This document shows, one piece after another, positions 1-64,000 of a DNA stretch of 64,000 bases; position 1 is the first letter of the stretch; each line of letters opens with the position of its first letter. A program made the translations under genes and the position numbers. The notes under the pieces were generated by a model. That model saw only the letters and a program-made list of their open reading frames with translations, made no database searches and was not told the DNA's origin. The stretch is from Cricetomys ansorgei (lineage: Eukaryota; Chordata; Mammalia; Rodentia; Nesomyidae). The stretch lies in assembly GCA_026225945.1 (NCBI GenBank), contig JAMJFZ010000029.1, forward strand, positions 1-64,000, read 5' to 3'.

Positions 1-91
1 TACATGGAAAATAATACTGAATACAACATTGCCTTTTAGTTTCTCTGTAATCTGGAAAAGAATATAGATGGGTATGTCTGTGTGTGTGTGT

Positions 92-130
<39 letters not shown>

Positions 131-1570
131 TGTCTGTCTGTGTGTCTGTCTCTATCTATGTAACTGTCTGATGCTATTTATGTGTCTCTTCTCTTTTACT
201 AATTTTATTATTCTTCAATGGCCACTCCATTTTTTGATTCAACTAATGCAATGTTATATCCGTAAGGTTGGACCAACAAAACTCTCTCATACCTCCAAAA
301 CCTCAGAACTCCATACTTTGGTTCTGATCTACAATGAACATTTTATGGAATGTTCATTCTTGAGAAAGGTTTCATCTTTTTACGTCTATTTTAAAATCAT
401 TATTTTCATCCTTTAGTTAAGTATCAAATGGTTCTATTTTTAAGATATTCACACACATTGAATTCTCTGAGTTCTTAGTTCTTAGTTCTCTTAGTGTATT
501 CCCTAGCAATTCCAGGTTAGCACTAATCTCACCACATTTTCTTTACATTAACCATTTCAGGATCCCTTGTTTGCTTTTTCGTTTACTGATAATATCTTTT
601 TTGGTCTAACATTTTGTTGTCACACAAAAACACTAAGATTTACCAGTAACTCTCTCCAGAAAACTTTGTGATACCTAATATTAACTCCCATGCTTACTTA
701 CCAGGCTGAGTTTACCTAATATCGCTAACTGATAAAAGACCACCAGACTCTGGGTTGGGGTGTTCACATCAAAAAAATGCTGTGGCAAATTTATTGAGAG
801 CATTAAGGTTTTTATGCATTTACAGAAGCATAACATAGTAACAATTGCTAGGATCAATACATTGATTGTTTCTGGAATATAATGACATCTGCAAGCTGTA
901 TGGAGTATACAAAATTAATGCCAAATGTCCTGTCTAGCTTTTATTCACTAGTAAGTGAACATTCAGAGAAACACAAAATGACATGAAATGCTCTACTACC
1001 TGAATCAAATTTATGTCTTTCTCTCATGAAATGTAAGCACACAGTACCCACAGGAGACATTGGCTCTTACCAGAGAAACATACAATATATGCCTCTGAAC
1101 CATCTGGGTGAGGTCATCTACATGGTTCGTAGCAACTTCATGGACTGCTTCAGGAAAAAAATGCCCCTGAGAATCTCCATGTCTCTTTAGGATTTTTAAA
1201 ACTCTCTTCTAAATAACATTGTATGTAGTAAAATATCTGACATGATTTCTCTTAGTTCAATTGTTCATAGAAAATCCCACCTCCAGTAATGTCTTCCAAC
1301 CCATGATTGATATGCATTTATCATAATATTGGAACAAAATATCATTTATATATCTGAAGTGTCATGCAAATTTATCAACAACTGACAACCATATTTTAAT
1401 CTCAGATAATGCAGAATTCTTTTCAGAAAAACAAAATTTACATTTTTACATTTCTCTTCTTCCACATCACTCGTACAGTACCTAATTGCCTCCATTTCCC
1501 ACATTCTCTCTGCCAGGCAATGTGACTATTTGACTTTTGTTTTTCAAGTTTTCTCTTCATTCACCCTCAG
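1..1570. repeat. Diverged module, occurrence 1
   Basis: Same order of landmarks as at 7,160-8,215: a TTAGTTTCTCTGTAATCTGG-like start, a TG/CT-rich tract, a GAGAAAGGTTTCATC block, GAATCTCCATGTCTCTTT, ATATATCTGAA, and a TCTTCCACATCAC block. Only 711-1,570 is inside duplication copy 1, so the module is older than the duplication. No gene recognised. Confidence 0.6.
74..160. repeat. (TG)n microsatellite with TGTC variants
   Basis: Almost uninterrupted TG from 79 to 128, then TCTG/TGTC variants. It creates the spurious Cys-Val frame at 84-416. Confidence 0.95.
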
Positions 1571-2166
1571 TGGTTCATATTGTGAACATATACTAAAGCA
1601 GTAACAACTTGACAAATCATGTTTCTCTCTGTCCTTATGTTACTTTTTATGAAAAAAATTCCTTATTTTTACATTCTGTGATTTTCCCAATATTTACCAC
1701 CTCCTTTGCTTCATTTACTATAAAGATAAAAGTATTTTGGACAATATAAGCATCTTTTACTTTTTTAGATTTCACTCTTTTTTGGACAGGATTTTCTTTA
1801 ACAGGTGGTATCAATAAAAGTGTTCATATAAAAACAAGCGGATCCATCAGAAATGTTCTTCTCCTGAATAAATGGTAACCCTGAAGCAAGCTAAAAATAG
1901 CCCTGCTCTTCTCTGATGTGTCTCTATTATAATAATTTTCTTCTCAGTCTCCTGTGAATACACTTGTGGAAACAGAGTGCCATTCACTTTCTCTCTTCTG
2001 TTGAATTTTACCAATGAGCTATCCCCCTTATGTTGTTTTTCCATTCTGTGTCAGCTATGTTTCCTCACATGTGTTTAGCCAAGTTCAAATTATAAATCTT
2101 GTGAGTCTCAATATCTCAATGTAGCAATATTATCATAATGAATATCTACACTGATTTTGCTCATAC

Positions 2167-4365
2167 TATGAAGGCTACATCAAATCAGATGAAATAAGTT
2201 ACATTAATGTGTTTTGTTACAAGTTAGAAATCATTAAGCCAGGAACAGACTGGTGAAATCAAGTTCCCAGTGAAAAAGTAAGTTAGAAGTCTTTGAGAAC
2301 CCAGAACCAAATTACACAATACACCTACATTCTCCATTTTAAAAGAAAAACAGATACAGTTCATCAAAGGGATCCCTATGTACATGAAATAAAACACTTA
2401 AATATTAATTTCTGGAGATTTCAAAATTATGTTTGTGGGTTCAACTTCATTCATATACACTTACTCATGAAAAATTACATGTATGGGAATAATTCATATC
2501 CAGCACTAGTTGGCCAACAAAACAAACAAGTAGTATTCTGAAGTTGCTTTTTTTCTCCTTTCTCACATGGCATTGTCTTGATACATACATATATATCTTT
2601 AACTTTATAGATACTTTATCAATTATGGATTTTTTTTGTTTTTCTGTGCTCTCTGTGTATGCAAATATGTGTGAAATGGCATCTCTATGTGTTTCTTGAT
2701 TATTTTCTTAACTACTGTTTCTCTGTTTCTTTCTCTGTCCTAGTCTGATATGTTTGGGTCTTTTTTTTATTTTCACTTTTGATCACTTTTTAATGATTGT
2801 TTATATTTTAATGGAAGAGAGAAAGAAATGGTATGGATTTGTGTGTCTGAGAAGGTTGGAAGGACATTAAATATTAGAGTGTTATACATAAAAGGGGACC
2901 TTAAGTTGGGAGGAGATGTGTATTGTGGAGAGGACATAGATTCTTAAAGGGTGGAGTGGGAAATGAATACAGTCAAAATAAATTATATGACACAAATGTG
3001 ACTTTCTGAGAATACGTAATCTATGTTAAAATTATGTCATATATGTAAAAGTAAAAGAACAAAGCCAAATTACATCACTTCCTATTAACATTAAAAACTC
3101 TTTAACTTTGTAAATTCTTAGATGAAACCTGTCAATAATTTTGTGATTATAATTCTTGAGCCTACCTCCACTGCCTACGTAAATAGGAATAATTATTTTT
3201 CTTTCTCTAATGATATGACAACAAAAGTAAACTCACATGAAAAGCTAAAATGTTTTCTTTACTTTTAGTCCAATAACCAGTTTTTCTCCAGTCCAATGTT
3301 CCATATTTGTTTTTAAGTGTGTGTGCTGTGAGACTTAAGAAATTCTGGTGATCTTTGTCTGAGGTAGGATTTTCTTGTTTATAGTCTGCCATTCAATTCT
3401 CATCTGAATTTTGTAAATTATTAAACAAAAAGGAGTAAATCTTAACAATTAAAATTTATATTTGAAACTGATGAGGAAAATAATATAAATGAATTTGAAA
3501 TGAGGCTCAGCTTTAGTACACAGAAAAGCGGTAGGAGAGAGAAACTTAGACAAACTGATGCAATCTTCTCTTCAGGCCTCACACTCCACAAGCACAAAAG
3601 ACTAGATTGAAAATGGATCTTCTTGACATTGACATATACTCTCATGAAATCAACATTGCTAGGAAACATGTTGATGTAAGGGATGTTGTCTCTGATGATT
3701 ATCAGAAATCTCAACTCTGGACAAGAAAAAAATACAGGAATGCAGCAAGCCTTTCTCAGCTACATTTTTACTGCAATGGGCACATCTCTACTCCATGAGA
3801 ATATCATATGCAATGTTGCATGGAACTTATAAAATATATCCCCAATTAATATGACACAATATGAGAGCTATGAGGAGAATCTTCATCTTGATTTGTATAT
3901 AGGTACCAGAAATTGTATTTGGGTGGATTAAAACAAGGATTGTGGGTATAATGATTGCTAACTGATTCAGCTTTAAATATGAGCGATCTGAAGAGATAAG
4001 GAATATGATTGAAAATATATAGTACAAAATTCTGAAAGAAGTGATGAAGGAACGATGAGTTAAATGATAAAAAGTGGAATCATGAAAATCTAAGGAAATA
4101 TGTTAGGGTTATTAATTCAAGAATTAAAATGAATAAATAATATATTGATAAATAACAAAGATAAAAACAAAAGCAAGAAAAGATAATACTATGGGACTAG
4201 TCTGAGAAAAAAATTGCAAGTAGTACAAATATTAACATTGGAGATACAACCTGGAATGGTGATTACATGTAATCAGATGCATCTATTTGTGGGAACATAC
4301 TAGAATCTTGAAAATGTCTCATGAGCTCAACATCAAACTTTATTGAAAGTATAAATAGGTTGGAT
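2167..4365. other. 2.2-kb segment present only in duplication copy 1
   Basis: Copy 2 passes directly from CTCATAC (ends 22,914) to GATCTTCCTAAATATTT. In copy 1 the same flanks are at 2,166 and 4,366. Nothing recognisable as a transposon border or gene. The frames at 3,442-3,798 and 3,827-4,027 are short, overlap on opposite strands and match no family known to me. Confidence 0.75.
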
Positions 4366-7159
4366 ATCGTCCTAGATATTTATGTACTTAGAGATGCGAT
4401 TTTATGAGTAATGAGTAATTATGTGAGTGTCATGAAGTGGGGAGATATTCAATGTCTTGAGACACCAATTGGATTACTGTGAAGATTAAAGGAACCAATA
4501 ATTAGAGAAAATATGAAGAAAGATTGGAGCAGTCCTTTTTTTAATGGAGAGATAAGTATTTGGCTCTGGACAAACTGGATTTACCACAAATTTGAAGTGT
4601 ATTTGAGTTGAATGGAATGCTTTACTACACGTGATGAGTTCCGTTTGAGAACAGGTAAACTCAAGGACTTGAAAAGCCACATTGAACCATTGTATGTTAG
4701 TTTCTTTCCTAGAAAATTCAAACAATGAAACCTATAGTTCACAAATGTGGAATAAAGAAAGTATTAAAGACTAAAACATACAGATTTCAGGGAGAAAAAA
4801 AGATACTATTTCCTGAGAAAAGATCTACATTTTTCACAAGTCATATTATCGAAACAAGCATGAACGACAGGATTAGTATGTCACACACCACAATTTAGTC
4901 ACTGATACAGGAAATTTGGATTAAAAATCATAAAGTTTCAGGTGTTTTGTTGTATTAATATTGTTGTTGTCATATGTTAAACTCGTGAAAAATCTCACTA
5001 AAAACCTTATGTTTTAAAGGATAGGGCTCATTTGAGATTTCTTGGGTACGATTATTAGGGCTGTATATCTTTTTAGCTAGAATTTATAGGAAATCCTTTT
5101 TAATGTATAAAAAAGAACTCTTACCAATCTAGTACAAGCCTATTGGGAAATGATATTGTTTCAATATACTTTTCAAGAGATTTAGCAATTGGTTTTTTTT
5201 TCATTTTCAACCTAATAAAATATGTCTACTCAAAAGGTACCATGAAATGCAAGTATAATTTGAGTTTAATTTGTGATTCTATAATACATTAGATTAAATT
5301 GAGTCATATCCTACGGCCAACAGAAGTTTTTTAATACTCCACTGACTATTTGACCATGGTTATTGTGTTCCTTAATTATGCACATTTTGGTATTTTCCTG
5401 AAAAAAATCAATTCAAAGACACTGTTGGGCACACAGTGAAGCAAATTTAATTCTTTTACTCAAAAGTATAGATTTCCTAAAATGTCTATAGGTCAATTTC
5501 TGAAAGAATGCAAGGAAAATTATAAGTAAGAGCTTTATGGCTTCTATCAATATCTTTTCTCAAAGTGAGTGGCCTCGCCTCTATTTATTGGATCATGAGA
5601 CTGATAGCATCTGAAATCAGTAAATTAATTAAAAGGCTCTTATATTCTGTTTCTAAGATTGAAAGAATCTTTTCATTAATTTCTTTTAAAAAGCTGATGA
5701 GTATTTAAAAATGCACAACACATTAGCATTTTTCCAACACATGTGATTTCTGGGAAAATTACCACTGATTAGATACTACCAAATGACTGCAACTATCACA
5801 CATATTAACTATCACGCATATTATTTTGCCTATGCTGTCCATTTTATGAGTAACTCATCTTGCAGGAAAACGTACAATGATTCCCTTAGGATATACAGCA
5901 TACAGATAAAGAAAGAAAATAAATATTCAAGAAGGATGAAACTATTCTGTCAAATATGTGACTCTAGTAATACTGAGGATTATTTCAATTTACTTTATCC
6001 TTTCATCAGTATAGTTTCCAGGTCTCTACGGCACTTTTAGCTCAGTTATCATATTATGTCCTTTGACATATATTTCAACCAAATTATTAAATAAAGTATC
6101 AAATAATTTTATTCCTGTGGTGGATTCTTGGGAAAAATCATATTACCTTATTCAATATTTATTTACAGTATCCAGATATATTAATACAGAGCAAGACAAC
6201 AGTGGATTGCAGATACAATCAGATGGATATTCAAATTAATAATTACAAGTATGATTTTCTTATTTCTCTAATGTTAGAAATTCCAAAGTGTCACACTTTG
6301 GCCCTGTCTTTTCCTCTATTTGAAATGTTTGAAATCCAAATGCAATTGATCCCCTTGGGAACCATCAATTATTATTGTTTTTGTTGTGTGTTGTTGTTGT
6401 TGTTATTTTCAGTTTGAAATCCTTAGTGGTTGGCATACTATAAACATTTTATAAACAACTGCATATGAAGTAGTAATTAAACAATTGCCTCCTCCACCCA
6501 AACACTCTTTGGCACTGGTTCAGCAGTCAAAAGGCTAATTACAAAGTGCTTGCCTTCTACTCACAGAGCCTCAATCTTATTTCATATATGATTTCAATTA
6601 CCAAAAGCGATATGTATGAATACAAACAGACGTGACATACTCTTTCAGATAACAGTTTCATCCAAAATGTTTCTATAAAAATAATTTTTCTTCCTTATCT
6701 TCTGGCATCTGTGGGGCTTTTGTTGCCTCATAGATAGGAGCTAGGGATCTTCTAAACTTGTGAAGAAAGAGTGTGTCAAATCAAGTTATTTATCCTCACT
6801 TTAGTCCAAGTGTACATGAACTTGTGCAGTATTTTTTCCCTATTATGGCTCTATGAACTGAAAATAATTTGCATGTGTTTACAGCCAATATTGAATTTCT
6901 AGCAACGTGTAGGTTTGAAAGGAATATAACCCATATGTCTTTGACAAAAATTTGGTTTGAAAGGAGAAGTGAATACAGGAAACCTTTAGGTCATAATTTC
7001 TTAGCCTGTAATTAAATATAAACTTTTTATTATATTTTGCTACTTCAATTAAACTTTTTTAAAATGATTTTGTGTAATGTTTTTGTGAGTTCTTAAACAT
7101 TTACAAGGTTACTATTGCTGTACTTTATAAATGACCTATTTATATGAAATAATATAAAA
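4366..7159. other. No gene recognised (copy 1)
   Basis: AT-rich sequence with a GTTGTTGTT run near 6,380-6,410. Counterpart at 22,915-25,769. No splice-bounded open segment, RNA gene or intact transposon seen. Confidence 0.5.
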
Positions 7160-9010
7160 CTCAGCATTCCCATATTAGTTTTCTGTGATTTGGAAAAGAT
7201 TCTCTCAGTGTGTCTATAACTCTGTCTCTGTCTTTCTCTGTATCTCCCTGTCTCCATGTCTGTCTTTCTGTGTCTTTCTCTTTCTCATTCTCTTTCTCAC
7301 TTTCTCTCTGTCTTCTCTTTTATTCATGTAATTATTACTCAATGGATACTCAGATTTATGTTTTCAATTAATACCTTGTTATTTAGCTAAGATCTGTGAA
7401 ATTCTTTCACATCTCCTATATATCATGACTCACTTGTTTGGTCTACATCAACACTAAACAATCTATATAGTATCCATATTTGAGACAGGTTTCATCTTTC
7501 CTATGCATTTTAAATTATTATTTTTATTCCTTTCCTTGAGAATTAATCCATGACAAAATTTTAAGAGGCCCACAAACATTGAATTTTGCTTCTTTGTTTC
7601 CTTGCATCCCCTGATCAATGGTAATCTTACCACATATCCTTTTCATTGGCTTCATTAGACTTCCTTGTTTGCTTTTTCCAGTACTCATACCATTCTTATA
7701 CACATAGCTCTTTGTTGGCAAGCAAAACACTAGGATCTACAAGTCAGGACCTTTTTGTAAATAACCTTGTGAAAACTAACTGTCCTTTTTAAGTAAAAAT
7801 ATCTCTGAGAATCTCCATGTCTCTTTGAATATTTTTAATTTCTCTTTTAAATAAATTGCAATTAGAGGTACATCAGTCATGTATTCTCTTCAACTCACTT
7901 CTGCTGTTATCTTACAATTGTTGTAAATTGTCTTAGATTCCATGATTAATATGCAGGCTTCACGATAAGTTAACCAAATATCATTTATATATCTGAATTA
8001 CTTTGCAAATACATTAACACATGACTTCAATGTTTTTTATTTCAGATATTGCAGATTTTTCTCAGATGGGCAACATATTTGTTTTCTTTACATATATCCT
8101 CTTCCACAGCACTCAGGGAAAAACCACCTGCTGCCATTTCCCACCATCTCACAACCAGGCAATGAGGATAGATGATTTTTATCTTCAAGGTTTCTCTTCT
8201 TTCACTTTCAGTGTCAGATTACTCTGTAAATAATCTGGTCATATACTGCATACATACTGTGGTAAAACTCTCTTGTCCACCTCAGAATTTTCTCTGTCAT
8301 GTTACTCTTTATGATGAATATTTTCCTTATGGTTACATTCTTTTATTTATCCTTTGCATTACTATTCCTTTTCATTCCTAGTGTCAGGTAATATATCTCA
8401 GTATCCTCATGATTTGCCCATCATGATTTTGCACATATTAGAATGTTTATATTGACTTAGGCAAAATAAGGTAAATTAATGTAACATTCCACAGCACTCC
8501 ACTCAAGTTCTTCTGTTTTTCACATTCCCACAGTCATTCTCCAAATATCTTTCATTTCTTTTTAAACATATCCCAATTCATGCAGTTCTAAGGCAGAATT
8601 ACTTAATATTACTTTTCCTTTTATTACATGATATTATGGTATTAACTAGCTCTAGGAAGTCTAATAACTTTTCTTATATCTACATTAACTATTTGTTTTT
8701 ACAGACATCTTTTAAGACTTGATATATTGTCCATTCTCATTTTTCATATACAAAGACATGTGGAAGACAGCATGTCAGAACACATCTCTTGTTTTGCTTC
8801 CACCCACAAATTGCCAAGTTTGTCCTTAAAACAAACCAATATTAAATGCGTTCATGTACCATCTCCTTATTGTATACCATAAAATGGACTTTTATGTAGT
8901 TAACATATTAACGTAAATCATGAATAAAAACCATAATGGAAAATAAATTAATGCAAGACATTAATTCCAATATGTGAATCTTTTGTCATTTTACTCAAAC
9001 ATTAATGAAC
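7160..9010. repeat. Diverged module, occurrence 2 (copy 1)
   Basis: Aligns by landmarks to 1-1,570 and to 48,380-50,060. The CT-rich tract at 7,205-7,320 sits where the others have TG or CT repeats. Its right part (CTTTTGTCATTTTACTC near 8,980) matches a similar block near 50,020. No gene recognised. Confidence 0.6.
7205..7320. repeat. CT-rich low-complexity tract (copy 1)
   Basis: Imperfect TCTCTG/TTTCTC repeats. The counterpart in copy 2 is at 25,826-25,936; same place in the module as the TG tract at 74-160. Confidence 0.8.
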
Positions 9011-9819
9011 ATTATAATATTAAAGGGACAGCTGGGGTGGAGGATAACAAGAAACAAAGCCTTCTAACAATAGCCAGATAGACACACATGAAATCACAGA
9101 GACTGTTGAGAAGTCACAGTGCCTTCCCAGAAATGAACCTAATGGTATACCAGTGCAGAGAGAGTAAGCAGACACAAGGCTGTAGTAGACTGTCAATACA
9201 AAATTTACTCAATGGCATTTTTGTTTGTTATCCTGGGTGCATAGATGTCTGGAGAAGCTTTAGCAAAGCTGCAACATGAACTGAGAAGAATGTGGCACTG
9301 TATACACAGTTGCAGGTAGCAGGCAGAATGCTTTACAGGGTGGCCTAAGTTTCCCTTTCCCCCATTGGAAGAGGGACCCATTGAAGGCCTAGAAATGGCC
9401 ATTAGGGCAATTACAAAAGTCTGGGGGTAGAGTTACCTATTCTCCCACCTGAACCTCTTAAGGAAAGGCTTTTTATTGAGAAGATCAAGATGGATAGGAA
9501 ATAAAAAAGAATATTTTGACAAAAAAGGTATTCAAAATTATATTTATGAATTTGATTCCATGGAGACAATGATGATACAATTATTTTGATATTTGTATAA
9601 CACAAGATACTCCAAATAAAATATTATTTTATGATAAAAGTGTTATAAAATACATTATGTTGGGTAATCTGCAGCTGTGAACAGAAGTATGTCATTAATA
9701 TTTAGTAATATCACCCCTGGTGTCAAGTCCTTTCACTCACGTTTTGGAAACAAACATTTCTGAAAAATCCACATTTAAAAAACACACTGTTGCATAAGAA
9801 AAGGATAAAATTTATTATT
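9011..9819. other. Unclassified, slightly GC-richer segment (copy 1)
   Basis: 9,020-9,480 interrupts the module homology and has a different base composition (GGGACAGCTGGGGTGGAGG, CCATTGGAAGAGGGACCC). It is probably an old inserted repeat. Frames here are under 65 codons. Counterpart at about 27,640-28,440. Confidence 0.35.
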
Positions 9820-10121
9820 AGTACACCTGCTGTGGCTGCTCAGCAAAGAAGAATAAGGAGGCTTATTCATATGGAGAAACCTTTCCAAGCCTCAGGGGAG
9901 GGAACCACTGTTATGGCCCATGCCATACTCAATAGTGGAACCCCAAACATCGGAGCTCAGTTGCTTTAGTTGATTAAGAACTACCCAGGTGCAGATCATA
10001 AGCAATCAAATATGCTCTATAGAAATCCAAAACCTACAGAAAATACAAAACCCCAAGACCAAAAAGACCCTCACCCAACATTGCACAAAACAATTATTTT
10101 ATACTTGACTAAAAATAATCT
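9820..10121. mobile_element. LTR-like element, copy 1
   Basis: Related to the insert at 56,640-56,985 and almost identical to 28,440-28,742. The frame at 9,970-10,170 lies mostly in it and is not a gene. Confidence 0.45.
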
Positions 10122-10998
10122 TGTACAAGATATTCAATACTCAGGAAAACCTGAAGGTGAGATGTCATGATGTCACTGTCCTGATTTTCATGAATGAAAG
10201 AAAGAATAAATTTTCTCCTTTACAGAAAGAAGTTGACAAACTTTTTTTGGCATTTTTAAACATAGCTGAGCCAGCTGAATCCATAGACAATCAAACTTTC
10301 CTTTTAAACCCAATAAACCCAAGTCTCACTTGCTTCTTTGAACTTGATATTTTGAACTGTACATTCTAATTCTAAGCCTTCATTGTAGTATCATCACTGA
10401 CACTGCCTTGAGAATATTTTGAGTATTTCTGCTTTTATCTAAAGTGTACAAACCTCGTTTCAGTAAATCATATCCACAGACAACTCCTCACTATAACCTT
10501 GATAAAGTTATCTTACTGCCTAACTTTCTAACTCCTAAATTTCACTTATCTTACTGACCTTTCCTTTTCCTCTAACTTATCCAGCCCTCTTCTATCATCT
10601 TTTTACCCCCCTTTATTTTTAATTGGTTTTAAATCATGTTATGATACAAAAAATATATTTCATGTGGCAATCTGATACCTGCCCATGATTACTCTTTGTT
10701 CTTTTTTGTCCGCTTTTTTGCCCTCCTCACTGTACACACATTTATTTCTTGCTTATCCACTTTTCAACTCCAAAATATGTTGCTTCTGATTTTATGTAGA
10801 TAGTTTTTTATATCTTGCTTTTATTCACCTCTCTCCTTATTTTGAATCTCTTCTTGCCCTCTCATAGCCTACTTTGTACATTAAGGCAGCACATTAAAAA
10901 CGATGAAAATACACAAGGATCTTCATGTACATTAATACTTGATTGTGACACAGAGAGAAATATGACAGCTAGGTGATATTTTAATCAAAGATGCCAAC

Positions 10999-11093
<95 letters not shown>
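10999..11093. repeat. (CA)n(TA)n microsatellite, long in copy 1
   Basis: TA run, about 17 CA units, then a long TA run. In copy 2 the site (about 29,617-29,650) is short and broken. Confidence 0.95.
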
Positions 11094-11095
<2 letters not shown>

Positions 11096-11532
11096 TGAAA
11101 TAAATTTTTATTTGTAACTCAAAATTTGATGGACAAATATATATACATACATTATATTCAGGCTTTACTGTTGTTCAGGAATTAATATTCATTTAAATCA
11201 AGGATTTATAAGATGGAATATGTAAATAAGATGGTATTGAAAGTTAAAAACCAAAGAAGTCATAGGCTTCTATTACTACTTTCATTGTAGGGTATTTATT
11301 GTCTTCAATAAAGTCAGCTCACCACCTAATAGAAATGACAGAAAGCAAAGACAAAGAGGAATCATGAATTGAAGAAGACAGAAGACTTATCATTACACCA
11401 AGCTGAATACCACAGTTGGCAAGAGAAATGTGTTTTGACTTTCCAAACTACCAAATGAGGCAGTTTTGTAAAAAACTGAATTTTAAATCAAACAATTGAT
11501 TCAAGTGCAAACAATAATGTAAGGATTTCAGC

Positions 11533-11693
11533 AAAGAGTGATGACGTACACCTAAAATCCTAGTACCCAGGAAGCAGTGAATGTTTCACTTTTACATATA
11601 TAAGGTAAACCTAGCCACCATAGTGAGATTTGTGCCAATATAGACTAGATTGTGACTTCTGTCTCAAGTAAAGCAAGAACAACAACAAAAATA
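11533..11693 (+). mobile_element. Old B1-like SINE, copy 1
   Basis: GATGACGTACACCTAAAATCCTAGTACCCAGGAAGCAG, then GGTAAACCTAGCCACCATAGTGAGA and CTGTCTCAAGTAAAGC, with a CAACAACAAAAA tail. Much more diverged than the B1s at the right. Confidence 0.6.
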
Positions 11694-13439
11694 CCCAATA
11701 TTCATGGTAAAATATCACTTAAACCTGGAATGACAATTGTCAGCATAGTCAAATAAACAGAGGTGCAATAGAGGCCTTCATATACTAGCAGTAACCAACA
11801 TCTGGGTAACCGGGCTTAAGGCCTACCCAAAAAGAATTAACTAATGCAAGAAGGAAATCTAGTAAACCAAACAGAGTTAGTCTCGTCATGAATCATAGAA
11901 TCCCTACCCATCATTTCCTAGAAAACATAATTTAAAACTATATTCTAAATGCCCTTACACTAATAAATAACTGTAGCACTACACACTGATTGAAGAGACT
12001 TCCCTTTGCAACTGATATTATCACAGGGAATCACAATTTGTTCAAATGGAGACAACAATATGTCATGGAATGCACAGGTCCAATGAAAATATTTATTGCA
12101 CAACTCTGTATGAATGGCTATGCAACCAGTACAAAGAAGTATCTGAAAGAATGTAAGAGTAGTGGACAAAGAAGTGTGTTGAAAGATATTGTCTTCTGAA
12201 ATAATAGACGGTCTTCTCATTAATAATTATGTATTTGTTCTCTTTGTTGTGCTTTATTATTATATTTTAGTAAATGATTTCAGGATTCTTTCAGCAATTT
12301 TCAAAATTAGTTTAATTGAGTGTCTCCAAACCTCATTCTTATTTCTTCTCTACCTCTCTTTTGTGTGTAATGTCTATCTACTGTGAAAAGAAAATGCAGT
12401 AAGAAGAAATAAATCCAGAATTAAAATAAGTGAGTAATGTGAGGAAACTGAAAATCTAACAGCAAAAATAGTCAAAAAAGAACAATAACTTTGCTTCCTC
12501 ATACATATTAAGTTTTGTTTGCCTTGAAAGATTCTGTCTGGGTTTTTCTTCACTTCTAGGCAGATTATAGTCTCAGGTGAGCGGACAGAGTGAGAAGAGA
12601 CTGTGAAAATGCAATGTGTCCTTGGATACAAATCTATTGTGTCAATATTCTGTTTCCTTTATTCAGTGAACTTGATATTCATAGTTACTGTGGTTGATTT
12701 TACCCCACAAACATGAAGAAAATATGCCCTTATGTCTTCTCACCATTTGGATAAGTATCAAATGAAATGTGAATATGAGGACAGGTGGAAGAAATTAAAA
12801 GACATTGATTTTTGTGTTGTTGAAAATAAACAGAGGAAGTGGTGTAGTCCAGACTTTATTTCAATGTTGGGAGAATCTGATGAGATATTAGCACTATTTT
12901 GTGATTACATAGAGACACAAGAGAATCAATCAAGAAATGATTTCAGTTCGTATTTCATAAAGGTTTTAGAAATTGAAATTATGAATTTAGGTGGTGCATA
13001 TGCTTATAGTCAAAGAAGACAGAAAATATCCAATTAGCATTTGCACCAAAAAATAAAGAGGAAAAATGGAAAAAAATTAAAAAGCTATTCTGATATGACT
13101 TCAAATTGAGTGGATGAGGCAAATTGCCTAGGATTGAACAGAAAGCACAGCATACTGGAAAACACTGAGGATGGGGTTTCTGACATGATTTATCACTTAA
13201 CTGAAGATAATGAATACTTGTTTTTAAGACTCTCATGATCAATTTATCTTTTCCTGAGTAAATTTCAGTTTGTGATTAAGAAAACTCATTTTTTCGACAA
13301 AGTAATACAATCAAGATGTAGATATTAAATTTGGAATAATAAAATACAGTGATTTTTCAAAATGTAAGGTAGCAAGTTGTCAATAGGTATTTTATGCAAA
13401 AGGATTTTGAGAACCATGAAATCAAAATAATTTTTACAG
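11694..13439. other. No gene recognised; a frame partly shared by both copies
   Basis: Holds a 101-codon frame (12,732-13,037, K/E-rich, with C-E-Y-E-D-R-W-K-K-L-K-D). Copy 2 keeps only 63 codons (31,329-31,520) because a codon has become TAA. The family is not recognised. There are no splice signals, so an old retrocopy fragment or a chance frame is likeliest. Confidence 0.4.
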
Positions 13440-14475
13440 CATTGTTAAAGGAGTGCCCCAGTAAAACATGTGGATCTCTCTGTGAAGGGGATATAGAACA
13501 AATTTTGCAGTTTAACTGGGGGAGGATGGGAATGTATCACCTTTGGGAAAAGGATAAGAGGCAGAGAATATAGGGAATACAGACTGGAATTGGAAGGTAT
13601 TTTGGAGGTACACTTCAAAACTAGTACTATAGAAACTCCCTGCCATTCACAAGGGTGACCATAATGAAAAATCCTAGTAATGGGGAATACGGAACCTGTA
13701 TTGGCCATCTTCTATAACCAGGAAAGGCTTACATTAGTGCTACTGGGACACCAACTGAGACACAAAATCTTCGACCTACAAATTGCTCTGTCTTCAAGAT
13801 GTATGGGGCCAATGGACAGGCAACAAAACAAGAGATGTAACAGATGATTGACACTGCAGGGATGGCGAGCAACCATTCTCTGGATATCCCATAGATGATT
13901 CATAATGAAGTTTGGCTTTATTCATAGATCAGTGTCTAGTCTAATCTTCATCCGAGAAGCCTCCTCTTGTAGCTGATGGGAGCAGTTAGAGAGTCCCATG
14001 GCCAAACATTGGGTGGGGGTTACAAAACAGACAGAGAGAAATTGCGGGGAATAAGAAGTCGAACGCAGTAGGAGACATGTCTCATGGAATCAACTGTCCA
14101 GGACACATCATTGCTCACAGAGACTGAAACAGTTGTCAGGGAGCTTGCGTGGGTCTGTGGTAGGTCCTCCACATATATTGTAAGGGAATTAGGCTACATA
14201 TTCTTGTAGTACTCCTACAAGTTTAAATGGTAGTTTTCTGACATATTTACATGCCATATGGCCCTGTTACATGGTATGTTCTGATTTTCTTTTTTTTTCA
14301 AGAAAATCAGGAAGAGGAGCATAGGTGGATTTGAGGGAGAGGTGAGAAGGGGAAGAAGTTGGAGTAGTGGAGGGAGGGGAGCCTGCCTTCTGGATGTATA
14401 GTCCACAGGGCAAAAATGAAATTAAGGAAAATTAAGAAATAAAAAGTAAGATCTGTAATTAAAAAAAAAAAAAAC
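13440..14475 (+). mobile_element. L1 3' end (Lx-like 3' UTR), copy 1
   Basis: Text typical of old rodent L1 3' UTRs in sense: GACTGAAACAGTTGTCAGGGA, GGTCTGTGGTAGGTCCTCC, CATATATTGTAAGGG, then a G-rich GAGAGGTGAGAAGGGG stretch and a terminal A-run (14,461-14,474). Truncated at its 5' end; left border approximate. Confidence 0.55.
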
Positions 14476-17400
14476 CTCTAAGTCATCTTCCTTCGAAAAG
14501 TAGAACTGCGTCCAGGTGAATCATAGACCTATGGATTTAGAACAAAAAATGTATGAGAAACTATCCCTGAAATTTAAAAAACGTGGACACTGGATTTAGG
14601 AAATTTTTTCATGGGAATCACCAATTAGTTATTACATTCTCTTACACAGGACAAAGAGGCAGGGGAGGAGAGGTAATGTTTATAAAAATGTAGATATTGG
14701 GGACTTTGAGGCATACATTGGAAAAAAGAGCATAAGCTTTAAGAATTATGAAGAAATCCTTAGTATCATTAATGTAAAGTATACACATCAAGTATTAACA
14801 AATAATAATTTTTACAAAGGAGTATAGATAATAAATATAACAATTGATTTCCTTCCTTCTGAAATATAAACTAACCTCAAAGCAAACCATAATGATCATA
14901 TTGCTAAGTTTCTGTGCACTATGGCTTCCTTTGTTGATACTAGTCCTTAGCATCAAGCCAAGAAATACAGCAGATGGGTACTGATAAACAGCAGAAGTCA
15001 CTGACGCATACATTTGGTTAGAAAAGGTCAATAGATGGAAGTATATCATCTTATGTAATTGGATTATAAAGTGGAACATCCACCATTCTTATTCTTTCAT
15101 AACAGAAAACAAAAGAACATAAAGAAATAATGAACAGTAGTATGTTACCCTTTTACTCTTACTTTCAAAATTCTACAAGTTCGGTGAATACACCCATTCT
15201 ATTGAAGTTCACAAAGCTGAAGATTGCTTATTGGGACACAGTGGAAAGTTTGCATGGAAGAAAGGCTAGCTGTGTTATACGTGCCAAATGCTATGAATGT
15301 GATTTTACAGAATGTCTAAAGATTTCAAACTACAATCAATTCTTCACAACTTGTTTTTCCATTTATTGAAAGAGTGGATTATCTTCGACATATTCAGTAA
15401 GGTGTTTTCTGTTTTAGAAAATAATCCTTCAAGATTTCACAATAGGGAAATTATTATCTCAGATATCTCACATCTCCATACTAAGGTTGTCAAAAACCCC
15501 ACACAAATCAAGTCCCTTTCAAAATATCACTTATTTTAGTTTTATTTTGTGACCCTATGAAATTAATCAGAGTTACATGTGTGACCATGGCTTTGTACCT
15601 AACTCTTATACCCTAATGGCCTCATCAGTGGGAATAAAGAGAAATGTTAGAGCTAACCCTATTGAAAAACCATACTGATAAAAGGACCCTAGTTCAGGAA
15701 TAATGGGAAAATCTCATAGTCAATGTTCTCATCTATGCATCGCATCAGACAGGCCAAGATCAGGCAAATATTCTAACTCTGAATATGATGAACAGCTCAC
15801 CAGTTGGACCTAATCATATTAAAATGCATTTGAACATATAAAGGTACCATGATTGTTTTATTTCATTGATTTGACAGGCATATGTACTATCTCACTGAAA
15901 AATATTTGTCATGTTTCAATTTATTAATGCTACTAGAGACTTATTTATACATTCTTAATACATGTGCTGTTATATAGGATGATTTGAGATATCTTCTTCA
16001 AATGTATGAATTTCCTTTTAACCATTTCCTCCATGTATCTCAAAGGTCCAATTATCTAAAATTTGATAAGTTTTACCTCTCTCCCTCTGATTCTCTTGTC
16101 TTCATAAGGCAATGAATACACTCAATGATTTGTCCCTAAAGAATCTTTCCTTACTCCAATACCCAAATTTTAAACCTCCTTCAGACCAGTTATCCTAAAT
16201 TTCTCCTGTTTCATCTCTTAAACATAAGAATCTCTGACTTTCCTGCATGTAGTTCTATATTATTCTGGAAAATGACATAGAAAGGTCTGAATGTATATCT
16301 TCAGTTTTTCTAAATACAAGTAAATTGTGATGAATAAAAATTTTGACAATTTTTTTATACAAAACCATCTGCAATGACTATTAACAACAACATGCTCCTT
16401 CATTTTTTCAGTAAACAGTGTGTGTTTATTTTTCCTAAATTATTACATATATTTCAACATCAGTACACTATAAAGTTATGATTTTGTAAAGAAATCTATG
16501 GTTTAACCACACCAAGATTAAACAAACATGATGATTATGGAAAGTAAATATTATTAAATTTTTGGATAACTTATGAAAATCTTCTGATTTTCCAACCTCA
16601 TGCTGTTCCTTTGACTTTGAATTCTTGTATCATCAAATTCAATTATCATCATCTATTAAGATTGAAGTCAGAATACATTTATTTTATTATTTCGTTCTTC
16701 TCTCATCTTCCCACTTAGGTATAACAGTAATGGGTCCTTGACATTCCCAAGTGTTTTTGCTGGAGTAGAACATGGGTTATTTCAATTTACTACTTAACAG
16801 ATATGTCTCAGTGCCCCAAATATCTAAAGATTGATCAGGTTTTGCTTTCCTCTCTACAACATTTTTAAAATCCTGGGTTAAAGCAACAGTCCATTAGTGA
16901 TTTCGCAAAGAGATGTTTTTATATGTCCAATGTGCATGTTCTTGCATTTTAATATGACTAAGTTTTTAGCTGCTCTTCTTGAAAATATAGATCCATGGTT
17001 TATCTGGACCAGCATACATTGGAAAAAACTTTGGAATATTTGTTTATAGATCTTTATTCTATGTTAAAATTTTGTTTATGACCAGAAATATTTTATCTCA
17101 TGCGTATCAAAATGTTTTTGTTTGGAAAATATACTACAAAATTCTCTTTAAAATAAAGTTAATTGATATATATTTACTATTCACAAATCAATATCTACAT
17201 TTAGGCTCCATTGCAGTATAAAACAGATATAAAACTATTTTAAAACCATACTGAATTTTAAACACTGCTAAGTTGAATGAAACATGAGAGTTTGAAAAGA
17301 CAATACTCCTTATAATTAGGTTGAGTGATGAATCATTTCAGAATCCTCAAGGTCAACAGAGCACTGTGGCTTTGGCTCACTATACAATCCGAGGCAATGT

Positions 17401-18588
17401 GCCTTGTTTATTTAGTGAAGGTCAAATCAGAACAGCTTTTAAAATACTTCTTTGTTCCTTCTTCATAACTCTTCTTTATGTCATCACTGCTTCATAAATT
17501 TCATTGTCGTTGCATAACTACAAGCAAACATAAATTCAATTATTAATCGCATTACTTAGAACACTAAATGTATTCATTTATTTACTGATTCTCTTATTTT
17601 TCTCCATAATCACAGTGATATTAGTTCTGCAAAATTTCACAACAGTGAAATGTAAAAGCTCATTAATTTAAAAAATAAAAAATTCATTGTGTTTCCATTT
17701 CTTTCCCATTTTTAAATATTTTTTTTTAAATTTCAGTTTATCCTAGTTTTAAAAGTGAGTATCCTTAAGGACTCATTTTGATCTTTCTTGCAGAATTAAA
17801 GTAATCATAGTAACTATGAATTCTAAGTTCACTGAGCTATAAAATACCCAGAATATTGATGTAAAATGTTCAAATCAAGGACATATTGAATCCTCAGATC
17901 CTTCTCTTTCTCTCATGGATGACCTTATACTAATACTTGGATCAAACAAGAAGAACAGACAACATCTTCCAAGGTAAATATAACTTTAAACACATGAAGA
18001 AGCAAAGTGTGGTGTTTAACCTCTTTGTCTTGATGTTGCTTTTGTACTTTTCCTAGTTAATCAACCTGGTTTTCCACATGTGTTTCTAGTTCTCCCTATT
18101 TCTGAATTTAACCTGTCACAAAATATCTAGAGGAAAACTCCATGGTCAAAGTCCAGAGAGTTGTGGTAGTTTGGGAGAGATTCAATTAAAACTATGTATG
18201 CAAATATATTTAAAAACTCTGAAAGCATGTAATGAAGAATGATATTGTGTCAATTTCAAAAAGGAGCACAATGACACAATTAATAATGAGATGAGTTAAA
18301 ATAAAACATAGTAAACTAAAATATTGTCAATAATGTAAAATATTTATCCCCAGTACTGTTCACTGTAGGAAGAATATTCTTGCTAAAATGGCAAATGTCA
18401 AATTATGTTCTTTATATAATATACCATGTTTTAATGCACAATTTAAGGTTTCATTTGTAAAAGAAATTCATCACAGCTCTCCCATCTTTCTTCCATGCCT
18501 TCTTTCCCAGCAGGAGCTCCACACATACCCCCATTCCAATGAATATATGCTATTCTTCTTTGGTTTTTATTATCACATAAACAGACAT
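14476..18588. other. No gene recognised (copy 1)
   Basis: AT-rich sequence. A frame at 15,130-15,369 with several cysteines (C-V-I-R-A-K-C-Y-E-C-D) recurs with changes at 33,723-33,977. No family match and no exon borders that hold in both copies. Confidence 0.45.
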
Positions 18589-18640
18589 GCACACAAACAT
18601 ACAAACACACACATATGTATATATATATATATATATATTT
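18589..18640. repeat. CA/TA microsatellite, short in copy 1
   Basis: Broken CA followed by a TA run; expanded to about 100 bp in copy 2 (37,167-37,270). Confidence 0.9.
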
Positions 18641-18699
18641 TATATTTTCCAAATAGTAGAGTCTGTTTTTTGTTTTATGGGTATATATGGTTACACAAT

Positions 18700-19695
18700 T
18701 GATAACTGAAGATATGTGTGATCCACTAGGGAAATAGTTGGGGTAGAGTACCCCATCTCTTCTGCTGTAGAGGAAGGGACAAGATCAGAAGATTGGACTG
18801 GGAGGAATGGAGAAAGTGATAAGTATCTGCATTTGACATACAGGCCTGATCACTCTGCACTAGACACCAGTCAGGGAGCTCTTCTCTGAAAAAAGCTTGG
18901 TCCCCAGTTCTCAGCAGTTATTAGTCTCTTCTAGATCATTTTCTATGGTTGGGACAGCATTAAATACTTCTCTTCCATATATACATGCTTATTTTTATCA
19001 CCATTGTTACAGTCTTGATTGTAAGGTTTGTTTATAGAACAGACTATATGACTGCAGACATTCTGTTATTTTGCCTTTTAGAATCTTTCTAGTTTACTCT
19101 CCTGAAATAGTCTGTGTGCCATAGATGGAGGAGCTCTGTTGCTGATATATCTATTGGGGCTGGGTTACTTATGGTCTATTTATCTATGCCTTGTGTTCAT
19201 TCATGAGTTTTTGTCATGGTATCTATTTGCTATAAAGAAAAGTGTCCTTACTGAAGGGTGATAGCTATACAAATCTTGGGGGAAAAAAGATTTAGAATGT
19301 ATAATGGAATTAGGCTGATCTAGCAAAATGATGGGAGTAGGCAATTTTTATGAACCATAATCTTAATAGATCTTGGTGGTTTAATAGACTCCCAGTACCA
19401 GATATGATTTTCCCTCGTGCTGAGGGCTCCTAAGATCCAATTAGACAGGTGTGTTTGCAACCAAGATGTGAATGTCAATCAGTGCTCCATTCTACAATTC
19501 TTGTCATGTTGGTAATTGTTATGATTCATAGATGTTACAGTGGGTAGAGTGGATAATTCCTTCCATCCCTTGTTAGCATTGATAGAATTTTCTGAAAGCA
19601 TCGATGCTAGACTACATGAAAGAAGCTTTTATGTCAGAGCCAGCTAGAATGATCTGTGGCCTGTGTCTTAGTGTGCACTATCTTCAGATATAAAG
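18700..19695. mobile_element. L1-related interspersed repeat, copy 1
   Basis: Contains stretches recalled from common rodent L1-associated repeats (GGTTGGGACAGCAT, CACCATTGTTACAGTCTTG, TAGCAAAATGATGGGAGTAGG). Family and strand not settled. No coding potential. Confidence 0.4.
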
Positions 19696-19861
19696 GCCAT
19701 GAAACAAAACAAAACAATAATATGAATAGTTTCTTTAGTCATTGGCTTAATGTGAAAAACCATTTAAAAGTAAGTGTTCTGTGTATGATATTCAATTTTT
19801 TATTAGTCTATTTTTCTTGTGGGACTCTTTGTTAGTCCTACTGGGTGACTTCTTATAAAAT

Positions 19862-19864
19862 ACA

Positions 19865-19913
<49 letters not shown>
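19862..19913. repeat. (CA)n microsatellite (copy 1)
   Basis: Over 20 CA units; TA-rich runs follow at 19,970-20,012. Counterpart in copy 2 at 38,491-38,528. Confidence 0.95.
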
Positions 19914-19916
<3 letters not shown>

Positions 19917-20059
19917 GTGATAATATTTAAATAGAATGGACAGATAGATAAATGATAATGTGTGTACACACATATATATGTATATATATAAATATACATT
20001 TATATATATATGTAAATTTCTATACATTCATGTTTTATAGAACTAAGTATAAAATTAAT

Positions 20060-20800
20060 GATTTCTTGAGGCCTTATGAAAAATTGTTGGTATAAGCTTT
20101 CCATCCTTCTACTCGGTTATTGACCCAATTGCAAGTACTCTCCCATTATTCCATTTCCAGACTCATTTCATCTTTAATCTGTTATCCTACATTCTCCTAA
20201 CAGCCTACAATCATTTTATATTTTTCTGGTTTTTGTAGTTACTCCATGTTACATATTCATGTATGAGGATACAGAGATAGGGACAACACAAATTAAAGAA
20301 CATGCTGTGATTATCTTTCTGTATCTGGTTTACCACACTCTATACAATCTTTTCTCATTTCATCCATTTACTGAAATTCTATTCACTTCCTATTCACATC
20401 CTTGTTGAATGTTTCCTTGGCTGTGAAGAAACTTTATAACATTTTGTTAATCTGATCAATTTTTGAACTGAATTCTTTTGAAAATGGAGTCCTGTGCAAG
20501 AGGTTCTTTCACATATATTCTGTAGGCTAATTTGCATGTTCTCTTCATTACTATGTCAGTGTTTCAGATTTCATATTTATGTCTTTGATCCATTTGGATT
20601 TAATTTTTGTGCAAGGTGATTGCTGTAAGTCTACTTGTCTACTTTCATTCCTCTCACACAAACATCCAATTTTTCCTGAACCAATTGTTGAAGACATTTT
20701 TTATCCACCTTGTTTTTGGCAGATTGATCAATTATTTTTAGAAGAAAAAATATTTACTTCAACAAGGCAGCTTCATTTTACTTAAAAATATTTCTTTTAA
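20060..20800 (-). mobile_element. L1 fragment, antisense, internally deleted (copy 1)
   Basis: Antisense end of L1 ORF2: TTTCTGTATCTGGTTTACC, TTTCATCCATTTACTGAAAT, TTGATCCATTTGGATTTAATTTTTGTGCAAGG. Near 20,383 it jumps over about 0.6 kb that is present in copy 2. Confidence 0.6.
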
Positions 20801-21451
20801 TTAGTTTTAACATTTTTGATGTATTGTCATTATTTTGCTTTGAATCCTGTGAATGACAAGGGAATTAAGACAGGTAGGAGGTTTGCAATCCTGAAATGTC
20901 AATTGTCCTTCACAGTAGAACAGTAATTGTGATTCGAAGTCTAACTACTGCTGGACAAACAAGTTAATGAATAAAACACCTTATGAGTATTGTAGAAATT
21001 GAATAAAATAAACTGTATAAAAAATTCTGAATCTCAGATGACAGATAAAAGGCAGAATTCAGTACTTTTCCAGCAGTGAAATTTAAACGTACACAATTTA
21101 CAACTATGTTTTCTGGTACTTTCAATTTTTTTCAATGTGGATGATAAGCGATTTAAACATCATTTTCTTGTATATAATTGTGGATTTTTTTGAAATTAGC
21201 CTGTGAAGGAGTCTAGCATTTTTAAAGTGAAATACTATTAAATTACTTTCCACATGCTCTTTCCTCCATCCTGCCATTCCTGTCCATCAAAGTTCTCTTT
21301 CATATACATCTTACTCTCCAGTTGGTACCCTGTTTTTAATGGTTGTTTTTGTTACATATATATACATAATGCCTATGCATATGTATATAAAATATTTGCA
21401 TACAACCTGATCAATTTGTTTTTGTTGTTTATATGTATTGCTTCAGTGTTG

Positions 21452-22320
21452 TTTACCTAATATGGCTAACTGATGAAAGGCCACCAGACTCCAGATTGGG
21501 GTGTTCACAGCAAAAAAAAATATGCTGTGGCAAATTATTGAGAGCATTAAGAGTTTTTAGGCCTTTACAGAAGCATGTCACAGTGGCAATTGCTAGGATC
21601 AATACATTGATTGTTTCCAAATGCAGTGACATCTGCAAGCTTTACGGAGTATACAAAATTAATGCCAAATGTCCTGTCTAGCTTTTCTTCACTAGTAAGT
21701 GAACATTCAGAGAAATGCAAAATGACATGAAATGCTTTCCTACTTGAATCAAATGTTTCTCTTTCTCTCATGAACTGTAAGCACAAAGTGCCCACAGGAG
21801 CCATTGACTCTTACCTGAGAAACTTACAATATATTCATCTGAAGCATCTGGGTGAGGTCATCTACATGGTTTGTAGCAACTTTATGGACTGTTTCAGGAA
21901 AAAAATGCCCCTGAGAATATCCATGTCTCTTTAGGATTTTTAAATCTCTCTTCTAAATACATTGTATGTAGTAAAATATCTGAAATGATTTCTCCTTAGT
22001 TCACTTGTTCAAAAAATATCTTTATCTCCTGTATTGTCTTCCAACCCATGATTGATATGCATTTATCATAATATTGGACCAAAATATCATTCATATATCT
22101 GAAGTGTCATGCAAATTTATTAACAAATGACAACCATATTTTAATCTCAGATACTGCAGAATTCTATTCAGAAAAACAAAATTTACATTTTTACATTTCT
22201 CCTCTTCCACATCACTCATACAATACCCAACTGCATCCATTTCCCACATTCTCTCTGCCAATCAATGAGGCTATTTGACTTTGGTCTTTCAAGTTTTCTC
22301 TTCATCACCCACAGTGGTCC
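21452..22320. repeat. Diverged module, partial occurrence (copy 2)
   Basis: Copy-2 counterpart of 711-1,570; the left half of the module is cut off by the duplication junction. No gene recognised. Confidence 0.6.
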
Positions 22321-22914
22321 ATATTGTGAACATATACAAAAGCACTAACAACTTGAAAAATCAGGATCGTCTCTGTCCTTACATTACTTTTTATGAAAAA
22401 TTATGAAAAATTCCTTATTTTTACATTCTGTGATTTTCCCAACTTTTTACCACCTCTTTTTCTTCCTTTACTCTGAACAAAAAAATTATTTTGGACAATA
22501 TAAGCATGTTTTTCTTTTTTAAATTTCACTCCTTTTTGGACAGCATTTTCTTTAACAAGTGGCATAAATAAAAGAGTTCATACAGAAACAAGCAGATCCA
22601 TCAGGAATGTTCTTCTCCTGAATAAATGGTAACTCCAAAGCAAGCTAAAATAGCCCTGTTCTTATCTGACATGTCTCTATTATAAAAATTTTATTCCCAG
22701 TCACCTGTGAATACACTTGAGGAAACAGAGTGCCATTCTCTTTCTTCTCTTGAATTTTACCAATGAGCTTTCGCCGCATGTTGTTTTTCCATTCTATGTC
22801 AGGTATGTTTCCTCACATGTGTTTAGCCAAGATCAAAGTATAAACCTTGTGTGTTTCAATATCTCAATGTACCAATATTATCATAATACATATCTATACT
22901 GATTATGCTCATAC

Positions 22915-25769
22915 GATCTTCCTAAATATTTATGTACTTAGAGAGGCGATTTTATGAGTAATGAGTAATTATATGAGTGTCGTGAAGTGGGGATTATTCA
23001 ATGTCTTGAGAAAGCAGATGGATTATTGCAAAGATTAAAGAAACCAATAACTAGAGAAAATATGAAGATAGATTGGAGCAGTCTTTTTTTTTAATGGAGA
23101 GACAAGTATTTGGCTCTGGACAAACTGAATTTACCATGAATTTGAAGTGAATTTGAGTTTAATGGAACGCTTTTCTACACTTGATGAGTTCCATTTGAGA
23201 ACAGGTAAACTCAAGGACTTGAAAGCCACATTGAACCTTTGTATATTAGTTTCTTTCCTAGAAAATTCAAATTATGAAACCTATAGTTCACATATGGAGA
23301 ATAAAGAAAGTTTTATAGACTAAAACATACAGATTTCAGGAAGAAAAAAGGTACTATTTCCTGAGAAAAGATCTACATTTTTCACAAGTCATATTTTCAA
23401 AACAAGCATGAACAACAGGATTCGTATGTCACACACCACAATTTAGTCACCGAAACAGAAAATTTGTTTTGTTGTTTATTAATGTTGTTGTGTTGTCATA
23501 AGTTAAACTCATGAAAAATATCACTAAAAACCTTATGTTTTAAAGGATAGGTCTCATTTGAAATTTCTTGGGTACGATTGTTAGGGCTATATCACTTTTT
23601 AGCTAGAATTTATAGGAAATCCTTTTTAATCTATAAAAACAAACTCTTATCAGTCAAGTACAAGCCTATTTGGAAACAATATAGTTTAAATATACTTTTC
23701 AGGAGATTTAGCAATTTGAATTTTTCATTTTCAACCTAATAAAATATGTCTACTCAAAAGGAACCATGAAATGCAATTATAATTTGAGTTTCATTTATGA
23801 TTCTATAATACGTTAGATTAAATTGAGGCTCATCCTGCAGGCAACAAAAGTTTTTTAAGACTCCACTGACTCTTTGACCATGGTTATTATGTTCCTTAAT
23901 TATGCACATTTTGGTATCTTCCAGAAAAATCAATTTGAAGACACTGTTGGGTACACAGTGAAGCAAATTTAATTCTTTTACTCAAAAGTATAGATTTCCT
24001 AAAATGTCTATAGGTCAATTTCTGAAAGCATGCAAGGAAAATTATAAGTAAAAGCTTTATGGCTTCTATCAATATTTTTTCTCAAAGTGAGTGGCCTCTT
24101 CTGTATTTATTGGATCATGAGACTGATGGCATCTGAAATCAATTAATTAATTGATTTAATTAATTAAATTAATTAAATGGCTCTTATATTCTGTTTCTAA
24201 GATTGAAAGAAAGCTTTCATTAATTTCTTTAAAAAGCTGATGAGTATTTAAAAATGTATAACACATTAGCATATTTCTAACACATGTGATTTCTAGGAAG
24301 ATTACCACTGATTAGATACTATCAAATGACTGCAACTATCACACCACGATGCATATTATTTTGCCTATGCTGTCCATTGTTACGAGTAACTCATCTTGCA
24401 GTTAACCATACAATGCTTCCCTTAGGTATATGTTACTTCAAGACTGATAATTCACATATTTGAAATACCAAACAGAAAAATATGCAAAATCCACTGGAAT
24501 TTACAGCATAGAGATTTAAGGCAGAAAATATATATTCAAGAAGGATGACACTCTTCTGTCAAATATGTGACTCTAGTAATACTGAGGATTATTTCAATTT
24601 ACTTTATCCATTCATCAGTATAATTTCCAGATCTCTATGGCACTTTCAACTCAGTTATTATATTATGTCCTGTGACATATATTTAAACCAATTTATTAAA
24701 CAAATTACCAAATAATTTTATTCTTTTGGTTGCTTTTTGGAAAAAAAATCATTTTTCCTTATTCAATATTTACTTACAGAATCCAGATATATTAATACAG
24801 AGCAAGGCATCAGTGGATTGCAGATACAATCAGAAGGATATTCAAATTAATAATTACAAGTATGATTTTCTTATTTCTCTAATGTTAGAAATTCCAAAGT
24901 GTCACATTTTGACCCTTCCTTTTACTCTATTTGAAATGTTTTAAATCCAAATGAATTTGATGCCCTTGAGAATCATTAGTTATTATTGTTTTTGTTGTTT
25001 GTTTTTGTTGTTGTTATTTTTAGTTTGAAATCCTCAGTGGTTAGCATTCTCAAAATATTTTATAAACAACAGCGTATGAAGTAGAAATTAAACAATTGCC
25101 TCCTCCACCCAAACACTCTTTGGCACTGGTTCAGCAGTCAAAAGGCTAATTACAAAGTGCTTGCCTTCTTCTAATCACAGAGCCTCAATCCTATTTCATA
25201 TATGATTTCAATTACCAAAAAAGAAATCTATGAATAAAAACAGACATGACATACTCTTACAGATAACACTTTCATTCAAAATGTTTCTATAAAAATAATT
25301 TACTTCTTTATCTTCTGGCATCTCTGGGCTTTTGTTGCCTCATAGATGGGAGATAGGGATCCCCTAAACTTGTGAATAAAGAGTGTGTCAAATCAAGTTT
25401 TTTTGTCCTCACTTTAGTCCAAGTGTACATGAACTTGTTCAGTACTTTTTCCCTATTATGGCTCTATTAACTGAAAATAATTTGCATGTGTTTACAGCCA
25501 ATATTGAACTTCTTCTAGCAATGTGTAGGTTTGAAAGGAATATAACCCATATGTCTTTGACAAAAATTTGGTTTGAAGGGAGAAGTGAATACAGGAAACA
25601 TTAGGTCATAATTTCTTAGCCTGTAATTAAATATAAACTTTTTCTTATATATTGCTACTTCAGTTAAACTTGTTTTATAATGATTTTCTGTAAAGTTTTT
25701 GTGAGTTCTTAAACATTCACAAGGTATCTATCGCTGTACTTTATAACTGACCTATATGTATGAAATAAT
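22915..25769. other. No gene recognised (copy 2 counterpart of 4,366-7,159)
   Basis: Same sequence as in copy 1 with scattered substitutions and small indels; short frames are not kept in phase between the copies. Confidence 0.5.
24140..24180. repeat. TTAA/ATTAATTA low-complexity tract, expanded in copy 2
   Basis: Palindromic AATTAATTAATTG-type run of about 40 bp. Copy 1 has only a short stub at about 5,622-5,632. Confidence 0.8.
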
Positions 25770-27625
25770 ATAAAACACAGCATTCCCATATTAGTTTTCT
25801 ATGATTTGGAAAAGGTTCTTGCAGTGTGTCTGTAGCTCTGTCTCTGTCTTTCTGTGTATCTCTGTCTCCATGTCTGTCTTTCTGTGTCTTTCTCTTTCTC
25901 ATTCTCTTTCTCACTCTCACTCTGTCTTCTCTTTCATTCATGTAATTATTACTCAATGGTTACTCAGTTTTATGGTTTCAATTAATACCTTGTTATTTAG
26001 CTAAGATCTGCCAAATCTTTCACATCTCCTATGTATCAGGACTCCCTTGGTTGGTTCCGATCAACACCAAAGAATCTATATAATATCCATATTTGAGACA
26101 GGTTTCATCTTTCCTATGCATTTTAAATTATTATTCTTATTCCTTTCTTTGAGAATTAATCCATGCCAAAATTTTAAGAGATTCAGAAACATTGAATTTT
26201 GCTTCTTTGTTTCCTTGTAACTCCAGATTAACAATAATCTTACCACATAACCTTTTCGTTGGCTTCATTAGACTTCCTTGTTTGCTTTTTCCAGTACTCA
26301 TACCATTCTAATACACATAACTCTGTTGACAAGGAAAACACTAGGATCTACAAGTCAGGACCTTTTTCTAAATAACCTTGTGAAAATTAACTGTCCTTTT
26401 TCAGGAAAAATATCTCTGAGAATCTCCATGTCTCTTTGAATATTTTTAATTTCTCTTCTAAATAAACTGCAATTAGACGTACATCAGTCATGAATTCTCT
26501 TCAATTCACTTCTGCTGTTGTCTTACAATTGTTGTAAATTGTTTTAGAATCCATGATTAATATGCTGATTTCACAATGAGTTAGCCAAATACCATTTATA
26601 TATCTGAACTGCTTTGCAAATATGTTAACACATGACTTCAAAGATTTTTATCTCAGATATTGCAGATTTTTCTCAGATGGGCAACATATTTGTTTTTCTT
26701 TAAATATATCCTCTTCCACAGCACTCAGGGAAAAACCACTTGCTGCCATTTCCCACTTTCTCACAACCAGGCAATGAGGATAGTGGATTTTTATCTTCAA
26801 GGTTTCTCTTCATTCTCTTTTACTGTCAAATTACTCTGTAAATAGTGTGGTCATATACTGCACACATACTGTAGTAAAACTCTCTTGTCCACCTCAATTT
26901 TTATGTCATTATGTTACTCTTTAATGTATTTTTGAATATTTTCCTTATAGTTGCATTCTTTTATTTATCCTTTGCTTTACCATTCCTTTTCATTCCTAGT
27001 GTCAAGTAATATATCTCAGTATCCTCATGATTTGCCCATCATGATTTTGCACATATTATAAAGTTTATATTGACTTATGCAAAATGAATTAAATTAATTT
27101 AACTTTCCAAAGCACTCCACTCAAGTTCTTCTGGTTTTCATATTCTCACAGTCATTCTACAAATCTCCTTCATTTCTTCTTTAAACATTTCCCCATTCCT
27201 GCAGTTCAAAGGTAGAATTACTCAATATTACTTTTCCTTTTATTACATGATGTTATGGGATTAACTAGCTCTAGGAACTCTAAGAACTTTTCTTATATCT
27301 ACATTAACTATTTGCCTTTACAGACAATTTTTTAAGACTTGATCTATTGTCCATTCTCATTTTTCATATACAAAGACATGTGGAAGACAGCATGCCAGAA
27401 CACATTTCTTGTTTTGCTTCCACCCACAAATTGCCAAGTTCGTCCTTGAAACAAACCAATATTAAATGTGTTCATGTACCATCTCCCTATTGTATACCAT
27501 AAAATGGACTTTTTATGTAGTTAATATATTAAAGTAAATCATGAATTAAAAACATAATCGAAAACATTAATGCAAGACATTAATTCCAATATGTGAAACT
27601 TTTTTAATTTTACTCAAACATTAAT
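25770..27625. repeat. Diverged module, occurrence in copy 2
   Basis: Copy-2 counterpart of 7,160-9,010 with the CT-rich tract at about 25,826-25,936. No gene recognised. Confidence 0.6.
25826..25936. repeat. CT-rich low-complexity tract (copy 2)
   Basis: Counterpart of 7,205-7,320. Confidence 0.8.
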
Positions 27626-28439
27626 TAACATTATAAAATTAAGGGACAGCTGGGGTGGAGGATAACAACGAAAGAGGCCTTTTAATGATAGCCAGATAGA
27701 CACTCATGAAATCACAGAGACTGTTGAGAAGTCACAGTGCCTTCCCAGAAATGAACCTAATGGTATCCCAGTGCATAGAGAGTAAGCAGACACAAGGCTG
27801 TAGTAGACAGTCAATACAAAATTAACTCAATGACATTTTTGTTCGTTTGTTATCATGGGGGCAGAGCTGTCTGGAGAAGGCTTTAGCAAACTGCTACATG
27901 AACTGAGAAGAATGTGACTCTGTATACACAGTTTCTGGTAGCAGGGAGAAGCCTTTACAGGGTGGCCTTAGTTTCCATTACCCTCAATGGAAGAGGGACC
28001 TATTGAAGCCCTAGAAATGGCCATTAGGGCCATTACAAAGGTCTGGAGGCAGAGTTAGTTATTCTCCCACCTGAACCTCCTAGGAAAGGCTTTTTATTGA
28101 GTAGATCAAGAGGGATAGGAAAGAAAAAAATAATATTTTGACAAAAAAGGTATTCAAAAATTATATTTATGAATTGGTCCCATGGAGATAATGATGATAC
28201 AATTAGTTTTGATATTTGTATAATGCAGGAGACTGCAAATAAATATTTATATTATGTGAAATGGGATAAAATACATTATGTTGAGTCATCTGCAGCTGTG
28301 AACAGAAGTCTGTCATTAATATTTGCAATATCACATCTGGTGTAAAGTCCTTTCACTCATTTTTTAGAAACAAATATTTATGAGATATCCAGAGTTAAAA
28401 TACACCCTGTGGCATAAGACAAGGATAAAATTTATTATC

Positions 28440-28742
28440 ATAGTACACCTGCTGTGGCTGCTCAGCAAAGAAGAATAAGGAAACATATTCATATGGAGAA
28501 ACCTTTCCAGACCTCAGGAGAGGGAACCACTTTCATGGCCAATGCCATATTCAATAGTAGATCCTTAAACATCAGAGCTCAGTTATTTTGTTGATTCAGA
28601 ACAACCCAGGTGTAGATTATAAGAAATTGAATATGCTCTATAGAAATCCAAAACCTACAGAAAATATGAAACCCCAAGTCCAAAAAGACCCTCACCCAAC
28701 ATTGCACAAAACAATTATTTTATACTTGACTAAAAATAATCT
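28440..28742. mobile_element. LTR-like element, copy 2
   Basis: Duplicate of the element at 9,820-10,121; same landmarks, several substitutions. Confidence 0.45.
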
Positions 28743-30082
28743 TGTACAAGATATTCCACACTCAGGAAAACCTGAAGGTGAGATGTCATGATGCCACTTT
28801 CCTAATTTTCATGAATGAAAGACACAATATGTTTTCTCCTTTACAGAAAGAAATTGACAAACGTTTTTCAGTATTTTTAAACATAGCTAAACCAGCTGCA
28901 TCCATAGACGAACAAACTTCCTTTTAAGCCCAAAAAACCCAAATATAAATTGCTTCTTTGAACTTGATATTTTGAACTGTACATTCTAACGCTGAGCCTT
29001 CATTCTAGTTGCCTCATTGACACTGCCTTGAGAATATTTTGAGTATTTCTGCTTTTATATAAATGTACAAACCTCATTTCAGTAAATCAGACTCACAGGC
29101 AGCTCCTCACTACAACCTTGATAAACTTATCTTACTGCCTAACTTTCTAACTCCTAACTTTCACTTATTTTTCTGACCTTTCCTTTTCCTCTACCTCATC
29201 CAGCCCACTTCTATCATCTTTTTACCCTCTTTACTTTTAATTGTTTTTACTTCATGTTATGATACAAAAAATACATTTCATGTGGCAATCTGATACCTGC
29301 CCATGATTACTCTTGGTTCTTTTTGGTCGTCTTTCTTACCCTCTTCACTTTACACACACTTATTTCTTGCTTATCCCCTTTTCAACTCCAAAATAACTTG
29401 CTTGTGCTTTCCTGTTGATTTTTTTCCATATCTTGCTTGTATTCTCCCCTCTCCTTATTTTGCATCTGTTCCTGCCCACTCATAGCCCACTTTATACATT
29501 AAGGCACCACATTAAAAAAGATTAGAATACACAAGAATCTTCATGTACACTAATACTTGATTGTGACATAGAGACAAATATGACAGCTAGGTGATATATT
29601 AATCAAAGATGCCAAATATATATATATACATATACACATATATTTATAAATTGAAATAAATTTTTATTTGTAATTCAAAATTTGATATACAAATATATAT
29701 ACATACATTATATTCAGGCTTTCTGTTGTTCAGGAATTAATATTCATTTAAATCAAGGATTTATAAAATGGAATAGGTGAATAGCATGCTATTTAAAGTT
29801 AAAAACCAAAGAACTCATAGGCCTCTATTACTACTTCCATTGTAGGGTATTTATTGTCTTCAATAAAGTCAGCTCATCACCTAATAGAAGTGACAGAAAT
29901 CAAAGACAAGGAGGAATCATGAATTGAAGAAGACAGAAGACTTATCATTACACCAAGCTGAATACCACAATTGGCAAGAGAAATGTGCTTTGACTTTCCA
30001 AACTACCAAATGAGGCAGTTTTGTAAAAAACTGAATTTTAAATCAAAATTGAATGAAGTGTAAACAATAATGTAAAGATTTC

Positions 30083-30248
30083 AGCAAAGAGTGATGATGT
30101 ACACCTAAAATCCTAGTACCCAGGAAGCAGTGAATGTTTGACTTTTACATATATAAGGTAAACCAAGCCACCATAGTGAGATTTGTGACAATATAGACTA
30201 GATTGTGACTTCTGTCTCAAGTACAGCAAGAACAACAACAAAAATACC
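30083..30248 (+). mobile_element. Old B1-like SINE, copy 2
   Basis: Same element as at 11,533-11,693, in the second duplication copy. Confidence 0.6.
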
Positions 30249-32004
30249 TAATATTCATGGTCAAATATCACTTATACCTGGAATGACAATTGTCAGCATA
30301 GTGAAATAAAGAGAGGTGCAATAGAGGCCTTCATATACTAGCAGTAACCAACATCTGGATAACTGGGCTTAAGGCCTACCCAAAAAGAAGTAACTAATGC
30401 AAGAAGGAAATCTAGTAAACCAAACAGAGTTACTCCCATCGTCAATCGTAGAATTCCTACCCATCATTTCCTAGAACAACATAATTTAAAACTATATTCC
30501 TCACACTATATGCCCTTACACTAATAAATAAATGTAGCACTACACCCTGATTGAAGCGCCTTTCCTTTGGGACAGATATTATCACAGTAAATCACAATTT
30601 GTTCAAATGGAGACAAGAATATTTCATGGAATGCACAGGTCCAGTGGAAATATTTATTGCATAACTCTGTATGAATAGCTATGCAACCAGTACAAAGAAG
30701 TATCTGAAAGAATGTAAGAGTAGTGGACAAAGAAGTGTGTTGAAAGATATTGTCTTCTGAAATAATAGAGGGTCTTCTCATTAATAATTATGTATTTGTT
30801 CTCTTTGTTGTGCTTTATTATTATATTTTAGTAAATGATTTCAGGATTCTTTCAGCAATTTTCAAAAGTAGTTTAATTGAGTGTCTCCAAACCTCATTCT
30901 TTTTTCTTCTCTACCTCTCTTTGTGTGTAATGTCTATCAGTAGTTCTACTGTGAAAAGAAAATGTAGCAAGAAGAAATAGAACCAGAATGAGAATAAGTA
31001 AGTAATGCTGGGAAACTGTAAATCTAACATCAAAAAAGTCAAAAAAGAACAATAACTTTGCTTCCTCGCACATATTAAGTTTTGTTAGCCTTGAACGATT
31101 CTGCCTGGGTTTTTCTCAACTTCTAGGCAGGTTGTAGTATCAGGTGCGTGGCCAGAGCGAGAGGAGACTGTGAAAATGCAATGTGTCCTTGTATACAATA
31201 TATTGTGCCAATTTTTTGTTTCTTTTTTTTCAGTGAACTTGATATTCATAGTTACTATGGTTGATTTTACCCCACAAATATGAAGAAAATAAGTCCTTAT
31301 GTCTTCTCACCATTTAGACTAGTATAAAATGAAATGTGAATATGAGGAAAGGTGGAAGAAATTAAAAGACATTGATTTTTGTGTTGTTGAAAATAAACAG
31401 AGGAAGTGGTGTAGTCCAGACTTTATTTCAATGTTGGGAGAATCTGATGAAATATTAGCACTATTTTGTGATTACGTAGAGACACAAGAGAATCAATCAA
31501 GAAACAATTTCAGGTTGTAATTCATAAAGGTTTTAGAAAATGAAATTATGAATTTAGGTGGTGCATATGCTTATAGTCAAAGAAGACACAAAATATCCAA
31601 TTAGCATTTGCACCAAAAAATAAAGAGGGAAAATGGAAAAAAATTAAAAAGCTATTCTGATATGACCTCAAATTGAATGGATGAGGCAAATTGCCTAGGA
31701 TTGAACAGAAAGCACAGCATACTGGGAAACACTGAGGATGGGGTTTCTGACATGATTTATCACTTAACTGAAGATAATGAATACTTGTTTTTAAGACTCT
31801 CATGATCAATTCATCTTTTCCTGAGTAAATCACAGTTTGTGATTAAGAAAACTCATTTTTAGACAAAGTAATGGAATCAAAATGTAGATATTAAATTTGG
31901 AATAATAAAATACAGTGATTTTTCAAAATGTAAGGTAGCAAGTTGTCAATAGGTATTTTATGCAAAAGGATTTTGAGAATCATGAAATCAAAATAATTTT
32001 TACA

Positions 32005-33056
32005 GCTTTGTTTAAGGAGTGCCTCAGTAAAACATGTGGATCTCTCTGTGAAGGGGATATAGAACAAATTTTGTGGGTTAGCTGGGTGAGGATGGGAATG
32101 TATCACCTTTGGGAAAAGGATAAGAGGCAGAGAATATAGGGAATACAGACTGGAATTGGAAGGTATTTTGGAGGTACACTTCAAAACTAGTACTATAGAA
32201 ACTCCCTGTCATTCACAAAGGTGACCATAGCGAAAAATCCTAGTAATGGGGAATAAGGGACCTGTGTTGGCCATCTTTTATAACCAGGAAAGGCTTACAG
32301 TAGTGCTACTGGGACACCAACTAAGACACAAAATCTTCGACCTACAAATTGCTCTGTCTTCAAGATGTATGGGGCCAATGGACAGGCAACAAAACAAGAG
32401 ATGTAACAGATGATTGACACTGCAGGGATGGCGAGCAACCATTCTCTGGATATCCCATAGATGATTCATAATGAAGTTTGGCTTTATTCATAGATCAGTG
32501 TCTAGTCTAATCTTCATCTGAGAAGCCTCCTCTTGTAGCTGATGAGAGCAGTTAGAGAGTCCCATAGCCAAACATTGGGTGGGGGTTAGAAAACAAGGAG
32601 TAAGAGAGCAGAGAGAAATTGTGGGGACAAATTGTGGGGACTAAAAAGTCGAACGCAGTAGGAGACATGCCTCATGGAATCAACTGTCCAGACACATCGT
32701 GGCTCAGAGACTGAAACAGTTGTCAGGGAGCTTGCATGGATCTGTGGTATGTCCCCCACATATATTTTAAGGGAATTATGCTACATATTCTTGTAGTACT
32801 CCTACAAGTTTAAGTAGTAGTTTTCTGACATATTTACCTGTCATATGGCACTGTTACATGATATGTTCTGATTTTCTTTTTTTCAAGAAAATCAGGAAGA
32901 GGAGCATAGGTGGATTTGAGGGAGAGGTGAGATGGGAAAGAACTTGGAGTAGTGGAGGGAGGGGAGCCTGCCTTCTGGATGTACAGTCCACAAGGCAAAA
33001 ATGAAATTAATGAAAAATAAAAAAATAAAAAGTAAGATATGTCATTAAAAAAAACC
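32005..33056 (+). mobile_element. L1 3' end (Lx-like 3' UTR), copy 2
   Basis: Copy-2 counterpart of 13,440-14,475, with a shorter A-tail near 33,046-33,054. Confidence 0.55.
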
Positions 33057-36000
33057 TCTATGTCATCTTCCTTTGAAAAGTAGAGCTGCATCCAGTTGAA
33101 TCATAGACCAATGGATTTACAACAAAAATGTATGAGAAACTATCCCTGAAATTTAAAAAACATGGACACTGGATTCAGGAAATTTTTTCACAGGAATCAC
33201 CAATTAGTTATTAAATTGTCTTACACAGGACAGAGAGGCAGGGGAGGAGAGGTAATGTTTATAAAAATGTAGATATTTGGGACTTTGAGGCATACATTGA
33301 AAAAAGAGCATAAGCTTTAAGAATTATGAAGAAATCCTTAATATCATTAATGAAAAGTATATACATCAAGTATTAACAAATAATAATTTTTACAAAGGAG
33401 TATAGATAATAAATATAACAATTGATTTCATTCCTTCTGGAAATATAAACTAATCTCAAAGCAAACCATAATGATCATATTGCTAAGTTTCTGTGCACTA
33501 TGGCTTTCTTTGTTGACACTAGTCCTTAGCATCAAGCCAAGAAATACAGCAGATGGGTACTGATAAACAGCAGAAGTCAGTGAGTCATCCATTTGGTTAG
33601 AAAAGATCAATAGATGGAAGTATATCGTCTTATGTAATTGGATTATAAAGTGGAACCTCCATCATTCTTATTCTTTCATAACAGAAAACAAAAGATCATG
33701 AAGAAATAGTGAACAGTAGTGTGTGACCCTTTTACTCTTACTTTCAAAATTCTACAATTTCGGTGAATACACCCATTCTATGAAGTTCACAAAGCTGAAG
33801 ATTGCTTCTTGGGACACAGTGGCAAGTTTGCATGGAAGAAAGGCTAGCTGTGTTATATGGGCCAAATGCTGTGAATGTGATTTTACAGAATGTCTAAAGA
33901 TTTCAAATTTCAATCAATTCTTCAAGACTTTTTTTCCATTTATTGAAAGAGTGGATTATCTTCGACATATTCAGTAAGGTGTTTTCTGTTTTAGAAAATA
34001 ATCCTTCAAGATTTCACAATAGGGAAATTATTATCTCAGATGTCTCACATCTCCATACCAAGCTTGTCAAAAACCCCACACAAAACAAGTCCCTTTCAAA
34101 ATATCATTTATTTTAGTTTTATTTTGTGACCCTATGAATTTAATCAGAGTTACATGTGTGACCATGGCTTTGTAACTAACTCTTATACCCTAATGGCCTC
34201 ACCAGTGTGAATAAAGGGAAATGTTAGAGCTCACGCTATTGAAAAACCATACTGATAAAAGGACCCTAGTTCAGGAATAATGGGAAAAATCTCATAGTCA
34301 ATGTTCTCATTTATGCATCCCATCAGACAGGCCAATTTCAGGCAAATATTCTAACTCTGAATATAATGAACAGCTCACCAGTTGGATGTAATCATATTAA
34401 AATGCAGTTGAACATATAAAGGTACCATGATTGTTTTATTTCATTGAATTCGACAGGCATACGTACTATCTCACTGAAATATATTTGTCATGTTTCAATT
34501 CATTAATGCTCCTGGTTTTTTTTTTAAACATTGTGAATGCATGTGCTGTTATATATGATGATTTCAGATATCTTCTTCAAATGTGTGAATTTTCTTTTAA
34601 CCATTTCCTCCATGTATCTCAAAGGTCCAAATATCTAAAATTTGATAAGTTTTACCTCTCTCCCTCTGATTCTCTTGTCTTCATAAGGCAATAAATACAC
34701 TCAATGATTTGTCCCTAAAGAATCTTTCCTTACTCCAATACCCAAATTTTAAAGCTCCTTCTGACCACTTATCCTAAATTTCTCCTGTTTAATCTCTTAA
34801 ATATAAGAATCTCTGACTTTCCTGCATATAGTTCTATATTATTCTGGAAAATGACATAGAAAGGTCTGAATGTATATCTTCAGTTTTTCTAAATACAATA
34901 AATTGTGATGATTAAAAATTTTGACAATTTTTTATCCAAAACCATCTGCAATGAGTATTAACAACAACATGCTCCTTCACTTTTTAAGTAAACAGTGTGT
35001 GTTTATTTTTCCTAAATTAGTACATATTTTTCAACATCAGTACACTATAAAATTCTGATTTTGTAAAGAAATCTATGGTTTAACCACATCAAGAATAATC
35101 AAACATGATGATTATGAAAAGTAAATATTATTAAAATTTTGGAAATATTATGAATATCTTATGATTTTCCAACCTCATGCTGTTCCTTTGACTTTGAATT
35201 CCTGTATCATCAAATTCAATTATCATCATCTATTAAGATTGAAATCAGAATACATTTATTTTATTATTTCGTTCTTCTCTCATCTTCCCACTTACGCATA
35301 ACAGTAATGGTTCCTTGACATTCCCAAGTGTTTTTGCTGGAGGAGAACATGGGTTATTTCTATTTACTACTTAACAGATATGTCTCACTGCCCCAAATAT
35401 CTAAAGATTGATCAGGTTTTGCTTTCCTCTCTACAGCCTTTTTAAAATCCTAGGTTAAAGCAACATTTCATTAGTGATTTCGCAAAGAGATGTTTTATAT
35501 GTCCAATGTGCATGTTCTTGCATTTTAATATGACTAAGTTTTTAGCTGCTCTTCTTGGAAATATAGATCCATGGTTTATCTGGACCAGCATACACTGGAA
35601 AAAAACTTTGGAATATTTGTTTATATATCTTTATTCTATAGTTAAATTTTGTTTATGAGCAAAGATATTTTATCACATGCTCATCAAAATGATTTTGTTT
35701 GGAAAATATACTACAAAATTCTCTTTAAAATAAGATTAATTGATATATATTTACTATTCACAAATCAATATCTACATTTAGGCTCCATTGCATTATAAAA
35801 CAGATATAAACTCTTTTTAAAACATACTGAATTTTAAACACTATTAAGTTGAATAAAACATGAGAGTCTGAAAAGACAATACTCTTTATATTTAGGTTGA
35901 ATAATGAATCATTTCAGAGGCCTCAATGTCGACAGAAATCTGTGGCTTTGGCTCCGTGTACAATCCTAAGCAATTTTCCTTATTTATTCAGTTGAAGGTT

Positions 36001-36970
36001 AAATCAGCACAAGTTTTTAAATTCTTCCTTGTTCCTTCTTCAGAACTCTTATTTATGTCATCACTGCTTCATAAATTTCATTGTTGATGCATAACTACAA
36101 GCAAATACATAAATTCAATTATTAATCTCATTTCTGAGAAGATTTTTAGAACACTAAATGCATTCATTTATTTACTGATTCTTTTATTTTTCTTCATAAT
36201 CACAGTGATATTAGTTCAGCAAAATTTCACAATAGTGAAATTTAAAAGATCGTTAATTTAAAAAACAAAAAATTCAATGTGTTTCCATTTTTTTCCAATT
36301 TTTAAATAATTTTTAAAATTTCAGTTCCTGCTAGTTTTAAAGTGAGAATCCTTAAGGACTCATTTTAGTCTTTCTTGCAGAATTCAACTGAACATAGTAG
36401 TACGAATTCTAAGTTCACTGAGCTATAAAATACCCAGAATATTGATGCAAAATATTCATATCAAGGTCATACTGAATCCTCAGAGCCTTCTCTTTCTCTC
36501 TTGGATAACCTTATACTAATACTTGGATCAAACAAGAAGAACAGACATCTTCCAAGGCAAATATAACTTTAAACACATGAAGAAGCATAGGGTGGTGTTT
36601 AACATCTGTGTCTCGATGTTGCTTTTGTACTTTTCCTCTTTAATCAACCTGGTTTTCCACATGTGTTTCTATTTCTCCCTATTTCTGAATTTAACCTTTC
36701 ACAAAATATGTATAGGAAAACTCCATGGTCAAACTCCAGAGAGTTGTGGTAGTTTGGGAGAGATTCAATTAAAACTATGTATGAAAATATATTTAAAAAC
36801 TCTGAAAGCATGTAATGAAGAATGATATTGTGTCAATTTCAAAAAGGAGCACAATCACACAATTAATAATGAGGTGAGGAAAAATAAAACATAGTAAACT
36901 AAAATATTGTCAATAATGTAAAATATTTATCCCCAGTACTGTTCACAATTAGGAAGAATATTCTTGCTAA
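33057..36970. other. No gene recognised (copy 2 counterpart of 14,476-18,588)
   Basis: The 100-codon frame at 36,523-36,825 is cut by TAG in copy 1 (near 18,054), so it shows no coding constraint. Confidence 0.5.
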
Positions 36971-37166
36971 AATGGCAAATATCAAATTATGTTCTTTATA
37001 TAATAGATTGTGTTTTAATGCACAATTTAGGGTTTCATTTGTAAAAGAAATTCATCACAGGTCTCCCATCATTCTTCCATCCATTCTCTCCCAGCAGGAG
37101 CTCCTCACTTGCCCCCATTCCCAAGAATATATGCTATTTTTCTTTTTTTTATTATCACATAAACAG

Positions 37167-37192
37167 ACACGCACACAAACATACAAACACAC

Positions 37193-37270
<78 letters not shown>
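37167..37270. repeat. (CA)n(TA)n microsatellite, expanded in copy 2
   Basis: Counterpart of 18,589-18,640, two to three times longer. Confidence 0.95.
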
Positions 37271-37274
<4 letters not shown>

Positions 37275-37299
37275 TATTTTCCAACTAGCAGAGTCTGTT

Positions 37300-38345
37300 T
37301 TTTGTTTTATGAGTATATATGGTTACACAATTGATAACTGAAGATATGTGTGATCCACTAGGGAAAATGGTTGGGGGAGAGGACTCCATCTGTTCTGCTG
37401 TAGAGGAAGGGACAAGACCAGAAGATTGGACTGGGAGGAATGGAGAAAGTGATAAGTATCTGCATTTGACATACAGGCCTTATCACTCTGCACTAGACAC
37501 CACTCAGGGAGCTCTTCTTTGAAAAAAGCTTGGTTCCCAATTCTCAGCAGTTATTAGCCTCTTCCAGATCTTTTTCTATGGTTGGGACAGCTTGAAATAG
37601 TTCCCTTCCATATTTACATGCTTATTTCTATCACCATTGTTACAGTCTTGATTGTAAGGTTTGTTTATAGGACAGACTATATGAGTGCAGACATTCTGTT
37701 ATTTTGCCTTTTAGAATCTTTCTAGTTTACTCTCCTGAAATAGTCTGTGTGCCTTAGATGGAGGAGCTCTGTTGCTGATATATCTATTGGGGCTGGGTTT
37801 CTTACGATCTATTTATCTGTGCCTTGTGTTCATTCGTGGGTTTTTGTCATGGTGTTTACTTGCTATAAAGAAAAGTGTCCTTACTGAAGAGTCATAGCTA
37901 TACAAATCTTGGCGGAAAAAACATTTAGAATGTATAATGGAATTAGGCTTATCTAGCAAAATGATGGGAGTAGGCAATTTTTATGAACCATAATCTTAAT
38001 AGATCTTGGTGGTTTAATAGACTCCCAGTACCAGATATGATTTTCCCTCCTGCTGAGGGCCCTATGATCCAATTAGACAGTTGTGTTTGCAACCAAGATG
38101 TGAATGTCAATCAGTGCTCCATTCTACAATTATTGTCATGTTGGTAATTCTTATGATTCATAGATGTTGCAGTCGGTAGAGTGGATAATTCCTTCCATCC
38201 CTTGTTAGCATTGATAGGATTTTTGAAAGCATCGATGCTAGACTACATGAAAGAAGCTTTCATGTCAAAGCCAGCTAGAATGATCTGTGTCCTGTGTCTT
38301 AGTGTGCACTATCTTCAGAAATAAAGGCCATGAAACAAAACAAAA
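37300..38345. mobile_element. L1-related interspersed repeat, copy 2
   Basis: Copy-2 counterpart of 18,700-19,695. Confidence 0.4.
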
Positions 38346-38490
38346 CAATAATATGAATAGTTTCTAGAGTCACTTGGCTTAATGTGACCAACCACTTAAA
38401 AGGAAGTGTTCTGTGTATGATATTTAAATTTTTATTAGTCTGATTTTCTTGTGGGACTCTTTGTTAGTCCTACTGGGTTGACTTCCTATA

Positions 38491-38528
<38 letters not shown>
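38491..38528. repeat. (CA)n microsatellite (copy 2)
   Basis: Counterpart of 19,862-19,913; a TA run follows at about 38,582-38,600. Confidence 0.95.
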
Positions 38529-38530
<2 letters not shown>

Positions 38531-38639
38531 GTAAACAGTGATAGTAGTTAATTAGAATTGACATATAGATAAAGGATAGTGTATATATATATATATATAC
38601 ATTAATATTTTATATAACTAAGTATAAATTAATGATTTC

Positions 38640-39960
38640 TTGAGGCCTTATCAAAAACTGTTGGGATAAATTTTCCATCTTCCTACTCGGTTATTGTCCC
38701 AATTGGAAATATTCACCCATGATTCCATTTCCAAATTCATTTCATCTTTAATCTGTTATTCTAAATTCTCTTAACAGCCTATGATCCTTTTATATTTTTT
38801 TGGTTTCTGTATTATTCCATGTTGTATATTCATATATGAAGATATGGATCTAGGAACAACACAAAAGAAAGAACATGGTGTGTTTATCTTTCTGTATCTG
38901 GGTTACAGCACTCAATACAATCTTTTCTAGTTTCATCCATTTAATGAAATATTAATGATTTCATTTTTCTTTATATCTAGAAGTATTCCATGGAATATAC
39001 ATACCACAGTTTGATTATCTATACACTGGTTATGTGACATTTATGTTGATTCCATTTCCTAGATATTGTGAATAGAGAATCAATGGACATGCAGGAACAA
39101 CTATATGTGGAGTAGGATGTTGAGTCATGTGGGCATATACCAAGGGATAATATAGTTGTGTCACATGAATTTACTCTTTGCTCTTTGAGAATTCTCCGTT
39201 GTGATTTATATAGTGAATGCACCAGTTTGTAATCCCAAGCAAAGTGAATGAGTTGCCTTTATTCCATACACTTCTAGCATATTTTATTAGTTATTCTGTT
39301 AAATTTGCCAATTTGAATGGAGTAAGATGGAATCTCTGAGTTGTTTTGATTTGTTTTTCATTAATTCCTGGGGACAGTAAACAGTTTTTGAGATATTATT
39401 TAGTAAATGTTTTCTTCTCCTGACCCTCTATTGTGGTCCCAAGATCGTTTCTCCAATAAGCCTTTTGGAATTTTTACTTTTATTTCTTGAGTTCTTTTCA
39501 TACTCTGGATATTATTCCTCTGTAAGATGTACAGATAGCAAATATTCTCTCCCATTCTGTTCACTTCCTATTGAATGTTTCCTGGGCTGTGAAGAAACTT
39601 TATAACATTTTGTAATACTCTGATCAATTGTTGAACTGAATTCTTTTGAAAATGGAGTCCTGTGCAAGAAGTTCTTCACATTATTCTGTAGGCTAATTGA
39701 CATGTTCTCTTCTTAGCAATCTCAGTGTTTCAGATTTCATGTTTATGTCATTGATCCATTTGGATTTAATTTTTGTGCAAGGTGATTGATGTAAGTTTAC
39801 TTGTCTACTTTCATTCCTCTCACACAAACATCCAATTTTTCCTGAACCAATTGTTGAAGATATTTTTTCTCCAGTTTCTTTTTGACATATTTGTCAAATA
39901 TTTTTAGAAGAAAAAATATTTACTTCAACAAGGCAGCTTAATTTTATTTAAAAATATTTC
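38640..39960 (-). mobile_element. L1 fragment, antisense (copy 2, fuller)
   Basis: Same L1 piece as at 20,060-20,800 but with the middle kept (GTATTCCATGGAATATACATACC, GGCATATACCAAGGGATAATA, GGAATCTCTGAGTTGTTTTG), in the order expected for reversed ORF2. Frames are broken. Confidence 0.65.
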
Positions 39961-40603
39961 TTTCAATGACTTTTAAAATTTTGATGTATTGTCATTATTT
40001 TGAATCCTGGTAATGACAGGGGAATTAAGACTGGTAGGAGGTGACAATCCTGAAATGTCAATTGTCCTTCACAGTTGAACAGTTATTGTGAGTCCAAGTC
40101 AAACTACTGCTGGACAAATAAGTTGATGAATAAAACACCTTCTGAGAATGGCAGTAATTGAATAAAATAAACTGTATAAAAAGTCTGAATCTCAGAATAC
40201 AGACACAAGGCAGAATTCAGTACTTTTCCAATAGTGAAATTTAAACCTACACTATTTATGACTTTGTTTTCTGATACTTTCCATTGTTTTTCAATGTGGA
40301 TGATAAGAGATTTTAATATTTTTTGTATATAATTGTGGAATTTTTTGAAATTAGCCTGTGAAGGAGTGTAGCATTTTTCAAGTTAAATACTATTAAGTTA
40401 CTTTCCACATACTCTTTCCTCCATCCAGCCACTCCTGTCCATCAAACTTCTCTCATATCCCCTTTACTCTCCAGGTGGTATCCTGTCTTTATTGGTTGTT
40501 ATTGTTACATATATATACATAATGCCTACGCATGTGTATATAAAATATTTTCATACAACATAGTTAATCTGTTTTGTTGATTGTATATATTGCTTCAATG
40601 TTG

Positions 40604-42287
40604 AGAACTCTACATTGGACAACATATAAGGGAACTTTTACCCAAGGTAGTCTAATTCTGCATATTGCAGTTGATTCATTAATGTCGTAAAGAAGACAGG
40701 TAGATAAGCCTTTGGCCAAGTTGGCAGGAAGAAAAAGAGATGACCCAAATAATCAGAGTAAGATCTGTACAGCAAAGTATGGTTGCTTGGATATTTAAAT
40801 GAGAAAATACATTTCATAGTGATAAATACAGAGATAAAATCTGAATGTCAAGTTTGTGGAAAACTGGGAACATGTAGCCACAAAGCAAGAAATGATTGCT
40901 GATAAAAATCCAGTACCTATGTTCACATAATGGTCTTCCTATGGTGCACTGGGAAAAGGTACTTCCTATTAACATTGCAATTCTGAATTTTAGAACTCTG
41001 GATACATTTAATAAATCTACCAGCTTTGGGGAGATCCTAGATACCATTCAGCTGGGCAGAGAATGTTGAACATATTTTCATAGGTGAATATATGAGCAAG
41101 ATATATGCGCAGATTCCTGTCTTGAAATTTTAGGACTAAAGCAGAGAGTCCATAAAAAATGAGTTTGGGAGAGAATATTATTTTAGATACAGACAGGCCA
41201 TCTTAATGGAAAAATTATTGGAAGTTTTTACAAATGTGTTATCTATGCTAACCCTGGAATTACTAATAAGGAGGAAATTCACCATTGTGACACCTATCAT
41301 AGTTTATATCTCATGTTTTTGAATGTTTTCATACTTTTGGAAAAGTGGATTGAAAATCAAGAAGGGTCAAGTACCCTGTTAATTTTCATGTGGGTATTTT
41401 CATTTCTCAAGCTTGCTGTTATTGCATTCAGAACCTCATTTCTGAAAATGTGGTTCTGATTAGAAATGTACTTACTCGTGTATGACTGTGAAGATATATC
41501 ACTATTCAGTTAGAATTTAGTTGAACATCTGAAAACCTAGTCAATATATGAATAAAATATTTCATCTACCTATGTTCCACAAATCTAAATAAACCAATTG
41601 AAAACCAATTGAAATATTTATATATAATTTAAGTGCAAATTATCTGTGTTTGTATGTGTGTGTCTTTGAATCTTTAAATAAATTGGTTTTTTTTGTGTAA
41701 TTTTATGTTTTGCATATCCTTAAATTTTATGTCACCCAATAAACCAGTCAGGTTGCTTCAAATTAAAATTTATTGTGAAATTCTCTGGTTTTTTTTAAGT
41801 TTACTATTACTTGGGATATTTATGGACCTTTTTTCCTCCATGTGAATTTTGTTATTCTCAACAGTTTTCTTCTGAAAAATTCAAGTGCATTTAAAGAGGC
41901 GGTGGCATTGATTTTATTGACATTTCTTTTCTTATATTACTCATTCTGCATTATGAATATTAATTAGGCTGATTGTCAATAACATGAAATATTACCATTT
42001 TATGGTCTATGGAAGATCATTCTTCTATGTTTTCAATTTTTCATTTTAGACATATGCATTCCATCCTGTAAGTGATTCAGAAGTAATAGAGAAGATACAA
42101 CACATTGTTTTGTTAAAAGGAAAAGTTTATCAATAGATGGACAGATAACAGTATATAAAAAGTGATAATAGAAACAACGTCTAAGGTGTATATGCAGGAG
42201 TTATGTTTTTATCCCCAAGCTTGGTTTTCAATACTTTCATGTTACATAATCTATACAGTTATTAATCATCAACAAGTAACCATAAAT
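40604..42287. other. Single-copy AT-rich sequence, nothing recognised
   Basis: Begins where the tandem duplication ends. No transposon text, RNA gene or plausible exon seen; the 77-codon minus-strand frame at 40,814-41,047 matches nothing known to me. Confidence 0.5.
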
Positions 42288-42436
42288 ACTGGTTGTTGCT
42301 GAAAGGTGCATGCCTTTCAACTCAGCACTTTCGAGGCAGAAGAAGGCAGCTCTCCGTGAGTTTGAGGCCAGCATGGTCTACAGAATGATTTCCAGGACAG
42401 CCAGAGTTATGCAGAGAAAGCCTGTGTCAAAAAATT
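42288..42436 (+). mobile_element. B1 SINE
   Basis: GGTGCATGCCTTTCAACTCAGCACTTTCGAGGC, GAGTTTGAGGCCAGCATGGTCTACAGA and CCAGGACAGCCAGAGTTAT are B1 landmarks in order, ending in an A-rich tail. Confidence 0.88.
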
Positions 42437-45400
42437 AAGTTGTATAATTTTGAAATGCAAATATAATTTTAGTGTCACTTAGTATCCTAAAATACTAAGT
42501 GTAAACTTAGGAGCAAACTGTAATCACAGTCTGGCAGAATTTTTCTGAAACTCATTAAACTAAGAACATCTCTTAATCTAGTCTACTTTTAGAATCTTTT
42601 TAGCACTTCCCAGAAACTACTTCAATTTAGAAATCATGTATTATAGACAGAAAAGCCAGTTTATTTCCTTTTCCCAAAGTACCAAAATCCTGGAAAATGT
42701 CCATAGTTTGCCTTGTGAATGCATAAGGGAAAAATAAAATAATAAAATAAAATAGAAGCTCTTAGTTTTTTATCACTGTTCTTCACTCAAAGGATTCTCT
42801 TCAACTGCAACCATGTTTCTGTGAATTGAAGATTCTTTGTAGTTGATCAGCATGTTAAATCACTATATACATGATATTTTTGTTTCATGATGTTAACAGT
42901 TTTAAAATTTGCCAACAATTTTGCCTTTCCTTATATTTGGTACAGATTGATTTTCTACCCTCACAAAAGTGGGTGCGCATGGAGATCATTTTTTTTCCTT
43001 TTTCTAAGTAAGTATTAAATCCTCAATGTTTGACATAATATTGAGATACTCTTTTCTTAACAAGAATGATTTACATATTATTACAAGTGTTTCCTCTGCC
43101 AAAGAACTATCTGACACTGGTAATAAGCAGGTGAGGAGATAGCCACTATTTGCTACCTCTCATGCAGCATGTAGAAATGTTGATTTCGTATACCAAAGGA
43201 ATCATCAAAAGAGAATCGTAATGTATAAAATAAAGACAAGACACCACCATATATAAATCCCTGTAGTGAACAATTTTATCCTAGGAATAATTCTGCCCCT
43301 TCACTATTGACTGTTATGGGACTCTAAAACTTTAAACCATTTATGGGCACAAAATTGGATCAATTGAGCTATTTGTTTATGTTTAGGAGCAAACGGTAGA
43401 TGGTGCTATGCTGGACCATTTTTCTACTGTGGATCAAATAATCTCTTAGGCCCAGCATATGTTGATCACTGCATTTCTATTGCCTACCTGTGGATTTTGA
43501 AGAGATGTTCCTTCATAGGTCCTAGACAAACATAGGAAAGCCTAGGCAATGCTTACTCCATGTGGCAAAGGAATAGAGCACATGTTTTTATCATAATTAC
43601 CCAAAATATAACAAAACATAAATATAGTCATATGTAATGCTATATTCATTAAAATTCCCTCATTTTGAGAGTTGGCAAACATTTGAAGTCTAATAAGTCT
43701 TTGAATTAATACATTATCCAGGAAAGATGATAAACAGAAACTTCTTGTATTAGTTCTGCATGGTCTGGAGGAAAGACACACTCTCTTTACTTTTACTCTC
43801 TTCAATTTATCTTGATTGGTTCCTCAGTTTGTGCATCCAATTAAGATGTTCTTTCCCTGAGATCCAACAGCATTTGTCACAGCTGCATAATTACCAACCT
43901 TCCTAATTTCCTGCAAGGTTCATGTATACTGAAAACTCTGGGGGAATGCCCATATTAGAAGCATGCTTCATTTTCTCATATTGATTTCAACACCATTATT
44001 TTGACAATTTCCTCAGTATTGATTGATCTTGCAAATTTTGAAGAGGCTTACAAATTCTAAAATGGTTTCTAGGAGTACTTTTCCAAAGAACCCTAGATTG
44101 ACAGTAATCTACTCTCATGTCGTATAACAGGCACTGAATAGGCTGTTTGAGTGTTTTGTTGTTGTTGATGATGTTTACTCCAAACAATTAGATTAATGCA
44201 AACATTTACCTGGCAGTCAACATCAAAAAATCACAACCAGAATCTCTATTATTCTTTAAAATTTGATGTTGATGTGGACTATACAAGCTCACTACTCACT
44301 ATGACAAGTTACATGTTTATTTCATAATAAATTGTTTTCATTTTTCTATAAATATACTTGAGAACACAGGATGAATCATATGATCTTTCATTTTTGGGAT
44401 TCAATAATGATACCTGTCCCTTCTATGTTACTTTTTAGTTAGTGATAGTTAGGTGGGTCTCCCATGATTTTATCCTAATGTGAATTTAATATCACATACC
44501 AATAAATAGGTGTGTGTGTCCTCATGAAATGACCACCCTAGTTTATTTCAGATTGTGAAGACTACATCTTTTTAGTTACATTTATAGATTTCTCTTTTCC
44601 CACATTCTCAGGCTACATTCAACTGCTGTTCTTTCATTTTGTACATATTTCCAACAAAGGACTGGGAAACTCTCTCACTTCTTTAGTAAACTGTTTTTCA
44701 ACTTACACATTTCTTAGTCAGAACATTCTGAAGTAAAAATTGTTTCCTAAGACTGCATAGACTTTATTGTATTTTATTAATAGCTCTGGAATTTCTCAGA
44801 ATTTTCCTTTTTCTACTCCAAATATTTGCCATCATGGTTATCTTGTATGACTTTATATTTTGTTACTGCCCTAATTCCCAGTTTTCCTAACAGAAAAACA
44901 AGTGGGGAAGAAAGCATCCCTGTACTTATATTGTTTTCTTTCTACTCCTATTCAATCAAGTTCTTCCTTAAAATGGAGACATATCATCAATGCTCATGTG
45001 CTATAAACTTAAGCTAAAATATAATATTCACTTATTTGAAAATTTTATATGAGAGTAAAACAAAAATTGTAGATAGAAAATAAACTTCAGTAGGATAGAT
45101 TAAGTGAATTATGTTTATCCCAATATTTCAAGTGGTTATTTTTTGTATGTACCCCAATTAACATTTTAAAATATAAGTCCGGAATCATAGGTGATGCCTG
45201 TACTGTCAGCCACTGTAACTTATTAACAAGGAGAAAAAAGCCCCAGTTCTTCCAGTGCAAAGAGATAAGTGGCTTATTTTATATTAAATTATGGCTCAAT
45301 AATGTACTATTTATTAAAAATTATAACATCTAATTTTAGTGGAAATGACTTTCATAATACACCTCTTTATCAATATAGTTAAAATTAGATATATATGAAT

Positions 45401-45439
45401 ATATTTTTCAATAATATGTATTTGTAACTTGCTGAGGCC
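42437..45439. other. Single-copy AT-rich sequence, nothing recognised
   Basis: Short AATAA run near 42,730. A cysteine/glycine-containing open stretch near 43,385-43,480 has no family match. No splice-bounded exons seen. Confidence 0.45.
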
Positions 45440-47160
45440 TATGAATATCCCTGATGCTAAACAGAGTCTCCTTCACAGAGTTCCAGATTCTTTATATAGG
45501 GAAATATTAGTTCATCAGCAATATTTCTCCCCTTCTTTTCTGAACTTTCACCTGTAATGAGAATGTCTGCCTGGCCTACCAGAGTTGGCGCTTGTTGGCT
45601 GGGAAAGGAATAAAGCCATTTCATCTGAAAACTTTGCAGGTTATTTTTCTTTAAGTACTGGCTTATGCAAGGGTTATCTATTGCATACAGAAGGCATATC
45701 ATAAGCATATCACAGCAGGCTAACAGTAAAATTAGCACATCTAAAATGAATCCACCCCCGGAGATCTGAATTCAGCTGAAAGGAGCTTCCAACCATTGGC
45801 GGGACTTTATCTCAAATGTTCTTTCAAATGTTCTTTGAAATTACCTTGAGGTTTTCAGGCTACAGGAGAGATGATGCTGGCTCCATCCTAGATCACACCT
45901 GCATACCAGGATAGACCCTACTGAGAAGACTGGAAATTACAGGGCACCCTCTCTATACCTAAAATGAATGCTGGCCCTTTAGAAGTTTTTGCAAGCAACA
46001 ATTAGCTCTCCTGGCTTGATTCTCCTCTGGCAGTGTAAAAAGTTTCCTATTAAAACACTCCTGCATTTTTATTTCTAAATTATGATTATGTGTATTTCTT
46101 AAAGTGTGTAAGTGTGCCATATCAAGTCCCATAGAGGAACAAACTATTTCTTTGTCTAGCATCATTTCCTTTCCACCCATACTCCCTTCCTGAGTAGAGT
46201 CCACATGACCACATCTGTAGAAAAGGCTGGTTTCCCTTTGCAAATAACTTAATAATTACTGAACATATATTAATATATGTGGACAGAACCAGACTTTTCC
46301 ACAAATGGTTTCACGAAAACTCTACACAGGAGGGAGTAGGAGTGCAAGAAAAATGAGGAAGAACAAACAGAGTAGTTCATTCTTCTATGGGACCCAAGGA
46401 AATGGCACACAGCATCATGCTTTAAAATGACACATAGAATTCTTTAGTAGTAAAATACAGTAGCATTTTTAATAGGGGAATTAACAGTATACATATTAAG
46501 AAAAAAGGAGCAAGAGAGAGACTGACAATGCACCTTGCCAGTGGAAAAAACACATCAAAAGGGGAAGGAGGGACAGACTGACAAATCTATATAATCAGGG
46601 GATAAACACACCAGAAAAGAGAGAGAGAGAACTGCTCTAGTAAAAAGCTTTGAAAAGCTAAGTGTAGTTCTTTTTGGTTTGGAGATGTTGCTCTGGCCTC
46701 CAGAGGAACCTGCTTGATTTGTAGATGTAGTCACTCCTAGAAGTCGATAATCCCCGAGAAGGAGATGGGTGTCCTTTCTCCTGTGACTTACAAACTTCAT
46801 GGTTATCTTGTTTACTATGAAAGAACACTGGACTCAAAAACCCATAATTGGTTGAATGTTAGTGTTTGCTGAATAATATCTGCATCAGCCTCAATCAGAG
46901 CAGGGTGCAATGTAGACACCAAAGAAAGTTTTTATTTTACAGTTTTTGCTCTTTAGTGAATATTTATTTTACTCTATTTATGCTCTATTTGCTTCTATCT
47001 GTTAAAGGCGTGACTCTTCTTGGGAGGACCAATACCCACACCAGGAATAGCCTTTACAATGTACTATCAGTATAAACACATAGCTCTACACATTCAAGGA
47101 CTTAGAAGCCTACAAGGTATTTTACAATGACAATTACTTTTGAGTAAAAATGGGTGTGCC
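45440..47160 (-). mobile_element. Possible old endogenous retroviral remnant (unclassified)
   Basis: Distinctly GC-richer than its surroundings. On the minus strand a CCTATATAAAG TATA-like element (45,490-45,501) follows a CCAGCCAACAAGCGCC stretch, as in an LTR promoter. Several medium frames (45,457-45,738; 45,959-46,243; 46,555-46,800) lie on the same strand but are broken. No family assigned and no LTR pair demonstrated. Confidence 0.25.
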
Positions 47161-47365
47161 CCTTCCCAGTAAACAGCAGCCAGCTCAGATATTACTAGGA
47201 CGTCTAAACATTATCATTACTGATTAAAGGCATTTTGTGGCCATTACAGCAAAGGGCAGAAAGGGGTAAAATGACTAGTGAGCCATAATTCCCTGTCCAG
47301 GGAGTCTGGAACCTTGTCAAACAGACTTCATCCATGTTACCAGGGTATTGGGACTCCCAGCAAAT

Positions 47366-47368
<3 letters not shown>

Positions 47369-47431
<63 letters not shown>

Positions 47432-47444
47432 CACATATATATCA
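47369..47444. repeat. (CA)n microsatellite
   Basis: About 30 uninterrupted CA units, then ACATATATAT. Not in the duplicated region. Confidence 0.95.
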
Positions 47445-48379
47445 GATTTCCTTTGAAAATCCATTGTTGTCTTTAGGTCTTTGATACTCCAAGCACCTTC
47501 AGACTCATTGTATATTTAGCTTCCTAACTTAATATATTCAGAACTCACTGGAATATACAACATATATTAAAGTTAATGAAAACTATTAAAATATGTTAGC
47601 ACCTCTTTCAAAGGCCATCAACTATACTACTTTTGAAAGGCATTTCAATTTATATAAGCAAATGAATTTCTTCATCAATCATTAATATTAGGTTTAGACT
47701 TTCTAACTTCATAGCAATCATTGCATTCTTTTGGCAAGTATTTCTGGCAACCAATGGAATAAAATGGCAGATATGTGTGTAAATACTATTTTTCTGGAGA
47801 AAGCACTTATCCCCTCATTAAGACATTCTTTCCAATACCTACATTTTATCCCCCAGAACCAAATGTTAGTTGATTGTGCATACAATTCAGTAGATCGTGG
47901 ATGTATTCATTCTACATATGAGGGGTTTTTTTCACTTTGTTTTAAAACATATCAAAGAATATTAAGAACTCAAAAAAACTGTTACTTCTTCCTGTCCTCT
48001 TAGCATGTGTGAGTATACTTTCCATCCACATACTGCTGATTGAACTTAGAAACCATTTGTTTTCTTTTTCTAAATTTAGAATCCACAAAATTTGGCATAA
48101 TATTAAGAACTCCTTTATAAACAAGTGTATACACAATACTAAGTACAAGTCTCTGCTCCAAATAATAATTATTTGGCAGTAATATACAGAAAATAAATGA
48201 TAATAAATGTTTGCTAGCTCCTACTCTCTGAGTAGAGAGCTGTTTTCATACATTACTATAATTATCATGAAAGAAATGTGGCCATAATGCACACCCTACT
48301 AATATCCTATATTATTCTACCAATGATAAAGTGAATATCACATAAACTTTTGTCATGATCTTCTAATGTAGGGATAGAC
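47445..48379. other. Single-copy sequence, nothing recognised
   Basis: AT-rich, between the CA repeat and the CT repeat. The 90-codon frame at 47,731-48,003 has no supporting features. Confidence 0.45.
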
Positions 48380-48435
48380 AGAAAATTTTCTTTATTGATA
48401 CTAATAATTCTGTATGTCCTGGAAAGAAAGGGCTT

Positions 48436-48454
48436 CCTCTCTCTCTCTCTCTCT

Positions 48455-48496
<42 letters not shown>

Positions 48497-48535
48497 CTCT
48501 TTCTGGTAATCTATCTCTCTGTCTCTCTGACTCTC
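48436..48535. repeat. (CT)n microsatellite
   Basis: Two pure CT runs separated by a single TACT, then CTGTCTCT variants. Occupies the module position of the TG/CT tracts at 74 and 7,205. Confidence 0.95.
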
Positions 48536-49177
48536 TGTCTTTCTTATTTATATATTGCATCTTAGATAGTTACTCAGATTGCATATTTATTAATGGATTG
48601 TTCTTTCATTGAGATCCACCAAAATCTCATTATTCATATATATCATACAGATATACATTGAACACTCCTTAGGTACAGTGCACAAATGAGATATGATTCA
48701 CCTTTAACATAATTACTTCACCCTAATATGTTATTTTATCCAAATAGATAATGAAGTATTAATCCAACTTGAAAACTTGAGTGGCTCATAAATATTGAAT
48801 TTTGATTCTTTGTATATTTTCCTAGCAACTGTAGATTGATACTAATCTCATCATATTTGCTTCTGAGTCACCTCATTTGGCTTGCATTTACTTGTGAGCC
48901 AAGAACAATAAGAGCAACCTGAACTGATCCTCCTCTGAAACACTGTGATCCTAAAGCAATGTGTACTCAGACTTTAATTATTAATTACGTTCTTCATGTC
49001 ACTTTTGGATTTACTGAATTTTTCCATCCCATGTAAAAATACTTTAAGAATAAGGAAACTATTCATGCCTTGTGATAGTTAAATTTCAACAATGGTGCCT
49101 GTGACACCAATATTGTTTTGTTGTACATGGTAGATTCATGGTCTCACATAAGGAAAACCACATGTCATCACTATTTC

Positions 49178-49372
49178 TTGTTTCTTTTCTTTTCTTTTCT
49201 TTTTTCTTTTCTTATCTTTTGTTTTCTTTTGTTTTTTCGAGACCCAGTTTCTCTGTTGTACTGCTGGCTGTCCTGGAAATCACCCTGTTGATCAGGCTGC
49301 CCTCAAACTCAAAGAGATCCAGGTGTCTGTGCCTCCTAGTGTTTTCATTAAAGTGTGCACTGCAACCACTCA
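49178..49372 (-). mobile_element. B1 SINE, reverse, with T-rich head
   Basis: Antisense B1: TTTTTCGAGACCCAGTTTCTCTG, GCTGGCTGTCCTGGAAATCACC, CTGCCCTCAAACTCAAAGAGATCC, GCCTCCTAGTG. The TTTTC-repeat tract at 49,178-49,235 is its expanded A-tail. It interrupts the module at 48,380-50,060. Confidence 0.85.
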
Positions 49373-50799
49373 TCTGAATTTTGTATTTTAAATGACTGTT
49401 TTACATGTAAATCTTCAGAGAAAGATTTGCATGAAATTTATTAGTTTGTATAAACTTAACAGTAATGCAAAAGTATATAAATAACTAAGTTCATCTTCTC
49501 CCACTGCATTCAAGACCAGACAAGTATCTGTTGCCTCTTCCCAAACTTTCATAATCAGGCTTTGAATCTCTTAAATATTTTTATTAAGTTTTTCTAAATC
49601 CATACAGAATATAGGCAGAATGTTTTCTGATTAACATGCTTCTAATGGGCAGACAATAAGGAAGTACCTATCAAAAGTACAGATTGAGATTTTTTACTTT
49701 TATATTGAAAATTAAAATAAACTACTTTCCTCGAGTATATCTTCCATGACTTCTTCTACAATTTCCCATCTTCTTTTTCCTACAAAAGCAGAGAAAATAT
49801 GAAACATATTTCATCATCTTTCTTTTTTTATTCTACCCATATCTGGCCTACTGTTTTCGTGACAGGAAGAACTATCAAATGTTCGTATGTATAAACACTT
49901 TATTATACATCAGCATGTAGTTTTTACACACTGAGTTATAGATAAAAAATTTTAAATGTAAAGATAAAACAAAGAATAATAAGGAACAGCCCATAAAATT
50001 GTTTTAAGTTCCAAGGTGTAAAACTTTTGTCATTTTCTTAATCCTCGAAATATTATTGCAAAATATTAGCCAGAAATTCTGGCTCTAAGCACCAACATCA
50101 ATTTTTCCATAAGTTTTTTAAGAGAACAGAAGCAAAATGTCATCTTCTGCAAACTGGTCATTCTAGAATGGCTTATTTTACATGAAATACTTTCTAAAGA
50201 ATTCTTTTCTAAAGTATCATAATTTCTGATTTTCATTTAAGACGGAGTTTTAGAATGTAACTTTGTAAAGTTACGCTTTAAATATATAATATACATATGC
50301 ATGTTTTAAGCAACTCTTACGTTTCATTTTCATTTACTAATAAGATAACCATTACAGATTGCATTGCTATATTTCAGGTTGTATATTTTTCTGTATATGT
50401 GGAGAGAGGTTACATAGAAATCAGACTCAAGGAAGATGGATTTTTCCACTGAGGTTTAATTGGGAGGAGTAATTTTTTTTATTTTGTAAACATACATTGC
50501 AAATATCTCTTTACTAAAGAAACATGCCATTGGAATTTATAGTATATTACCACTTGCATAATTCAAGAAGAAACATTAATTTACAATTTCTTTCATTGTC
50601 ATACAGCAAGGTGATTGTTATTAATCATGTATACAATTTCATCAATCTAGTCACATTATGTTTCACTTTTGTCAATATTCCATAAATACAGTCAAGTGAT
50701 GTCAAACACAAGCAAATACAGAGTGACAACCAGGATGTACTCAAAAGCCTCAAAATGTGAGGGTAAATAACAGCAGATTAATTTCCTGTCTAGAAAACC

Positions 50800-50806
50800 T
50801 ATAAAT
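50800..50806 (+). promoter_or_regulatory. TATA box of the lipocalin gene
   Basis: TATAAAT, 94 bases before the exon 1 ATG. Transcription would start near 50,830, leaving a 5' UTR of about 60 bases, usual for this family. No palindromic steroid-receptor element was seen in the 250 bases upstream. Confidence 0.55.
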
Positions 50807-50893
50807 TCATCACATCTGTTTTCATTCCAGCTTTTGCCAGAAACTGAACTACTCTGCTGTTCTTCATAGAAGGAAAAAAAAAGAAAGCAGAAG

Positions 50894-50959
50894 ATGAGAA
50901 GACTTTTATTAGCTTCTCTATTTTGTTTGGTTTTGGTGAAGGCTGAGACTCCTTTACAG
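50894..50959 (+). CDS. Lipocalin exon 1 (coding part): signal peptide
   Basis: Encodes 22 residues. [17 protein letters not shown] is a textbook signal peptide with V-K-A before the likely cleavage site, followed by E-T-P-L-Q. The donor is CAG|GTAACA, phase 0, the position where lipocalin exon 1 normally ends, just before the GxW motif. The ATG was chosen because it opens the signal peptide and lies about 94 bases after a TATA box. Reading past the donor meets TGA within six codons. Confidence 0.8.
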
Positions 50960-53900
50960 GTAACATGGGTAGGCTGACTTGTGTTTCTGGGGGTACTAGG
51001 TATATAATTTTAGAATATGTTTCATTTATTACCTGAGTTTCAATGTGTTTCGATGAGCATATTGTTTCATACTACTCTGTTGTCGAAACCATATGGCATT
51101 TAATCTCCTATTTTGTCTGAGTTGCATTCTTCCTGGGGTAAGAATGAATGAAAAATAAGTTTTTGCATTTTGTGTCTTCTCAATTTATTTTACTGAAAAA
51201 CACTATTAATTTTACTTTTTAAAGAATTGAAGTACATGCTTGGGTGTTATATTTCATAGTTCAAAGAGATTCAATGTAGAAACTCTAATAAGTACACGAG
51301 AAAATATGAAGTTAACATACTGCGTAATACCTATTAAATATAATATACTTCTTCATAAAGTATATTATTCATAGCAGTATGAAGAGTAACTATCAATTTT
51401 GATTCAGGATCATATATGAATTTAATGTCTTATAATTCTACTTTTATGGATAATGAATGTATATTTTGTTCCAATCACTCAGCTGTATCTCCCATAAAGA
51501 TGGTAAAATTTTTGTAAATGTGCATGTATGGAGTTTTGAGGATTTTTTGTGAATGTGGGTGTTCTTGTTCTTCAATACACATGTGGAAGTTAGAGTAAAA
51601 TATTATACTTTTGCTCTGTATAATGTCTGGCTGTGGGTTTCTGCACCCACATTCATCTGTTGTCAGAGGAAGCCTCACTGATGAAGGGTAAGAAGGATGA
51701 TAAGAGTCAGAGGGTATTGAGGACACCAGGAGTATATGGCCCACTGAATCAACTAAGCGGGGCTCATATGGGCTCAGATACTTAAGTGGCAAACACGGAG
51801 GCTGAGTAGGTCTGTACCAGGAACTCAGCCTATATGTTGTGACTGTTCACCTGTTTTTTATGAGACTCCTAGCAGTGTGAGTTGTGTCCCTGACTTTTGC
51901 CTGTTCTTGTTACTCTTTTCCTTCTATAGGTTTACTTTGTCCAGCCTCAATATGAAGGCTTTTGCCTTGTCATATTATATCTTATTTTGTTGGGTTTTGT
52001 TGTTTTTTTCTTGGTAACCTGATCTTTTCTGAAGGGAATCATAAGGGAAATGGATCTGGACAATAGAAGAGATGTGAAGGAGCTGAGAGGAAGAGATGGA
52101 GGGGAAACTGTGTTCAGGATGTGTTGTATGAGAGATGAATCTATATTAAATGGAGACATTAGGATTCATTTCACTTTTTTCTCCTAGACTGAGAAGGGAT
52201 TTCATCTCCACTCTACAAGCAAGATCCTGCTGACAACCAGTTTCTCATTATTTTCTTGACTCTATGTCCCATATCACCATATGAGCACTAGGATTAAAGA
52301 CACAATGTACCATTTCTGTCTTTTCTTGAGATATTAACATTTGAACTCAAGCTATCAGGGATATCCAGCAAAAATTTTAAGCTCTTGTCTATTTCCTCAG
52401 TCTAACAGGGATAATTTCATCTCTTTCTGGAAAGGACATTATTGGAATGGAGATCTTGAGGAAAATCAGGCACTGGCTTTGAAAACAAGTTCAATTTTCA
52501 AAAATACCTATTACTTTTTAATTTATTTTTAATACAGCTAGACAATTGCATTTTTTCTTGGCTGCAATTTGATCATTTAGGCCTCATGCTCCACTCTTTT
52601 TTTCTGCTGGAAGTCTATACAGGACTTATTTACAAAAAATAGCCTTCATTTCTTTTATGCACAACTTAAGGCCATTATCATTGATCACATAAGTTCATCA
52701 TGTTATCAAATAAAACATTAATCAATTTCAAGGAAAAACAGACAATGATTATGCTGTATCCACATCTGTTCAAATTTTTAGGTTTATATCAGTTGAAAAT
52801 GTCACAACTAATTCACTGTTACCAGCCCTGTTTTCATTCTATAAGGACTATGAGAAGTTTGCTAATAGAAACTGTATTACATGCATTGATTTGATATTTC
52901 AATTTATTTAAACAAAGTAGATACAGTGAGTACAGTAGATTTTGTAGAAAATATGGCAGGCTGATATAATTGTCATTTTGTATTAGTTTTCAGGCAAATT
53001 TAATACCATTTATTTATCATCAAATAATGTGGGACAAATAGAAGAAAATGGTCAAGCAAGGATGTTCATGCGAGAAGTTAAGATTTTTAATATGTATAGA
53101 AGAATGAACTTGACTGTCTATGTCAGGTAAGCAAAATTTATCCAGTAGAAGAAAAAGCAATTTAGGGTGAGAATTGCTATATCTGACATGAAGCAAGATT
53201 TTTATTAAATAAATCACTATTTTTCTCTTTCTTCTCAACTTATATAATTTATAAAATGTATCCAAAACCCACTTCCCATCCCTCCACACCCCCATTTTCC
53301 TCTTTCTCCCATCTCCCCTAGATTTACCCTTTTCATAATCTACAAACATCCAGGCTCCCAGGGCTTCAGAACAATCAAGGCATACCTTAGTGGGATGTAA
53401 TGAGGCTAACAATCAATCCTTAAATCAAGGGTTTTCAAGGAAGCTCAGCAGGAAAATGATCTCTAGGAAAGGTAAAATTACCAGAGACCCTCCACTCCAG
53501 CTTGTAGGTGGTTTCGAAAGATACCAGTCAAGACAGCTATGAGATGTATTTAGTAGGGACGCTAGGTTCCATGTGTCTACGGATTCAGACTCTGTGGGCC
53601 CCTACAAAGGCTAATCAGTTCACAATGTGGGACTTGTTCTACTGGTATCCTAAGCCACTCTGGTGTATGTCATCCATCCTTTCCATCTTCCATGAGATTC
53701 CCAGATCTCTGCATGATATTTTGCAGTGAGACTAGAGAAATTTGGCCCTAAGCCTTTAGATATGCTCCTCGCAGTTGCTGGACGGGGCCTTCAGGGTGAG
53801 GACTTTGTTAGGTACCTATATATAAGCAGGGCATGACATCATTAGAAATTAACTCTGTGTTTTCCAATCTTTAGTTCCTGTACTCTTCTGTAGTTGCAGG

Positions 53901-56900
53901 TAGATGTTCCCTCAATTGGTACAGAGTTGTGCCTTTCTGTTGTCAATGAGGATCTTGCTGGACAGATAAGTCATAATTCACAGAATTTGTGGGTAGGATG
54001 GTGTCCTAGTCTTGTCACTGGAATACTTGCCTGGCCACAGTACAAGGCCTGTTCAGGCTCCCTATCCCAATTAACTGGGGATCCTAGCTGGGGTCTCCAT
54101 CAAAGATTGCTGTGAGTTTCTAATACACTATGTCTCCCAATTTTTCCCAAAATTCTTGTACTTTCTCCATATATTCTCTCCCTCCCTCCCTCTCTGCATG
54201 GTGGCCTGGTGGACTACTCCACTTGCGTTTCTATCCTTGTCTAACCTACCTGAAACTTATGTTTTAATTTCACTCCAACAGGGAGATCCCTGTGTTCATA
54301 CTTGTGCCCTCTTCATTGAGTGATTTTTTTATACCTACACATACTAGTACCTTTTTCCTATGCTTAGCATTAGTATCATCATATAAGTGAGTACGTAATA
54401 TGTCTGTCTTTCTAGGACATTTTTTCCTCACTCAACATGATTTTTTTTCTTTAGTTTGATCCATTTGCCAGCAAAGTCAATGGTGCCATTTTATTAAAAG
54501 CTGAGTAATACCCATTGTGTAAATGTAACACAATTTCCTTAGCTGAGGGATATCTAGTTTTTTTCCAATTTCTGGGTATTATGAAAAAAACTGCTTTAAA
54601 CATATTTGAACATGTGTCCTTCTGGTAGGATGGAGCATCCTTTGAGTATGTGCCCAGAATGTTATAGCAAGGTGTTCCAAATTCCTAAGGAACTGCTATG
54701 TTGATTTCCATAATGGCTATACAAGTTTTCAATTCCACCATCAAGTAGGAGTTTTACTCTTTATCCACATCACACCAGCATTCTACTTTGTGTTACTGAT
54801 CTTAGTCATTCTGACTGTTGTAAGATGGAATCTCAAAGTGGTTTTGATTTGCATATCCCTAATTACTATGGATGAAACATTTCTTAAGGTGTTTCTCAGC
54901 AATTTTGGATTCCTATTCTATTCTTTGTCTAGATCTATAACCCATATTTTTTAATTGAATTTTATTGATGTCTACTTTCTTGAGTTCTTTACATATTTAG
55001 GTATATATTAGGCCTTTATCAGAAGTGGAGTTGGTGAATATCTTTTCCCATACTTTAGGTTGCCAGTTTATCTTATTGACAGTGTCCTTTGCCTTACAGA
55101 AACATTTCATTTGGTCTCATTTAAAAATCTTTGTTCACAGTGCCTAAGCTATTGGTATTCTGTTCAGAAAGCTGTCCCCTGTGCCAATATGTACCTAATT
55201 TCTCTTCTATCATGTTCAATGTATCTGGTTTTATGTTCATGATCCACTTGAACTTGAATTTTGTGTATGATGATAAATATGAATCAATCTGCATTTTTCA
55301 ACAGTGAGCCACCCAAATAGACCAGTACCATATGTTAAAGATGCTTTCTTTTTTCAATTGTATACTTATGGATTCTTTATCGAAGATCAGGTGTCCCTAA
55401 GTACATGGGTCTATGTCTGGATATGCAATTTAGTTCGACTGATGAACATGTCTGGTTTTATGCCAGTACTGTGCTATTTTTATTACTCTAGTTGTGTAGT
55501 ATACACTGAGATCAGGAATAGTGATGTCTCCAAAAGTTTTTTTTTTTTTTAGGATTACTTTGGGTACTCTGGTTTTTGCTTTTCCAGAAGAATTTGAGTA
55601 TTTTCCCTTAAAGGTCTGTAAAGAATTGTATTGGTATTTTCAAAGGGATGGAGTTGTATCTGTGGATTGCCTTTGGTTAGATTACAATATTTACTTCGTT
55701 GACCCTACCAATCCAGGAGCATGGATATCTTTCCACTCTGAAATCTTCAATTTCCTTCTTCTACGTCTTAAAATTTTTCACATACAAAGCTTTCATTTGC
55801 GTGGTTAAACTCAGCCCCATGATATTGTATGTTATCTGTGGCTATTTTGAAAGGAGTTGTTTCCCTGATTTCTTTCTCAGGTCATTTGTCATTTGTATAT
55901 AGGAGGTTTACTGATTTTTTGAGTTGATCTTGTAGTCTGCCACTTTAAAGAAGTGGTTTAACAGCGATTACAGTTCCCTGGTAGAATTTTTGGAGTCACT
56001 TATATATACTAACATATCATCTGCAAATAATGATACATTGAATTCCGTTTTCCATATTCCATTCATGTGATTACCTAATAGTTGTCTTGTTGCTCTAGGT
56101 AGGACTTCATGTATTGTATTGAATAGGGAGAGATAACAACGTTTTCTTGTTCCTCATTTAAGTGCACTTGCTTTGAGCTTAGCTCCATTAATTTGATGCT
56201 GGCTGTAGGGTTGCTGTAAACTTCCTTTATTATGTTTAGGTATGTTCCTTGTGTCTCTAATCTCTCAAAGACTTTTATCATGAAGGGTGTTAGATTTTGT
56301 CAAGACTTTTTTGTATCTACTAAAAGATCATTTGTCTTTATTTCAGTTTGTTTATATGGTGGATTACATTGACTGATTTTGGCATGCTGAACCAACCATT
56401 ATTCCCTGGGAAGAAGCCTATTAGATAATGGTGGATGATCTTTATGATGTGTTGCTGAATCTCGTTTGCCAGTAATTTGTTGAGTGTTTTTGCATTGATA
56501 TGTTCATGAGGGAAATTGGACTGTAATTCTCTTACTCTGTTGAATTCTTGAGTGGTTTGGTTATCAGGGTAACTGTGGAATTTTTCAATGAGTTTAGCAG
56601 TCTTTCATCTATTTCTACTTTGTGGATTACTTTGATGATTATTGTAGCAATATACCTACTGTGGTTGCTCAACAAGGAGGGCATGCAGGCATTTCCATAG
56701 GTGCAGACTTTGCCAGACTTCACCAGAAGGAACCACCATAAAGGCAGGCAACATATTCAAGAATGGAATACTAAGCATCTGAACTCAGCTATTATTTTTT
56801 GATTCAGAATTCTTCATGTGTTCTACTGAGAGCATGTGCAGATCATAAGGAATCAAACATCTCCCACATTAATGCAACACCTGCAGACAAAACAAAATGC

Positions 56901-59900
56901 CAAGGCTTATGCAGCACCCCACCCAACAGTGTACAAAGTAATTATTTTAAACACAGCAAAAAATAATCATCTAAAAAAGAGAATTGGTTTTAACTCTTCT
57001 GTTAATGTCTGATAGAATTCTGCACTAAACTATTTTACCCTTGTTTGCTTGTTTGGTAGAATATTTTAAAGATTGTGCCCTTTCTCCTTGTGTTTATTGG
57101 TCTATTCAAATTGTTTATCTGATCTTAGTCTAACTGTTGGTAGGTGGGCTCTATAGAAAAAATTGTCCATTTATTTTAGATTTTCAAACTTTGTGGAACA
57201 TAGGTTTTCAAAGTATGCCCAAATGATTCTTTACACTTCCTCAGTGTCTGCATTTATATCCCTTTTTTGTCTCTGATTTTGTTTATTTGGATATTCTCTA
57301 TCCATTTTTTAATTAATTTGGATAGGACATTGTCTATCTAATTGATTGCCTCAAAGACCTAACTCTTTTTTTCCATTGAGTCTTCAAAGTTTTCTCTTTG
57401 TTTCTATTTTATTTATTTCAGCTCTCAGATTTATTACTTCTTGTAATGTATTCCTCTTGGGTGTGGTTACTTCATTTTGTATTAGACCTTCCAAATGTGC
57501 TGTTAGTTTGCTAGTATGTGATCTGTCAACTCTTTTTGTGAATAGTTTTGAATTACAAATTTTGCTCTTAGCAATGCTAGAAAATAAATTTTTAATTGGA
57601 GCTATCATAGTCCTGATTGTGTAGGAGTCATGCTATAACTCATTATATTCAGAATATAATATAACTATCATAAATATTTTTACAAGCCTTAGTGATAGAA
57701 AATTTTGAATGAACTAGCTAACTTTTATCAAATATCAGAAGATGGAAAGAAATGAACCTCCACATTTAAATTAAAATTTGTGAAAATATCTGATAAGAAT
57801 AATTCGGTCTTGATTTGTTAAATATATTTTGGGAGCCTAAATCTCAAGACTTCTAAGATATCTTTATACTCATCACATACTTACGCATACTTCAGACTTA
57901 TTGTTCCTTCTTCCTAGTCCTAGCATGTTCTTTCATATATGCATGCAGCAAAATATGTGATTTTCCTTGAATTTTAATAATCTTTGAGATCTATATTGAA
58001 AAAAAATTAAAGCAGAGATGAATACCAGGATTTGGTGGTGCATGCCATTAAACTCAGCACTCAGCAGGCAGAGGCAGGCATATCTTTGTGAATTCCAGGC
58101 CAGCTTGGACTACTGAGTGAGTTTCAGAACAGCCAGAGTTACAACAGAAACCCTGACTCTAAAATTATAATATAAATGAAATAATAAAAGTAATAGTGCT
58201 ATTCTTTAGTCACAAGCTGTCAGATTTCTTGCAGTCTATAGAATGACAGAAGACATAAATATAGCAGTCTAATCTCAGCAGATAACACTACTCATTTCAT
58301 AGACTATGAAGGATAGTCACAGCAGGATTGAAGTACTTACATGGGGGAAAGTAGATACTTGTAGTTTATATAGGAAGTATGAGGAATGAGAAGTTAAATG
58401 TAGCTGGAAGAGTGCAAGAGTCTGCATTCTCTACTTCCTGACACAGGATTATAAAGAGCAGAGAAGGGAGGAAGTAGATATTTTTAGTTTATATAGGAAG
58501 TCTGACGAATGAGAAGCTAAATGTAGCTGGCAGAGTGCAAGAGTCTGCATTCTCTACTTCCTGGCACAGGATTATAAAGAGCAGAGAAGGGGGGAAGTAG
58601 ATACTTGTAGTTTATATGGGAAGTTTGAGGTATGAGAAGCTAAATATATCTGGAAGTGAGGAAGAGTCTGCATTCTCTATTTCCTGGCACAGAATTATCA
58701 AGAGCACAGAGGCTAGCCAATCTTAGGCGAAGCAGGCTTTGAGACTCAGTAAAAACAGTAGGCAATGTGACCCAGTGTAGCTTCTATTTCTATTTCCATC
58801 TTCCATGGTACACATCTAAGTCCTCACTGAGTAGGTGGAATGGCAGGGATGAAAATATTTAATATGAATTTATATTTATGTGGGTAAAAGTATCTCACTG
58901 CATTCTCCATTCTACCTTATGAAGCTATATAAATTGGGTTATATAATTAAATTCCAGGTTCTGTCAAACAGTACACATTATTGAATGTATATTGTAGCCA
59001 GATTAGAATGAAGAAGAACAAGAGGCTAGGTTGAGGACTCCCCATGAATAAAAAAACAAACAAAAAAACCTAGGGTTTTTTGTTTGTTTTGGTTTTGTTT
59101 TCTTTCATATGAGGAACACATAATGATGTGTTCTTCAGTATATAGAGTTTGGAATCCATGGTGGTTGATGAACAAAGTTAAATTTATGAGGCAGAAGGAA
59201 GAATGTCAGCAGCATTACCTCAGCAAATGAGACTGTTTATATCAAACAGGGAAGAACTGAAGCAGCAGGAATAAGGTTTCTATGAAGATGAAGTAATACT
59301 TAGAATTAATATGTGAGGTATGGGAAAATGGATGATGGATACAGCTGCAGAAGGCTACATGCAAGTTTTCAATTTGTACTTCTTGAAATTGTTTATTTAC
59401 ACAACTCTGTTTTATCTTTAAAAACCGTTTTATACCAGCTATCAGAATGTTGGTGACAATGAGTGACTGAGTTAGCCAATTACAATGAGGATGGAGGGTC
59501 TGGATATTTATCATGGAGGCTATGGACTTCAATATGGCTTCAAGGAATGGAAAGTTTCTTGTTGAAGGTACTAACATACTAAAACTGAAATGGAAATTTT
59601 ATAATTAATTTTTCCATTTTTTCTTTAATTTAGGAAATCTCTGACATGCTATAAGCACACAGCTATTGCACAGAGTATGGTTCCATTTGAATGTTTTCAC
59701 TTAAGTAAGTATAATTGCTTCTAGGATGGATACACAAAACCGTCTTAATAGTGCTTACAACATTATAGTCTATTATGTTTTTCTTCAATGGATCAAACAT
59801 TTGTGTGATTTTTTTTTACTGTGTCCCACTCCAGGTTGTTATCGTCATATGAAATGCAAGGAAAAGATAAGAGGAGATTATATCACTGGCTTCTGGGCAG

Positions 59901-62900
59901 TTATAGATGGATATCGTAACTTTCCAGAAATAAAATACAGAAATAATGCTGCCAGAATTGGGTATAGTAGGCAAAGTAAGATTTTATTCACTAATACTCA
60001 TAAAGTAGGACACTTAGCTCTTTCTCTAATCTTGTGCAAACTTTGCTTTGTGGCAAAAATTATGTACAAAGTCACTAAAGTCACTTTATATCCTCACACC
60101 TTGATTGGTATGAACTTTCTCTTACACTGTTGGATAAATGAATCTTAGAACAATGTTTGCTACATTTTATAGTGTGGAAATGATCTAAATTTCATGAATT
60201 ATTTATTTAACATACTGTTTGTTGAAGTAATTTTAATGAGAGCTTTTTCAATTATGGTTCATCATTTTATTGATAAAGGGAAAAATGTTATATAAAATTT
60301 TGTCAGATTAACTTAATTTTTGAGAAAAAAACTTTATCAAATGTCTACTGTTTATAAATACTAGTGTACATTTTGTACCCACTAGCATATATGCCTTTCA
60401 TGTGTACACAATTATAGTATGAATGATAGTTTTAGCTTTCTCACTTTGTGACAAAAACTCATGATATGATCAACTGTGAATCCAAAAATCACAGTAAATA
60501 TAATTCATTTTCTGAGAGGACTCAGGCCTTGATTGATCTCAGCTCTGACTCTCGTAATTGGTTTTCAGGATGGATTATCAAACCTGCATGCTTCCTATCT
60601 CTTAGAGATCAGATATCATCATGAATATGAATTTTATTGTTTTCACATTGTGCCATTCACTTTGATACTCACAAAAGTTCCAAATTTTAAAATGGTCATG
60701 TCTACCACAATTTCATCTACATGTTGCCGATTACACACTGGCCAATTCTTTGAGTTCTCCCCAATCAACTTATGAGGACTGATATGTTAGAAACAATGCA
60801 AAATACTTGAATTAATCACGCAAAAATTCTATGTGTGAAATAGACAAAAATAAATATTATTTCTTTATACTGTATTCAAAATTTACTCTGAATAGTTTTC
60901 CACTAAGTGTATGGCCAATAATGTTAAAGTGTTAAATCGCATATGAAATTAAATAAATGTTTTAAAAACCTGTAACTAAATACAAAGACAAAAACGATTA
61001 TGCAATATAAATTTCTAAATAAAATATTTTACACAAGAATTTATCTAGACAGGTGGTAGTGGTTCATGCTTTTTAATCCCAGCACTTGGGAGACAGAGGC
61101 AGGTAGAGATCTGTCAGTTCCAGACCAGCCTAGCCTACAGAGTGAATTCCCAGACAGCCAGAGTTATAATAGAGAAGCTCTATCTCAAGAATACCAAAAA
61201 AAGAATTTTTTCTAGAATTTAATTTCTTTTAAACTCTACAGTTGCAATTTCATATTATAATTTCAGAGCAAATATCAATTTCAATTTTATCATTCAGTGA
61301 TATCTACCATAAAGACAATAACTTTTTAAATAAATTTATATGTGCATGGATTATTACTCTGAGTACAGAATGTTGGTGCACATAATACTACAGGACATAT
61401 TTAAAAATATGAAGGAAAATAGGCAATTATGCATCCCTTTCACCTTTGACTATTTTATAAAGAATGCAAATTTTATCAAGTATTTGTCTGGAAATAAGAT
61501 TCTTTTAAAGGTTATAGTACACATTTCATAGCCTGATTATCCAACAAACACATGACAAATCTAAGTTTTATATTCCAATACCAAAACGTCAATTGTCATT
61601 TATAGCTAGAATGTCTTTAATAGCTAATAAGTAACATTTGACCTGTCTTACCATTGAATGTACTTAATTTTGTTGTATACATCTGTTCCTAGCTGTAAAT
61701 AATTGTTATTAACGACTAAGTAATTCAGGATATTATAGAGGATTCAGCTTCCTTTTGGTATTACATTTGTTTGAGTTATTTCTCTCTTCCATAGAAATAT
61801 GAGTATCAAATCATGGTAAATTAGCAACCTGAGTCTAGTAAAGTTTTGTTACATGAATATAAATGTAGGAATCAAAATTAATTTTGTATATTATTGGATG
61901 TGTTTGGAAACTTACAATAACCTGTGTTTTCAAATGAAATACTCTTTTCTTTGAGATATGATAGCATTTCCAAAAACACTGTGAGTCAATGTGTCAATAG
62001 TGTTAAAAATAATATAACTCAAAATAAATAGGAGAAGCAATCTTGTGATATACTGATGTACATTTTTTCTTCTCAGTGCCAACTCCTGTATTTATAAAAG
62101 TGTATTCTGTGTCAGGAAACATCATCTTATTAAGTTTTGATTATCAAAATGACCTGGATTATCCCACACATGTGACTGTAGCAATGGGTAAGTTCATATA
62201 ATTTGATATGTGAGAAACATGCTACCTAGCTTTTACTTAGAAGAAAACTTTTTTCTGTAATTTCTGTGCATTAAATATACTAATGCAGAAATCTAAACAT
62301 TCATGTGTTTTCAAATATTATCATGACTAAGGAAGAATCTTGCATTGCCTATGCAATAGGTATACACTTCCTCCTTGGTAGATATAACTGTCTTGAAATA
62401 AATAACACACAATCCTTAGAATATGAATTGGTACCAAAAGGCAGTAACCAATTAGAACTCAATGAAGCTCTTGTACTGTTTTCATGGTATATATCTACAC
62501 TTAACATCTGACCAGTATCAGTTAATTGGTTGGCACTCATCATGACTGAACAATCCCAATAACTATAATTCTTTGTCCTTATAACTATTTAAAGAGTGAC
62601 AAAGCTAATTTGTTCAATTAAATGTTATCTTCTCTTCAATTAAATGTTATATCTTCTCCAGATATAAGATCCTAAATAATAAAAGTCAACATTTAGCCTT
62701 AATATTTTCTCAATTCACCAGCTCATCTGTACAATAATTATAATGGTCCTGATATTACATCTATATATTGATATTAGGTTCTACAAATTTATTCTGAGAA
62801 AACAAAAGGAGTATTTAAAGTGTTCATGAATTTATAGTCTTTTAGAAAATATGAATAAATTAAGTGTGCCAAGTAAAATGTACTTCATGTTCTAATTTTT

Positions 62901-63538
62901 CATCAAGAACACCAACATATGGGAAATACATTTCAGGGAGAGACAGGTAACATAGAAAGATACGTTATTGGGATACTTCCAAATATCAGGTAAAAACATT
63001 ACAGTGTCCTGATTTGGCTTCAAATAATCACATCTTTGGGAATGAAAATATTGCAGGAGAAATTGTCTCTAATATTTGCCTTAGTATAAAAACTGAACAA
63101 GTAGCAAGACGGTGTGTATGAGACATTCACATGGATTCTGAGCTTATATTCTGAGGGGCATCCCTTTTCTCGTTTTGGTGAAAGATGTGTTTCAACAACT
63201 GACAGCAAAGTTTAATCAATTCAGAGTGTGGGTAATATTCTAATGGAAATCTCTTTTATCCTTCTGTAAATCTCAGCAAAAGGAGAAAATATCACTGATG
63301 AATCCTGGAATGAATATTTGAACATAAACAGGAAATTATCAATTCCTTTTACGAATATTTAAAATGTCTCCCAAGCAGGTAAATCACTGTTTTTCAGTGT
63401 AGAATAACCTGACACCAGAAGAGCTCATTGATTTCTTTTTAATTCCAATGTAATGTTGAGAAATAGGGATTAAAAAATCTATTAAGTTATGTTTGTTTTG
63501 ATTTGCAGACCTATGTCCTAAATGAAAACATGAGTCTT
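50894..63538 (+). CDS. Lipocalin gene, odorant-binding protein / aphrodisin / probasin type; in-frame stop in exon 5
   Basis: Six exons: 50894-50959, 52987-53126, 59634-59704, 62077-62187, 63277-63378, 63509-63538. All introns are GT-AG. Lengths 66/140/71/111/102 and phases 0/2/1/1/1 match the lipocalin gene pattern. The product would be a small secreted beta-barrel carrier of hydrophobic ligands such as odorants or pheromones (family knowledge). Visible features: signal peptide 1-17; SGKF at 24-27 in place of GxW; T-I-Y-L and I-E-E-N-G of the first strand and loop; N-L-T-V-Y-V strand; Cys74; L-L-S-F-D-Y strand (110-115); A-K-G-x-N-I-T-D-E-S-W start of the C-terminal helix. N63-L-T and N134-I-T are N-glycosylation sequons. 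Recalled probasin and aphrodisin fit without gaps from exon 4 onwards. TAA at 63360-63362 ends the frame at 157 residues; the frame beyond it would add 10 more and end D-L-C-P-K. The CxxxC of OBPs is missing. Could be functional and truncated, or a young pseudogene. Confidence 0.8.
51600..52165 (+). mobile_element. L1 3' UTR fragment in lipocalin intron 1
   Basis: ACACCAGGAGTATATGGCCC, CAACTAAGCGGGGCTCATA, GTCTGTACCAGGAACTCAGCC and GTGACTGTTCACCTG are L1 3' UTR text in sense. The 100 or so bases before 51,700 (GTCAGAGGAAGCCTCACTGATGA) look like L1 text in the opposite sense, so the fragment may be 5'-inverted. Confidence 0.6.
52987..53126 (+). CDS. Lipocalin exon 2: GxW-like motif and first two strands
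   Basis: 140 nt, phase 0 to 2. The acceptor is the TTAG at 52983-52986. Using the next AG (exon from 52994) breaks the frame, while this one joins exon 1 in frame and gives [10 protein letters not shown]. This corresponds to the lipocalin GxWxT start, with Phe27 in place of Trp. Then come I-E-E-N-G (40-44), a strand ending N-L-T-V-Y-V (63-68), and donor CAG|GTAAGC. The OBP/aphrodisin CxxxC pair expected near residues 55-59 is absent (I-F-N-M-Y). Confidence 0.78.
53205..57625 (-). mobile_element. L1 LINE, antisense, 5'-truncated
   Basis: Reads as the reverse complement of a rodent L1: 3' UTR (53,205-54,450), then ORF2 backwards. Recognisable pieces are the end of ORF2 (54,480-55,300), a reverse-transcriptase piece on the minus strand at 56,075-56,281 (M-I-K-V-F-E-R, Y-L-N-I-I-K-x-V-Y-S, S-P-Y) and the region before it at 57,384-57,608 ([11 protein letters not shown]). 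Many frameshifts and stops; dead. Split by an LTR-like insert at about 56,640-56,985. Lies in lipocalin intron 2. Confidence 0.85.
56640..56985. mobile_element. LTR-like insert inside the L1, also present in both duplication copies
   Basis: Interrupts L1 ORF2 sequence that resumes at about 56,990. Closely related stretches lie at about 9,820-10,121 and 28,440-28,742 (shared CTGTGGTTGCTCA-type, GCAGATCATAAG-type and CACCCAACA-type blocks). It can be bounded as TG...CA, which fits a solo LTR, but the family was not recognised. Confidence 0.45.
58026..58164 (+). mobile_element. B1 SINE in lipocalin intron 2
   Basis: TGGTGGTGCATGCCATTAAACTCAGCACTCAGCAGGCAGAGGCAGG, AATTCCAGGCCAGC, GAACAGCCAGAGTTACA. 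Confidence 0.87.
58341..58715. repeat. Tandem repeat, three units of about 123 bp
   Basis: GTAGATA starts at 58,351, 58,474 and 58,597 (period 123). Each unit carries TTTATAT-GGAAGT, TAAATGTAGCTGG-type, GAGTCTGCATTCTCTA and ACAG-ATTAT-A-GAGCA blocks. Units 1 and 2 are closest; unit 3 drifts. Intron 2 of the lipocalin gene; no open frame across it. Confidence 0.9.
59634..59704 (+). CDS. Lipocalin exon 3: strands C-D with the disulfide cysteine
   Basis: 71 nt, phase 2 to 1; family members have about 71-74 nt here. The acceptor is TTTAATTTAG and the donor is TTAA|GTAAGT. It reads [13 protein letters not shown] across the junction; Cys74 sits where OBP-type lipocalins keep the cysteine that bonds to the C-terminal one. 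The other two frames contain stops. The sequence is less conserved than in exons 2, 4 and 5, so the call rests mainly on length, phase and the Cys position. Confidence 0.68.
61046..61203 (+). mobile_element. B1 SINE in lipocalin intron 3
   Basis: GGTGGTAGTGGTTCATGC, AATCCCAGCACTTGGGAGACAGAGGCAGG, CCAGACCAGCC and CAGACAGCCAGAGTTATAATAGAG, followed by an A-rich tail. Confidence 0.9.
62077..62187 (+). CDS. Lipocalin exon 4: strands E-H
   Basis: 111 nt, exactly the family length, phase 1 to 1. The acceptor is TTTTCTTCTCAG and the donor is ATGG|GTAAGT. It contains V-F-I-K-V-Y, then [12 protein letters not shown] and ends V-T-V-A-M. Recalled probasin has L-L-F-D-Y-F-N at the same place. These strands line the ligand pocket in the family. 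Confidence 0.82.
62188..63276 (+). other. Lipocalin intron 4
   Basis: 1,089 bp from GTAAGT to CAG. No transposon recognised. Contains a 39-nt splice-bounded pseudo-exon candidate (about 62,908-62,946) that is not part of the family pattern. Confidence 0.7.
63277..63378 (+). CDS. Lipocalin exon 5: C-terminal helix, with in-frame TAA
   Basis: 102 nt, exactly the family length, phase 1 to 1. The acceptor is TAAATCTCAG and the donor is GCAG|GTAAAT. It reads [16 protein letters not shown], close to the recalled probasin A-K-G-x-x-L-T-K-D-E-M-x-E-Y-M-N. The codon after P-F-T-N-I is TAA (63360-63362), where aphrodisin has an ordinary residue. The frame then continues N-V-S-Q-A to the donor. The donor is intact and the rest of the exon aligns to the family, so the stop looks like a point change. 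Confidence 0.82.
63509..63538 (+). CDS. Lipocalin exon 6: D-L-C-P-K end, beyond the TAA
   Basis: Acceptor TTTGATTTGCAG. With the G left from exon 5 it reads D-L-C-P-K-stop (TGA 63523-63525), the family's D-x-C-P ending with the second disulfide cysteine. A GTAAGT donor follows at 63539, as expected if a 3' UTR exon lies further downstream, probably outside the window. If the exon 5 TAA is real, this exon is 3' untranslated. Confidence 0.72.
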
Positions 63539-63745
63539 GTAAGTAGAAGCATGATAAGTAAAAATCTGGACTCATGGGAATTGACTATTATATTTTTTTC
63601 AATCAAGTCATTTATCTATATCTATTCTAATTCAACAAATTAATCTATTTCTTAAGATAATGTATTTTCTGCTTATAATAAACTCAAGTAACTTAGAAAA
63701 AGAATATATGTTTCTACAATTTACAAACTAAAGAAAAATTTTCTG

Positions 63746-64000
63746 TGTGGTGGTTTGAATGAGATGTACAACAAACATTCATATCTTTGAATACCTGGGC
63801 CACATTCAGAAGATATGTTAGCAAAATTGTATAGGCATAGGCTTGTCAGAGGTATCTGGTGAAGGGTGAAGTCTGAGGTTTCAAAATTATAAACCACGGC
63901 CAATTACATCTCTGTGTCTTGTGGTTATATTTCAAGGTATATTTTCTCAGTTACTGCTCCAGCAACTTGTCTGCCTATTGCCATATTGCTTCCCAAAATG
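63746..64000 (+). mobile_element. MT-type MaLR LTR (cut by window end)
   Basis: Begins TGTGGTGGTTTGAATGAG, the typical start of mouse MT-type MaLR LTRs, and continues with GGTTTCAAAATTATAAACC, CTCAGTTACTGCTCCAGCA and CTTGTCTGCCTATTGCCATA, all in the expected order. Old and diverged, non-coding. Lies just downstream of lipocalin exon 6. Confidence 0.75.

Follow-up and report, generated by a model that had tools for sequence, protein, structure and literature searches.

A divergent OBP/probasin-type lipocalin gene with an early stop, probably recently truncated and being lost

In the description of muroid probasin genes (Pbsn) given in PMC11940140, exons 2-5 measure 140, 68, 111 and 102 nt in nearly all genes, the stop normally lies in exon 6, exon 7 is a 3' UTR exon, and CxxxC is conserved in the protein. 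The CxxxC motif is also described as OBP-diagnostic in mice (PMC8476925). Bovine OBP (1obp, 1pbo) has neither CxxxC nor the conserved disulfide; according to PMC4841250, it still binds ligand without this disulfide, and its W17F variant, tested with the disulfide restored, was folded and ligand-binding. By counting, W17 is the GxW tryptophan. Here, we describe a lipocalin gene of six coding exons, located at positions 50894-63538 of the plus strand, at the 3' end of the window (the whole 64-kb stretch of DNA that was analysed). Its features are as follows.

50800-50805, plus strand: TATAAA, a possible TATA box about 94 bases 5' of the ATG (motif found, role inferred)
50894-50959, plus strand: exon 1, 66 nt; ATG and a 22-residue signal peptide, judged by eye
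52987-53126, plus strand: exon 2, 140 nt; G-K-F instead of GxW, without CxxxC; tblastn E 1.25e-05 to aphrodisin
59634-59704, plus strand: exon 3, 71 nt; bears Cys74 and Cys89; top of 133 phase-compatible candidates
62077-62187, plus strand: exon 4, 111 nt; based on splice sites and phase, size equal to Pbsn exon 4
63277-63378, plus strand: exon 5, 102 nt; holds the early stop; based on splice sites, Pbsn exon 5 size and tblastn 0.050 to Bos d 2
63360-63362, plus strand: in-frame TAA, codon 158 of the joined frame
63509-63538, plus strand: exon 6, 30 nt; D-L-C-P-K and the native stop, with a GTAAGT donor next

All exons have AG/GT borders and the exon phases (0, 2, 1, 1, 1) are compatible, in agreement with an earlier sequence-only reading, which had described six GT-AG exons with the frame joined through every junction. 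When scored with a consensus table, the donors rank between the 96.8 and the 99.9 percentile among plus-strand GT sites, with the exon 5 donor at 99.0 and the GTAAGT donor after exon 6 at 96.8. As in Pbsn, the native stop is in exon 6, at 63523-63525 (counted by hand), where it follows D-L-C-P-K, so the D-x-C-P end that the same reading had placed downstream of the TAA is indeed still encoded. The GTAAGT donor suggests that a further 3' UTR exon is to be expected. With six coding exons and a donor for another one, the gene fits the seven-exon layout of Pbsn; exons 2, 4 and 5 are of equal size (140, 111 and 102 nt), whereas exon 3 measures 71 nt instead of 68 nt. No flanking gene was identified in the 64-kb window by which the locus could be placed in the X-linked cluster of the rodent OBP/probasin group. 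Four diverged B1-like SINEs are present at 42305-42428, 49238-49369, 58033-58159 and 61056-61186, with about 75-81% of aligned columns equal to the consensus used, and three shuffles gave no hits; these elements point to a muroid rodent. Intron 2 contains about three tandem copies of a 123-base unit, 89% identical, at 58343-58710. There is also a tandem segmental duplication, 710-21451 and 21451-40603, of roughly 18.6-20 kb with aligned blocks that are 86-93% identical, and a scan of this duplication (710-40603) with an HMM that included the window gene gave no convincing lipocalin frame.

Solved structures were searched with phmmer, using the read-through protein in which the stop had been masked. 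Bos d 2 (1bj7) was the best match (E=3.4e-13, residues 20-167), and pig OBP (1.4e-10) and aphrodisin (1.7e-10) were matched as well, a full-length OBP-type homology that substantiates the initial recognition of a lipocalin gene. The sequence-only reading had also proposed a search with the 157-residue form that ends at the stop; this form still matched Bos d 2 among the solved structures (E=1.1e-09), but gave no match in Pfam. Another protein search with the stop-masked form, run without a known rodent lipocalin as positive control and thus of little weight, returned 12 candidates, none of them at E<=0.001, and in the literature we found nothing that could be tied to this gene. When random stretches of the window, as long as exons 1-5, were joined 200,000 times, 15 of the joins were open for 157 codons, thus the open frame is unlikely to have arisen by chance. 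A first HMM scan took in the window's own protein, with a risk of circularity, and in the rerun without it exon 4 was lost and exon 5 became weaker. This relatives-only HMM found exon 2 by itself (E=2e-10), gave a marginal hit for exon 5 (0.01) and did not detect exons 3 and 4 as separate frames. Among the 133 phase-compatible candidates for exon 3, the chosen one gave the highest joined score (70.2 bits); the second-best (70.0 bits) differs from it only by an earlier donor, and the next different one reached 65.9 bits. Scored alone, the exon 3 region was no better than a reverse-strand control, and its cysteine aligns at the family's place. Directly after exon 3 there is a 147-codon stop-to-stop open frame (59705-60148, plus strand), which is long for AT-rich DNA and has no Pfam match at E<=1. 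An alternative exon 3 inside this frame (59835-59915) was rejected, since no phase fits both exons 2 and 4, and it has no Pfam match either. The gene is a real OBP-type lipocalin gene; since it does not pass the tests for GxW, CxxxC, the tail disulfide and the Pfam cut-off, it is assigned to this class by homology and exon layout only.

The joined frame encodes 157 residues up to the TAA, followed by 10 further codons in frame and the native stop. Cys74 is present, and its C-terminal partner, Cys166, is encoded only past the TAA; the positions in the joined frame bear out the original suggestion that the stop removes this partner. According to the alignment, part of the ninth strand is lost together with the tail cysteine. 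Between N-I and D-x-C-P the alignment with the relatives has no gaps, indicating that the stop arose by residue replacement and not by an indel. With the start intact, this one in-frame stop, a disabling lesion by the standard applied to pseudogenes, is the sole lesion when frame, stops and splice dinucleotides are considered. Of the 168 codons, it affects the last 11, which make up the final 6.2% of the nonsense target. About 6% of first nonsense lesions would land there at random, and this location is a mild hint of a tolerated rather than a random truncation. The distance from the TAA is 16 nt to the end of exon 5 and, with the 30 nt of exon 6, 46 nt to the last known junction, as recomputed with the same outcome as before. 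Nonsense-mediated decay (NMD) usually follows a rule of 50-55 nt between stop and last junction. As 46 nt is below this distance, the transcript should survive NMD, and the geometry fits the escape that had been proposed.

The sequence-only reading had called the gene otherwise intact, with the stop as its only defect. This holds for frame, stops and splice dinucleotides, but not for conserved residues, since the window protein keeps 14 of 24 near-invariant columns (conserved in eight or more of the nine relatives), and lacks both GxW and CxxxC. Under a leave-one-out rule it keeps 54-63%, compared to 75-92% for the nine relatives. The GxW position reads G25-K-F27, with W in all nine relatives, and the aligned exon 2 stretch after strand B, the place of CxxxC, is without cysteine. 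Both positions of the disulfide are Cys in eight of the nine relatives. Even with its tail, the protein scores 15.9 bits with Pfam Lipocalin (PF00061), under the curated cut-off of 23 bits, whereas the four relatives scanned all pass (65.8-86.7 bits). In a tree of 10 sequences, the terminal branch of the window protein is the longest (1.98 versus 0.25-0.86 for the others), and this was also the case when exon 3 was left out (1.73 versus 0.29-0.74) and when the WAG and JTT models were used. Relative-rate tests gave more unique changes for the window protein in 14 of 14 runs, with p<0.05 in 5 of 7 using all columns and in 3 of 7 without exon 3; these comparisons are not independent and the excess is modest. 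The coding GC at codon positions 1, 2 and 3 is 35, 33 and 31%, near the window background of 30-36% and below the 40.8-41.4% given for Pbsn in PMC11940140. The gene is not otherwise typical, and its protein has drifted.

How long the gene could have been decaying was estimated by counting the targets for nonsense, splice or start, and frameshift lesions. For each unit of neutral divergence, a neutral gene of the same size is expected to collect 69-110 lesions, the exact number being a matter of the assumed indel rate, and at most one lesion limits neutral decay to about 0.04-0.07 (~0.05) substitutions per site (95%). A protein branch of almost 2 changes per residue is too long for this limit, thus most of the divergence took place under a selected frame, and it is only recently that the stop, or at least the release from constraint, came about.

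The explanation that we favor, with a probability of roughly 55%, is that this is a fast-evolving OBP/probasin-type gene that was recently truncated and is probably being lost. In this scenario, a muroid rodent has a divergent lipocalin gene whose frame would have been maintained by selection for most of the past, even as the protein changed fast, and a single stop would have arisen only recently, close to where exon 5 ends. We infer that the gene is transcribed and that its transcript would escape NMD, resulting in a 157-residue preprotein. The product would end inside or at the ninth strand, leaving Cys74 without partner and the tail not tied to the barrel, and with other family-conserved residues already lost, it would most likely be unstable or weakly functional, which would make this the first stage of gene loss. 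What counts against loss is that the lone lesion lies where truncation is best tolerated, that start, frame and splice dinucleotides are whole, that the relative-rate excess is modest, and that bovine OBP binds ligand without the same disulfide.

A serious, though less likely, alternative is that the truncation is tolerated and that the gene makes a functional, shorter carrier without the conserved disulfide and with a looser tail, in that respect like bovine OBP. The natural bovine protein has neither cysteine (1obp, 1pbo), and its variants without the disulfide or with W17F still bind ligand (PMC4841250), so neither the loss of the disulfide nor a W to F exchange alone forbids function. Stop positions at the 3' end vary among Pbsn genes too, as described in PMC11940140, though past the cysteine. 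The place of the lone lesion within the last 11 codons, at 46 nt from the last known junction, also suits a tolerated change. Against this, Cys is kept at both positions in eight of nine relatives, many other conserved residues are gone, and the loss of one partner only, together with part of the ninth strand, would leave an unpaired cysteine, unlike in bovine OBP. Because of the unpaired Cys74 and the many other conserved residues lost, we favor ongoing loss over this tolerated form.

One base-level feature in one assembly could also stem from an error in sequencing or assembly, or from a rare allele in the animal that was sequenced. We consider this unlikely, and an indel, the commonest long-read error, is not the cause, as the reading frame continues on either side of the stop and the distance to D-x-C-P has not changed. 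An older pseudogene, of which the true exon 3 went unrecognised and is itself broken, would fit the weak sequence support for exon 3 and the failure of the relatives-only HMM to find exons 3 and 4 alone. However, exon 3 as chosen is bordered by AG and GT, fits in phase, has a length of 71 nt (68 nt in probasin) and carries a cysteine in the family's place, and no better remnant was found between exons 2 and 4, which makes such a history very improbable. Hardly credible is a bypass of the stop by skipping of exon 5 or by readthrough. Exon 5 has 102 nt, a multiple of three, so joining exon 4 to exon 6 would leave the frame open as far as the native stop, with the D-x-C-P end retained, but skipping would remove the C-terminal helix and the ninth strand, the splice sites of exon 5 look normal, with the donor at the 99.0 percentile, and within the exon there is no alternative donor 5' of the stop. 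A TAA followed by A is not known to be a leaky readthrough context.

The gene is a clear example of a gene for chemical communication that has just suffered, or is just suffering, a first disabling change. Should the short form prove to be fixed and expressed, nature would have tested how far the OBP fold can do without its bracing by GxW, CxxxC and the tail disulfide. We only tentatively consider, as it seems doubtful, that this is a working rodent lipocalin without these three hallmarks of its group, having lost the tryptophan of GxW, the bridge of CxxxC and, because an early stop became fixed, the disulfide of the tail; if true, the carrier would be loosely closed, one cysteine of the barrel would be unpaired, and ligand release or dimerisation might be altered. 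If the gene is decaying, it would add a further loss to a group in which the birth and death of genes are well known.

With regard to known proteins, probasin forms the nearest branch in the tree, weakly (SH-aLRT 73.1, bootstrap 57), and this placement may be due to long-branch attraction. The window protein shares with probasin an AKG before the helix of exon 5, and 34 of 147 residues are identical to the rat sequence, but it lacks GxW, CxxxC and the C-terminal cysteine. The same three are present in Bos d 2, the best solved match (36 of 145 identical). Aphrodisin and the rodent OBPs (1e5p, 3fiq, mouse Obp1a) belong to the same OBP group, whose D-x-C ending is still encoded by the window gene, with identities of 34/147 for aphrodisin, 27/147 for rat OBP1F and 33/147 for Obp1a; rodent OBPs carry CxxxC, in contrast to the window protein. 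The missing CxxxC suggested membership of the CxxxC-free branch of pig, bovine and dog OBP, but this branch excludes the window protein (98.4/90). Bovine OBP is not its sister in the tree, and although both are without CxxxC and the conserved disulfide, bovine OBP lost both cysteines, keeps its tail and forms domain-swapped dimers, whereas the window product keeps one of the two and has no tail. For pinnipeds, PMC8474896 describes premature stops that are shared by all OBP homologues found, and for cetaceans homologues with missing exons. Gain and loss of OBP genes is well known, and the present case is an ordinary one for such a group of genes.
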